From a virus, in IMG/VR virus record IMGVR_UViG_3300017783_000049, positions 1 through 46,095 of that record: a stretch of 46,095 bases of DNA; one strand, written 5' to 3'. Position numbers and translations under genes: made by a program. The notes beneath the pieces were generated by a model. The model was not told where the DNA came from. It saw only the letters and a list, made by a program, of their open reading frames with translations, and searched no databases. Positions 1-46,095 of this stretch are shown piece by piece. Numbering within the stretch: the stretch's first letter is position 1; each line of letters opens with the position of its first letter.

Positions 1-876
1 AGCTACATTCTTTGTGCTGCTTCCTTGTATGTAACCAGAAAGGATGGTTGAAGTCCCTGATGCTTGAGTGGCGTGAATGCCTCCAGTTGGGTATAGAGAT
101 ACACCGGCTGCAGTACCACTTAAAGCACTTCCGCCGACAGTAGTAGTTGAAGCAAATGTGGCGGATCCATCGTATCTCACACGAGCGACTGTAGTTCCAT
201 TGTAATTAGCAACAAAAGCGTCGGCGGCCGATGCTGTAATGCTTGAAGGACAATTGCCTAGAAATTGACCACGAACAGTTGAGGAGCCCGATGTGATTGT
301 ATTGCCAAACGTGGCGCTGCCATTCGCCTTAACATCTACGTTCTTTGTGCTGTTTAAGTAGCCTTCAAGAACAGTACTACTGCCGTTGGTTCTGTCTGTT
401 GAAAAATAAAGTCCATTTACTACGCTACCAAATGTGGCCCCTCCTGCCGCTGTTATGTTGCCATTGTTCTGGAGCAAAATAGCGTCTTGAGTTGCATTGC
501 TAGCATTACGTACTCTGAAATTTCCACCATCTTGAACTCTTAAGTCCCCACTAAAAGTACCTTGGCCACTAAATGTAGCACTGCCGTTTGCATTAATCCT
601 TGAAGTCGCAGTAGAAGTCCCCTGCAAAAATCCCATATAAACAGCACTGGTCCCTGACCCAGACGCTCTAGCTGCCTGAATAACCCCACTTTGAAGCATC
701 TTCGCCCCAACAGCACTGCCATCATTAGGGTCGCCACCACATTGAACTAGCGTATCAAACGTGACACCCCCGCCGGTCGCAAGTTTTGAAATAGGTAGAA
801 CAAAGCTAGAATGTAGATTTGCAGGTACAATTACATTGTCATCAATACCCGAGCCGCTAATTTTACTTAATCCCAT
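1..876 (-). CDS. Tail fibre-like structural protein, C-terminus cut by window edge
   Basis: The reading frame is open from an ATG at 876 to the first base of the window, 292 codons with no stop, so the gene continues to the left. The protein is rich in Gly, Ser, Thr, Ala and Asn and repeats a short unit of the type ANGSATFSG, ANGSATFG and YDGSATFAS roughly every 40-50 residues. The same DGSATFA unit occurs in the large S74 fibre gene at 4639-9384, which points to a beta-rich trimeric fibre shaft. Its N-terminus (MGLSKISGSGID) differs from the docking domain of the other fibres, so it may attach differently or follow another fibre. The frame opens only seven codons above this ATG, which limits start choice; no clear ribosome site is visible. 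It is the last gene of the fibre block that can be seen. Exact role unknown. Confidence 0.75.
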   Translation of the reverse strand, partial: MGLSKISGSGIDDNVIVPANLHSSFVLPISKLATGGGVTFDTLVQCGGDPNDGSAVGAKMLQSGVIQAARASGSGTSAVYMGFLQGTSTATSRINANGSATFSGQGTFSGDLRVQDGGNFRVRNASNATQDAILLQNNGNITAAGGATFGSVVNGLYFSTDRTNGSSTVLEGYLNSTKNVDVKANGSATFGNTITSGSSTVRGQFLGNCPSSITASAADAFVANYNGTTVARVRYDGSATFASTTTVGGSALSGTAAGVSLYPTGGIHATQASGTSTILSGYIQGSSTKNVA

Positions 877-909
877 CTGACTTGCGGCTAAAAATCTTTA
901 CTAGTCTGC

Positions 910-1221
910 CTAGTCTTCGGTTCCCTCAACGGCGGCCGGCTCGAGAATGTCTTCGTTTTCTTCCGTTTCATCAACGGCGGGCGGCACGGCAATGGATGTT
1001 TGGTAGGCTTCGATTACATCAGGCGTCCACAGTGCATTAGCAACCGCTTGGACCTGTTGACAATCTTCGCTTACATCCTCGCCCGGGGCGCGAACGTGCC
1101 GGTGATATGTTCGGCCCACTTCTTTGCCGTCCTTTTCGACAATATCGGCGCGTCTGCATTGAATAACGCTGAAAGGTGGGATGATCTCAATTTTGTGCTC
1201 TTGACGCTCTGTAAAAGCCAT
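910..1221 (-). CDS. Small conserved phage protein, fibre-block associated
   Basis: This 103-residue acidic protein has an N-terminus rich in charged beta-strand-like sequence (residues 1-45, ending around YHRHV), a middle segment VQAVANALWTPDVIEAYQ, and an acidic tail of Glu and Asp. From memory, proteins with the pattern RRADIV..DG.E......YHR....PG.D......VQ......WT..V...Y occur widely beside tail-fibre genes of marine and other phages, but no function is established. It lies between the 1,033-residue fibre and the truncated fibre, on the same strand, preceded by AGAGG about nine bases before the ATG. A virion accessory or fibre-assembly role is inference from position. Confidence 0.75.
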   Translation of the reverse strand: MAFTERQEHKIEIIPPFSVIQCRRADIVEKDGKEVGRTYHRHVRAPGEDVSEDCQQVQAVANALWTPDVIEAYQTSIAVPPAVDETEENEDILEPAAVEGTED

Positions 1222-1277
1222 TAGGATTTACCTCTAGTAAAAACTGATTTAGGTTTTAGTTTTAAGCCATTCGCGGG

Positions 1278-4200
1278 CTAAGCAACCAACAACGCACCGG
1301 AGCCAGAAAACTCAAGTGCCCCTGTTGTCCAATTAATGCCATGTGTAACTCCATACATGTTTAAAGATGCAGCGCCGCTGGTCCCATTAGCCTGCCACCT
1401 AGTGCCACTAGCAGTGCCACCGCCCGTCGAGTTTGTTGAAAAATTATAGTGAGTACCGTTGATCCCCATATAACCGCCAGGAATAAACTGATAAGCACCC
1501 GCCGTTAAAGTTTTTAGATTAAATGGGAGTCCAGTTAAAATCCATGTTCCTGCACCGCTACCGAATGTTCCATTGTTTATGTAAACATAAAAAGATATAT
1601 AAAGAAGATTACCGATTTTCGTATATTTTCCAATTCTAGTCGTATAAGAGGAAATAGTACCTGATCCACTTTTACCTAGCGTTGGGGTAAAAGAACCCTC
1701 TTCGTAATCATCTAACGCATTTGCTTGCGCAGTATCACCGTTAAATGTAAGCCCGCCACCTGAAAGAAGTCGCATTCTTTCGCTGCCATATGTATTCCCG
1801 CCATTCGTATAAAACAGCAGGCTCCCCGTATTAGTTCCAGACCTGTAAGTACCTATTTGGCATAAATCCTCATTAGCGCCGCTGTCTGTATATGATAGAA
1901 AACCATAATCATTATTTGATCTGTTTCTAATGCTAAGGGCAAAAGCTCCTGATGCTGATGATTCAATTTGAACCGGTGCTGGTGTAGATTTAGATCCCAC
2001 CCCCGTTGTATTTACTAACAACCGACCACTTGAGTCGATTCGCATCCGCTCAGGCGCGGACGCTTGTCCACCATCATTAGTGTAAAATCTCAAAGAAGCA
2101 GGGAAAGCACTGGCGCTAGGTGTTCCATCTACACTTGACTGAATGTATGCAAAATCACCACCATTAAGTGAGGTAAACAATAAACGCCCAATAGTATCTC
2201 CATTGGACATAGATGCTGCATTTAGGCCGCGCTTAATAGTTATATAACCGGCACCTGTTGCGCCTGATCTGTTTCCACTTACTTCAAGAAAACTGTAAGG
2301 AGTTTGAGTGCCTACTGATGTTTTTGTCGTAGCGCCAATAAGAACCACTCCCGAACTGTCGATTCTCATCCGCTCGTCTGAAGACAAGCCATCTGCTGCA
2401 CCTGTGTAAAACTCTATATTCCCAGAACTTCCACGGATTTCTAAGTCATTGCCGCCTAGCTGCATATAAGACTTATACTGATTGCCATCATTCAGCATGA
2501 AACACGGAAAACTGTCTTTAAAAATCTCTAGGTCTTTTGCTGGGGCCGTTGTTCCAACGCCAAGCTTGCCGGCGAATGTCCCCGTTCCGTCAATTCCAAC
2601 TTTAAACTTTTGACTGCTATCAACAAATCCAAGGTATAAGGCAGCAGTCGCAGATAGAGTGCCTGTGCGATTGACTGTATAGAAAGAGCCATTGCCAGTA
2701 GTCTCAACTTTCCCGTCAGACTTAATAAGAACTGTGTTGGCTGAACCATTGTTTCCAGTGAACACAAATCCAGAGGTATTGTTATTTTGTGAATAGATTC
2801 CACCATAAGAAGCAGAGTTCGTATAAGCTTTGATTCCGTAATCATTATATGAAGTAGTACCAGCCCTGATATCCCCAGTTACATGTAACGCATGGGAGGG
2901 ATTTGACGTTCCGATCCCAACGCGACCAGAATTGTTAATTATCATTACATCTGAATTATTATATTCATCTCTAATCAGAAAATGACCATTTGCACCGTTT
3001 GTGGATATTGAGAAGGCGTTATTAGTACCTTCAGTCAGAATAAACTTACCCGTATACTGAAGCTTTAAGTCGCCCGTGCTATCGATTCGCATTCGCTCGA
3101 TAGCATTAGTTCCAAACGACATGAAACTATTTTCTTTATTCCAAATATAATTATCGTTACCATCCTGCTGGATCATAAAGCCACTACCTGCGGTTGCTCC
3201 AGTAGTGCTATTTGAAAGCATCAGTTCACTTGATGCGTCAGAAGTATGTAACTGAAGATCTCGAACAGGTGTGCAACCGATACCTACCTTGCCCCCAAAC
3301 CTAGCGTTGCCATTAGCCAGGATCTCAGAAGTTAAAGTTGACCCTTGATATCCTTCGAAGACTTGCAAAGAACCGCTAGCCCTGCGTGAAATAACATTAC
3401 CAAATGGACGGAGATGCACACCTGTGCCAGATGTGGCTGTACTACCAACACTGACGCTGCCCGAGCCATCGATTCGCATCGCCTCGGTGTTACTTATAAA
3501 AAATTTAACGACAGTTGGCTCAAACGATGACATACTGTTTTGTGAGCCATCTAAAAGACTAATTCTGTTTCCAGATGAAGTCTGCAGATAAAGAGCGTTA
3601 TCTGTATTTCGTGAAAAAATTCTTGCTGTTCCCGCAGAAGGTATTGCAACAGAGCCGAGTGAAATAGCACCAGAAACGTCAAGAGTAGAGCTTGGCGACG
3701 AAGTTCCAATCCCTAGATTGCCCCCAAACGTAGCGCCGCCTGAGTAGGTGCCTGTAGTGGCAGTTACAGCGCCACTGCCAATGTCACTTTGTATCAGTGC
3801 TACCGTACCCGTCTTACCAGCAACAGACATTACTGGAGATAACGTTGGTTTATTCGTTAAGTCGTCGTAATCGCCTGAAGTAGCAACCGTCGCAAAGCTT
3901 CCGCTAAGGATGCCCACCATGCCGAAAAAATCTGAGCCCGATGCAGGGGCTGCTAGAAAGATAATGTCTGTTCCGTTTGCCGTGTTTGAGATATAGAAAC
4001 CGTCAGTGCCTGATGATCCTGCATGAGGCTCTTGGACTACCCCGTCAATGCTAATTAATAGTTGAGATGCTGACGAAAGGTTGCTAATGACTGTGCCGCT
4101 CGCGTCGCGCAGTTGAAATCGGGTCTCTGATCCATCAAAACTGTCAGCGTTCCCACTATTTGTCTTTTCATAAAGCAAGACCTTAACTGCTGATGAAGGC

Positions 4201-4379
4201 CCACTACCGCCACCACTGCCGGATCCAACCTCTATGATCGACGCGGTTCCATTATCCTTCTTGAAAAATAATTTACCGTCAAAAGTGTTTACTGCTAGCT
4301 CACCCAGAGATAAATCCGAAATATTTGGAACGCCGCCAGAGGTCGAACTTCTTTTAAGCCTGACAGTAGTGTCTGTCAT
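1278..4379 (-). CDS. Tail fibre with docking domain and receptor-binding-like C-terminus
   Basis: A 1,033-residue structural protein. Residues 1-55 (VRLKRSSTSG, GELAVNTFDGKLFFKKDNGT) form the docking-type N-terminus shared with five other genes here and resembling the N-terminal domain of the phage major tropism determinant. The shaft has repeated units GNLGIGTSSPSSTL, GRVGIGTSNPSHAL and GKLGVGTTAPAKDL alternating with ERMRIDSSG units, typical of long trimeric fibres. The C-terminal 150 residues (LDDYEEGSFTPTLG, IGKYTKIGNLLYISFYV, GLPF) match a beta-sandwich end common on phage fibres, probably the receptor-contacting tip. Unlike the neighbour at 4639-9384, it has no S74 self-cleaving chaperone, so its trimerisation may be handled internally or by the 57-residue protein just upstream. 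Confidence 0.9.
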   Translation of the reverse strand: MTDTTVRLKRSSTSGGVPNISDLSLGELAVNTFDGKLFFKKDNGTASIIEVGSGSGGGSGPSSAVKVLLYEKTNSGNADSFDGSETRFQLRDASGTVISNLSSASQLLISIDGVVQEPHAGSSGTDGFYISNTANGTDIIFLAAPASGSDFFGMVGILSGSFATVATSGDYDDLTNKPTLSPVMSVAGKTGTVALIQSDIGSGAVTATTGTYSGGATFGGNLGIGTSSPSSTLDVSGAISLGSVAIPSAGTARIFSRNTDNALYLQTSSGNRISLLDGSQNSMSSFEPTVVKFFISNTEAMRIDGSGSVSVGSTATSGTGVHLRPFGNVISRRASGSLQVFEGYQGSTLTSEILANGNARFGGKVGIGCTPVRDLQLHTSDASSELMLSNSTTGATAGSGFMIQQDGNDNYIWNKENSFMSFGTNAIERMRIDSTGDLKLQYTGKFILTEGTNNAFSISTNGANGHFLIRDEYNNSDVMIINNSGRVGIGTSNPSHALHVTGDIRAGTTSYNDYGIKAYTNSASYGGIYSQNNNTSGFVFTGNNGSANTVLIKSDGKVETTGNGSFYTVNRTGTLSATAALYLGFVDSSQKFKVGIDGTGTFAGKLGVGTTAPAKDLEIFKDSFPCFMLNDGNQYKSYMQLGGNDLEIRGSSGNIEFYTGAADGLSSDERMRIDSSGVVLIGATTKTSVGTQTPYSFLEVSGNRSGATGAGYITIKRGLNAASMSNGDTIGRLLFTSLNGGDFAYIQSSVDGTPSASAFPASLRFYTNDGGQASAPERMRIDSSGRLLVNTTGVGSKSTPAPVQIESSASGAFALSIRNRSNNDYGFLSYTDSGANEDLCQIGTYRSGTNTGSLLFYTNGGNTYGSERMRLLSGGGLTFNGDTAQANALDDYEEGSFTPTLGKSGSGTISSYTTRIGKYTKIGNLLYISFYVYINNGTFGSGAGTWILTGLPFNLKTLTAGAYQFIPGGYMGINGTHYNFSTNSTGGGTASGTRWQANGTSGAASLNMYGVTHGINWTTGALEFSGSGALLVA

Positions 4380-4433
4380 TTATCGTCTCCTTTGGCGGTC
4401 TTGCTATGTTATATTGCCATTATTTTGACACTA

Positions 4434-4607
4434 TTATTCATTTGACTCCTCTTGAGCCTCCCGAGCACTTAAATACTCAATAACTCCTTGATACTTCAAA
4501 AGCAATTCACGTTTTTGCATTGCTTGTGAGTTTAGCGATTCAATCTCGCTAATAAGGACTTTTTGAGACTCTTGAAGCTTTGTAAGTTCAGGGTTGGTTT
4601 CAGCCAT
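4434..4607 (-). CDS. Small coiled-coil protein between two tail fibres
   Basis: A 57-residue frame starts at ATG 4607 (in the context TAAAATGGC, which also precedes several other starts here) and ends at TAA 4434. The sequence begins MAETNPELTKLQESQKVL and runs almost without interruption as a charged amphipathic helix (EIESLN, QKRELLLKYQG, IEYLSAREAQEE), so a coiled coil is likely. It fits exactly between the S74 fibre and the next fibre on the same strand. Similar-sized coiled-coil proteins often sit next to fibre genes in cyanophages; a fibre-assembly chaperone or small trimerising partner is a reasonable inference, not shown. Confidence 0.7.
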   Translation of the reverse strand: MAETNPELTKLQESQKVLISEIESLNSQAMQKRELLLKYQGVIEYLSAREAQEESNE

Positions 4608-4638
4608 TTTAGTAATTTAGCTGCTTTCATTATACCAG

Positions 4639-7600
4639 TTATTTCATCGACTCAATCGTTTTACTCAAAGAGTCAATTTGCACCTGTTGCTCCTGAATTG
4701 CTTTGATCATAGGTGCTATCAATTCTAAATAGTTCATGCTTAAAACATCTTGACCATCTTTGACTTTACTATCTTGATAGCCTGCAAAATCCACGCCTGT
4801 TTCATCAATTATTTCTTTTACCTCTTGTGCGATTAGACCGTGATGTAAACGAGTACCACTGCGAGACCCGTCTTTAGGCACAGGCACAAGTCTTGCTTCT
4901 TTGTCAAATTGGCCGGGATTGTCCGGGTTTTCTACTTCGTCAAATACCTCATCAAAGTAATTATCACGGTAATCCCATTTATAAGCACGCGGTTTTAATT
5001 TTTTGATAAAATCTAATCCGAGGAATTCGTCTTGTATATCAATCTTGTCACGTTCATCAGATCGGTTACTTAAACCATAATAATGCAAGGTAGCATTTGT
5101 GTTACCAGCAACCACTTGATTGCTACCACTAGGTCGAGAATCATATCCTAGGCAGGTTGTATTTGAATAGTTTTCAACATTGTTAGTGCTACCACCGGCA
5201 GTGTAAAAGTCTGATCTGTAGCCAATTCCAGTACAGTAATCACCATATTTTTTATTTTTTCCTGCATCAACACCGACATAAGTCCCAAAACCACCTGTCG
5301 TAACCGCTTGTTGTGCCCTAGCTCCTATCAAAGTGTTTTCGTGGCCGGTAGACATGTCGTAACCAGCAAATGACCCAACTACTGTATTAAGATCTCCGCT
5401 AGCAGTAAGAAATGTTCTAGCAGAATTTCCAATTATCGTGTTGTGCATCAAGCCAGATCCGGCGGTTGTTTCGCGGCCATCATGAATGCGGAGGTTGCCA
5501 CACTTAATTGCATCAACGAACAATGATGCTATGTTAAAAGTATTAGTATTTGTAAATCCTGACATGAAAATAGCTTTTCCATCGGCTAATAATAAATTGC
5601 CACTAGAATCTGTCTGTATGAATGATGATGCATGCACACCATCTACAGTATCAGCATCTAGTCCTGAACCTGAACCGTCATTACCTGAATCCCAGATCGT
5701 TTGGTTGCCATCCCTGAGAAGTGACCCACTAGATGGAACCATCAGCCGCCAGTTTCCGGTCTCGTTTAAGAAACCAATCTGACTGCCATTGTTTGCGTAA
5801 ACAAAACCTCTTGTAGTTCCATTGTTTGTCTCCAGTCTTAAACCACAAGTATTTTCAGCGGTCCTGAATCGCATAGTGGCGCCGCTTGCCGGGTAGATGT
5901 GCCATCCAGCCGATGAGCTTCCAGCCCAATATAAGCCTACATTAGTTGTATTAAAATCAATCCAATTATCAGGCTGATAATAAGAACTACTAGAGCCCTT
6001 GTTCATATAAACAGAACCTTGCAATCCGTCTAACAAATCAGCATCTAATCCTGAACCTGCGCCGTCGTTTCCTGCGTGCCATGCAGTGTCTCCGTCAATT
6101 TTGACAGCCTGAGCATGTACAGTCCCCCAGCGCAAGGCATTAGCTCCAAGGTTCTTCCCCCCGTTACTACTCGGGACAAAGGCGTTTGCATTGAATTCTG
6201 AATGCGTGCCGCCGTTTGTAGTAAGGATTTCTAACGTATTTGCTGTCGAATTGTAATCAAATCCACCGTTAGATGAGCCACCAAGAAATAGCCTGCTTAC
6301 AGTTAAGTTTCCCGTCATCGTGTCTGATTGGTCAGACCTTAAGAAATTAGCCCCTTGGATACCGTCAACAGTGTCAGCATCCAGTCCTGAACCTGAACCG
6401 TCGTTTCCTGCGTGCCAGATTGTTTGATATGAGCCATCGTAATATTTAAGCCCGTTTGTATCAATGCGTATGCCTTCGCCGAGTATGCTGTGCCATAGGT
6501 ATATATTTGAAGCGCCTGATTGCAGATAGGCAGTATTTGTTGTTCCATTCTGGAATCGAATATAAGGGTTAGCACTGCCCGAAAGCCTTATCTTTTCGTC
6601 TGCTGATGTAGTGATAATGTTTACTGCATTATCCCGTAAGAAACTAGAGGCATGCAAACCATCTAAAGTATCAGCATCTAGCCCTGAACCTGAACCGTCA
6701 TTACCTGCGTGCCAAACGGTGTTAGTGCCCTCATGCCTGATTGTGCCATAGATATCGGCGTAAGTATTGTTATGCCTGTACGCCCAAGATCCATCATTAC
6801 TTAATAAACCAAAACCGGAAGAGTCAAAATAAACATAACCTTTTCGTCCTGTAGAGCCCCCCTGACTTGCATTGTATTGATCATAGAATACAAGCCCAGC
6901 ACCTGAATCAATGTGCCAATAGGTGATGCCAGCAGAGTAAAAATGTTTCGTAGTATTTTGGTTATACAATCCTTCACCAGCGCTGTTGTTTCTAAACCAA
7001 GCTCCAGAATAAATATTTTCAAATGTGACGTTTGCTGATGTTCCTAGATGTTGGCCATCACAAGTATCAGCATCTAGCCCTGAACCTGAACCGTCGTTTC
7101 CTGCGTGCCAAACGGTGTTTAACGCTGATCCAACAGTTACACTTCCCGTATTGTTATAGTTAAAATTAACGCCAGCGGCTGCGGTGGGGTTTAAATACAA
7201 AAGACTCGTGCTGTCGTTTATATCAATTGAGTTATACAGAGCAAGATATCCAACTTTAATATTGCCAGCCACTACACCCCTGTTGTTAGTTTTGCCCCCA
7301 GCATCAAGGGCTGTGACTGTCAGCGTCCCTGACATCGTGTCTGATTGGTCAGACCGTACAAAACTAGATGCGTGTAATCCATCAACAGTGTCCGCATCAG
7401 TTCCACCGCTTCCAACAGGCACATTAGTAAAATTATTGTAATCGAGATAATATGATCCCTGCTGGCCATCTAAAATATCAGCGTCTAGACCTGATCCTGA
7501 GCCGTCATTACCTGAGTGCCATATTGTTCGATATGAGCCGTTGTTATAATAAGCAAACCCGTTTGTATCAATACGAATTCCTTCGTTTGTTACACTGTGC

Positions 7601-9384
7601 CATAGCCAAATATCTGAAGGGCCTGATTGCAGATAAGCAGCATTTGTCGTTCCTGACTGGAATCGAATGTAAGGGTTAGTACTCCCCGAGAGCCTTATCT
7701 TTTCATCTGTTGATTTAGTTATATGTGCAAGGCCCGCAAATGTGGCGGCTCCTGCGGCTGTGATATTTACCGTAGGACTAGAAACTGCACCTGCATAAGC
7801 CTCTAGTACTGTGTTTGTACTACCCGATGGTTGCTGAAATAATATGCTGCCACTTGAATACAGCCTTGTTCCTGAAACATTAGTAGCACCGCCATTAATA
7901 GTTCCTGAGTCAATATTACCCGCAAATGTGGCGGATCCGTCGTACTTTAGGACGAACGCATCATTTTTAGCCCAGACCGCGTATGTATCCGAGCCGCCCA
8001 TCGTCACCTGAGCACCGGTAGCGCGAGTGAGTTGGACGTTACTGGATGCGGCGAACGCTACTCCAGAAACATTACCCGCAAATGAGGCGGCTCCGTCCCC
8101 TCCTATTGATGCCGCCAGGGTATTACTTGAATTATAAAATTCAGCGCAATTTGAGTAACCGGCTCCACCAGCACTAACCGCTAAACCAACTTGGTTGTAT
8201 ACACCACCAACCGCCAACTGCGCATTTTTAGACGAATTACCGATATTTACGTCACCAGCAAATGTGGCGGCCCCTGTACTGGTTAATGTCAGCGGAGTAT
8301 GAGGTGCTCCGGTGCTAGGACCAACTTTAAACTCAAGACTTCCAAACGTAGAAGCATTTGAGCCGTAAGCTCTGATTTGAGAAAGAGTTGTAGTTTCTTG
8401 ACTAAATTTTAATGTGCTGGCTTCATTTATGGTGTTTTGTCCTGAGGTAGAAATCGTACCGTCTGCGGAGACACTCCCAGATACGGTTAAGGATCCGGTC
8501 ATGCTGTCTGACGTGTCGGACCTTAAGAAACTAGATGCGTGTAGATTGTCTACAGTATCAGCATTACTTGAATTTGCGACTGCATCTGCAGCTTCCCAGT
8601 AAGAATTAGTATCGTCCCATGTCAAGACCTGACCATCAGTAGGAGTAGTAGAATCTACGTTACTTAAGTCTCCAAGATTGCTTGGAATAGTTGGCTTGTT
8701 TAATATCTGAGCGTCACCAGATGTTGCATTAAAATCCGCTTTTACATTAATTTCTGCATTCGATTGAATGCTGTCAAGCTTTGTCTTATCAGTCCCTGAC
8801 ATTAAGCCAGCGGTTCCGCCAGCACCAACAAGGGGTAGCGCTACATTTGAACCCGTAGATGAGTTCAATGATCTTGTAGCTGAAGTGTATGTTAAGTCTG
8901 TCCCTACGTTAGTTTCGGCGCCAGTGGCTATCCCGTCAAGCTTAGTCTTGTCCGAACCCGTCATAAGTCCTGACGTACTGCCCGCTACGACTTCAGGCAG
9001 CGTGGCATTGCCCCCAGTAGATGATTGGATTTCTCGACTGTTAGCTACGTAACTTAAGCCAGTCCCTATATTTACTTCAGCGCCAGCAGCTATGCCATCC
9101 AACTTGCTCTTATCTGTACTGGACATAAGCCCAGAATTACTTGTCGTAACATTAGTTATGACAGCATTATTCCCTGAGCTAGAAGATATAGTTCTAGTAC
9201 TTGCAGTCCATGTTAAGTCACATCCTAGCCCAACTTCGATAACGCTCGGGGTTCCATCATCTTTTTTTAAAAAAAGCTTACCATCATAAGTATTTACAGC
9301 TAATTCGCCTAATTGCAAATCATTAACATCAGGAGTATTGCCCGTAGTCCCCGATCTTCTTAGCTTGATCACAAAATCGGGCAT
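4639..9384 (-). CDS. Giant tail fibre with C-terminal S74 intramolecular chaperone
   Basis: A 1,581-residue fibre. The first 55 residues are the shared docking domain (VIKLRRSGTTG, GELAVNTYDGKLFLKKDDGT). Next come three copies of a GLMSGTDKTKLDGI..GAE.N unit (residues about 80-215), then a long shaft with six WHAGNDGSGSGLDAD..DG units and DGSATFAG-type units. The last 140 residues are a peptidase S74 chaperone: SDERDK places Ser1442 and Lys1447 at the spacing of the known catalytic Ser-Lys dyad, followed by LGLDFIKKLKPRAYKWDY, HHGLIAQEV, a MNYLELIAP segment and a terminal coiled coil. In this family the domain drives trimer folding and then cuts itself off. Expected to be a receptor-binding side or tip fibre. 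Confidence 0.93.
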   Translation of the reverse strand: MPDFVIKLRRSGTTGNTPDVNDLQLGELAVNTYDGKLFLKKDDGTPSVIEVGLGCDLTWTASTRTISSSSGNNAVITNVTTSNSGLMSSTDKSKLDGIAAGAEVNIGTGLSYVANSREIQSSTGGNATLPEVVAGSTSGLMTGSDKTKLDGIATGAETNVGTDLTYTSATRSLNSSTGSNVALPLVGAGGTAGLMSGTDKTKLDSIQSNAEINVKADFNATSGDAQILNKPTIPSNLGDLSNVDSTTPTDGQVLTWDDTNSYWEAADAVANSSNADTVDNLHASSFLRSDTSDSMTGSLTVSGSVSADGTISTSGQNTINEASTLKFSQETTTLSQIRAYGSNASTFGSLEFKVGPSTGAPHTPLTLTSTGAATFAGDVNIGNSSKNAQLAVGGVYNQVGLAVSAGGAGYSNCAEFYNSSNTLAASIGGDGAASFAGNVSGVAFAASSNVQLTRATGAQVTMGGSDTYAVWAKNDAFVLKYDGSATFAGNIDSGTINGGATNVSGTRLYSSGSILFQQPSGSTNTVLEAYAGAVSSPTVNITAAGAATFAGLAHITKSTDEKIRLSGSTNPYIRFQSGTTNAAYLQSGPSDIWLWHSVTNEGIRIDTNGFAYYNNGSYRTIWHSGNDGSGSGLDADILDGQQGSYYLDYNNFTNVPVGSGGTDADTVDGLHASSFVRSDQSDTMSGTLTVTALDAGGKTNNRGVVAGNIKVGYLALYNSIDINDSTSLLYLNPTAAAGVNFNYNNTGSVTVGSALNTVWHAGNDGSGSGLDADTCDGQHLGTSANVTFENIYSGAWFRNNSAGEGLYNQNTTKHFYSAGITYWHIDSGAGLVFYDQYNASQGGSTGRKGYVYFDSSGFGLLSNDGSWAYRHNNTYADIYGTIRHEGTNTVWHAGNDGSGSGLDADTLDGLHASSFLRDNAVNIITTSADEKIRLSGSANPYIRFQNGTTNTAYLQSGASNIYLWHSILGEGIRIDTNGLKYYDGSYQTIWHAGNDGSGSGLDADTVDGIQGANFLRSDQSDTMTGNLTVSRLFLGGSSNGGFDYNSTANTLEILTTNGGTHSEFNANAFVPSSNGGKNLGANALRWGTVHAQAVKIDGDTAWHAGNDGAGSGLDADLLDGLQGSVYMNKGSSSSYYQPDNWIDFNTTNVGLYWAGSSSAGWHIYPASGATMRFRTAENTCGLRLETNNGTTRGFVYANNGSQIGFLNETGNWRLMVPSSGSLLRDGNQTIWDSGNDGSGSGLDADTVDGVHASSFIQTDSSGNLLLADGKAIFMSGFTNTNTFNIASLFVDAIKCGNLRIHDGRETTAGSGLMHNTIIGNSARTFLTASGDLNTVVGSFAGYDMSTGHENTLIGARAQQAVTTGGFGTYVGVDAGKNKKYGDYCTGIGYRSDFYTAGGSTNNVENYSNTTCLGYDSRPSGSNQVVAGNTNATLHYYGLSNRSDERDKIDIQDEFLGLDFIKKLKPRAYKWDYRDNYFDEVFDEVENPDNPGQFDKEARLVPVPKDGSRSGTRLHHGLIAQEVKEIIDETGVDFAGYQDSKVKDGQDVLSMNYLELIAPMIKAIQEQQVQIDSLSKTIESMK
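5645..7530 (-). repeat. Intragenic fibre shaft repeats (GNDGSGSGLDAD units)
   Basis: Within the giant fibre gene, near-identical DNA segments encoding WHAGNDGSGSGLDADTVDG or close variants recur six times, around 5650, 6040, 6375, 6670, 7070 and 7480, with two looser copies (GGTDADTVDGLHASSF near 7385 and SNADTVDNLHASSF near 8545). A longer duplication of about 80 codons is superimposed: the stretch around 6362-6605 and that around 7467-7712 both encode EKIRLSGS.NPYIRFQ.GTTN.AYLQSG......WHS....GIRIDTNG. These repeats are substrates for recombination that would change shaft length. Confidence 0.85.
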
Positions 9385-9431
9385 GTCCTAACCTTCGCTA
9401 CACATATTCTGCCGTATATATTAATTATATC

Positions 9432-10583
9432 TTAGAAAACTCCACCATCGATGACATTGCTCCATGAAATGGTGTCAGTTGCTTGGTCGTAGGCTAAAAG
9501 ACCGTCATTCGATCCGCCACCATCCAAAGCTGTAAATTGATTCGCAGTGTTGGATACAAGAACCGACCCCTTAGCGACAGAAGTCAGCCCTGTTCCTCCG
9601 TAAGCCGCTCCGATAGCATTACCTTGCCACGATCCGCTGCTGATTGTCCCAACTGTAGTAATGGAACTTTGACCACTATAGCTGCTAGATATACGGATTG
9701 AACTTGCGTTCACCGTTATGCCAGTACCTTGGCCGATGTTAAAAGTTTGTCCTGATTGAGTTAATCCATTGCCAGCCGTGATGATCCCCGTGTCAGAGAA
9801 TTGCGCGAAGACTAAGTCGTCAGTGCCAAGGTTAACACTACCTGTATTTGTTAGTACAAAGCCTTTATTAGCGCTTGCTGTGCCATCTTCTACAAATGTA
9901 AACAATCCTGGGGTGACTTCTGCAGAAACATTAGCGTCTGAAGTTCTAGTCCAAGCACCACCACTTACGACATCATAAAGGCCATTTTCTGAGGCATCTG
10001 TTTGATCTTTGACAAGGACTCTGTCGCCGGCAGCAAGGCTTACTCCATCGATTGTCTGTGTATTTGAAAGCGTAATATTTGCGGTAGTAGCTGCTCTAAC
10101 GCTAGGCTTGACATCCAGTCCAGATCTTGCAGCATCTACATACTGTTTATTCGCAGCGTCAGTAGCGTCTACTGGATCGGCTAAACCAACAATTCTATTA
10201 GAGCCTAGAGCTACATTAGCAGCAGCAGCAGCCAATGTATCTAAAGTATTAGCCTGAACACCAGCATCAAAATCGCTTATTTTGGTATGAGCAATGCTAG
10301 GAATATCGTCAGAGACTAATAACCTATAGGTCGAGCCTGCGGCCAGGCCTGATGCAGGGCCTGCCAGGATCCTATTCGCTTGTATGTTTTCGCTTCGACT
10401 GAAGTAAGAACCTTCGCCAGCAATAGACTTAATGCTTGCAGCGGTGGTTCCAGAGCCAACCCCGAAACCATAGTAAAGAGTATTGTCATTTTCATTATAG
10501 GCTAATTCTCCATTCAGCAATGACGAAGGTGCTCCCGCGCTGCCGCTGGCATCTCTTCTTTTGATTCTTACGGAAGTCGCCAT
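9432..10583 (-). CDS. Tail fibre / virion structural protein with docking N-terminus
   Basis: 383 residues. Residues 1-45 (VRIKRRDASGSAGAPSSLLN, GELAYNENDNTLYYGFG) are a variant of the docking domain shared by the fibre genes. The centre holds ISDFDAGVQANTLDTLA, GLADPVDATDAANKQYVDAA and a segment with GDRVLVKDQTDASENGLYDV and GAWTRTSDA, a module found often in phage tail fibres. The C-terminal part is Gly-Ser-Thr rich (GTGITVNASSI, GAAYGGTGLTS) and ends in WSNVIDGGVF, an ending echoed in the adjacent upstream gene (VINGGNF). It sits between two fibre genes with short gaps, so it is probably a short fibre or collar part of the same organelle. Confidence 0.85.
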   Translation of the reverse strand: MATSVRIKRRDASGSAGAPSSLLNGELAYNENDNTLYYGFGVGSGTTAASIKSIAGEGSYFSRSENIQANRILAGPASGLAAGSTYRLLVSDDIPSIAHTKISDFDAGVQANTLDTLAAAAANVALGSNRIVGLADPVDATDAANKQYVDAARSGLDVKPSVRAATTANITLSNTQTIDGVSLAAGDRVLVKDQTDASENGLYDVVSGGAWTRTSDANVSAEVTPGLFTFVEDGTASANKGFVLTNTGSVNLGTDDLVFAQFSDTGIITAGNGLTQSGQTFNIGQGTGITVNASSIRISSSYSGQSSITTVGTISSGSWQGNAIGAAYGGTGLTSVAKGSVLVSNTANQFTALDGGGSNDGLLAYDQATDTISWSNVIDGGVF

Positions 10584-10616
10584 TTTAGCTCTAGATCATC
10601 ATTATATCATTCCGAA

Positions 10617-12146
10617 TCAGAAGTTCCCGCCATTAATAACTGCGTCCAGATCGCCGTCTAAATGAAAATCACCAGAGACACCCATTCCACCATTAACTGT
10701 TACTGCACCTGTAGTAGAGCTAGTGCTTGAGGTTGCATTTTGAACATCTAGACGACCTCCAAAAGTGTGAGTAGCCGTGATTGTTCTTGCATTGCTAATG
10801 TGTACGTATTGTAAATGGTCATCATTGCCTAAACCTTTGAGTCGACCATGGTCTATAAAATCTTCGCTAACATGAATGTTCTTATCGTATTTACGAAGAT
10901 CTTCGTAGGCTGCCACGACAACATTGCTTGTATTAGCATAGCTTGTGTCATATTTATAGATAATTTTATATAGCTCTTTAATTTCTATGTCCGCCATAGT
11001 GCCAAGGTCTAAATCTGCAATTCTGACTACAGACGCTGAATTGACAGAGTCATACGTACCTTGACCTGTAACACCAATGATAGGGTATAATGTGTTTTGT
11101 GTTATGCAGACAAAAGTAATAAAGTAGGCTCCATTAGTAACTGCAGTATTTGCCCATGATCCCGCGTTAGAATTATAAGTGGGTACACCTGCAGAGTCGA
11201 CCCAAGCATACTCGGTAGGAGTCGTGTGACTCCACTCGGATGCTCCGCTATTAGTTACTTGATAGAAAACTGGAATTTTAGCGACCGGAGAAAGTACTTG
11301 CTGAAATAAATTCTGAGCGGTATTTGCTGCTGGTGTAGCGGAATGAGTCGCAGGTATTTGCAAATCGTGAAAACGACCAGTACCGTTGTTTAACGAGAAC
11401 TTGGCCTGACTATCTGCCGAGCCATCATTACTCGTAGTGATATTGCCAACGTCAAAGCCTGCGACTGTCGCTGATCTGGCTGATTTTAAATACCCTAAGG
11501 TATTCCAGTCCATGGTGATTCCATGCCTGTTGTCATTGATCATCAATGGCACGCCGTTAGTTTGATCCCACCAAAGAACACAGACGGGGGTGTCTAACTT
11601 GTAGTCAAAAGCAGTAGTTTTTATCTGCAAGGTAAAAGTTTCATCTAAGTAAATGTTGTATATTCCAGTCGCCGTGGGCTGAGGTACAAACTTATAGCTT
11701 GTAAACGTATGCTTAAGTCCCCGACACCACACAGCCGCGGACGCTCCTACGGGGTATAGCCAGATTTGCTGCTCTGTTGGGCGGTAAGCAACAACAGTAC
11801 TGTCTTTATCCACAAACCCAGAAGGGCCTGATGAATCTGTAATGCCTGTTAAATTCCTGACATACGGTTCGTCGAGTGTAATGACAGTCTGATTAGATGC
11901 TGAATTATGAATGACCCCGTCTTCAGCAATAACAACTAAGGCAATCGCGGCGGATATTGCAATCTGTAAATCTGCTGAAGTTACATATTCTAACCTTTCT
12001 AAAGCAAGGCCTTCTTTAATATATAAAAGATTTTCGTCAGTTGCATACGCCAACTCTCCCTCTTCGAAAGAGGTGGGCGCTGCTAGTAAGTTTGCGGCAG
12101 TTCCCCTTGCTAACTGGATTTTTGCTCGATTAGCGGGTACTGGCAT
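10617..12146 (-). CDS. Tail fibre / virion structural protein with docking N-terminus
   Basis: 509 residues. The N-terminus (AKIQLARGTAANLLAAPTSF, EEGELAYATDENLLYIKEG) is the docking-type domain. The body contains short aromatic-rich beta segments (VYNIYLDETFTLQIKTTAFD-like stretch near residues 165-185, WWDQTNGVPLMINDNRHG near 195) and a helix-like segment MADIEIKELYKIIYKYDTSY. Near the C-terminus, VSEDFIDHGRLKGLGNDDHLQYVHI is of the DDHLQY type that recurs in phage fibre proteins, and the last residues are DAVINGGNF. First of the fibre genes to be transcribed after the small basic genes. Receptor specificity cannot be read from sequence. Confidence 0.85.
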   Translation of the reverse strand: MPVPANRAKIQLARGTAANLLAAPTSFEEGELAYATDENLLYIKEGLALERLEYVTSADLQIAISAAIALVVIAEDGVIHNSASNQTVITLDEPYVRNLTGITDSSGPSGFVDKDSTVVAYRPTEQQIWLYPVGASAAVWCRGLKHTFTSYKFVPQPTATGIYNIYLDETFTLQIKTTAFDYKLDTPVCVLWWDQTNGVPLMINDNRHGITMDWNTLGYLKSARSATVAGFDVGNITTSNDGSADSQAKFSLNNGTGRFHDLQIPATHSATPAANTAQNLFQQVLSPVAKIPVFYQVTNSGASEWSHTTPTEYAWVDSAGVPTYNSNAGSWANTAVTNGAYFITFVCITQNTLYPIIGVTGQGTYDSVNSASVVRIADLDLGTMADIEIKELYKIIYKYDTSYANTSNVVVAAYEDLRKYDKNIHVSEDFIDHGRLKGLGNDDHLQYVHISNARTITATHTFGGRLDVQNATSSTSSTTGAVTVNGGMGVSGDFHLDGDLDAVINGGNF

Positions 12147-12164
12147 CTGTCTTTTTTTGCTGTG

Positions 12165-12353
12165 TTAGTATTCCGCATCGTATAAATGTTCCATAAGAGC
12201 AGCGTATAGCTGCATCTTCATAGAAGAAAGGCACTCTTGCTCCTCAGGTGGCCCTCCAGGCCAACGATCAAGCCCTTCAGAAACAGTTCGGTAGAGCAGT
12301 CGCAATGCCATTTTGTTCATCTGCATTGAAGTGACATAAGACTGTTCATCCAT
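12165..12353 (-). CDS. Small hypothetical protein
   Basis: A 62-residue frame with ATG at 12353, six bases after the stop of the basic protein upstream and 18 bases before the next fibre gene. It is mostly helical in appearance (MQMNKMALRLLYRTVSEGLD, ECLSSMKMQLYAALMEHLYD) with a central Trp-Pro-Gly-Gly-Pro-Pro turn. No motif assigns a function. Tight spacing within the late operon and a sensible amino-acid composition support it as real. Confidence 0.6.
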   Translation of the reverse strand: MDEQSYVTSMQMNKMALRLLYRTVSEGLDRWPGGPPEEQECLSSMKMQLYAALMEHLYDAEY

Positions 12354-12359
12354 GATAAA

Positions 12360-12659
12360 TCACTTCTTTTTTTGTTTCCTAGTGCCTTTCCCTGGTGCTA
12401 ATCGGGAGTTTTTCCCGTGGCCATTTCTTGCTCTATTTTTCTTTGGATCTTCTAGCTTGAAACCACCGCCACTAGCATGACTTACGTCCTTTCCACCCTT
12501 ACCCATAATGCCACGGGCACGCCGCTCCCTTGACAGGTCTGCTCTATACTTCTTTTGCTTAGACGAAGAGTTTCGTTGCTTGTCGTAAGCTAGTTTCTTT
12601 TTATAGGATTCAGGATTGCTTGCGTAAAAAGCAGCAGTAGACCTTTTCTTTGGTGCCAT
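12360..12659 (-). CDS. Highly basic conserved viral protein
   Basis: A 99-residue protein with very high Lys and Arg content along its whole length (MAPKKRSTAAFYASNPESYK, KQKKYRADLSRERRARG, GKGGKDVSHASGGG, NRARNGHGKN). From memory, proteins of this composition with the GKDVSH and NRARNG motifs occur in marine phages and also in algal large DNA viruses, without known function. Its charge suggests binding to nucleic acid, for instance as an internal head protein, but this is inference. The start is fixed by a TAATG overlap with the stop of the 50-residue basic gene upstream, which indicates translational coupling. Confidence 0.72.
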   Translation of the reverse strand: MAPKKRSTAAFYASNPESYKKKLAYDKQRNSSSKQKKYRADLSRERRARGIMGKGGKDVSHASGGGFKLEDPKKNRARNGHGKNSRLAPGKGTRKQKKK

Positions 12660-12811
12660 TACTTTTTACCAGTCCCTTTTTGTCTACGAGTCGTAGCGCC
12701 GTTAAAAGCACCGGTACGCTTAGGACTGGCTTTACCTTTATACTCCGTTATAACTTTCCCTGATCCTTTTCGTTTGGGAGTCATTTTAGCTGTAGACAAA
12801 GGTAAAGGCAT
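12659..12811 (-). CDS. 50-residue basic peptide
   Basis: ATG at 12811 has a strong ribosome site, GGAGG seven bases upstream. An in-frame ATG at 12784 in the context GCTAAAATG would give 41 residues. The product (MPLPLSTAKMTPKRKGSGKV, ending ATTRRQKGTGKK) is Lys/Arg/Gly/Thr rich and shares the KGTGKK or GTKK-type ending with the 26-residue peptide at 43522-43602 and a GTRKQKKK end with the gene below it. Its TAA overlaps the next ATG by one base. Function unknown; nucleic-acid binding is plausible from charge. Confidence 0.65.
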   Translation of the reverse strand: MPLPLSTAKMTPKRKGSGKVITEYKGKASPKRTGAFNGATTRRQKGTGKK

Positions 12812-12843
12812 TCTCAGTCCTCCAATAAATTAGTTTTCCGTGG

Positions 12844-13026
12844 TTAAAGAGGCGTCCCATCTTTGTTCTTTGACTCAGGGACGTAAGCAGGGGTTCCCAG
12901 GCTTCCGTCGTTTACTGGGTCTGCTATCCCTCTTTCCCTGATTACAGGATGAGACGCATCTACGGTGGCGTCAATATTGACACCGCCAATAATTCTGGGA
13001 CCATTAGTGTAGACAACATCATTCAT
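12844..13026 (-). CDS. Small hypothetical protein
   Basis: A 60-residue frame whose ATG at 13026 overlaps the end of the preceding gene by eight bases. The sequence has Gly/Asn/Pro-rich turns (TNGPRIIGGVNIDATVDASH) and ends KNKDGTPL. No recognisable domain. The overlap and the same-strand operon setting are the main support. Possibly a small virion component; unproven. Confidence 0.55.
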   Translation of the reverse strand: MNDVVYTNGPRIIGGVNIDATVDASHPVIRERGIADPVNDGSLGTPAYVPESKNKDGTPL

Positions 13027-13270
13027 CTGATTTTTCCTCAGAAGACTTAGGCTGTGTCACGGATTTCTTGATAGCAGTGAGCTTGCTTGTAATTTTCTCT
13101 ACAGGCTTAGCTTTGGCTTGCGATTTTTCTTCGATTTTTGCGGGCTTAGCTTCTTTTTCTTCAGATTCTTCTACCCAGCCAGCTAATCGAAACTCTCTAG
13201 CTTCAACCGTGAAATAAGCAGTACGCTTAGATCCGTTTTTAACAAAAACTAATGGATTGTTTAAATGCAT
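13019..13270 (-). CDS. Small hypothetical protein with Lys/Glu-rich tail
   Basis: 83 residues. The first 33 form a compact segment (NPLVFVKNGSKRTAYFTVEA, FRLAGWV) that looks like a small beta fold; the rest is a low-complexity Lys/Glu/Ala/Ser tail. Segments like VKNG..RTAYFTVE..EF..AGWV recur in small phage proteins near capsid genes as far as I recall, with no assigned function. It follows the terminator behind the probable decoration gene, so it depends on read-through or on its own promoter, which I could not identify. Confidence 0.62.
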   Translation of the reverse strand: MHLNNPLVFVKNGSKRTAYFTVEAREFRLAGWVEESEEKEAKPAKIEEKSQAKAKPVEKITSKLTAIKKSVTQPKSSEEKSDE

Positions 13271-13298
13271 AATAAAAAAGGGTGACAGAGCACCCTTT
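13271..13298 (-). terminator. Intrinsic terminator behind decoration-protein gene
   Basis: Read on the minus strand, an 8-base-pair perfect stem AAAGGGTG / CACCCTTT with a 6-base loop is followed by a run of Ts. It lies 22 bases past the stop of the gene at 13320-13664. Confidence 0.88.
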
Positions 13299-13319
13299 AT
13301 TATTCCCTAAAAGGAACGA

Positions 13320-13664
13320 TCAACCGTCAACCATGTCAAGGAAAGCCTTGGTGACAGTTGCTGTTCCTGATCCAGGAGTAAGAGTATACTTGACATTGTT
13401 GTCAGCGTCACAGAGTGCTCCACGGACGTGAGCAATGCCTACTCCGTTTAAATCAAGGTCGCCAGCGCCAAAGCTGACATCCTTACCGCCAATGTTGAAA
13501 GTAACATCGCCATTGCCGGTGATAGCAGCGCCGATGACGACAACGCGAATAGTTTTGATGTTCTTAAGGGTTACTGCAGCAGCAGTATCACTTGTGGTCA
13601 CTTCGAGGTTTGCGTCAAGATCAAAACCTTCGCGGGGGAACATTCCCGTTGAACGTGCAGCCAT
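13320..13664 (-). CDS. Probable capsid decoration or head-surface protein
   Basis: A 114-residue protein encoded directly after the major capsid gene and bounded by intrinsic terminators on both sides, which is common for abundant virion proteins. It is predicted beta-rich (ADTAAAVTLKNIKTIRVVVI-like strands, DVTFNIGGKDVSFGAGDLDL, VKYTLTPGSGTATVTKAF) with many Gly, Thr and Val. There is no sequence motif that proves function; decoration/head stabilisation is inferred from size, composition and position. It might instead be a head-fibre base. Start ATG at 13664; no strong ribosome site is seen. Confidence 0.65.
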   Translation of the reverse strand: MAARSTGMFPREGFDLDANLEVTTSDTAAAVTLKNIKTIRVVVIGAAITGNGDVTFNIGGKDVSFGAGDLDLNGVGIAHVRGALCDADNNVKYTLTPGSGTATVTKAFLDMVDG

Positions 13665-13756
13665 GATGAATTAAAGGTAAAGGAACAGCTAGGGCGCTAT
13701 CTGCAACGCACAAAGCCTATCTTATGGTTCCTAATATATGGAGGTATATATTGCAT

Positions 13757-13780
13757 AAAAAAAGGGGCCGAAGCCCCTTT
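13757..13780 (-). terminator. Intrinsic terminator behind major capsid gene
   Basis: Minus-strand reading gives AAAGGGGC-TTCG-GCCCCTTT, an 8-base-pair stem closed by a stable TTCG tetraloop, and a run of seven Ts. It lies 21 bases after the capsid stop codon. Confidence 0.93.
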
Positions 13781-13800
13781 ATTGTTAATCTTTCAAAAGA

Positions 13801-14703
13801 TCAAGCAGTTGCGTCAACATTACATAGACGAGAGACTGCTCTTCCATTGATCAGAGCTAAACCGCAATACCATTCAACTCTAATTACGATTTGAGGTGAG
13901 GCAGAAGACTCGCCCAGATCGCGGACCTGAACGCCACCGTTCTGAATACCAGTCAACAAATCATTGCCGAAAGATGCGACATAGATGGACTGATCGCCAG
14001 GGGTTCCGTCAAGGATGGGAGTATTTGTATGATCCCGATCCAGTTCAACCACAGGCAGGCCGGCGTAAACCATCTGCTGATAGCCAAACTCGTTACGAGT
14101 AATCTCGATTTGAGCATTTGCCCGAGCTTGCTTGGTCAGATGACGACGCATCGACTTAGACATCACGAGATACTTGCGACCACCTTGGGCGTCGACAGCA
14201 TCAACGGCTTCGTCGAGAGCAGCAAGATCAAGAGCAGCAGCCGAAGAGGCGTTGCGAATGACCTGAGAGTTTGTAGCGTAGCTAGCGGCAGGAAGACGAG
14301 CGGCTAGGCCGTCAAACTCAGAAGGGGACTGATTGGAGTCGCCGTTGATGAACAGTGATTCCCAAGACAGACGCATTGCGCGAGTCTTTGACTGCACTTG
14401 ATAGGCACGAGACTCGTTTCCTTCCAGGGAAAGAATTGCCCGATCAATTTTGATATCACCACCAAACAGGCGGAGAGATTCCGACTGTTGGCTGATTTCA
14501 GCGTAGCTTTCTGAATAGTTAGCGTTGTAGTTTCTGAAACCTACTTCGCCCAGGCTTTCTTCTCTTTTCCAGAAGAGTCCATTGCCTTGGATGTCTCTGA
14601 AGGGCAGCACGCTGAGCAAGGAGCCAGCGGCTAACTCAGATACCACGGCTAACTGTTGGGGGTTAGCTGAATGCTTCTTGGCTTCGGTCAGTGTAAGAGC
14701 CAT
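13801..14703 (-). CDS. Major capsid protein, HK97-fold type (inferred)
   Basis: A 300-residue protein. It follows a scaffold-like gene and precedes a small beta-rich gene, as expected for the shell protein. Features consistent with the HK97 fold family that encapsulates many siphoviruses are the N-terminal helix (LTLTEAKKHSANPQQLAVVS), a probable E-loop region around SLGEVGFRNYNANYSESY, and the long spine helix region AALDLAALDEAVDAVDAQGG followed by YLVMSKSMRRHL. A LFING-type segment (residues 136-140) and the C-terminal VRDLGES..SPQIVIRVEWYCGLALINGRAVSRL are also typical of phage shell proteins. No cleavage site or adjacent protease is visible. Fold assignment is from pattern, not from a search. 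Confidence 0.85.
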   Translation of the reverse strand: MALTLTEAKKHSANPQQLAVVSELAAGSLLSVLPFRDIQGNGLFWKREESLGEVGFRNYNANYSESYAEISQQSESLRLFGGDIKIDRAILSLEGNESRAYQVQSKTRAMRLSWESLFINGDSNQSPSEFDGLAARLPAASYATNSQVIRNASSAAALDLAALDEAVDAVDAQGGRKYLVMSKSMRRHLTKQARANAQIEITRNEFGYQQMVYAGLPVVELDRDHTNTPILDGTPGDQSIYVASFGNDLLTGIQNGGVQVRDLGESSASPQIVIRVEWYCGLALINGRAVSRLCNVDATA

Positions 14704-14888
14704 TTTAACTCAAGTTGAATAGGGTGAACAAGGAAAAGGTGAAACGTGTTCAGAGCGTCTCGCTCCAACTCGATACACCCTGCCCAGGTCAACCATCTCG
14801 GTCGCACTAAACCGGGTGCTTTCTAACATATAATTCCGAAAATAAATATTTTTCCCATTTCTTAATCTAGAAATAGGCAGCCTGTAGG
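14704..14888 (-). other. Leader region upstream of the major capsid gene
   Basis: 185 non-coding bases separate the scaffold stop from the capsid ATG. An AT-rich stretch at about 14828-14870 contains AAAATAAATATTTTT, and a GC-richer stretch follows at about 14745-14820. A separate capsid promoter here is plausible given the terminator behind the capsid gene, but I find no convincing -35/-10 pair and cannot place one. Confidence 0.35.
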
Positions 14889-15623
14889 TTAATTGCCAAA
14901 AGCTTTCATAAATAATTCGTCATTAGACATTCCGCTGAGGTCTTCAATTGGCTGACCGTTAGAGTCAGTCCCTCCGTAAGTCAAGCCTGCCCCAGTACCT
15001 TTAACTCCTTTGAAGAAAGTACCGTAAACAGGATGAATCTTAAAACTACTAATGAATTCTTCTGGGGTAATTCTTTTTCCGGTCTCAGAATCCAAGACAG
15101 GGTCGCCTTGACCATCAACTACTACGACAGTTCCGTCAGATTCTAAAGTGAATCTACTGCTTAGTTGCTCTGCGAACATATCGAAGAAAGATACGCCATC
15201 GGCTGCATCAGTCCTGCCCCCGGCAGAATTAAATACTTTTTCTAAAGCATACTTCTTCTGAAACGATGCAATCTGAACTTCAGCGGCCTTCGCTTTAGCC
15301 TCAGCTTCCGCAGCCTGTCGGCCATATTTTTCTTCAATAGCTCTAATTGATTCGCCATAGCGAGACTCCGTTTCTGCGGCTTTTGCTGCATCAGCCTGTA
15401 AGACTTTGTACTCTTCTGGGTTGATCTCAGCAAACTTTTCAAGCTGCTTTTCTTTCTCTTTGATTTGTCGCTCATAAGTCTTACGAGCTTCTCTCTCAGA
15501 CTTCAAGGCTTTTAGAAGATTGGTAACATCTTCCTTTTCTTGTCCTTGGTTCTCAGTGTCAAATGTTGACTCTGGAATGGACACGGCTTCTGTCTCAACA
15601 GCCGATTTAAGTTCTTCAGACAT
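14889..15623 (-). CDS. Capsid scaffolding protein
   Basis: 244 residues directly upstream of the capsid gene. Residues 25-130 are a long charged coiled coil (LLKALKSEREARKTYERQIK, EKEKQLEKFAEI, AEAEAKAKAAEVQIA), the hallmark of phage scaffolds. The C-terminal region has a short folded part (FDMFAEQLSSRFTLESDGTV, ITPEEFISSF) and ends in a helix, DELFMKAFGN, probably the capsid-binding end. Scaffolds line the inside of the procapsid and leave before DNA packaging. No protease signature is fused to it. The gene upstream is a fibre-type protein, so the usual portal-protease-scaffold order is broken. Confidence 0.85.
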   Translation of the reverse strand: MSEELKSAVETEAVSIPESTFDTENQGQEKEDVTNLLKALKSEREARKTYERQIKEKEKQLEKFAEINPEEYKVLQADAAKAAETESRYGESIRAIEEKYGRQAAEAEAKAKAAEVQIASFQKKYALEKVFNSAGGRTDAADGVSFFDMFAEQLSSRFTLESDGTVVVVDGQGDPVLDSETGKRITPEEFISSFKIHPVYGTFFKGVKGTGAGLTYGGTDSNGQPIEDLSGMSNDELFMKAFGN

Positions 15624-15671
15624 CTATAAAGAGCAATCCCTGCTCAGTTAGGCGCTATATTGTTCCAATAA

Positions 15672-17699
15672 TTATGCTGAAGGAGGATCGTCCTCAATCT
15701 GCAACAAGGTCAAGGTTATTTGAATAGAACTAGAGTAAAAACCGCTTTTGTTTCTCACCTTTGCATAGGCTTTTCTGGAGATAGGAACATCGTCATTGAA
15801 TCCATAGACGATAGGAGCCACTTGGTGTGCATTCTCGTCAGGCGGCGTCAACTCCGCAAAAATGCCACTATTTGGAGGAGAAAAAGCGTCATGAGCTCGG
15901 TTCAGATCTTGAGTTCTAGCAAAAGCGTTAGTGTAAAAAGTGACAGTAGCTCTTGGGACAGTTTGTATTTTCAGTATCCCATATCCAGTAAAAGCATCAA
16001 AATCAACCTCAGCTATGCCTAAAGCTTCGGTCGGATTGGTAAAGATGTTTATAACATTGCGAGAGGCAATCGTTGAGAACTGTTTGGGGTGCCATCTATT
16101 CAAGCCAGTATCGTAAGCAAGGACGCTGCCATCAGGAATGACTCCTGCTACAAAGCCTAAACCCATGTCTGTTGAGACATCGCCAAGATCCGTTAGATCA
16201 AATTTTTTCACCTTAAATAAAGTATCACTTGTGTCGTAAATAATAGCTTCTCCCCCTGTGGGGGCGTCATTAGTAAGAGCAGACCCAATCTCAACGTCAT
16301 TAAACTGCGTAAGACTTATGAAGTTTGAGCTATTTTCCCAGAAGCCAGTTGCGTTATTATATTGAATAATATCGCCGTCAGCGGGATTTATAAGGCTGAC
16401 ATCATATAAAGCATTAATATTAAAATTATTAAAAGAGAATCCTCCATTAATCCAATTTGTCCCATCATGCATCAATACTTGGCTTGGCGTCGGGATAGCG
16501 AGCGTGAGCGTTGGATCAAAATTATCAGTGACCGGTTGATCGATAAGTGTCTGTATTCTTATTGAAGTGCTTGTCGAATCTGTGAAGACGATCCTGTTGG
16601 CAGTTTGTGTGGCAACGACCGACAGTTCTGTATCAGCATTTATCAATGCTGTCAAAAGTTCAGCTATGTAAATCCTTAGTTCAGTGTCCAAGTCTGTGCC
16701 ATTAGCGATGGCTCTAGACTCCGCCTCTTGGAGATGCGGCATAGTTATCGCAAACTGAAACAATCTATCGTTTATAACTATCTTCGGTACGTCTTCCTGT
16801 ACATATAGACCATCTACTGTCACGGCGTATTCTGTTTCGTATACGCTTGGTAGATTGGTTACTACATCATTTAAATCCTCAAATGAGTCAACATAATGTT
16901 TATTCACCCAAAATTCTAGAGTAGAGTCATATGCCAATATTTGGTTATTCGCTAAAGTCGATGGGACTATAAGAGTGTCATTGATATTACTGAAAGAAAT
17001 TCTGAATGGTTGATTTTTAAATTTAGTAACAACTCCTGTTTGAGTCCAGGTCTGACCAGCAGGGATAGCACTGCCGGGATCAACCACCGCAGAGGATACG
17101 ACCGTTGCATCTACGTCCAGAGTAATGTCTCCTACAGCAGTTGAGACGGCTTGTATAATATCTTGGTTTTGAACGTTATCAACTTCTACATCACCAAGAC
17201 CATCTAGATTGTATACAAAATCTTGTTCGCCAAATACGCCAGTTGTTTGATTAAAAGCAAGTATTGACTCATCCGCCGCACGGAAAGTAGCCGTACCTAC
17301 ATCTGCTGTGTCAGCAAGATCAGCGCTGGTAAAAGCAAACGTAAAAGTAATAGCTGTGATTCCAGTAAGAACTCGCAGTCCATTTACACTAGATTGACCT
17401 GTGACTTGTATATTAATAGTATCTCCAGTAGAGAAGCCATGAGGCTCAACAGTGGTTACTATTGCAACATTTGATGCAATAGCAATGCTAGTAATCGTTC
17501 GTACTGTATCTGACTCCAGAACCACATCGCTCAAATCTCCAAGTCTTTGACCTTTTCCTACACTAATACCTCCAGCCGTACTACCATCTCCGACGTATAA
17601 TTTTTTTTCGTCGGTAGTAAATACTGGTTCTCCTAAAAGCGGAATAAAAGATCCACTACTTCTTTCTGCCTCAGTACCTCTACGGATCTGTAACGCCAC
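15672..17699 (-). CDS. Virion structural protein with docking N-terminus
   Basis: 675 residues, starting at GTG 17699. Residues 1-50 (LQIRRGTEAERSSGSFIPLL, GEPVFTTDEKKLYVGDGSTA) are a clear match to the N-terminal docking domain known from the Bordetella phage tropism determinant. The body repeats a unit of the type LGDLSDV......G..L.YD...G.W, for example DLNDVV, LYDVSL..PADGDIIQYNNATGFW, FNDVEI and LTDLGDVS..GSVLAYDTGLNRW. The same unit is found in the next gene upstream. The C-terminal 90 residues form a beta-rich end. Probably a tail-tip or side-fibre component; the reason for its place just before the scaffold gene is unclear. Confidence 0.82.
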   Translation of the reverse strand: MALQIRRGTEAERSSGSFIPLLGEPVFTTDEKKLYVGDGSTAGGISVGKGQRLGDLSDVVLESDTVRTITSIAIASNVAIVTTVEPHGFSTGDTINIQVTGQSSVNGLRVLTGITAITFTFAFTSADLADTADVGTATFRAADESILAFNQTTGVFGEQDFVYNLDGLGDVEVDNVQNQDIIQAVSTAVGDITLDVDATVVSSAVVDPGSAIPAGQTWTQTGVVTKFKNQPFRISFSNINDTLIVPSTLANNQILAYDSTLEFWVNKHYVDSFEDLNDVVTNLPSVYETEYAVTVDGLYVQEDVPKIVINDRLFQFAITMPHLQEAESRAIANGTDLDTELRIYIAELLTALINADTELSVVATQTANRIVFTDSTSTSIRIQTLIDQPVTDNFDPTLTLAIPTPSQVLMHDGTNWINGGFSFNNFNINALYDVSLINPADGDIIQYNNATGFWENSSNFISLTQFNDVEIGSALTNDAPTGGEAIIYDTSDTLFKVKKFDLTDLGDVSTDMGLGFVAGVIPDGSVLAYDTGLNRWHPKQFSTIASRNVINIFTNPTEALGIAEVDFDAFTGYGILKIQTVPRATVTFYTNAFARTQDLNRAHDAFSPPNSGIFAELTPPDENAHQVAPIVYGFNDDVPISRKAYAKVRNKSGFYSSSIQITLTLLQIEDDPPSA

Positions 17700-17732
17700 A
17701 ACATACCCTATAATCGTAATAGGTTTCCTTTA

Positions 17733-20700
17733 TTATATTTCTTGTATGAATGGAAGGATCCAGTCTTCGGAACTATTTTGCACTTCTACAATTTCCAATT
17801 GCGCTGCAGCACATTTTTGATACAACAAAGTATATGCCGACTGGATTGTAGCTTGAGTCATTGACCCTGATCTGTCTACAAATAAACCAACCAATGTTCC
17901 TGGTATAGCGTTTTGAAGCCCGCACAACTCGAAGATATCTGTCATGTTAGCAGCGCTTCCGTTGTCTCTTCCAATATTGAAAGGGCCATAGGATCTTCCC
18001 GTAGAGTGCGGGTCCAATGCATGATTCATCGGCTGCCTGACCAGAAAGCCCACCTCCTTAGTGGGAGCCCCATAGAGTTGAGTGAACGGAGAAGTATAGT
18101 CTTGAGCCATAAAGATTGGTACATGATACGGACTGGAAGTACTATCAGTGTTATCGACTACATAAAGGCTTAGCGCAAATAATCCAGGATTGTCGAACCA
18201 AATCTCTGAACCAGTGTTATGAGTGAACTCTACCCTGATCTCTAGGAAGTCGTCATCATTCGCAAGATCTACAGGAGTAAAATTACTTTCAACTTGAGTC
18301 CCAGTAAATGATGTTGTTCCATCTATAGAATAGCTGCTGTAATCAGTGACGACATTAATAGTATTGTCGGTATGTGGGTTATAAACATCAATGGTCATAT
18401 TGCCATCGCAAGCGTATTTAAACAATACTCCATCTGAAACCTGATTAGCAGTTGTTGACACGTACGCAGGAATCCTGACCTTGTATCGGAAAGTCAAGGT
18501 TCGGCCTTGTAAACTAGGCACTTCGGCTCGGTTTGCTGCCGATATAGGTAGGGTAGTGCTTATCCGAGAATATAAATCATAAGCGGTAATTGCATTATCT
18601 TTAAGGAAATCAGTATAGCCTCCAGAAGTCATGCTAGATCTAGCGTAAGACGTATCTTGCGCTTCAGCAACTTGTGACAAATAGTATTGAGATGCCGCCC
18701 ATCTATACGACATAGGGAACGACGATCGGGCATTCTCGCTTGTTGGGAAAAATTCTGTAATATTTGGAAAAAGCGTATCTAAATAACAGGCCCTTTCTAC
18801 CATGAATCTATCAGTATAGTTTGAAGTAAATCCTCTATAGATATTAGGCACTGTCAAAGTGTTTTTTGTCTTCGGGCATATATGTATAGGATTAGTTAAG
18901 TCATCAGCATCTGCAGAAAAGCTCGCAGTACTTGGGTTGGTTATCCCAAAACTGCTCATATCCGCGGCCGGAAAAGTGTGTTGAGATTGTGCAGGTACTA
19001 GCAAATTGAAGTTTCTGCGAGGGAATAAATTTCTAAATTCTTCCCACTTGTCGTACATCCAACTAACCCTTTGAGCGTCAGATTCATCAGTTATCCCTAT
19101 ACATATTGCTGACTTACTAGCTAAAAGTCGAGCAAGACTTATTGTCCTGGCTCCCGTCTTACCTGTTACAGATGATTTTCCCACCACCGGCTGCTGCTTC
19201 TCGATAACAAAATCACTTACCCAGTAATCTCCTGCAGCCAAATCGGCGGGATCCGGTTGTGGAATGCCAGATATTAAAATTTCATTATCTATATTGAATA
19301 AGTTGCCATAAGTAATCGTCTGCCCTGTCCCTTGAGTCGACGGGACTAGCGCGGCTCCTTTTCTCCTGACGATAAGCCTAGCAGCGGCTGTGGGATCTGG
19401 GTGAATAGTGACACTATGAGGGCCATATCCTCCATTCTCCGCGCCTGTCCTATTGTGTATATTTTTGCCTATTACCGCTTTTAATGGTAGCTGAGAATTT
19501 GCGGAATTTAAGTTTCTGTAATACAGCTTGTCAGCCAAATACAAGTCTCTATTCCCTCCAGCATATCTTGGCAGGTAATACACAAAATCACTAAAGTCTT
19601 CCCTGATAAAATTCCAGAAATCCCTGATCCAGTCTGAGGCATCTCCGTTACTGTCAAGCGTTATCTGGGGCAATGGATGCAAGTCAAGATAGCCTTCAGG
19701 CTTGATTGATTCTGAATTATAGAGAAAATTGTCTACCTGATAATAGACCTCCAGCGTAGTGGGATCTATATTCATTCCGTCAATGTGATAGCCAGTATTG
19801 CCATAGATTCTATGGATCCCTCTGTAAACAGAAGTTCCTCCAAGTAGTTGATTCTCGTAAGGATAATACCCAGAGCCGTTACCGACAGAACGAATAAAAC
19901 TCGAGTGTGAATTGCTTAAAGCTTGTAGGTATGTCCCGTTATCTTCTCCCAAGGCTTTCTCAATATTCATGGTTTGAAACTCGGAAACCATTAAGTGCTG
20001 AAGCAGCGAATGAACATTTATGTCGAACAGATATATCCCAGTGTCTAAAAGCATGCTTTCCATTTGTGCTTTTACTGACGACCTGGATGCTGTATATGAT
20101 TGAACTCCCTCGTTTGTCGATATGTCTGATGGACTGTAATGAGTCATTAAGTCAGCCCCTATGTAAATATAGTCAGCCTCGTCCCCAGCATCCTCAGAGA
20201 ACCTGAAAGCAGGGTGTGTCTTGCCTCCCTGAGTGTTGCTCCCGTAGGTACATCTAAGTTGATACACCCCTTCAAATCTTTGTGATTTAACGCTAAAACG
20301 CGGAATCTCAACGAATGTACTAATAGCAAGTGTTCCTTGAATAACATCCACCACCTGAGTAGGTACTGCCGCAGTTCCTGAAGCAGGAGGGAATCCCTTT
20401 GTCGTCCTCACCAGGCATTCCCAAACCTTATCTTGGTAAAGGACACGATTGCCTTTTTGATATAGAACTACGTCACTCCATTCTTCTAAACCTTCTCTAA
20501 TTGTTGTAGATGCAACTTCTGTTATCGTGCCATTATAAGCAGATTGAGCAGATTGAAACTCTACTATTCTTAGCCACTCTCCTGCCATTTTAGTGCTGTC
20601 ATCTGCATCGTAGTAGAACTCAACTTGGAATCTGCCAGTCCTTGTGTGAGTGCAACCAACTCGCCTCATGTAAGAATGTGCTATTAGTTCATGATTTCTA

Positions 20701-23189
20701 GTGTTAAACGTAAGCTGTGAATTTCTTTGAGCAAATGTAAAGTAATAATATCCGTAAGTATCAGTACTCTGTCTCCATCCAAACATTTGAGGAGGAGTTG
20801 GATCGCTAGATACATCAATTAAATTAAATTCCAACTGTAATTCATTGGAGAACCTGTCACTTGCGTCAATAGTCGAATCGGTAACACTTGAATCATTTGG
20901 ATCTCTAGTGCTTTTTGGCATGAGGGCCTCAAAAGCTCTATTCCTGGCCAGCATTACTCCAAATATTTGCTTAGTATTGTTGCCAAAGTTTTGATATGCT
21001 TCTACAAAAGCTTCTGCTGTACGAGCAGGATCGGGAAACTCTTCGCTTTCGACTAAATCATCTAGAGACGGCTCTGTTTGCCCTTCTGCGGAGCCTGACC
21101 AGCCGTCGCCTCCAAAACCGGCTCCTTGAGCACTTTCTCGACCATTCCCGCCTAGACCACCCATACCGGAACCTAAGCCAGAGCCTCCTACGTTAGGGCC
21201 TCCTGCAAACATGGACCCGCCACCTCCTACGCCTCCTTGGCTGTATTCTGCTACAACATCTGCATATTCTTGACTGTTATTCGACTTACTTCTTCCTACT
21301 CTTGAGTAAGATTTTTTTCTCGTTCTTATTCTCATAACTTTTGCGTTAGCGTCTGAAGCAAGATCATTTATGACTTGACGAGACAATTCTCCTGTGCCTC
21401 CGGCTACTACGTCAGCAGTCTCAGCTTCTTCTAGCAATTCATAGAAATATTCTCTGTCTTCTTCCGTATCAAAGAAGAAAGCATCAAATTCTTCGTCAGA
21501 GCCTTCTACTTCAAGCTCATTAAGATTAATCGTTATGCTTTCAATCTCCGCTCCTGTAGGCATACTGTAGGTAAATTCTCCTAGTCCCGAAGCACCACCG
21601 GCCCAAAGCATGTTTGCAAACTCTTGGAATCTTCTTGGCAAAGAACTCGCTATACCCAGGCCAACAACTCTGTCAAGGGGCGTTGTCCATTTCTGCGTTG
21701 AGCTATCAAATGACAGCATTTGATTGTCAAACAAGAATCCATCTGTGTCAGGGATGATCTCTACATCACCTAAAGAGCCAACAGTAACATCAAACCTTTT
21801 TACATTAAATTCATTAGCAGTTGCGTCCCAGAAGAGGACAAATGGAGGCAAGTCTTCTGCCTCGTTAATCTGGATCTTAGCCCCAAATTCTGCATTCTCG
21901 GGAGAGAAATAGTAGAGACCAGGCAAGTCTTGTTCAATCTCTCCATCTTCAACATTCCCTTCGCCAGAATCTAAATCCTCTAGCGATGCATTAGGGTCTG
22001 GGACACTCCCTAAGACAGTAAATGTTATCTCAGGGATTTCGTCATCACCACTAGGAAGTGAATAAACTGGAGGCTCCTCTGGGTCAGTTTCAGTGTTAAT
22101 CCAGTAGCTTGAGTTAGCCTTGTCTTCAAAGTAAGTTGGTAGATCAATCTCAACCCGGCCATCGACGCCAGGAGTACCAGTCTCAGTTACCAAGGAGCTC
22201 GACCAGATAGATCCAACCGGATCTAAGCTATGTGTTCCGTCAGGTTGAGCGGAAAATTTAAAAGTTAAGTTTAAAAGAGTTGCGTCAGAAAGGTCAAAAA
22301 CTAGCTTGCGATTTTTGAAAGCTGTTAATGTATGGGCTCTCTCATTGTTAATAGCAAATGCTGCATTTTCGCCAAACATCATCACACTATATTCTTGATC
22401 AGCCGGCTCCCAGGAGCTAAGAGCAGATATAGATATTTCAGGAACGTCTTCTGCAAGTTTCGGAGTATGATTGACAAACTTGCCGACGCTACTGCTGAAT
22501 TTTATTATGTCTTTGTTTTGAATTTGGTAAAGTCCACAGTTATAAGCTGGCGATAAATTTTGATTAGCGTAGTCATTGACATATTTCTGAGTAGACGGAT
22601 CAATGAAAAGCATTTGGCCTCGCTGAGGATTAGCCGTTAAAGTAACTTCCTCCATCTCTCCAACATTAGGAGTTCGAGGTAACTCGATAACATCCCATTT
22701 CGCAGTTGTAGCATTATATTGCAGGCTTGAATAGTGCGTTTCAGTACGTTCAGAATCGTAAAAACTAGAAGGGCTTCCAGAAACGTCTTCAAGATCCTCC
22801 AGCCCGAATTCATCTGCTGTGTCATATTTTATTGTCCATTTACCAGTCGCCTGACTATACATCAGGATCTGCTTGTCTTGGGCATTCGTAGCATCTGTTT
22901 CGAGAGCAACGTCAGTCAAATCCTGCAGAGATTTGTACCTCTTGCCAATAGCCCATCTATTACTGCTCGGCTTCCAGTAAATAAAGTCATTATCTTCAAG
23001 AGGATTATGATCTATGTCAGCGTCAAGAAACTCTAAAAGAGTAAGTCCATCCAGAAGTCCAAAGCCACCCCTCGTCTGTCCGTCGCCAATGTAAAGTTTA
23101 TTTGTATCTATTGTATATAAGGGCTCGCCTGCCTTAAGTATCAACTGTTCACGTTGTGACTCAGTAACTTTTCTAATCTGAAGAGCCAT
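17733..23189 (-). CDS. 1,818-residue virion protein with docking, carbohydrate-binding-like and MIDAS motifs
   Basis: Starts with the docking domain (LQIRKVTESQREQLILKAGE, TNKLYIGDGQTRGG), then LQDLTDV..ETD and related units as in the next gene. Residues about 650-710 are a Gly-rich linker. Around 900-930, LYQKGNRVLYQDKVWECLVR with following PPASG has the Trp/Tyr/Cys spacing of a chitin-binding CBM5/12-type module. Residues about 1005-1095 (YIYIGAD, QSYTASRSS, LLQHLMVSEFQTMNIEKALG) resemble a module frequent in phage adhesion proteins. The last 57 residues contain GLFVDRSGSM, with Asp1772-x-Ser-x-Ser as in the metal site of von Willebrand A domains, but the rest of such a domain is missing. 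Likely a large tail-tip adhesin. Confidence 0.82.
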   Translation of the reverse strand: MALQIRKVTESQREQLILKAGEPLYTIDTNKLYIGDGQTRGGFGLLDGLTLLEFLDADIDHNPLEDNDFIYWKPSSNRWAIGKRYKSLQDLTDVALETDATNAQDKQILMYSQATGKWTIKYDTADEFGLEDLEDVSGSPSSFYDSERTETHYSSLQYNATTAKWDVIELPRTPNVGEMEEVTLTANPQRGQMLFIDPSTQKYVNDYANQNLSPAYNCGLYQIQNKDIIKFSSSVGKFVNHTPKLAEDVPEISISALSSWEPADQEYSVMMFGENAAFAINNERAHTLTAFKNRKLVFDLSDATLLNLTFKFSAQPDGTHSLDPVGSIWSSSLVTETGTPGVDGRVEIDLPTYFEDKANSSYWINTETDPEEPPVYSLPSGDDEIPEITFTVLGSVPDPNASLEDLDSGEGNVEDGEIEQDLPGLYYFSPENAEFGAKIQINEAEDLPPFVLFWDATANEFNVKRFDVTVGSLGDVEIIPDTDGFLFDNQMLSFDSSTQKWTTPLDRVVGLGIASSLPRRFQEFANMLWAGGASGLGEFTYSMPTGAEIESITINLNELEVEGSDEEFDAFFFDTEEDREYFYELLEEAETADVVAGGTGELSRQVINDLASDANAKVMRIRTRKKSYSRVGRSKSNNSQEYADVVAEYSQGGVGGGGSMFAGGPNVGGSGLGSGMGGLGGNGRESAQGAGFGGDGWSGSAEGQTEPSLDDLVESEEFPDPARTAEAFVEAYQNFGNNTKQIFGVMLARNRAFEALMPKSTRDPNDSSVTDSTIDASDRFSNELQLEFNLIDVSSDPTPPQMFGWRQSTDTYGYYYFTFAQRNSQLTFNTRNHELIAHSYMRRVGCTHTRTGRFQVEFYYDADDSTKMAGEWLRIVEFQSAQSAYNGTITEVASTTIREGLEEWSDVVLYQKGNRVLYQDKVWECLVRTTKGFPPASGTAAVPTQVVDVIQGTLAISTFVEIPRFSVKSQRFEGVYQLRCTYGSNTQGGKTHPAFRFSEDAGDEADYIYIGADLMTHYSPSDISTNEGVQSYTASRSSVKAQMESMLLDTGIYLFDINVHSLLQHLMVSEFQTMNIEKALGEDNGTYLQALSNSHSSFIRSVGNGSGYYPYENQLLGGTSVYRGIHRIYGNTGYHIDGMNIDPTTLEVYYQVDNFLYNSESIKPEGYLDLHPLPQITLDSNGDASDWIRDFWNFIREDFSDFVYYLPRYAGGNRDLYLADKLYYRNLNSANSQLPLKAVIGKNIHNRTGAENGGYGPHSVTIHPDPTAAARLIVRRKGAALVPSTQGTGQTITYGNLFNIDNEILISGIPQPDPADLAAGDYWVSDFVIEKQQPVVGKSSVTGKTGARTISLARLLASKSAICIGITDESDAQRVSWMYDKWEEFRNLFPRRNFNLLVPAQSQHTFPAADMSSFGITNPSTASFSADADDLTNPIHICPKTKNTLTVPNIYRGFTSNYTDRFMVERACYLDTLFPNITEFFPTSENARSSFPMSYRWAASQYYLSQVAEAQDTSYARSSMTSGGYTDFLKDNAITAYDLYSRISTTLPISAANRAEVPSLQGRTLTFRYKVRIPAYVSTTANQVSDGVLFKYACDGNMTIDVYNPHTDNTINVVTDYSSYSIDGTTSFTGTQVESNFTPVDLANDDDFLEIRVEFTHNTGSEIWFDNPGLFALSLYVVDNTDSTSSPYHVPIFMAQDYTSPFTQLYGAPTKEVGFLVRQPMNHALDPHSTGRSYGPFNIGRDNGSAANMTDIFELCGLQNAIPGTLVGLFVDRSGSMTQATIQSAYTLLYQKCAAAQLEIVEVQNSSEDWILPFIQEI
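21035..21245 (-). repeat. Glycine-rich low-complexity segment in the 1,818-residue protein
   Basis: About 60 codons encode a Gly-rich run (GGVGGGGSMFAGG, GGSGLGSGMGGLGGNG, GAGFGGDGWSG). It separates the N-terminal docking and beta-unit half from the adhesion-like half and probably acts as a flexible hinge. Confidence 0.8.
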
Positions 23190-23222
23190 CTATAAAGCCA
23201 GTCTGCCAATAGGATACCGCCA

Positions 23223-26159
23223 CTAAACAGGCAAGTATCCATAAATCAAGTATGCATAAACCTCTTTGCTTTCTATGTGTTTCCTCCAAGAAGCACCAGT
23301 AGTGTCAGTGCGATCAAACCCTGACGGAAACATTTTCTCAATGCTGAAGTGTGTGGATTTAGGCGTATTGTTTGATCCAAATAAAATTTCTGTCATAGCC
23401 GAACTGTCTAGAGGAACATTCGCTGCATTCCCCTCTGCGTTCTTGTCGTAGAACAAGATTGTTTCGGCCTCTTCGTCGAATTCGTACCTAAGTCTAGAAG
23501 TCCAGTAGACGAACCCTTGATCAATTTGAAGTAAGTCATCTTTTGGATCTTCATAGCTTAGCTTAAACTCATGCAAATAATCAGCAGAAATGGTTTGCGA
23601 CGTAACGGAAATGTTTAGTTCCTGGAAAGTCGTATCTCTCATTACAGAATCTCCAGCCGAAAATACATACCCATCAAACTGAGGATCTGAGACTGGGTTA
23701 AAGATTTCATATCTCCAGTCGAGAGGGTCTGCATGGTAGATAGCGCTGCCTCTTATAGACTTTCGCTGAAACTCATTTAAATTTTCAAAATTGCCTACAT
23801 AAGGAGCTTCGTTATATCTTGCTGTAATACTATATGTTATGTGTAAAGTTTCAGTCCCATATAGGAAATCATAGTTCTTATTCTTTGGCTTAAACTTGAC
23901 GATATAGCCACCGCCAGTTGACGACACTGGACCATCACTCGTTACAACACTAAAGGTAAAGTCATTTTCGGACACGTAATCAGCGTCTGACTGTATATAT
24001 CTGAAAGAGCCATTGTTGTCGGGAATGGCCAAAGAAATTACAGGCGCCCCTACTTCTTCAAAAGAGAATACAGGCTCTTGGCCTTGCCATCCAAAGACGC
24101 TCCCATCATCAGTCGCCGAAGGGAACGGCACAAATACTTCTACTTCCTCAAACTCCTGCAAAGCCCCAGATAAAAGTTCAGAATCTTCAATAAATGCGTC
24201 TGGATCATATTCATTGCTTGGAGGTTCATCTACTTCAACGTACTCGACTGCAAATGCTTCAATAGAAGGCGTGTATAGCGATACATAATTAGTAACACTC
24301 CCAACAATTGTAATGTTAATTTGTTGCTCTAAAGGGGGTACTGCACTGTCAAAGCTAAGCGGCCTTATGAAAACTGTAGTGCTAACTACTAAAACCTGTC
24401 CTTCAGCAAGTCCGGCATAAGTGCTGTAATTTTGATCAAAGACCCACCTCCCTGACCTCGGATGAATAGCAAAACCTGCCAATTCTGTAGACGTAAAATG
24501 AGGAGCTCGGTGGGGATAGTAGTACAATACTCCGTCTTCCTCCTCTAAGTAATTACTATCTTCAGAAAGCATAGAAACAGATCCATACTTCTCAGAACTC
24601 CCTTTTCGTGCAAATATATTTTGGATCGGCTGAACGACAGGGACGTTATCTATTCCTTCTATTTTAAAAGTAACTGTTTTTGTGAATTCGTTTCTGTCTC
24701 CGGCCTGTAACGGAAACTCTTTCATCTCAAGGACGTTGTCTCCTAGGACTTCAAAATATTCAGGTAGGTTGAACGAGGCCGGATTGAGGGTGTAACTTTT
24801 TTCAATAGAAGGGATAAAAGTTTCGTCAACAGTCAATGTAAATTTTAGGTTTAGGTTATAATAATTAATCCTTAGATCTTCTCCTAACCCTGTCCATGGG
24901 GCGTATGTAATTAATACATAATGCAAGTAAAGGTTATTTCTTTCATAGCTAGCAAACTTTGTGTGATCAAGTAAAGGTACATCATCTAAATGTTCATGAA
25001 GACGATGTATAGGGACTAAATCGTAAGCAAAATTGTTAGGGCCATTAGTAAGGCCGTAATCTACAGGCCCAGCACCTGATAAAAACTCCCATTCAGGAAT
25101 GTCGTCTGGTATCTGGAATTGTACTACGCTTCCGTTTGGAAGAGTATCATCATTAGCTGGGTCGATAGGCCGGTTAACTAGAGCAGGCCAGCCATGTACA
25201 TTTACATTGATACGCTTACCTGGATACACTGCATTTGCTCTTATTATTGAAGCTTGAATTTTTTTTCCAGTCACTAAAGTCGCTATTTCAAACATATATA
25301 AAGCAGCGTCTAAAGGTCCATTAATATTGTCTGGATTGATCGCCTTGATCTCTGTGAAATGTACGCCTTCTCCTCCTTTATTATTAATTAAAAAACTTAA
25401 GAGACTGTCATCAAAGATACCTCCTATCCCAGCATACAGTCCGTCGATAGGAAGCCAAAGAGGCGTGTCAACAGAAGCTGAGTCCATCATGGCTTGGATC
25501 ATTACAAATTTTGTATAATCGTCTCCAGAGAGCCCGGAAGGAATTACGTCATGATCATTAGGATGTGGCAAACTCAAAAGATCTACTTCAAAAATTGATA
25601 TACTTTCTTCCAAAGACCCAAGCATTATCCCAATCAATACGCCTGAACCGAGAGCAAGTGCCGCATATAGATTTAAGAAAAGATTGTATCCATAGCCTTC
25701 TGGATTTGTGGCGCTTCCGACTTCACTTTTTACCTCTAATCTTTTTAAGATTTCTGGGTAGACGAGCCAAGTCGCTCCTGACGGTATCTCGCCCACATCT
25801 AAGAAAACTGGATGTTTTGTTCTTTTCTTTCTTTTGCTTGCTTTTTCTCTTGGCGGCTTTTTTTCTTCAACAATTTTTATAGGTTCTTTTGGTTTGACGT
25901 TTTTATGCATTACATTGAACGATTCATCGACATATACTTTTGTCCCTATCGGAGGTATTGTATTAGTTACAAGGTTTACGATATAGATTTGATCATCGAT
26001 TTTTACAGTAGCAGAGCCTGATTCATTAAAGCCATGCCACTTGGCCATCCCAGGGATGCCTCTTTTCTTGCTGTACTCATCTGCTGACAGCAAGGCTCTT
26101 GCTGCTGCTGCAACTGCATCTACTTTTGCTACTAATTGCTTAATAAGAGGAGTGTCCAT
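23223..26159 (-). CDS. Large virion-associated protein of unknown function
   Basis: 978 residues, stop at 23223, abutting the next gene upstream. The N-terminus is a short helix (LIKQLVAKVDAVAAAARALL) and a small beta region. A basic linker follows at about residues 86-118 (KKPPREKASKRKKRTKH), then a hydrophobic stretch at about 157-187 (YAALALGSGVLIGIMLGSLE) that could cross a membrane. The C-terminal 500 residues are beta-rich with cadherin-like spacing (VPVVQPIQNIFARKGSSEKY, EDSNYLEEEDGVLYYYP, FAIHPRSGRWVFDQNYST, TFSVVTSDGPVSSTGGGYIV). No enzyme motif is visible. It lies between hub-region genes and the fibre genes, so it is probably a tail-tip protein; the hydrophobic stretch could serve membrane contact at DNA entry. 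Confidence 0.75.
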   Translation of the reverse strand: MDTPLIKQLVAKVDAVAAAARALLSADEYSKKRGIPGMAKWHGFNESGSATVKIDDQIYIVNLVTNTIPPIGTKVYVDESFNVMHKNVKPKEPIKIVEEKKPPREKASKRKKRTKHPVFLDVGEIPSGATWLVYPEILKRLEVKSEVGSATNPEGYGYNLFLNLYAALALGSGVLIGIMLGSLEESISIFEVDLLSLPHPNDHDVIPSGLSGDDYTKFVMIQAMMDSASVDTPLWLPIDGLYAGIGGIFDDSLLSFLINNKGGEGVHFTEIKAINPDNINGPLDAALYMFEIATLVTGKKIQASIIRANAVYPGKRINVNVHGWPALVNRPIDPANDDTLPNGSVVQFQIPDDIPEWEFLSGAGPVDYGLTNGPNNFAYDLVPIHRLHEHLDDVPLLDHTKFASYERNNLYLHYVLITYAPWTGLGEDLRINYYNLNLKFTLTVDETFIPSIEKSYTLNPASFNLPEYFEVLGDNVLEMKEFPLQAGDRNEFTKTVTFKIEGIDNVPVVQPIQNIFARKGSSEKYGSVSMLSEDSNYLEEEDGVLYYYPHRAPHFTSTELAGFAIHPRSGRWVFDQNYSTYAGLAEGQVLVVSTTVFIRPLSFDSAVPPLEQQINITIVGSVTNYVSLYTPSIEAFAVEYVEVDEPPSNEYDPDAFIEDSELLSGALQEFEEVEVFVPFPSATDDGSVFGWQGQEPVFSFEEVGAPVISLAIPDNNGSFRYIQSDADYVSENDFTFSVVTSDGPVSSTGGGYIVKFKPKNKNYDFLYGTETLHITYSITARYNEAPYVGNFENLNEFQRKSIRGSAIYHADPLDWRYEIFNPVSDPQFDGYVFSAGDSVMRDTTFQELNISVTSQTISADYLHEFKLSYEDPKDDLLQIDQGFVYWTSRLRYEFDEEAETILFYDKNAEGNAANVPLDSSAMTEILFGSNNTPKSTHFSIEKMFPSGFDRTDTTGASWRKHIESKEVYAYLIYGYLPV

Positions 26160-26444
26160 CTACCTCCATGCCGCCCCTAAGAACTTCTCCCCGCTCCTAA
26201 TATTAATTTTATCTTTCTTACGTTTACTCGCGTATGCGGCACTCTGAACATTATATTTTGTACCTTTGTAAGAGACTGTCGGTTGATTGTTTAGTTCGTA
26301 GCCCTCCCACTTTCCTTCAAAGTTTCTTTGCCCAAAAGCACCTCCTCCTACTGAATTTTCGATAGAATTTATCCTTTCGGCTTGGGCAGTTCTTGCTACT
26401 AGCTCTAACAAGCTAATCGCATTGTTTGGATTGATAAGAGTCAT
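26160..26444 (-). CDS. Small tail-region protein, unknown
   Basis: 94 residues. It starts in an ATGA overlap with the gene upstream (26441-26444) and ends one base before the 978-residue gene's ATG, so it is firmly in the operon. The N-terminal part is helical (ISLLELVARTAQAERINSIE) and the rest is a basic, Tyr- and Gly-rich segment (YELNNQPTVSYKGTKYNVQS, KRKKDKINIRSGEKFLG). No known family recognised. A small tail-tip structural role is inferred from place only. Confidence 0.65.
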   Translation of the reverse strand: MTLINPNNAISLLELVARTAQAERINSIENSVGGGAFGQRNFEGKWEGYELNNQPTVSYKGTKYNVQSAAYASKRKKDKINIRSGEKFLGAAWR

Positions 26445-26872
26445 TGTGTTTTAATGTTGACTTGTAAATTAAATCTGGCGATATTGCCTCCTGATGTAAG
26501 CTCTTGGATCCCTCCTAGGCTATGAATAGAAACAACGTTTACTACGTCTAACGGTTGCGCTGCTATCCTTTCAAATACAATAAATGTATCAAATCTCATA
26601 GGAATTGAATTCCCATTGTGTATGAACTCAAAATATTTAGAGGTAGTCGTAGCTTTTCCAACTAAAACAGATACGTCATTCTCCGTATAGGTATAGCTCA
26701 GCCTGATATAACCTCCCGCGGAAGGAGGGACTTCTTTTGTCGTTAAAGATGCATGATCAGTCGTTGGGCTGAAAGGAGTTCCACTGCTTAGAAACAAGCC
26801 AGCTTCAAACTGCCTATTATTTACAATCGCTTTGATGTTCTTATCTAGTTCAGTTTCAGAGACTACAGACAT
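26441..26872 (-). CDS. Probable minor tail protein, unknown
   Basis: 143 residues, beta-rich after a short helix (ELDKNIKAIVNNRQFEAGLF). The strand-like stretches YIRLSYTYTENDVSVLVGKA and MRFDTFIVFERIAAQPLDVV resemble a virion beta-sandwich. Coupled by ATGA to the following gene and 19 bases downstream of the preceding one. No motif gives a precise function. Confidence 0.65.
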   Translation of the reverse strand: MSVVSETELDKNIKAIVNNRQFEAGLFLSSGTPFSPTTDHASLTTKEVPPSAGGYIRLSYTYTENDVSVLVGKATTTSKYFEFIHNGNSIPMRFDTFIVFERIAAQPLDVVNVVSIHSLGGIQELTSGGNIARFNLQVNIKTQ

Positions 26873-26891
26873 CTCAACCCCTGGCGCTGAG

Positions 26892-27779
26892 TTAGTGTGC
26901 CGAGGGCTTCAAACGACTAGGCGGATAAGGATAGTTGTACTCAACTATATTATTGAAATCAACTGTTAAATTTGTCGTGGGATTTGAGATCGATCCGTAA
27001 TCGCTTGAATACCCAAAATTCGGGACATTAGCCCCATAGTTCCATCCTTTGAACAATTTCTTTTTAAAAGAAAATTTATATTCGTATGTGTATTCTGTCT
27101 TAAATTCATACCTAAAGACATCAGAATTTCTTGGGAAAACCTCATGGGTTGAGGGTAACGAGCTAACAGTAACATGTGCCAGAGTGTCAGGGTCTACTAC
27201 TTTTAAAGGTGTATTGATAGTAGCTTCGTATAACCCTAGATCTGGGGTTTCCGGATAGCTTGACTCTCCTGTATCAAAGTTTCCGCCATCGTATGACTGC
27301 AACAATGCCGCATTGCCTCCGATTGCGAAATCACCGCCATCACTTGAGACTCCTCCTAGGCTTTCTCCGGAATCAAAATCACCACCATCTACCTCTTCTG
27401 TGGGCTCAAGCTGAATAGTTATTGGCAGCCAGTTATACAGCATCGACTGAGTCTCGCCTTGAGAATCATACGCAAAGTAGTCAAAATTTAAACGTATAGA
27501 CACGTCTGATGCATTGGCGTCCCAAATCAGCAGTCCCAAAGCGATATCCGCTTTGCTTATTTGCGTTGGGATTGCGTTGTTGCGACTATCAAGAATAGTA
27601 ACGCCATTTAGCTTCAATGTTCCGTAATCTGGAGGCGTATCTACTTCAATGTACACACATCTACTAGGCAGATTTAAATCATTAACGGTAAGTGGAACAA
27701 GCCCAGTACTGTCAACATCTCGAACATAAGAATAATGGTACTTGTCTGGATCGTAGACCAAGTTAGTGGTATAAGTCAT
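26892..27779 (-). CDS. Tail-tip structural protein with DGG(D/N)F repeats
   Basis: 295 residues. The first 130 residues form a beta-rich domain (GLVPLTVNDLNLPSRCVYIE, YGTLKLNGVTILDSRNNAIP, LLIWDANASDVSIRLNFDYF). Residues about 130-175 carry three short repeats: DGGDFDSGES, DGGDFAIGG and DGGNFDTGES. These are acidic, turn-rich and could bind calcium. The rest is a Tyr/Phe-rich beta region. ATG overlaps the stop of the giant hub gene by four bases (ATGA), implying coupled translation. Role inferred as tail-tip assembly partner of the hub. Confidence 0.7.
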   Translation of the reverse strand: MTYTTNLVYDPDKYHYSYVRDVDSTGLVPLTVNDLNLPSRCVYIEVDTPPDYGTLKLNGVTILDSRNNAIPTQISKADIALGLLIWDANASDVSIRLNFDYFAYDSQGETQSMLYNWLPITIQLEPTEEVDGGDFDSGESLGGVSSDGGDFAIGGNAALLQSYDGGNFDTGESSYPETPDLGLYEATINTPLKVVDPDTLAHVTVSSLPSTHEVFPRNSDVFRYEFKTEYTYEYKFSFKKKLFKGWNYGANVPNFGYSSDYGSISNPTTNLTVDFNNIVEYNYPYPPSRLKPSAH

Positions 27780-30700
27780 GATGTGTAACCAATTAAGTTA
27801 AGGGAAACGATCATGTTGTATGGATCGAAGCCCCAGGTGGTGGAGGTTGTGTAATACTTGCCTTGCGTCTTGCCTTTAGACGTAACCGAAACGGGCATCC
27901 CAGGAGTCCAGCTAAATAGTTCTGGTCGCATTGTTTCTACAACTCTGACAGCATTCCCCCTAAGACTGTGACGACGAGCCTCATGGCCCATATAGACGCT
28001 GCACAGCCTCTCTATAGAAGCAAGCCTTGTACTGGCGGCTGTTCGGTACGTTGATCCTATGACGTTGCAGTCTCCTCTATCCATGAACAACGGATCTCCA
28101 AACTGATCAAGAGTCAAGGCTGTTAGGCTTTCTGGGATGAGGGGTAAGAATGGCAGAGGGAAGCTGACTTCCTCCGAGCCTCCTACATTAATTGAAGCAA
28201 TTTCAGTCTGATTACCACTAACTGTAACACTTAAATTAATTGTATAACTCTCTGTTTCTATGTTACATGGACTCAGTCTTTGTCCAGATCTAAAGCCTTG
28301 ACTAGGATCCAGGTCATCCAAATCTGCATGTCCAGGAACATCATCACCATCAGCATCAGGATCGCTGCTATTTAATATGCCATCCCCATCTAAATCAGAA
28401 TCTTGGAAGTCAGGAATGCCATCTCCGTCAGTATCTACGTCAAAGACTAAAGGTCTGGGATCGCTAGCGTTAGGAAGAGCGTCTCCATCAAGATTAGGGT
28501 CTACAATATCTAAAATACCATCTCCGTCTAAATCATCTTCATCTGCAGTTGATGGATTTGGATCATCTACATTAAGTACTCCGTCTCCATCCATGTCATC
28601 ATCTTCATAATCAAATAATCCATCTTCGTCAATATCTCCTGCGACAACAAGCGGATCAGGGTCGACACCATTCAGCAGGCCATCTCCGTCGATATCGGGG
28701 TCTTCAAAGTCATAGAGGCCATCTCCATCAGTGTCGTAATCAAAGACAAGAGGACTTGGGTCTACAGTATCTGCTAGGCCGTCGCCATCATCGTCAGTAT
28801 CCACCGCGTCAACTGTTCCGTCATCGTCAGTATCAGTGAATGAATTCTTAGGATTGGGGTCGTCTGCATTGGCAAGTCCATCCGCGTCCATGTCAGGATC
28901 GTTCGCATTGCTAGCCCCGTCACCATCTATATCAGTGTCAAGGTCGTTAATGGTGCCATCGCCATCCATGTCTGGGTCGTCAGCATTCAAGAAACCGTCG
29001 CCGTCTATATCATCGTCTAATTTGTTTATATATCCATCGCCGTCAGTGTCGATAGTGTCTGCTCTCTGCGGTTGGGGATCTAGCTCATTAGGGATCTCAT
29101 CACCGTCAATGTCTGGATCTTCGAAATCGGCTATCTGATCTCCATCAATGTCAGAATCAGGTACTGCAGGCCTCGGGTCATCGTCATTAGGGATCCCATC
29201 ACCGTCAATGTCTGGATCTTCGAAATCATAGAACCCGTCTCCATCTGAATCCAAATCAGGGGTAATAGGATTAGGGTCTTCTTCTTGAGGTGCATTACGA
29301 AGACCATCTCGATCAATATCTTGATCAAAGCGTCTTGGGTTTGGATCGTCTTCGTTCAGGATGTTGTCTCCGTCAATATCTGGGTCTAAATCATCAGTTG
29401 TTCCATCTTCGTCTAAGTCGTAGAATCTTGGGTCGTAAGGAGCATTGCGAGGAGGCGCCTCAGGGGCAGCGGCATTGTCTGTAGACAATACAATATGAGT
29501 AGTATTATTTAATGGATTGTCATAATCAATCTTTGTATTTGTATGTTTGACTGTCCCTACTCCATACTCGTATTCGTCAATACTCTCCTGACGTAAATGT
29601 TGCCTTTTGTATGTAGGTAAGCCGAAAATGGTATTACTCTGAAAGCGATATCTATGCATTATCAACCCTTTGATTACATCAGGGCCTCTATATGCACCCT
29701 CGGATGTAAATATAATTTCTTTTATAGCATCAGTGAGTGGTTTGCCTGTTCCTCCATGTATATAATTTTTTTGTTCTTTCCTGATGACTTCACCCCCCTC
29801 TGCTCCGAAGTACATATCTGTTTTCGTAATATTTGTTAAAACTCTATGGCCTTCCATTTCAGCCAGGAAGGATCTGGCGAAATCATAAAGGCGTCCGCAC
29901 TGATCTTTAAGTCTCAATAGATTTATCTGAGCGTCGGCCATCATGCAATCATAGAAATCTCTTGCCGCTAACATTTTCCTTACAGTGTCATTGTCTAAAC
30001 ACTCTACTATTATCCTAAACTTCGAAGGGTCGTTATCATCTCGAAGCTGACCATATTCATTTATCTGGTCACAAACTTCTTGCATAGCATTGATACGTAT
30101 TTCATACGCTTCATTTACTTGATCTAAAAATGCAGAGATATTTGACTCAGAAGATCTCCAAACGCTCATATTTTCTAATGTTTTCTCGTGACTTAATTGA
30201 TTTCCAGGGCCTTCATACTCGAATTCTTGGATTTTCTCAACATGATCATCAAAATAATATTCTTCTGTAAACAAAGATCCAGTAGTTTTATAGCCATAGA
30301 CACTATCTATTGGAAGTATTTTCTCAATATCATCTAGATTTACTTCTGTAGTACATTCCGAGCTACCTCCACCGCCTGCCCTTAAAACTGCCTCAGCCTG
30401 CTCACTCCTTATTGTCGGATTGACAAAGATTCCACACCTCAGCCCATTTTCTCTTCTATTGACTCCATTATCGACATCAGGATCTTCCCCTACCCCAGGG
30501 AGTCCTTCGGCGTTGTCTAGCCTTTCTAGTTCACTAGGGTCAAACTTTCCTTGTCTTATTTGCAAGCATTCAGAGAAAGGTTTTAATCTTAAGGCCTTAG
30601 TCTGCATAAACATTTTGTCAGACAAAACCTCATCTTTTATCTCGTCAGGATTCTCGTCCTCATCATCTTCCTCATCGTCTGAGACGCAAATTCCGTCGAC

Positions 30701-32086
30701 ACAAGAAAATCCGGTATGACATTGGCTAGACCTTCTGCATTCATCAATTTCGTCTTCTATACAATGACCGTCCACGCAGATAAACCCTTCTTCACAATCA
30801 TCTCCGTCCACACAGTCATTAGGCGATTTTACGCATTGACCATTCACGCATTTCTCATCTTCAGCGCATTCAATGTCTCCATTCGTACAAAATTTCGGGA
30901 GCAAATGGCATTCATTGTCAACACACTGAAAACCTTCACCACAGTCACTTGAGTCTTTGCAATCAACGCTAATGCATTTACCGTTAACGCAAAGGCCACC
31001 TCCTCTGCTGCGACAGTTTCTTTCATCTTCGCATTCAATTTCTACACACGTACCATCGTCACATAGATAACCAGAAGGGCAATCGTTCGTAGTGCTGCAA
31101 CTTAATTGCTGACATTTTTTATCAACACAAACAAAATCAGTTGGGCAACTGTTGTCATCTCCACAATACTCGTCTTGGCAAGTCCCGTCGACACAAATGA
31201 ATCCAGTCGGGCAATCGTCGGTTCCAGAACACGGCAATGCCGTACAAAGACCATTTAAGCAAGTATATCCCTCAGGGCAATCGTCTGTGTCCCCGCATTC
31301 AACTGCTTCACAGAACCCCTCAAGACAAATTTCCGCGCCGCGACAGTCCTCCGCACTTACACATTGAGTCGGATCGGTTGCTGTTTCATCCTCGTCGGGG
31401 TCTGTCTCTGGATAGCCCGGAGTCTCAATTTCTTCTGTAAGAGAAAGTGTCGTAGGCGGAATAATTACGTCCTCCAAGTCTTCAACTGATAGGCTCGATC
31501 TTTCTGTCCATGAAGTAAAAGCAGGGGCCGATGTAAATACTTGTTCCCATCTCTGAACAGTAAATTTACCATGAGCCATATAAGCAAAACTACCTATCGC
31601 CCTTAAAGCGCTATCAAGAGCGTTGAGATCAAAAGTATCTATCTGGCAGACATCTAGAATGCTGTCAATTCCGCTGAGACTTTGTATATAGCCTTTAACC
31701 TCGTCGTTGTCATTTGTTCCGAAATCTTTAATTACAGATAATCGGCAGGCAACCTCAATAGTTACAGACTGAGTCGTAAAATTTCTTTTGATATTTACAA
31801 CATATAAATTGCTACGTGGGTGCTTAGCACTGTGCCCCCCGGCAAAAGATGCACTTATTGTAACAAGATCGCCAAGAGAAAATTTAGATTCTACTATAGG
31901 CTCGCCACCAACGGTATAACCAGCTAACTCAAGAGAACCTGTAGTAAAAACAATACCTCCACTAGTAATGTCGGAGTCGGAGACAGTCCCTCCTATTAAA
32001 TTTTGACTAACATTTTTCCCTCCAATGACTATTTTTGTTTTCTTGTTAGTAGAAACATAAGAAGGCCCTGAGTTGATATTAGTCAT
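27776..32086 (-). CDS. Tail hub-like protein carrying EB/EGF-like and thrombospondin type 3-like repeats
   Basis: 1,436 residues in one uninterrupted frame. Residues 1-200 look like a tail-hub N-terminus (KIVIGGKNVSQNLIGGTVSD, LGDLVTISAS, VTIEVACRLSVIKDFG). Residues 242-468 hold ten repeats, each with four cysteines in the pattern C-x5-C-x5-C-x4-C (for example CGDTDDCPEGYTCLNGLC). Residues 480-880 include a helical coiled region. Residues about 885-1262 are aspartate-rich DTDGDG..D.EDPDIDGDG repeats of thrombospondin type 3 style, which bind calcium. Residues 1270-1436 return to hub-like sequence (RPELFSWTPGMPVSVTSKGK, WGFDPYNMIVSLNLIG). The adjacent genes are tail protein and tape measure, so the hub role is well placed; the purpose of the inserts is unknown. 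Confidence 0.85.
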   Translation of the reverse strand: MTNINSGPSYVSTNKKTKIVIGGKNVSQNLIGGTVSDSDITSGGIVFTTGSLELAGYTVGGEPIVESKFSLGDLVTISASFAGGHSAKHPRSNLYVVNIKRNFTTQSVTIEVACRLSVIKDFGTNDNDEVKGYIQSLSGIDSILDVCQIDTFDLNALDSALRAIGSFAYMAHGKFTVQRWEQVFTSAPAFTSWTERSSLSVEDLEDVIIPPTTLSLTEEIETPGYPETDPDEDETATDPTQCVSAEDCRGAEICLEGFCEAVECGDTDDCPEGYTCLNGLCTALPCSGTDDCPTGFICVDGTCQDEYCGDDNSCPTDFVCVDKKCQQLSCSTTNDCPSGYLCDDGTCVEIECEDERNCRSRGGGLCVNGKCISVDCKDSSDCGEGFQCVDNECHLLPKFCTNGDIECAEDEKCVNGQCVKSPNDCVDGDDCEEGFICVDGHCIEDEIDECRRSSQCHTGFSCVDGICVSDDEEDDEDENPDEIKDEVLSDKMFMQTKALRLKPFSECLQIRQGKFDPSELERLDNAEGLPGVGEDPDVDNGVNRRENGLRCGIFVNPTIRSEQAEAVLRAGGGGSSECTTEVNLDDIEKILPIDSVYGYKTTGSLFTEEYYFDDHVEKIQEFEYEGPGNQLSHEKTLENMSVWRSSESNISAFLDQVNEAYEIRINAMQEVCDQINEYGQLRDDNDPSKFRIIVECLDNDTVRKMLAARDFYDCMMADAQINLLRLKDQCGRLYDFARSFLAEMEGHRVLTNITKTDMYFGAEGGEVIRKEQKNYIHGGTGKPLTDAIKEIIFTSEGAYRGPDVIKGLIMHRYRFQSNTIFGLPTYKRQHLRQESIDEYEYGVGTVKHTNTKIDYDNPLNNTTHIVLSTDNAAAPEAPPRNAPYDPRFYDLDEDGTTDDLDPDIDGDNILNEDDPNPRRFDQDIDRDGLRNAPQEEDPNPITPDLDSDGDGFYDFEDPDIDGDGIPNDDDPRPAVPDSDIDGDQIADFEDPDIDGDEIPNELDPQPQRADTIDTDGDGYINKLDDDIDGDGFLNADDPDMDGDGTINDLDTDIDGDGASNANDPDMDADGLANADDPNPKNSFTDTDDDGTVDAVDTDDDGDGLADTVDPSPLVFDYDTDGDGLYDFEDPDIDGDGLLNGVDPDPLVVAGDIDEDGLFDYEDDDMDGDGVLNVDDPNPSTADEDDLDGDGILDIVDPNLDGDALPNASDPRPLVFDVDTDGDGIPDFQDSDLDGDGILNSSDPDADGDDVPGHADLDDLDPSQGFRSGQRLSPCNIETESYTINLSVTVSGNQTEIASINVGGSEEVSFPLPFLPLIPESLTALTLDQFGDPLFMDRGDCNVIGSTYRTAASTRLASIERLCSVYMGHEARRHSLRGNAVRVVETMRPELFSWTPGMPVSVTSKGKTQGKYYTTSTTWGFDPYNMIVSLNLIGYTS
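28301..29434 (-). repeat. Thrombospondin type 3-like Asp-rich repeats
   Basis: About 380 codons (residues 885-1262 of the hub-like protein) repeat DxDGDG(hydrophobic)xDxxDPDIDGDG with small spacers containing DPNPxxxD. Copies near 28430 and 28720 and copies near 29110 and 29210 are almost identical in DNA, showing recent internal duplication. In characterised proteins such repeats wrap around many calcium ions and are stiff only when calcium is bound. Confidence 0.88.
30683..31363 (-). repeat. Ten EB/EGF-like four-cysteine repeats
   Basis: Residues 242-468 of the hub-like protein contain 40 cysteines in ten units. Most follow C-x5-C-x5-C-x4-C (units 1-5, 7, 9 and 10); unit 6 (ending GGGLCVNGKC) and unit 8 (CTNGDIECAEDEKC) have extra residues. 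The consensus is C...DDCP.GF.CVDG.C. Such units usually form disulfide-bonded modules in secreted or surface proteins. Confidence 0.88.
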
Positions 32087-32088
32087 TC

Positions 32089-32502
32089 TTATACCTCAGA
32101 TAAAGCAGTGGTAATTAAAAAAACTTTTTGATTTGACGGGCCAATCTTTTGAAGGTTAGGGGGAGTCGTAAAAAATCCAAAATATTGCTCAGCACTTCCA
32201 GTCAATAAAGTGCTAGAAATATTAATTTTTGCAATTTGTCCCTCACCTCTGGCGATATCCCACTGCCTGAAGACAGAGTCTAAGCTAATCCAGTCGTCAT
32301 AACTTGCATACGCTGATATAGTAAATATCCTCTTCTGCCTTCTTACCGGGCCTGTTGCAATAGCGGCCCCTTGTGCTGTGTATTCAAAAGAAGCTTCTGA
32401 CAGATATTGGATAGGATAAGAGTCATCAGCAAAATTGTAAAATCTTACGAAGGTGCTGTTATATCTTAATTCTAAATAGTGATTATTTACCGGAACACTC
32501 AC
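32089..32502 (-). CDS. Probable minor tail (distal-tail-like) protein
   Basis: 137 residues, beta-rich, between the tape measure and the hub, which is the usual place of a distal-tail or tail-tip adaptor. ATG 32502 overlaps the tape-measure stop by four bases (ATGA); the stop lies two bases before the hub ATG. Visible strands include YLELRYNSTFVRFYNFADDS, YLSEASFEYTAQGAAIATGP and RRQKRIFTISAYASYDDWIS. No diagnostic motif; function from synteny. Confidence 0.72.
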   Translation of the reverse strand: MSVPVNNHYLELRYNSTFVRFYNFADDSYPIQYLSEASFEYTAQGAAIATGPVRRQKRIFTISAYASYDDWISLDSVFRQWDIARGEGQIAKINISSTLLTGSAEQYFGFFTTPPNLQKIGPSNQKVFLITTALSEV

Positions 32503-35500
32503 AGCCTCCCTCCTCTTCTTGCTTTCATGATATTAATATCAGTCAGAAGCTTGCTGGCATCCATTACTGGAGATTGACTTTGTATTGTTACATTATTAGT
32601 AATTCTCTGGGTGTCACCTCCTTTCATCATTGACCCCATTTGCTTAATTAGTGTTCCAGAAGGAACGATTCCAGTAACCCCTTGCGACTCTCTAGCCGGC
32701 TTAGCAGACCGTGTCGCTGCAGTGATAGATGCATTAATTTTTTGGTTTTTAATAAGCGTGCTTGTGTCGTTAGCATTTAGGACATATCCAGATTTTGGAG
32801 CCCTCCACTTAACGTTTCTAGCAGCAGGGAGAAGCGAAACCTTCCCTGAAGTGTCAACGAACGACTCTCGGCCTCCTCCATCGTTAACCTTGTAGGTGGC
32901 ACCACCAGTAACTGGACCGCCCGTTGCCCTGGAGCCGAAGGGGACTCCTTCCATTGCGGTTTTCAAGCTATTGGTTGCACTAATGGCTTTGCTGATATTT
33001 TTTAGAGAGCTCTCAGAATCAGTCCCCATTTTTTGGATGGCTGCACTTGTATTTCCAAACTCTGTATTCAGTTTTTGCACTTTGCCCTGCACATTAGAAA
33101 GGCCAGCATTCATTGTGTTGACGGATTCGCCAAGAGCGGCTTTCACCTTTTTCACATCTAATCCAAAGAAGTTTTGGTCAATAGCTTGTCCGTCTGTAGC
33201 GAGTTTCTCTGCACCAGTCTGCAATGCCTTGACAGAATCTTGAACCTCTTTCTTGCTTGCTGCCCCGGCATTTTTAATGTTGTCTAAGCCCTGCTGGCCA
33301 ATGCTCTCAACGTCACGCAAAGCTTCTACAGTTCCACTGCCCATCTCGTTAAGGGAATTCCGCAGGTCGCCGCCAATGTTTTGAACAAAGTTTTTAATGT
33401 CACTTAAATTACTCTCTGGAACTAAATTAGTTGGCTGAATACCTGCTGCTCTAAGTCTTGTATTTAAAGCTTGTTGAGCTTGTGAAACTTGTAGTTCAGC
33501 CGCAAAGTTTTCCACCCTAAACATTTGTTCATTCGCTTTCGAAAGCGTTTCAGTCATTCCTATCACTTTTTGCAGCGCCTGAATCCTGGCTTGATTCTGT
33601 GCAGTTGCAGGCTCGGCTTTTAGCATTTCTATTTGAGCCTGAGTCTCCAGGCTTATCATCTCCAACTTGTGCTGCTTCTCAGCCTGCTGAACCTGCCTTT
33701 TGATTTTATCAATTTCAAATTGCAACTCAAACATATCCTTCTCAAGCCTCAAGGCATCGTCTAAGATGCTTTTATCACCTGTAACCAAAAATTCAATTGT
33801 AGCAGCCTTATTTATGGCGGTCTTAAATGTATCAAAAGCAGAAGTGATCCCTGAGGTTAAGTCGTTGAAGCCACCTTTTTGTAGGTCTTTAAGTTTGCTA
33901 TAGCTCTGGATAAGTGTATCATTTTCTTGCTTAACTTCTTTAATCCTGTCGAGCATAGCTTTGCTCAATTCTTGCTCAGCAGCTTGGGCTTCTTTCGCTG
34001 CAGCGACTCGATCGGCGCCTAGTTCCCGAGCTCGGGTTCTCAAAGCAACTACATCTTGGCTACTTTCAGCCTGACGTTTGAAGTTGAGATCTATCTCCTT
34101 TTGGATGGCGTCTAAGTTAGATTTTGCGGCAGCTTCTCTAATAGCTGCATTCCTTACCTGTAATTGCCCTTCGGTTATTAAACCTTGATTAAGTTTTTCT
34201 TGTCCTGCTGCTCCCAAGGCGGCTGTTACTGCCTCTAATTTTTGCTTTCTCGTTTCTAATGCTTTATTAGAAGCTTCAAGTCTTTCTGTTAGAGTTCCGT
34301 CGCCGTCTGCCGCTGTGTGAATTATTCCGGTGAAACGTCGGGTGCCGTCCATCGCAACTTCTATTGCTGCTGCCTTCTCTAAGAAGGCATCCTTCTGCCT
34401 CTCTAATTGCTGGACTTCTTTTTCATTAACGTTGCCTGCTGCTTTCATCTTGTCTATCTGCTGCTGCAACGCGCCAGCCTGAGCTTCTAAGCTAGTTTTT
34501 ACAGCACCCGATCCTTTCCTGAATTTCACAAGATCTTCTGCTGACATCTTTGCAATATTGCCGTAGTCTAAGAAGCTTTGAGCTCCCTTTTTGTCAAGAA
34601 AATCACTAAGTCCTTTTAGCTGCTTTTGGTTTTGTGCCATGGCATCTTCAAAAGCTCGTTCCCTCCCAAATCTTTTTATACCAGAAACTAAAGATCCAAT
34701 CCCCTGTATTAATTGACGAGCAAAAGGTATTAAGCTTATAAACCCATCCTTCAACCTTTCTACAAAGGTAGTAGCCTTTTCTGATTCAATTCCTAGCGAT
34801 TTGAGAGTGCTCTCAGACTCTTTGATAGGCTTAATTAACGCTCCTATTGATTTCTGATATTCATTAAACGCGAGGGCGCCTGCGGCGGCGGCCAAGCCAA
34901 CGACAGCAAAGGCACCTAGACCTGCCGCTCCTATTCCAACTATCGCAGCCTTAGCACCGAGTGCAGCAGTTTTTATGGCGGCGGACTTGCCGGCGAGCAA
35001 TTGAGCACTGGCGGCTGCTGCCTTATTTACAGAAGCACCAGCATCTCCTGCTACTGGGGCGGCTGCTTTTTTTCTTAGGTCGATAAGACCCTTCAACTTG
35101 GAAGGGAAGTCACCTAATAAACCCTTAGATGTCGTTTTACCTAAACTCCTAAAGGATTGAGTCAATCCGTTAAAAAATCCAGAAACATCTCCCTTTATTA
35201 ATTTAAGAAGCGAACCTTTTAATTGTTTAACTGATATTCTAAACAACTGAAGAGTTTTATTGCCATTCCCTATAGACTCAGACATCTTGTCATTGACCTT
35301 CGTGAAGGCAATACTTGCTAGTCTTAAAGCAACTAGAGGCGCAAGAATCGCCGCGATCGGTCCAGCTAAATTAGAGAATGCTTGAACTAATGGTCCTAAA
35401 GGGGCCAATATAGTCCCTAAAGCTTTAGCTAAACCTATGAACAATTTCCCAAGATTTTTTATTGCTCCAGCAATACTGTTAAAAGCATTTATTAACGCTT

Positions 35501-36992
35501 GACCCCAGGGACTGTCTACGGCTTCTTGTATAAATTTCGCTACTGCATTTGACAGTTCTAGTATTGCACGGATCCCCGGCTCAGCAGCAGCACCAAGAGA
35601 TTCTAATGTCTTAGTTTGTATGTTTGCGATATTGTTTTGCAATTGCTGAACAGTAGCAGTACCATTCTCAATCTTCCCTTTTAGTCTCTCAGCGCCATTT
35701 TCCATCTTAAGGAAAGCGTCGACAAAGACAGTACTTGTGACTTGGCCGCTTTCAACAAGCTCCCCTAGTTTATCTATGCTGACGCCTAAAGCATCTGCGA
35801 ACTGAGTCCTGAAGGCACCATCAACTTCAGATATCTGTTGAGTAAGTTCTTCTGCTTGAAGTTTGCCTTTACTTAGAACCTGAGCGAACGCCTCTTGCAA
35901 TCGTCCTGATTCTTCTGTAGTCAATCCTAAGACTTGGGTTCTCGCCGTTAAGCCTTCGATGAATTTATTAGTATCGCTAGAACTGGAGCCAATAGCCCTT
36001 AGCGCTGGCACAATTCTTTTAAAAGCCTTTTCAACCTGTTCTACTGGAGCCCCTAGGTTGATAGCAGACTGAGCAGCAACATTGAATTTTTGTGCTGTTT
36101 CAACGGAAGATAACCCAACATTTTGCAGCGCTAATGAGAAGGCTTCTACTGATTTGGTTCTGTTTACGACTTGGTTTATCGCTCCACCCACTTGTCCAAA
36201 GGCAGAACTTATAGCAAGAATACCAGACTGAATAGTTCCGAGTTTTCCTAAAACACTTATAAAACTTGTGGTTTTTCCACTAGCCGCAGAGATTCTTTGG
36301 CCGTAGAGTTGCGCTGCTTTAGAAGCCGCAATCTGAGCTTTACTTCCTAGCTTAAGACTGGTAGCAAGCTTTAGTTCCTTGGCTTGCATGAACTGACGGC
36401 TTTGTACGCTCCCCTTCTGTATTCCTTGTGCCCTAAGCAGTGAACGCGCATTGACATCGATCTCATTAGTCAACCCACTGGTTTTTTGCTCTGCCAGTGT
36501 CAGCTTGCTTGCCTGAGCTTGCAGTGCTGCTCCAATCTCCTGTATATCTTGGACACTATTAGGCATTATGCCCTGTGCTCTTCGATGCTCCTCAGTAAGC
36601 TGCTGAACCCTTTCTGCTTGTATTTTATATCCACTAGTTAATGGCCCCAAGGCCCCTAATTCTTGCTTTGCTTGACTAAGCCTTTGTCTTGCAAGTGTCG
36701 CTCCTGCTGCTTCAAGCTTTAATTGCCTTTTATTTATTTGCTCCGACTTGCTGAGAGCCGTATTAAACTTATTGGTTGCCGTTGTTAAGTCTACGACTTG
36801 TCTGAAACCACCTGCATCCTTAACATTGAGGCCAATGTTTACCTCATTATCAAACTTCCCTATCGTCCCCCCAAACTTTGTAATTACTTCAGCAAGCTCT
36901 TCAAAAGTTCCTATAAAGCCTTGTATTGCCCTTCTGGCCGCTGCTGCATTTTTTGCTTCTACCGAAAAACCAATTTGGCGAGGATCTGCCAC
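32499..36992 (-). CDS. Tape measure protein
   Basis: 1,497 residues, starting at GTG 36992 with AAGGA six bases upstream. It is largely helical and Ala/Gln/Lys rich. Residues about 265-470 match the tape-measure domain seen in many phages (FNVAAQSAINLGAPVEQVEK, TEESGRLQEAFAQVLSKGKL, TQQISEVDGAFRTQFADALG). Hydrophobic segments lie at about 500-560 and 675-705 (AIVGIGAAGLGAFAVVGLAA), thought in this family to aid membrane passage. A long coiled coil covers about 1000-1200. No peptidoglycan hydrolase motif seen. At about 0.15 nm per residue the length predicts a tail near 225 nm, which supports a long-tailed siphovirus. Confidence 0.95.
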   Translation of the reverse strand: MADPRQIGFSVEAKNAAAARRAIQGFIGTFEELAEVITKFGGTIGKFDNEVNIGLNVKDAGGFRQVVDLTTATNKFNTALSKSEQINKRQLKLEAAGATLARQRLSQAKQELGALGPLTSGYKIQAERVQQLTEEHRRAQGIMPNSVQDIQEIGAALQAQASKLTLAEQKTSGLTNEIDVNARSLLRAQGIQKGSVQSRQFMQAKELKLATSLKLGSKAQIAASKAAQLYGQRISAASGKTTSFISVLGKLGTIQSGILAISSAFGQVGGAINQVVNRTKSVEAFSLALQNVGLSSVETAQKFNVAAQSAINLGAPVEQVEKAFKRIVPALRAIGSSSSDTNKFIEGLTARTQVLGLTTEESGRLQEAFAQVLSKGKLQAEELTQQISEVDGAFRTQFADALGVSIDKLGELVESGQVTSTVFVDAFLKMENGAERLKGKIENGTATVQQLQNNIANIQTKTLESLGAAAEPGIRAILELSNAVAKFIQEAVDSPWGQALINAFNSIAGAIKNLGKLFIGLAKALGTILAPLGPLVQAFSNLAGPIAAILAPLVALRLASIAFTKVNDKMSESIGNGNKTLQLFRISVKQLKGSLLKLIKGDVSGFFNGLTQSFRSLGKTTSKGLLGDFPSKLKGLIDLRKKAAAPVAGDAGASVNKAAAASAQLLAGKSAAIKTAALGAKAAIVGIGAAGLGAFAVVGLAAAAGALAFNEYQKSIGALIKPIKESESTLKSLGIESEKATTFVERLKDGFISLIPFARQLIQGIGSLVSGIKRFGRERAFEDAMAQNQKQLKGLSDFLDKKGAQSFLDYGNIAKMSAEDLVKFRKGSGAVKTSLEAQAGALQQQIDKMKAAGNVNEKEVQQLERQKDAFLEKAAAIEVAMDGTRRFTGIIHTAADGDGTLTERLEASNKALETRKQKLEAVTAALGAAGQEKLNQGLITEGQLQVRNAAIREAAAKSNLDAIQKEIDLNFKRQAESSQDVVALRTRARELGADRVAAAKEAQAAEQELSKAMLDRIKEVKQENDTLIQSYSKLKDLQKGGFNDLTSGITSAFDTFKTAINKAATIEFLVTGDKSILDDALRLEKDMFELQFEIDKIKRQVQQAEKQHKLEMISLETQAQIEMLKAEPATAQNQARIQALQKVIGMTETLSKANEQMFRVENFAAELQVSQAQQALNTRLRAAGIQPTNLVPESNLSDIKNFVQNIGGDLRNSLNEMGSGTVEALRDVESIGQQGLDNIKNAGAASKKEVQDSVKALQTGAEKLATDGQAIDQNFFGLDVKKVKAALGESVNTMNAGLSNVQGKVQKLNTEFGNTSAAIQKMGTDSESSLKNISKAISATNSLKTAMEGVPFGSRATGGPVTGGATYKVNDGGGRESFVDTSGKVSLLPAARNVKWRAPKSGYVLNANDTSTLIKNQKINASITAATRSAKPARESQGVTGIVPSGTLIKQMGSMMKGGDTQRITNNVTIQSQSPVMDASKLLTDINIMKARRGGRL

Positions 36993-37027
36993 TCTTTCAT
37001 CCTTAAAAGCTAAATTAGTCTGCCTAC

Positions 37028-37054
37028 AAAAAAAGAGGCCCCGTAAGGCCCCTT
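37028..37054 (-). terminator. Intrinsic terminator behind tail-tube gene
   Basis: On the minus strand, AAGGGGCC-TTACGG-GGCCTCTT forms an 8-pair stem with one G-U pair, followed by a run of seven Ts. It separates the tail-tube gene from the tape measure gene and probably lowers expression of the latter. Confidence 0.85.
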
Positions 37055-37075
37055 AAATATAAACCCTAGTTATTA

Positions 37076-37711
37076 TCAGGGGTTTGCGTCAATATTCAAT
37101 TTGTATGGACCATAGCCGGTCAAGGTTGCGCTCCAGGACACGATAGACCCAGCCTCAATGCTTTCACTATACCCTTGAAGTGTTCCATAACCGTAAACTT
37201 CCTCGTCCGTGCCTGTAGGGCCACAACGAGCAAATTTGACACGCAAGCTGTTAGCAACAGTATTTTGCTCTGTCAAGCGCAGCACTTGGTAGCCAGAATC
37301 GCGGAAGTCAGCTACGCCTTCAAGGCTGATACTCCAAGACTTGGAAGTAGCAATAGAAGTACTGAAGCCTGCTGTTTCGTCATCATAAGTGATGACATCT
37401 TCTGACGATGTATCAGTTTCAAGAGCAGCATTGGTCAGCCCATAAAGGCGGAAAGGACCATCGGTCCCGTCCATAGCGTAGGTGGTTCCTTCTACAGTGA
37501 AAACACCAGTAGCGGTATTAAAGGCGATTGTTGAGTTTGCTGCTGCAATGTTTCCTCCATCGCCAGCCGAAGAGGAATCAGTTTTTAAAAATGCTGCTGG
37601 CTGTGTTAAGCCTTTCGCTGCTGTGACACTAGGAAAAGCGATGTTAACCTGAGATGAGGCCACTGGGAGCATGTAGACATCATACCCAAAGGCTGCTGAA
37701 TAGTTTGCCAC
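37076..37711 (-). CDS. Major tail (tube) protein
   Basis: 211 residues. Start is GTG at 37711 (ANYSAAFGYDVYMLPVASSQ follows). It is beta-rich with many Thr, Ser, Gly and ends in a strand region SIVSWSATLTGYGPYKLNID typical of tube proteins (cf. SW..TL.G.G). Placement between the terminator-like gene and the tape measure, plus a strong terminator immediately after it, fits the most abundant tail protein. No sheath gene accompanies it. The upstream leader of about 100 bases contains the small hairpin CCGGA-ATGAA-TCCGG overlapping the start region, which might affect translation. Confidence 0.87.
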   Translation of the reverse strand: MANYSAAFGYDVYMLPVASSQVNIAFPSVTAAKGLTQPAAFLKTDSSSAGDGGNIAAANSTIAFNTATGVFTVEGTTYAMDGTDGPFRLYGLTNAALETDTSSEDVITYDDETAGFSTSIATSKSWSISLEGVADFRDSGYQVLRLTEQNTVANSLRVKFARCGPTGTDEEVYGYGTLQGYSESIEAGSIVSWSATLTGYGPYKLNIDANP

Positions 37712-37812
37712 GGATTCAAACCCCGGAATGAATCCGGTCGATACGACAATGTTAGGGATTCACCCCTCTTTAATAGAGTGCCGATCAGGAACACTATTGA
37801 TTCCCACAGTTA

Positions 37813-38721
37813 TTAAGGTGTAATTGTTAAAGTTTGAGTTACCACACCTTGTGTACTTTCTGCCTCTAAAGTAAAAGTAGTTGGAGTTGAAACTGTTACG
37901 GTGGTAGTACCACTGCTCGGCCAGTCATATCGGCCGTCTAGCCGTATCTCTTGAGCGAAGGAAGTCGCCCAGGCCAAGGTGTATTCGTTGGGATTGCTTG
38001 TAGCCGTAGAAGAGAATGACTCGATAGCAGGTTCAATTACTGCTATTTGTATCCCGCCAGTCTTTGTAGTAAAATCATTGCTAGCAGTAATGGTATAAGT
38101 CGTTGTCTGATTTACAGTTACCGCAGTAGTCCCGGTTGTTGCTATAGCTCCGACGCCTTGATCCATGGTCGCGACTGTCGTTTCGGTCAATGTCCATGTC
38201 AGGTCAACGCTACTGCCTGGAGCAACATTTAATAGACTTGCATTTAATGTAATAGCAGGCTCGGGACCGTAAACCGCCATACCTGCTGAAGTTAAAGGTT
38301 GATCTGCTGGGATGAGGACAAGTGTCTGAGCCCGAGCTCTCGCTCCTTCGCTGGTTTTTACAGTTTGTATAGAAGTTGAACCTTTGAATAATTCCATAAT
38401 TCTATGTGCCGCATTATTTAGATCTTTTCCTGTCGCCGGATCCCAGCAAATTAAAAATACCTTCCAAGTATTTACAAGTACTTCTGGGTCATCGGTAATA
38501 AACTCGACTGGCCTCCTGACATCGGAAACATCGTGTATCACACATTCTACGCCATTAATATCTGAGATTCTAGGAATATCCTGACCTGGAGTGTTTACAC
38601 TTATCGCATTTAAAGTTTGACCACCGTTTAGCTTATAGTTTCCAACATATCCAGAGAACTCAGCATCAGAGTCTAAGATTCTATAAATTAATCCCGGAGA
38701 ATCTGCGAAAACCTGGGACAT
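37813..38721 (-). CDS. Tail terminator-like protein with Ig-like C-terminus
   Basis: 302 residues. Residues 1-150 (GLIYRILDSDAEFSGYVGNY, VECVIHDVSDVRRPVEFITD, VFLICWDPATGKDLNNAAHR) are arranged as in tail-terminator/completion proteins that cap the tube. Residues 155-302 are two probable Ig-like domains (PAITLNASLLNVAPGSSVDL, TWTLTETTVATM, TTYTITASNDFTTK, then a second copy ending TFTLEAESTQGVVTQTLTIT). Ig-like additions are known on phage surface proteins and may help weak binding to cell surfaces. It lies directly upstream of the tail-tube gene. The terminator assignment is from position and pattern, so moderate. Confidence 0.7.
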   Translation of the reverse strand: MSQVFADSPGLIYRILDSDAEFSGYVGNYKLNGGQTLNAISVNTPGQDIPRISDINGVECVIHDVSDVRRPVEFITDDPEVLVNTWKVFLICWDPATGKDLNNAAHRIMELFKGSTSIQTVKTSEGARARAQTLVLIPADQPLTSAGMAVYGPEPAITLNASLLNVAPGSSVDLTWTLTETTVATMDQGVGAIATTGTTAVTVNQTTTYTITASNDFTTKTGGIQIAVIEPAIESFSSTATSNPNEYTLAWATSFAQEIRLDGRYDWPSSGTTTVTVSTPTTFTLEAESTQGVVTQTLTITP

Positions 38722-38863
38722 TTTTCTACGTTATCATTGCGTTCTAGTGTGCCATATAAGGAACAATAAAGGCAGATGCGGAAATGCTTATGACGTTCGA
38801 TCGAGTCATCGTTTCTTTGTTTCCGCAACAATGACAACGAGCCTCTTAATTTGGCCAAGAGAT

Positions 38864-39229
38864 ATGGCTAAAGATTACCTTTACAACCTAGAGGCTATGA
38901 ATTCAAAAGATGCTAAAAGGCTTTGGAGAAAAGCGATTAGAGAGGCCTGGAACAACCAATGCGCTTACTGTGGAGCAACTCCAATAGATTCAAAAAGTTT
39001 AACTCTTGACCATGTTAAGCCCAAATGTAAAGGAGGCGAGGATGTAACCAAAAATTGTATTCCAGCATGTCGGAGTTGCAATGCAAACAAAGGCAGCGAA
39101 AACTGGATTGCATGGTTCAGAATGCAACCATTTTACTCAATGGAGACAGAGATTCTGATCAAAGAGTGGCTTCGTACTGGAAGAATTGGCTCTTACCATT
39201 ACGAAACTTTTTACGAAAAAGTTAGCTAA
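38864..39229 (+). CDS. HNH homing-type endonuclease
   Basis: The frame can begin at GTG 38747 or ATG 38831, 38864 or 38897; I chose 38864 (MAKDYLYNLEAMNSKDAKRL), giving 121 residues, but the choice is uncertain. CAYCG and CRSCN form the two zinc-binding CxxC knuckles, and LTLDHVKPKCKGGEDVTKN is the HNH catalytic strand with the metal-binding Asp-His and a later Asn. It is the only plus-strand gene inside the structural operon, and its 3' end overlaps the tail-chaperone T region by eight bases. Free-standing HNH genes of this kind spread into phage genomes by cutting a related site; homing is the likely role. Confidence 0.9.
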   Translation: MAKDYLYNLEAMNSKDAKRLWRKAIREAWNNQCAYCGATPIDSKSLTLDHVKPKCKGGEDVTKNCIPACRSCNANKGSENWIAWFRMQPFYSMETEILIKEWLRTGRIGSYHYETFYEKVS

Positions 39230-39854
39230 TGACGTAACTAATAACGTCTTCTTCTGCAAAAGCTTTGCCATTTGCCTTCGGCAGTTGCATGTAAACCTCA
39301 AGACCGCAAGGAGATTTCATCTTTCTCCTTGCCCCACTAGCTGATTCTAGTCCGATAAACATCGACTTGATACTGTTCTCATGATTTTCCCTTGGGGCTA
39401 ATAGTATTGCGTCTTCGCAGATAAAGGCCAATAAGCTCGGAGCGTTTCCTTCTGAGGATTCTTTTAAAGCCTTGTATACAAACAATGCCCATGAAGGGAA
39501 TAGTTCCAATTCGACAAGAGCCATAGCAGCCGATCCATAAGACTGTGCTGGGCCGTCTTTGAAATCTTTTGGCTGAAACAGAAAAAAGTCCTCAATAGTG
39601 TAAGGCTCTCTTCTCTTCTTTGCGTCTCTGTTCAAATTGGCTGTCAAAGACGTTAGCAGCGCTATAGGCGCTTCATTGTTATGATATCGCAGTTGCTCTT
39701 TTTTCTTAAGATTCTGGAAGGCATCAACAACGTAAAGATAAGGCAAGCTCCAAAAATTAGAATAAGAGAACTCACTATCACCGGGATAACCGGATTTCAA
39801 CTCCCAGAATAAATACTCAAAATCTACAGTCTCTTGATGTTCTCCTCTCTTTAC
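39222..39854 (-). CDS. Tail assembly chaperone, -1 frameshift extension (GT-type)
   Basis: This frame has no good start: the first candidate is TTG at 39800, but the frame is open upstream through the stop of the preceding gene to a TGA near 39870. At 39854-39860 the upstream gene has GGGAAAG, the same heptamer as the lambda G/T site. A -1 slip there joins residue 183 of the upstream gene (ending DIVGK) to VKRGEHQETVDFEYLFWELK and on through 210 residues, giving a product of about 393. The T part is helical with a segment RREPYTIEDFFLFQPKD and a beta C-terminus. In lambda the fused form helps load the tape measure. Here it lies before, not after, the tube gene. Confidence 0.82.
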   Translation of the reverse strand, partial: VKRGEHQETVDFEYLFWELKSGYPGDSEFSYSNFWSLPYLYVVDAFQNLKKKEQLRYHNNEAPIALLTSLTANLNRDAKKRREPYTIEDFFLFQPKDFKDGPAQSYGSAAMALVELELFPSWALFVYKALKESSEGNAPSLLAFICEDAILLAPRENHENSIKSMFIGLESASGARRKMKSPCGLEVYMQLPKANGKAFAEEDVISYVIS

Positions 39855-40402
39855 TTTCCCACAATGTCAGCGACATCTTCTCCTCCGTCAGGATTCTGCT
39901 CCGAAGACTCGAGCTCTCCCATATATCCACGTTCCTCTTCATTGTAAAAAGCGGCCAGGGCGTCAATCATCTCTGGATGCTGGTCCATGGTGTCTTCAAT
40001 GCCCCACTCTGGATCGATTCTGCTGACAAGCAGGATGTTGGCACAAGCCAGATTTCGCTTGCTCGCTGTTTCAATCAAGGCCGCCATAATTGACCCGAGC
40101 TCTTCCGGATATTCTTCTTTAATTTTCATCGCAAATTTATTGTCGCTAACCCCTTGCACCGCTTCCATGATTGCAGAGTAACATTCTTCTACTGTCTTTT
40201 TTGTTTTGCTCGACAGTTTAGTGGCTAAAGCTACAGTCGTAGCGACTGTTTCGGCGCTTTGAGAGACCTGATCTACGAAAGCTTTTTCAGAAACATTCAA
40301 GAAACCTCTTCTTTCGATCTCGATAATCCCGATAGATTCGTTTCCGATTTTTTCAATAAAAGACTTAACTTTTGGTTTGACAATAAAAGGTAAAGTTCGC
40401 AT
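39851..40402 (-). CDS. Tail assembly chaperone, G-type
   Basis: 183 residues, ATG at 40402. The protein is helical and acidic (QSAETVATTVALATKLSSKT, EECYSAIMEAVQGV, ELGSIMAALIETASKRNLAC) and ends in a Gly/Asp/Glu-rich tail immediately before the slippery site, as lambda G-like chaperones do. It would be made alone most of the time and, after a -1 slip, as the first part of the long chaperone. The alternation of short and long forms along the tape measure during tail assembly is established for lambda; its use here is inference from the site and arrangement. Confidence 0.8.
   Translation of the reverse strand: MRTLPFIVKPKVKSFIEKIGNESIGIIEIERRGFLNVSEKAFVDQVSQSAETVATTVALATKLSSKTKKTVEECYSAIMEAVQGVSDNKFAMKIKEEYPEELGSIMAALIETASKRNLACANILLVSRIDPEWGIEDTMDQHPEMIDALAAFYNEEERGYMGELESSEQNPDGGEDVADIVGK
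39854..39860 (-). promoter_or_regulatory. -1 programmed frameshift site GGGAAAG
   Basis: On the minus strand the frame reads GTG GGA AAG TAA. The heptamer G-GGA-AAG allows both tRNAs to re-pair at GGG-AAA, exactly the lambda G slippery sequence, one codon before the stop. The -1 frame is then open for 210 codons. Confidence 0.85.
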
Positions 40403-40436
40403 ATGCTTGACAAAAGCACGCTAGTGTTCCAGAAAC

Positions 40437-41012
40437 TTACAGTTCAATCTTTTTATTCAACAACTCCATCGCTCGACTTTGTACTAACTCGTAAAAAGGG
40501 AATCGCTGAATACCATGACCACCAAAAATAACCGCATCTACCCAAGGTCGAGGAGGGACATATATTGATACCTTCGGGTTATATCCAGACTTAATATAAC
40601 CGCCGTACTGGACTAAGTCAGCATAAGGTTCATTGTATTGAATTATTATAGACTTCTTTCCACTGTCCCAAGAAACGTCTTTAGAGTCCCTAAGAGCGCC
40701 CGTATCTATAATGTCGCGAGTCGAGCCATCCCAAGGCCAAATAGACGACTCCATCGCCCTATCAAGGGCCTCAGATAGCAGAGGAATGATCTCTTCAGCC
40801 GCTTGATCAACGCATTCTCCGAAGATCTCCTCCAGCCCCTCTATAGTTTTAAGTAAATCATGGAATCTGCCAAGTACTTTATCAAGACCTATGCCTTTAA
40901 TCTCTGGGACAGGAACTGGTATCTTGAGATCTTCTTGCCTCTCAAGCTTTTTCATTTCTTGTTTTAATTGTTTTAAATTTTTAATAAATTTACGTACTGA
41001 TTTGTTCTCCAT
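40437..41012 (-). CDS. Neck / tail-completion protein (HK97 gp10-like)
   Basis: 191 residues. After a helical N-terminus (KSVRKFIKNLKQLKQEMKKL) the C-terminal half has DTGALRDSKDVSW, EPYADLVQYGGYI and PPRPWVDAVI, the DTG.LR, YA..VQ.GG and P.RPW pattern of HK97 gp10-like tail-completion proteins, which join head and tail. Ending at 40437, 34 bases before the G-like chaperone ATG. Family call from motifs, no search. Confidence 0.78.
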   Translation of the reverse strand: MENKSVRKFIKNLKQLKQEMKKLERQEDLKIPVPVPEIKGIGLDKVLGRFHDLLKTIEGLEEIFGECVDQAAEEIIPLLSEALDRAMESSIWPWDGSTRDIIDTGALRDSKDVSWDSGKKSIIIQYNEPYADLVQYGGYIKSGYNPKVSIYVPPRPWVDAVIFGGHGIQRFPFYELVQSRAMELLNKKIEL

Positions 41013-41017
41013 GCTAT

Positions 41018-41521
41018 TTAATTAAGTATTTCTGCAGCAGTTAGTTGTAATTGTAGTCCGATACTTGGATAGATAATTTTGTCTATACCTTCTCCTCCAA
41101 AGACTCCAGTACACCTTTGAATAGTTGCTCTCATCTCCTCGGCTCCAAAGAAAAGATCAACTTCCTTCATTGGTTGAAAATAGCTTTGATTTGTACTTAT
41201 GTCGGTCATACTGGACTGCACTAAATCCATCGAAGTCCAGTCATCATCTGCTGCTATAGCCACATACTGCAGTGCATATCCTCTGTAGTAAAACTCATCG
41301 GCACTCGCGCCTGGAAGCATTTCCCCAAACAGTTCAGAGGCTAATGGGATCTTTCTTGATCCAGAGGTCACCCCAGAATATTGAGTTCTTTTTAAATAAC
41401 AAACAACTAAATAGTAGCTCGTATCATTAACAGTCAATCGACCGTTTGCGTCTCTTACTACTACATCAGCTATATTTACCCTGACTCGGGAATTGGCATA
41501 TGCTAATAGAGGACTGGCCAT
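41018..41521 (-). CDS. Probable head-closure / neck protein
   Basis: 167 residues from ATG 41521 (MASPLLAYANSRV); a GTG two codons further upstream is a less likely start. The protein is beta-rich (RVRVNIADVVVRDANGRLTV, YYLVVCYLKRT, YALQYVAIAADDDW, VDLFFGAEEMRATIQRC) and lies five bases before the tail-completion gene. Its size and place fit a head-closure or stopper protein, but no diagnostic motif is seen. Confidence 0.65.
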   Translation of the reverse strand: MASPLLAYANSRVRVNIADVVVRDANGRLTVNDTSYYLVVCYLKRTQYSGVTSGSRKIPLASELFGEMLPGASADEFYYRGYALQYVAIAADDDWTSMDLVQSSMTDISTNQSYFQPMKEVDLFFGAEEMRATIQRCTGVFGGEGIDKIIYPSIGLQLQLTAAEILN

Positions 41522-41554
41522 GATCACACGATGCCTAGTCTATTTTTCCAAATT

Positions 41555-41866
41555 TTAAATAGGTTTACCACTCAATAGACCTCTTGACGCTCCTTCCTCC
41601 GGAAAATCTCGAGGTCTTTCTTCAATGCTTTCTTTTCCTCCCGACACTCTCTCATGAGCCTGAAACGAGGCCCGTTTGTATCTGTTTTTAAAGATGTCAG
41701 GCAACCAGTGTGTTTCTACCCAATTAATTTTTGGATTTAGCTTAATATGATGCTCAACAGAATGAGACATGGCTCCCATTTGAATATAACTATCATGAGA
41801 AACGCATGTTGCTTCTCCAGTCCTAAAAAGATACAAAGTCTTCTTTTTCTGGTCCTCTGCGCTCAT
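41555..41866 (-). CDS. Hypothetical protein of the neck region
   Basis: 103 residues, ATG at 41866. The N-terminal half is a beta/His-rich segment (TLYLFRTGEATCVSHDSYIQ, SVEHHIKLNPKINWVETHWL) and the C-terminal half is charged and probably disordered (ERVSGGKESIEERPRDFPEE). It follows the terminator of the LTYRG protein and precedes the head-closure gene. Function unknown. Confidence 0.6.
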   Translation of the reverse strand: MSAEDQKKKTLYLFRTGEATCVSHDSYIQMGAMSHSVEHHIKLNPKINWVETHWLPDIFKNRYKRASFQAHERVSGGKESIEERPRDFPEEGASRGLLSGKPI

Positions 41867-41904
41867 ACTGGCACCATTGAATTAGTCTTCCAAAAGTCTA
41901 ACGG

Positions 41905-41935
41905 AGGAAAAAAACAGGCCCAAAAGGGCCTGTTT
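41905..41935 (-). terminator. Intrinsic terminator behind the LTYRG-motif gene
   Basis: Minus strand: AAACAGGCCC-TTTT-GGGCCTGTTT, a 10-pair perfect stem with a 4-base loop, followed by seven Ts. It sits seven bases after the stop of the 46-residue gene. The structure is symmetric enough to work to some extent in the other direction too. Confidence 0.93.
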
Positions 41936-41941
41936 AGTGGT

Positions 41942-42082
41942 TTAATCGTATTGAGCCCGAGCTATTTGTTTCAGGACTTGGATTTCTTTTTCCTGCTGCT
42001 TCAACTTCTTGCGAATGAGAAGAAGTTCGTTGTAGTTTGATCTAGTTTGGTACTGTGTACCACGATAAGTCAGTGTAGACAT
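41942..42082 (-). CDS. 46-residue DUF4278-like protein (LTYRG motif)
   Basis: The frame from ATG 42082 to TAA 41942 encodes MSTLTYRGTQYQTRSNYNEL, then a basic coiled helix (LLIRKKLKQQEKEIQVLKQI). LTYRG..Y at the N-terminus is the signature of DUF4278, a short family I know mainly from cyanobacteria and cyanophages; role unknown. Its own terminator lies directly behind it, so it may be a separate unit. It supports a cyanobacterial host. Confidence 0.72.
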   Translation of the reverse strand: MSTLTYRGTQYQTRSNYNELLLIRKKLKQQEKEIQVLKQIARAQYD

Positions 42083-42128
42083 GAGAAAGCTCCGCTAGAA
42101 GTGAATTTTACACCAAAAGCGCGTTCCT

Positions 42129-42290
42129 TCAGTCAACGGTTGCGTTCCTGTCACATTTCGAATGCTTGATCAATTCACTTACTAATTCGGCTTTGGTGTT
42201 ATTTGACAAAGATTCGTTAAGCAGAACCCTGTCTCTGACATCTTTAGCGTCTGAGCAAGAGACGATAGAGGCAATTAAAAATTCCAACAT
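42129..42290 (-). CDS. Small hypothetical protein, uncertain start
   Basis: ATG at 42290 gives 53 residues (MLEFLIASIVSCSDAKDVRD, RVLLNESLSNNTKAELVSEL). The same frame stays open and protein-like for about 30 codons above the ATG (NGRIKYVHLERGGSKTTRNG), overlapping the end of the upstream gene in another frame, but no ATG, GTG or TTG lies there. Either the gene starts at 42290 without a ribosome site, or the longer form is made by a frameshift at the end of the gene upstream. Low certainty. Confidence 0.4.
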   Translation of the reverse strand: MLEFLIASIVSCSDAKDVRDRVLLNESLSNNTKAELVSELIKHSKCDRNATVD

Positions 42291-42354
42291 GGAATGAACG
42301 GACCCGTTCCGCGTTGTCTTACTTCCGCCTCTTTCGAGGTGAACGTACTTTATT

Positions 42355-42615
42355 CTACCATTGACGATTGGCTTTATTTTTGTAGTGGAGTTTCATGAGC
42401 CTTTCGAACTCATAATGTTCCTCGTAAAGCCCCGTGACAATTGTATACAGGTCTTCAATGTTTATAAGACCGTCAGAGGTGTCTGCAAGAGCCTCTGCCG
42501 CTGCTGCTATGGTCATGGCTTGCATCTGGACTAGTGAGAGTTTTTGATCGGCTGAGACGCTTCTGAGCTCTTTAGAGTAAGCCTCGTCGAATCTATCGTA
42601 AATGTTAATTGTCAT
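42355..42615 (-). CDS. Small helical hypothetical protein
   Basis: 86 residues from ATG 42615, chosen over an upstream GTG-type extension because it follows AAGGGCG at suitable spacing and the preceding gene ends at 42629. The protein is helical and acidic (NIYDRFDEAYSKELRSVSAD, QKLSLVQMQAMTIAAAAEAL, LYTIVTGLYEEHYEFERLMK) and ends in a basic tail. No known family. Operon neighbour of small unknowns. Confidence 0.6.
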   Translation of the reverse strand: MTINIYDRFDEAYSKELRSVSADQKLSLVQMQAMTIAAAAEALADTSDGLINIEDLYTIVTGLYEEHYEFERLMKLHYKNKANRQW

Positions 42616-42628
42616 TTTATGTACGCCC

Positions 42629-42985
42629 TTAAAACTCTGAATGGTCAAATCCTTTGCCCTTCGTTGAAATGCAATAACCTTGTAGCACCCCTTCAAGAAA
42701 ATGCAACCGGGCAACAGGTGAATTCTCCCATTCCCCTACATAAGAATCAGGATAAATCTCTATGAAGTCAGTTTTAGGGTAGAATCGGACTCTCCCATGA
42801 TTACCGTTTGGCTGCCACCGATACTGATTGCCTCGATAGATGCTTGCCTTAGCCCCTTTATCGTAGCGAGGATCTTCTGGACCTATCTCTATAAAATCAG
42901 AGGTGTGACTATAGTCAATGACATAAAGAATGCCATTTGGAGCCAGCCAGAACTGTGACAAAGTTCCGCCTATCTCTGATTCCAT
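42629..42985 (-). CDS. Hypothetical protein
   Basis: 118 residues from ATG 42985 (MESEIGGTLSQFWLAPNGIL). A longer frame reaches 43144, but its first codons run through the terminator hairpin of the thioredoxin-like gene, so the long start is unlikely. The protein is rich in Tyr, Trp and Gly (YVIDYSHTSDFIEIGPEDPR, YRGNQYRWQPNGNHGRVRFY) with a twice-seen DFIEI motif. Function not recognised. Confidence 0.6.
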   Translation of the reverse strand: MESEIGGTLSQFWLAPNGILYVIDYSHTSDFIEIGPEDPRYDKGAKASIYRGNQYRWQPNGNHGRVRFYPKTDFIEIYPDSYVGEWENSPVARLHFLEGVLQGYCISTKGKGFDHSEF

Positions 42986-43106
42986 ACTTTTAGTTTGACA
43001 TTGAATACTTGTGAATTCTTCTAGCTCACAAGAAGAATAGAACAGATCGAATAAGCCCACTAAATAATTAGACGCTATTTCAGTGTATCTACTAATGCGA
43101 TCGGAC

Positions 43107-43136
43107 AAAAAAAAGGAGGCTCCCCACGGACCTCCT
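43107..43136 (-). terminator. Intrinsic terminator behind thioredoxin-like gene
   Basis: Minus strand: AGGAGG pairs with CCTCCT, with an inner TCC/GGA stem and a small bulge, then eight Ts. About 30 bases after the gene's stop. Confidence 0.82.
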
Positions 43137-43166
43137 GAAACCATACTAGGTATAAACTCTTAGCTG

Positions 43167-43448
43167 TCAAGCTCCTAGTCGAAGTTCTAATATTCTCCTT
43201 AGATTTCTAGTGATGTCCCGAGCCCCTACGTGCTCTTCTACAACAACATCATCATGATTAGTGACAGTTAAGACAGGAGTTGCTATAATCCCATATTTTG
43301 CTCCGATCTGAATCTCTTCTTCTGTCGCTACGCCTTCCTCGAGATTGACTTTTACTATTCTGTCGACTCTAGTGTCTCCAGTTTTTTCAATAAATTCGTC
43401 AACGACTTGACAAGGGCCACAAGCCGATTTGTGAAAGAGGTAGAGCAC
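43167..43448 (-). CDS. Thioredoxin-like protein
   Basis: 93 residues starting at GTG 43448. CGPC at residues 10-13 is the redox-active dithiol, and ATPVLTV supplies the cis-proline loop, both hallmarks of the thioredoxin fold; overall length is slightly short of bacterial thioredoxin (about 105). Helix HKSACGPCQVVDEFIEKTGD and strand DRIVKVNLEEGVATEEEIQI precede the cis-Pro. Phage thioredoxins can reduce host or phage proteins or assist polymerases; which applies is unknown. It has its own terminator. A link to the cysteine-rich hub is only a hypothesis. Confidence 0.88.
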   Translation of the reverse strand: MLYLFHKSACGPCQVVDEFIEKTGDTRVDRIVKVNLEEGVATEEEIQIGAKYGIIATPVLTVTNHDDVVVEEHVGARDITRNLRRILELRLGA

Positions 43449-43480
43449 GAAGATTTTTGAAACTATGCCTATTTTACCTC

Positions 43481-43516
43481 AAAAAAAAAGACCCTTACTT
43501 AAAAAGAAAGAGTCTT
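43481..43516 (-). terminator. Intrinsic terminator behind hli / basic peptide pair
   Basis: Minus strand: AAGACTCTT and AAGGGTCTT form a nine-pair stem with one G-U pair, then nine Ts. It lies six bases after the 26-residue gene. Confidence 0.8.
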
Positions 43517-43521
43517 AACTT

Positions 43522-43602
43522 TTATTTCTTTGTGCCTTTCTTACCTCCTTTCTTGGGTGGACGACCTTTCTTGGTGCCGTATGTTCCAGGTCCGTATGGC
43601 AT
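43522..43602 (-). CDS. 26-residue basic peptide, AT-hook-like
   Basis: ATG 43602 to TAA 43522 encodes MPYGPGTYGTKKGRPPKKGG followed by KKGTKK. The KKGRPPKK core resembles an AT-hook, which binds the minor groove of AT-rich DNA. Peptides starting MPYG.GTYG..RGRPPK are, from memory, found in other marine phages. Its ATG overlaps the stop of the Hli gene by one base (TAATG), so the two are probably made together. A terminator follows directly, which supports a real gene despite the size. Confidence 0.68.
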   Translation of the reverse strand: MPYGPGTYGTKKGRPPKKGGKKGTKK

Positions 43603-43724
43603 TAAAATACTCCAGGGATGATTTGACCAGTCATGGCGTAAGCACCAATAGCTGCAATTACACCTAGCATTGCAATTCGACCATTAACTCTCTCTGCTAA
43701 CTCAAAATGTTCTTGTTGCTCCAT
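43602..43724 (-). CDS. hli: High-light-inducible protein (Hli)
   Basis: 40 residues from ATG 43724. After a short polar start it has AERVNGRIAMLGVIAAIGAY, the single chlorophyll-binding helix of Hli proteins with the E..N.R.AM.G motif, then AMTGQIIPGVF. Hli proteins protect photosystem II under strong light and are among the common host-derived genes in cyanophages, where they are thought to keep photosynthesis running during infection. The location in a structural operon and coupling to a basic peptide are notable. It implies a photosynthetic cyanobacterial host. Confidence 0.93.
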   Translation of the reverse strand: MEQQEHFELAERVNGRIAMLGVIAAIGAYAMTGQIIPGVF

Positions 43725-43752
43725 AAGCCTGTATAATGCACACTATATTTCC

Positions 43753-43776
43753 AATAAAAAACCCACCGAAGTGGGT
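43753..43776 (-). terminator. Intrinsic terminator between membrane gene and hli
   Basis: Minus strand: ACCCAC-TTCG-GTGGGT, six pairs with a TTCG tetraloop, then a T-rich run. It isolates hli from the gene above it, so hli needs its own promoter; AT-rich sequence between them could hold one, but no clear pair of boxes is visible. Confidence 0.9.
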
Positions 43777-43845
43777 CCATCCCGAACATATTATACTGCC
43801 AAAAGGCGTATTATCCGTCCTGCCGTCACTGCTGACGATAAAAGA

Positions 43846-44155
43846 TTAATCTTGACTGTCAATCCTCCAACAAATTATTACTCCTGGAACAATTGAAAGC
43901 CAAGCCATCACGATTAATGGATTGAGGTAGCCCCAACTGCTCACATTTTTTAAAATCATACCAAAACTGTAGCTAGTCACAAAGAATATCAAGCAATATA
44001 TTACCCTCCAATAGGCCTTGTCCGTACCAAAAGTACTTAAAAAATAGATCAAACAGCTTTTTTGCATCGTCTGATTGCTTTGACCTATACTTCCCCCTAT
44101 CTACATCGTTTATAACGGAGGAAAATAGCTTATTTTTGAACCAAGATATTGACAA
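43846..44155 (-). pseudogene. Small membrane protein gene split between two frames
   Basis: Two overlapping minus frames seem to be parts of one gene. The first starts at TTG 44155 (AAGAG upstream): a charged soluble region, KQSDDAKKLFDLFFKYFWYG, and stops at 43973. The second is in the +1 frame, from ATG 44067 to 43846: AYWRVIYCLIFFVTSYSFGM and YLNPLIVMAWLSIVPGVIIC, two transmembrane helices. Joined near 44020-44060 they would make a protein of about 100 residues with a soluble N-terminus and two helices. The overlap has homopolymer runs (six As, six Ts), so a sequencing error, real inactivation or a programmed shift are all possible. Product unknown; TTG start overlaps the plus promoter. 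Confidence 0.45.
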
Positions 44156-44178
44156 AAACTCTTATTAGCTCTTATACT
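44149..44178 (+). promoter_or_regulatory. Sigma70-type promoter for plus-strand gene
   Basis: A perfect -35 box TTGACA (44149-44154), 18-base spacer, and -10 box TATACT (44173-44178) lie 21 bases before ATG 44200. It matches host sigma70-type promoters, as expected for a gene read early by host polymerase. Confidence 0.8.
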
Positions 44179-44199
44179 CTTTCTTTACTCGCATCTATC

Positions 44200-44514
44200 A
44201 TGAAAACACCATGCACCTGGAGTCAAGTTAGTGATTCCCCTTGCGTTGAATCCTATTTTGCTGTCGAAGAAAGAAATGCTGTTGTCGTTATCCTCAAAGA
44301 GCCCTTCGTTCTCTCCCACAATTATCGAAATAAATTAATCTGCTACTGGACTTCACCTCTTTACAGAATATCTTACGAAGCTTCACTCCTGATGTGCCGT
44401 AAAACCAATCAATACATTGGTATAACACCTTTTCATATGCAGGAAGCGCTTGACTCCCTCCAGTCTCAGTGGCATTTAATCCAACCTTTAACCCTTTCGG
44501 CAACTCCCGCATGA
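44200..44514 (+). CDS. Hypothetical plus-strand protein
   Basis: 104 residues from ATG 44200 behind the strong promoter; the leader is very short and lacks a Shine-Dalgarno site. The sequence starts MKTPCTWSQVSDSPCVESYF, has beta stretches (RNAVVVILKEPFVLSHNYRN, CYWTSPLYRISYEA) and a helical end (MQEALDSLQSQWHLIQPL). Five cysteines; no known motif. Its 3' end overlaps the zinc-ribbon-like gene on the other strand by 27 bases. Third codon positions favour C and T, unlike the minus genes. Possibly a host-takeover protein; unproven. Confidence 0.6.
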   Translation: MKTPCTWSQVSDSPCVESYFAVEERNAVVVILKEPFVLSHNYRNKLICYWTSPLYRISYEASLLMCRKTNQYIGITPFHMQEALDSLQSQWHLIQPLTLSATPA

Positions 44515-44667
44515 TTCAATCTCACCATTCAAATACTTCGCATAGCTAGCATTCATCTTCTGCCAACTCTCACACCCTAAACACCAAATATCACACGTAT
44601 CTACACTATGTACGTACTGAATTAGATTATTTACCTCAGGATCTGCCTCAGGATGCTCCATACCCAT
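44488..44667 (-). CDS. Small zinc-ribbon-like protein
   Basis: 59 residues from ATG 44667, or 57 from an ATG two codons on. Cysteines at 29/32 (CLGC) and 53/56 (CGSC), with another at 25, have the CxxC-x20-CxxC pattern of a zinc ribbon or knuckle. Preceding residues are acidic (EHPEADPEVNNLIQYVHS). ATG lies four bases after the stop of the gene upstream, so they form an operon. Convergent overlap with the plus gene at its 3' end. Binding to DNA, RNA or a partner cannot be told apart. Confidence 0.55.
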   Translation of the reverse strand: MGMEHPEADPEVNNLIQYVHSVDTCDIWCLGCESWQKMNASYAKYLNGEIESCGSCRKG

Positions 44668-44671
44668 GGTC

Positions 44672-45073
44672 TTAAGATCTATAAGTTACTGACCCTATAT
44701 TACCAGTACTTAATCCAATAATGTTCGAAAATGCAAATACTTTTTGTAATTCACCCACAATCCTAGCCTTTTCTTTCAATATAGTCGCATATTTTCCGCC
44801 ATTCTCTTTCTCAAACTCCAATACATCAGCCTTTACTAGCATCTTCCCCGCTTCATCCTCATGCCCAGCCTTCTTTTGATGCAACATCGCAGTGTCATAC
44901 TCCCCTAATAATACTCGTACTGCTGTCACTTGAGTTGATGCAATAGCACCTAGCTCATTACATCCAATCGTCATCTCATTTAACGTATATCGACTGAATC
45001 CTACCCCTAATGCTAATAATATCCTCTCCACATCTCCCCCCACCCATCCTAAACTAAGATCTAAACTCGCCAT
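44672..45073 (-). CDS. Hypothetical protein, possibly structural
   Basis: 133 residues from ATG 45073 with AAAGG ten bases upstream. The protein appears helical (SLGWVGGDVERILLALGVGF, NEMTIGCNELGAIASTQVTA, YATILKEKARIVGELQKVFA). I recall loosely similar small proteins next to capsid genes in other phages, where a head-tail connector role has been proposed, but I cannot confirm it. It is purine-rich and codon third positions favour G and A. It heads the minus-strand operon in this window. Confidence 0.6.
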   Translation of the reverse strand: MASLDLSLGWVGGDVERILLALGVGFSRYTLNEMTIGCNELGAIASTQVTAVRVLLGEYDTAMLHQKKAGHEDEAGKMLVKADVLEFEKENGGKYATILKEKARIVGELQKVFAFSNIIGLSTGNIGSVTYRS

Positions 45074-45133
45074 CGGATTTTACCTTTAGTATCCTATTCT
45101 TCCACTAAACTATATTTACATGCTCCACTCTCC

Positions 45134-45364
45134 TTGCTCCCTCCCTCCTTAGTCCTACCTCTAACTCTCGTCGTCTCAGTAAACTATTACCCCTCCCCTT
45201 CCTCTAAACTCCCAGACCTCTCTCATCCTTCTATTATCTCCACTAAACAAATCCTCTCTATTATGTACCATATGCTCGGTCCTGATAAATCTAAAAAACT
45301 TCTCCTCAAATCTATTAACCTCCTCTCCCCTAAACAACGTGACCTCCTTAAATCACTCTACTAA
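45134..45364 (+). CDS. Questionable plus-strand gene in pyrimidine-rich region
   Basis: The frame starts only with TTG at 45134 and reads 76 residues. The C-terminal 35 (MLGPDKSKKLLLKSINLLSP, KQRDLLKSLY) look like a helical protein with codon ends mostly C or T, like the gene at 44200, but the N-terminal half is Pro/Ser/Leu-rich. A minus frame of 53 residues (45176-45337, TTG start with AAGGAGG upstream) is an equal competitor. I cannot decide between them. Confidence 0.3.
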   Translation: MLPPSLVLPLTLVVSVNYYPSPSSKLPDLSHPSIISTKQILSIMYHMLGPDKSKKLLLKSINLLSPKQRDLLKSLY

Positions 45365-45370
45365 TTAATC

Positions 45371-45553
45371 ATGCCCTCCTTCGCTCCTCATCCCTTCTCC
45401 TCTCATCAACGTAAACATCCTCCCCTAGTGCCAGGCTCCTGGTTGCCTCCTCATACTCCCAATACTCTCCTCGGTCCCTCCCGCGCCGTAAAAGCTGTTT
45501 TGGAAAATTGCTCAGATTTTCAGAGGGGTCTGTCAGGAGCCACAAGCCAGTGA
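45371..45553 (+). CDS. Questionable small plus-strand gene
   Basis: ATG 45371 opens a 60-residue frame rich in Pro, His and Ser (MPSFAPHPFSSHQRKHPPLV) with a more ordinary end (GPSRAVKAVLENCSDFQRGL). It starts six bases after the stop of the previous plus frame. No ribosome site and no known family. The competing minus frame (45369-45596) is dominated by Arg and Glu and is no better supported. Confidence 0.3.
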   Translation: MPSFAPHPFSSHQRKHPPLVPGSWLPPHTPNTLLGPSRAVKAVLENCSDFQRGLSGATSQ

Positions 45554-45772
45554 GTCGGGGTGGGGGAGTCACAAACAGGACAGTGGTGTCCCACACCTAG
45601 TCGCTACCGCTACTGCTAGTGCTGCATAGTTTAATTATATATAATAAACGATTGACATACTCTCTTTGTTTACTCATGATCGTGAGCAACCGTCAGGTAT
45701 GCCAGTCACTATCGCACTTGCTCTATAGCTATCGACATGCTACGATCTACACATCACCAAGGGAACCATCCC
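45554..45772 (+). promoter_or_regulatory. Intergenic region with promoter and repeat leader
   Basis: Holds a small hairpin (GGTGT-CCC-ACACC near 45585), an AT-rich run at about 45629-45650, a -35 box TTGACA (45652-45657) with a 17-base spacer to CATGAT (45675-45680, four of six matches), and then the first copy of the 30-base repeat. A promoter for the gene at 45773 is likely; the -10 box is weak. Confidence 0.55.
45681..45710 (+). repeat. 30-base direct repeat, copy 1
   Basis: Begins CGTGAGCAACCGTC and matches the copy at 46060-46089 at 26 of 30 positions. It starts exactly after the -10 box of the preceding promoter, so it would form the start of the transcript. Confidence 0.8.
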
Positions 45773-46051
45773 ATGAACCACTCACTCCTCCCCTCCTGCC
45801 TGTCTGTCGCTGCAGTATTTTCTGCAGTAATTATTTCTGGCTCATTAATTAATTCTGCCAGCGAGAAGTATGTAGCCTCAAGTAAGCTCGACCATCTCGC
45901 TACATGGTGTGAGGCTGGGCAAGAGCATGCATGCTCAGCACTCTCCACTGCTACTGACGGACAGTGTGCCTCTCCCTCTGGACGTGGTGGATGCCACTAC
46001 GACAGCAACACCCACACCACGACACACTCCATCCGTGGAGCCTTCCACTAG
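45773..46051 (+). CDS. Small exported or membrane-anchored protein
   Basis: 92 residues from ATG 45773, with AAGGGA nine bases upstream. Residues 1-28 (NHSLLPSCLSVAAVFSAVII) form a signal peptide or single membrane helix; a Cys at residue 8 is in no lipobox. The remainder has LDHLATWCEAGQEHACSALS and QCASPSGRGGC with several cysteines, then a His/Thr-rich tail. I recall similar short signal-peptide proteins with a LDHLA.WCE segment in cyanophages, function unknown. An earlier ATG at 45737 lacks a ribosome site. The gene is flanked by the two direct repeats. Confidence 0.62.
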   Translation: MNHSLLPSCLSVAAVFSAVIISGSLINSASEKYVASSKLDHLATWCEAGQEHACSALSTATDGQCASPSGRGGCHYDSNTHTTTHSIRGAFH

Positions 46052-46059
46052 AGCGTGCT

Positions 46060-46089
46060 CGTGAGCAACCGTCGGGTACGCCGATCACT
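46060..46089 (+). repeat. 30-base direct repeat, copy 2
   Basis: Begins CGTGAGCAACCGTC, eight bases after the stop of the gene at 45773-46051, and runs to near the window end. Four differences from copy 1. No promoter boxes precede this copy. Confidence 0.8.
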
Positions 46090-46095
46090 CTCTTC

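Follow-up and report, generated by a model that had tools for sequence, protein, structure and literature searches.

Tail hubs of the Synechococcus siphoviruses S-CRES1-3 and S-CBS2 (S-CRES2 gp86, S-CBS2 gp024) are proteins of 732–759 residues that contain neither four-cysteine units nor aspartate repeats, and a separate cysteine-rich gene is found about 1.6 kb downstream of the hub gene. S-CRES2 gp86, which is 759 residues long, is labeled "pyocin R2", and in S-CBS2 the hub is recorded as structural and the cysteine-rich gp029 only as hypothetical. The cyanosiphovirus P-SS2 also encodes both proteins. Its ORF079 (L007 5079–8081, GQ334450) is annotated as "tail tape measure protein" but is actually a hub, with 28% identity over 86% of the hub of relative L012, and its ORF084 is a polypeptide of 2612 residues with 282 cysteines. 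Mass spectrometry of purified P-SS2 virions detected ORF084 with an average of 43 peptides and the hub homolog ORF079 with the same number (PMC2784084).

This report deals with a relative of S-CBS2, S-CRES1-3, and P-SS2 represented by the IMG/VR record IMGVR_UViG_3300017783_000049, a stretch of 46,095 nucleotides hereafter called the window. It encodes a protein of 1436 residues that belongs to the same hub family as P-SS2 ORF079 and is a real, unusual variant of this known kind of protein, in which two long repeat arrays interrupt the hub sequence.

The Tail Operon and Identity of the Hub

The tail genes of the window are read from the minus strand in the order found in S-CRES1-3 and S-CBS2. 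The major tail protein (37076–37711; assigned by PHROG and 51–59% identical to its counterparts in S-CBS2 and S-CRES1-3) is followed by the tape measure protein (32499–36992; Pfam TMP_3, E 1e-25, and PHROG tape measure), a small tail protein corresponding to S-CRES2 gp85 (32089–32502; tblastn 30%, E 1e-12 to L001 14661–14993), the hub, a series of small genes and larger structural proteins, the scaffold and the major head protein. The counterpart of S-CRES2 gp87, which directly follows the hub in the relatives, is located at 26441–26872 on the same strand (tblastn 30%, E 8e-7), and that of gp92, which in the relatives comes next after the cysteine-rich gp91, at 15672–17699, also on the minus strand (tblastn E 3e-5 to L001 and 3e-8 to L019). 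At approximately the position of the cysteine-rich gene of the relatives the minus strand encodes a protein of 978 residues that has no cysteine at all (23223–26159); it had no match in the phage collection and within IMG/VR was found only in its own lineage (two sister contigs). Another large protein with few or no cysteines lies beside it (17733–23189). An HNH endonuclease gene is present on the opposite strand within the tail operon (38747–39229, plus strand), in the same position as in S-CRES2.

The hub gene occupies positions 27776–32086 of the minus strand as a single open reading frame of 1436 codons and a stop, and it is preceded by the tape measure gene and a small gene for the distal tail, the position expected of a hub gene. 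It shares with the hubs of S-CRES1-3 and S-CBS2 the place in the operon, homologous N- and C-terminal parts and a weakly homologous middle. Within the N-terminal part (residues 1–221; 31424–32086), residues 9–119 are 35% identical to S-CRES2 gp86 (E 1e-17), and a profile of the relatives matches this end with E 1e-22 (model positions 7–155). Within the C-terminal part (residues 1263–1436; 27779–28300), residues 1372–1432 are 35% identical to the L005 hub (E 3e-7), and the same profile gives E 7e-7 (model positions 556–616). The region between the two arrays (residues 471–884; 29435–30676), which the first-pass annotation had left undescribed, is diverged and longer than its counterpart in the relatives; a weak but collinear match to residues 385–503 of S-CRES2 gp86 (E 0.002), a weak profile match and a YxGPGxQxS motif hint that it may be hub-like as well. 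A scan performed with this middle region matched only the two sister contigs.

Since library profiles (PHROG, Pfam, and PDB sequences) gave no informative match for the hub family, its identification relied on the fold of a relative. An AlphaFold2 model of the insert-free relative L012, built from a 37-row alignment (mean pLDDT 77), has among its best PDB matches VgrG (8gra), the MuSo2 43-kDa tail protein (3cdd), the base plate of an Anabaena injection system (7b5h), the T5 tail tip (7zqp), the pyocin R2 hub (6u5h), and T4 gp27 (1k28). The hub fold (gp27/VgrG/Tal-like) is thus seen in an insert-free member of the family, to which the window protein is tied by sequence alone; a single-sequence model of its residues 881–1436 reached a pLDDT of 37. 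The proposal that this protein is a tail hub is well supported, the grounds being the homology of both ends, synteny and the modeled fold of the relative, and not a model of the protein itself.

Two Repeat Arrays in One Reading Frame

The first array, or cysteine insert, spans residues 242–470 (30677–31363, minus strand). Of the 52 cysteines in the protein, 40 are concentrated in residues 242–467 as ten groups of four with the spacing C-x5-C-x5-C-x4-C and small variations, a pattern that occurred on average 0.06 times and at most twice in 2000 composition shuffles. These units had been described as EB/EGF-like, and while their number and four-cysteine make-up hold, the label does not. The Pfam family DUF7107 (PF23416) matches five stretches with E 8.5e-19, scoring 47.5 bits with the whole protein and 68.1 bits with the segment against a curated cut-off of 24.6, whereas the EB module (PF01683) remains below its own cut-off (E 0.003; 18.1 bits against 24.3). 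No EGF family was matched at E 1 in the Pfam search, and the units hold four cysteines instead of the six of the EGF pattern. By sequence, they are best classed as DUF7107. The units are presumably disulfide-bonded; glutaredoxin, considered as a disulfide partner, exceeded the cut-off in four of seven related contigs and not in the 64-kb sister contig, and was dropped. A protein with similar four-cysteine units is encoded by the archaeal virus ANMV-1 (L241 3696–7196).

The second array, or aspartate insert, spans residues 885–1262 (28301–29434, minus strand) and contains 33 matches to D-x-D-x-D-G between residues 890 and 1247, against a mean of 1.4 and a maximum of 7 after shuffling, with a main repeat period of 33 residues. 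Its reported similarity to thrombospondin type 3 (TSP3) repeats stands in part: in addition to the motif count, the TSP3 repeats of COMP (PDB 3fby) are matched with E 5e-6 by the whole protein and 0.0015 by the array alone; on the other hand, no Pfam TSP3 model matched the array at E 1, a result in which composition filters may matter. The insert contains no cysteine, and the linking cysteines of animal TSP3 repeats are therefore absent. The motif Dx[DN]xDG binds calcium in many folds, including thrombospondin (PMC3123361), and the phage array, which resembles TSP3 repeats, probably does so too.

Aspartate arrays also occur in other viruses. A scan with a DNA pattern returned mostly out-of-frame matches, but at the protein level TSP3 arrays were found in 38 other viral open reading frames, none of them hub-like and none with four-cysteine units. 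Long TSP3-like arrays are present in L108, L139, L124, L144, L100, and L202–L240, several of which belong to the phrog_14478 virion protein family. The aspartate array by itself is thus not unique; within a hub, or together with four-cysteine units, it was found only in the lineage of the window. A search of the literature on phage TSP3 repeats, cysteine-rich siphovirus tails and calcium-binding hub inserts retrieved nothing relevant. The frame, the shuffle tests and the homology of the ends agree with the original description of both repeat types as parts of one frame between hub-like ends, to which the strand (minus) can be added.

Origin and Arrangement of the Inserts

A scan with the hub alignment recovered 61 loci, from which 51 hubs could be parsed, some of them from near-identical contigs. 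None of the 51 carries four-cysteine or aspartate repeats, in agreement with the expectation that related hubs do not routinely have these inserts. Some contain unrelated additions elsewhere, such as about 160 residues at model positions 421–425, glycine-rich repeats at about 640–658 and a C-terminal extension in L065. Hubs with inserts or extensions at other positions are those of L062, L065, L066, L055, and L057. In view of these other inserts the hub appears to be a permissive scaffold, the pair of cysteine and aspartate inserts nevertheless not being a routine feature.

For 31 relatives the DNA downstream of the hub extends over at least 4 kb, and in every one of them a separate cysteine-rich protein, an open reading frame with at least 35 cysteines, was found there within 6 kb, starting 1.3–3.8 kb past the hub. 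Only the lineage of the window lacks it, having cysteine-free or cysteine-poor proteins at that position, and the 64-kb sister contig encodes no other protein of this kind. A profile of the ten hub units detects one N-terminal unit in most of the separate cysteine-rich proteins above the best shuffle score, and several units in those of L060, L005, L070, and P-SS2 (ORF084), although the match extends over some 20 residues and those of S-CRES2, L012, L040, and L061 score below the best shuffle.

The reading that we favor, with a probability of about 0.6, is that the protein is a hub with two loop inserts, the cysteine one relocated from a separate gene and the aspartate one calcium-binding, which together contact the host. 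As the window lineage is alone in lacking the separate gene, the cysteine module has probably moved into the hub: the insert would be a built-in version of the cysteine-rich tail-tip protein that relatives encode as a separate downstream gene, which is absent here, its module being part of the hub. The simplest reading of this distribution, given that the shared unit is short, is that the module is a tail-tip component which normally binds the hub and here belongs to it. The missing gene and the insert may accordingly be linked, but the short match and the common type of the unit weaken the case for descent of the insert from that gene, and the purely hypothetical label of S-CBS2 gp029 also speaks against this reading.

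A less probable alternative considers the two inserts as independent, neutral-to-useful decorations of a permissive hub, and the loss of the cysteine-rich gene as coincidental or compensated by the proteins of 978 and 1818 residues. The unrelated inserts of other hubs, the cysteine-free or cysteine-poor occupants of the vacant position and the presence of the four-cysteine unit in unrelated viruses are all consistent with it. Against it stand an association that has no exception in the sample (the separate gene present in 31 of 31 relatives and missing from one lineage) and the unit type common to the insert and the separate proteins.

The arrangement of the inserts bears on the proposal of the first-pass annotation that the aspartate repeats form a stiff rod, part of a rigid, calcium-gated tail-tip arm or collar crossing the host surface layers. 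Solved relatives of the TSP3-like repeats are calcium binders, as the COMP match and the motif indicate, and the hub would sit at the tail tip. However, on the model of the relative the inserts map to residues 212–222 and about 487–505, both low-confidence loops (in one alignment of the three, the second boundary falls nearer residue 530), so that each insert is predicted to exit and re-enter a single hub loop. With both ends in one loop a single outward rod is unlikely, any outward reach having to go there and back, and the aspartate insert is expected on this model to be a compact or hairpin excursion. The stiff rod is not supported, and we regard the gated arm as improbable.

That the frame is an assembly chimera or frameshifted junk fusing hub and repeat genes, a doubt raised at the outset because repeats misassemble readily and one that the metagenomic origin of the three contigs keeps in mind, is most improbable, since two distinct genotypes on three contigs have the same intact frame: the copies in sister contigs L003 and L004 are identical to each other and 97% identical to that of the window, with equal length and no indels. 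Comparison of the two genotypes gives Ka/Ks values of 0.24 for the cysteine insert, 0.21 for the aspartate insert, 0.08 for the C-terminal part and 0.94 for the middle, which derive from few substitutions but argue that both inserts are maintained as protein under purifying selection.

Under the favored reading of a hub with a relocated cysteine module and a calcium-binding loop, the aspartate array would wrap around many calcium ions at the calcium concentration of seawater and form a compact, stiffened detour ending at the hub loop from which it started. Both inserts would probably decorate the exterior of the hub trimer and share in contact with the host surface; their exposure is presumed, and a host-contact function and calcium dependence are plausible. 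A more specific version, in which the hub took up the separate cysteine-rich protein that had been its partner at the tail tip and acquired an aspartate loop loaded with calcium, making assembly of the tail tip or recognition of the host dependent on calcium, is a tentative possibility.

Comparison With Known Systems

The window draws attention to a conserved and unstudied cysteine-rich tail-tip protein of cyanosiphoviruses, present in every relative that could be tested (31 of 31). From the apparent fusion one would predict docking of this protein on the hub; if true, the fusion would reveal both the binding partner and the docking loop of an uncharacterized virion protein. The window also offers a testable case of calcium-binding repeats like those of animal matrix proteins within a tail hub, in a group of phages that infect ecologically central marine cyanobacteria.

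Each element of the protein has known counterparts. The cysteine insert has the four-cysteine spacing of Pfam DUF7107, a family without known function, here placed within a tail hub. DUF7107-type units are also inserted in a central tail protein of the T4-like phage S-SCSM2R, a gp5-type hub/lysozyme (L002 4117–6540) in which the profile of the window units finds three (residues 635–695); that hub, however, is of an unrelated family (Gp5 OB type) and has no aspartate repeats. Aligned with COMP over about 250 residues, the aspartate insert has the tandem D-x-D-x-D-G calcium-loop motifs of the TSP3 repeats, but lacks their cysteines and the C-terminal lectin-like domain. Virion proteins of other phages (phrog_14478 type, L108, L139, L124) are likewise large and carry long DTDGDG-type arrays; unlike the window protein they are not hubs, have no four-cysteine units and show another repeat consensus. 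In P-SS2, whose ORF084 contains four-cysteine units of the same kind, the hub and the cysteine-rich protein are two separate virion proteins, whereas here they are represented by one.

Follow-up and report, generated by a model that had tools for sequence, protein, structure and literature searches.

The window, that is, the whole stretch of DNA analysed here (IMG/VR record IMGVR_UViG_3300017783_000049 of a cyanophage-like virus, positions 1 to 46,095; 46,095 nt), most probably encodes two siphovirus tail assembly chaperones of the lambda G/GT type, the longer of which is made by programmed -1 ribosomal frameshifting (probability of about 94%). Such frameshifting is very probable because a slippery heptamer is kept in phase among the relatives, the second frame has no conserved start codon of its own, and this frame is under selection.

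The Gene Pair and Its Probable Slip Site

The pair and its junction consist of the following elements:

39851..40402, minus strand: zero-frame ORF of 183 aa with an ATG start and a conserved N-terminus, the putative G-like short tail assembly chaperone
39854..39860, minus strand: slippery heptamer GGGAAAG directly before TAA, in the phase G GGA AAG and kept in relatives
39222..39860, minus strand: -1 frame with a putative T-like domain, 212 aa from the heptamer, recognized by its open frame, its relatives, its synonymous changes and a weak match to Pfam Phage_tail_T
39798..39800, minus strand: TTG at codon 21, a false start for the second frame, which is CTA in the closest relative (L010)

The minus strand reads GTG GGA AAG TAA at 39862-39851, with the heptamer in the phase X XXY YYZ relative to ORF 40402-39851. 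In the -1 frame, a stop codon at 39869-39867 lies just upstream of the site and the frame is open from 39866 to the stop at 39224-39222. After GGG AAA, 210 sense codons follow in this frame, and the predicted fusion therefore has 183 + 210 = 393 residues, with the junction DIVGK-VKRGE. An earlier note, made from the letters alone, had claimed the correct phase of GGGAAAG directly before the stop, a -1 frame open for 210 more codons and a 393-residue fusion; the reading of the strand and the count of the frame agree with it on all three.

GGGAAAG is lambda's own slippery heptamer. It occurs seven times in the window against 6.7 expected, that is, at chance frequency, and the case thus rests on the phase, the place and the conservation of the site.

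In the proposed mechanism, most ribosomes would stop at TAA and release the 183-residue G-like protein. A minority would move back by one base at G GGA AAG, the peptidyl-tRNA and the aminoacyl-tRNA re-pairing on GGG AAA, and would read V-K-R-G-E onward for 210 codons to give the 393-residue GT-like fusion. By analogy with lambda, the tape measure protein would be coated by G-like protein in many copies, and tail tube subunits would be recruited through the T part of the few fusion molecules. The slipping itself, its rate and the chaperone role are what we infer from the arrangement of the two frames and their conservation.

The analogy draws on what is described for lambda in passages of one review (PMC5009743). 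There, about 30 molecules of gpG are produced for each gpGT, the product of frameshifting; both associate with the tape measure protein, tail tube subunits are brought in by the T part, and neither product is found in mature virions. The same passages describe tail chaperone frameshifting as broadly kept among long-tailed phages even though their sequence similarity is low (PMC5009743).

Conservation of the Heptamer among Relatives

A search with the second frame matched eight phage records, which represent S-CBS2, S-CRES1, S-CRES2, S-CRES3, and P-SS2. Five of the eight were read, one per phage, the other three being further records of S-CBS2 and P-SS2. A profile built from four phage sequences and the window retrieved 180 IMG/VR contigs, and the 80 best of these were taken. 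The resulting 85 loci (L005-L089) were chosen by the similarity of the second frame, the heptamer playing no part in the choice, and clustering at 90% protein identity reduced them to 56 clusters. In bacterial genomes, two short matches only (37 residues) were obtained, both in one genome.

A canonical in-phase XXXYYYZ heptamer, with the -1 frame open there, is located at the junction in 83 of the 85 loci (the five phages and the best 80 of the 180 IMG/VR contigs). Its conservation in homologues, which the earlier note had proposed as a check, is thus evident. By locus, the heptamer is GGGAAAG in 45 cases, AAAAAAG in 33 and GGGAAAA in five, and the loci L075 and L076, which belong to one cluster, carry GGAAAAG at the same spot. 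The respective numbers by cluster are 30, 21, 4, and 1. In other words, a canonical heptamer stands at the junction in 55/56 clusters, versus 6/9921 same-phase positions elsewhere in the upstream gene; the background in the second frame is 14/11496 positions (pattern [A/G]3-AAA-N, counted in the phase of the junction heptamer). The type of the heptamer differs between clades yet it stays slippery, which indicates that a nucleotide signal is kept, beyond the residues alone.

All five cyanophages have the heptamer in phase. The junctions of S-CBS2 and S-CRES1/2 differ from that of the window in having AAAAAAG in place of GGGAAAG, the latter being found in S-CRES3 and P-SS2. The stop codon of the zero frame follows the heptamer immediately in 24/56 clusters, one codon later in 12/56, and within 39 codons in all. 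P-SS2 (L008, 5998-6124) differs from the window in that its zero frame extends 39 codons past the slip site, and both frames are coding there.

It is highly improbable that the fusion arises because the RNA polymerase, and not the ribosome, slips on the run. The relatives with AAAAAAG offer a short A run to such an event, but bacterial transcriptional slippage is described, in part of the same source, for stretches of nine A or T (PMC5009743), and the GGG AAA run of the window is shorter than these. Moreover, the strict XXXYYYZ phase and the presence of GGGAAAG in 30/56 clusters fit tandem tRNA slippage, as in the ribosomal frameshifting preferred here.

An error of assembly or sequencing, or a recently broken gene whose two frames were formerly one ORF, was also considered, as the junction of this metagenomic virus contig is composed of short homopolymer runs (GGGAAAG). 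This reading is already refuted because the relatives share the frame relation: the same relation is found in 85/85 loci, isolate genomes included, and in none of the 85 do the two parts share a frame. The purifying selection on the second frame described below is a further argument against it.

Start Codons and Selection in the Second Frame

As in lambda G/GT, two ORFs stand in -1 relation and the second is without a conserved start of its own. In the window, the first ATG, GTG or TTG of the -1 frame is the TTG at 39800, at codon 21. Among the relatives, an ATG by codon 12 of the second frame is found in 3/56 clusters and any NTG in 8/56, at scattered positions; by codon 19, an NTG is present in 16/56. 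The conservation of the second frame starts at the heptamer, with K2 and L21 invariant in 56 sequences and W19 nearly so.

The earlier note had held that the second frame has no plausible start and that a plain gene caller would miss the fusion or split it at a false TTG. Both expectations are realized. The only early start, TTG 39800, is replaced by CTA in L010, a synonymous change in a protein that is otherwise almost identical, and this start can therefore not be general. In the GenBank records of all five cyanophages, the second gene starts internally, 41 to 70 codons past the heptamer. The note had also named, as an observation that would speak against frameshifting, an ATG start in the second frame of relatives that are without a slippery site; instead, the sites are present and the starts are not conserved.

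The same data bear on the view that the second frame is an independent gene, translated from within (at TTG 39800 or by re-initiation close to TAA), next to an incidental heptamer. The TTG at codon 21, the internal starts placed by the GenBank records and the NTG codons of 16/56 clusters are in line with this view, but it is very unlikely as an explanation: the TTG is CTA in the closest relative, the starts are scattered and rarely ATG (3/56 by codon 12), translation beginning at or beyond codon 21 would lose part of the conserved region that begins at the heptamer, and the heptamer of 55/56 clusters would be left unexplained.

The second frame is under purifying selection. In detail, 12 of its codons differ between the window and L010, and 11 of these 12 changes are synonymous in the -1 frame, where a share of 28% is expected (simple binomial P = 7e-6, window vs L010). 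In the other two frames, 5/13 and 0/13 of the changes between the same two sequences are synonymous.

The Two Proteins

An alignment of 55 sequences shows a conserved N-terminus in the G part, with the consensus MAxLPFVVxPR; cluster L072 was left out of the alignment owing to its incomplete N-terminus. No named family in Pfam or PHROGs was matched by this part.

The second frame of the window shows a weak match to Pfam Phage_tail_T (PF06223, minor tail protein T), with an E value of 0.02 and 15.8 bits, which is below the gathering cut-off of 25.9 bits. At E<=1, this family is matched by 22/56 cluster members, the best at 7.8e-5. The second frame also matches PHROG 34388 (E 3.7e-38, residues 45-207), a profile that carries no function and whose match is without the first 44 residues of the second frame.

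AlphaFold2 models of the two parts were confident, with pLDDT values of 88 and 94, and a C-terminal beta region is predicted in the T part. Among solved structures, no informative match to a tail chaperone was obtained, either by sequence profiles or by the folds of the models. In a viral model library, the top matches are entries of 177 aa and 181 aa; judged by their length, they look like the proteins of P-SS2 and S-CBS2. The library also holds two pairs with near-neighbouring accessions, A0A346A5Z8/Z9 and A0A510E8J5/E8E6, whose members match the T and the G model, respectively. On the basis of these model comparisons, each pair may represent the two halves of a split gene in a distant phage.

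Tail Module and Gene Order

The other genes of the region 32499-41012 are:

40437-41012: gp10-like completion protein gene, next to G in the module order (Pfam and PHROG searches)
38747..39229, plus strand: HNH endonuclease gene (Pfam HNH, E 4.7e-12), tail-to-tail with the T frame with an 8-base overlap
37813-38721, minus strand: unnamed ORF of 302 aa, residues 159-240 of which match a PHROG virion structural protein (E 2e-5)
37076..37711, minus strand: gene for the major tail (tube) protein, which matches the tail protein family PHROG 38654 at E 6e-76 and, with a score above the cut-off, Pfam Phage_tail_2 at E 2e-5
32499..36992, minus strand: tape measure protein gene (Pfam TMP_3, E 1.3e-25, and PHROG tape measure families)

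The order is thus gp10-like, G, T, antisense HNH, ORF 37813, tail tube, and tape measure. Judged by these gene matches, the surroundings of the pair are a tail module of the siphovirus type. As in lambda, the pair precedes the tape measure gene, and a tape measure match is located downstream in 29/56 clusters, the remaining clusters having short flanks or weak matches. The pair precedes the tail tube gene as well, both in the window and in 53/56 clusters, and it is accordingly not placed between tube and tape measure genes. Of the three clusters outside the 53, the contig ends first in two, and the third is P-SS2, where the tube homologue is found ~17 kb further on.

The ORF at 37813-38721 has 302 aa in the window versus about 145 aa in S-CBS2 and the S-CRES phages. 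This length and the position of the PHROG match suggest that the window copy carries an added C-terminal domain.

Comparison with Lambda and the Cyanophages

In lambda, the G/GT pair sits between the tail tube and the tape measure genes. The window shares with it a short ORF that ends just past an in-phase heptamer, a T-like extension in the -1 frame, and a pair that belongs to the tail module and precedes the tape measure gene. On the contrary, the G part of the window is without a named family, its T part combines a modeled C-terminal beta region with a weak Phage_tail_T match, and the pair stands upstream of the tail tube gene.

With regard to the cyanophages S-CBS2 (gp015/gp016), S-CRES1/2/3, and P-SS2, the second frame is homologous in all of them (about 35 to 44% identity), and homology of the first frame was detected by BLAST in S-CBS2 and S-CRES3. 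All of them have the order gp10-like, G, T, HNH of the window.

No description of a tail-gene frameshift in cyanosiphoviruses turned up in the literature listings that were searched; in a term search, the main text of the P-SS2 genome paper (PMC2784084) had no occurrence of "frameshift". Frameshifted tail chaperones are well known in tailed phages and the general picture of tail building in these phages is unchanged; the present case concerns a misannotated family with an odd, fixed gene order. It offers a likely reading for a gene pair whose second half starts too late in five cyanophage records, and a proposed function for the members of PHROG 34388. In addition, the 56 diverged natural versions of the site, which include three types of canonical heptamer and vary in the distance to the stop, could be used for testing what sets the frameshift rate in cyanobacterial ribosomes.

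Candidate Stimulators of the Slip

In the window, the 101 bases from TAA fold no better than shuffled sequences (z -0.49). Across the 56 clusters, 60-base windows just past the site exceed by a little the stability expected from the G+C trend (-1.8 +- 0.5 kcal/mol). Windows elsewhere, however, are nearly as stable (-1.6 at +320), so that nothing can be drawn from the folding past the site and a downstream stimulatory structure is not supported.

Upstream of the heptamer, an SD-like core (AGGA, GGAG or GAGG, 17 to 6 bases before it) is present in 32/56 clusters versus 276/1344 nearby same-phase positions. This region is rich in Glu codons, and the synonymous-codon test of the core is weak (GAG over GAA, at one of several positions, P = 0.03). 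The core is missing upstream of the site in the window. The sequence pattern is therefore suggestive of an upstream SD-like stimulator in the relatives only.

The Antisense HNH Gene

The antisense HNH gene just after T has the same place and strand in 56/56 clusters (from the five phages and the best 80 of the 180 contigs), and its Cys, His, and Asn motif is conserved across them. In the P-SS2 record GQ334450, no feature is annotated at its position. The gene is a neighbor of the pair and lies outside the frameshift element itself. Its family matches 156 phage records, mostly of cyanophages, and since it is so common there, the gene may simply be a stable element, either selfish or linked to packaging.

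A different proposal is that, in this cyanosiphovirus-like family, the pair has lost its usual place beside the tail tube gene and become fixed next to the antisense HNH gene, whose convergent transcript would restrain the T end of the mRNA. This is very unlikely, but if true, the HNH transcript would be a second control on the ratio of G to GT, or a time switch for tail assembly.

Other Features of the Window

Rfam and tRNA scans of the window gave no matches. At 43167-43448 on the minus strand, there is a small thioredoxin- or glutaredoxin-like ORF, with a CGPC motif read by eye. In S-CRES1, a glutaredoxin-like gene is also annotated upstream of the tail genes.
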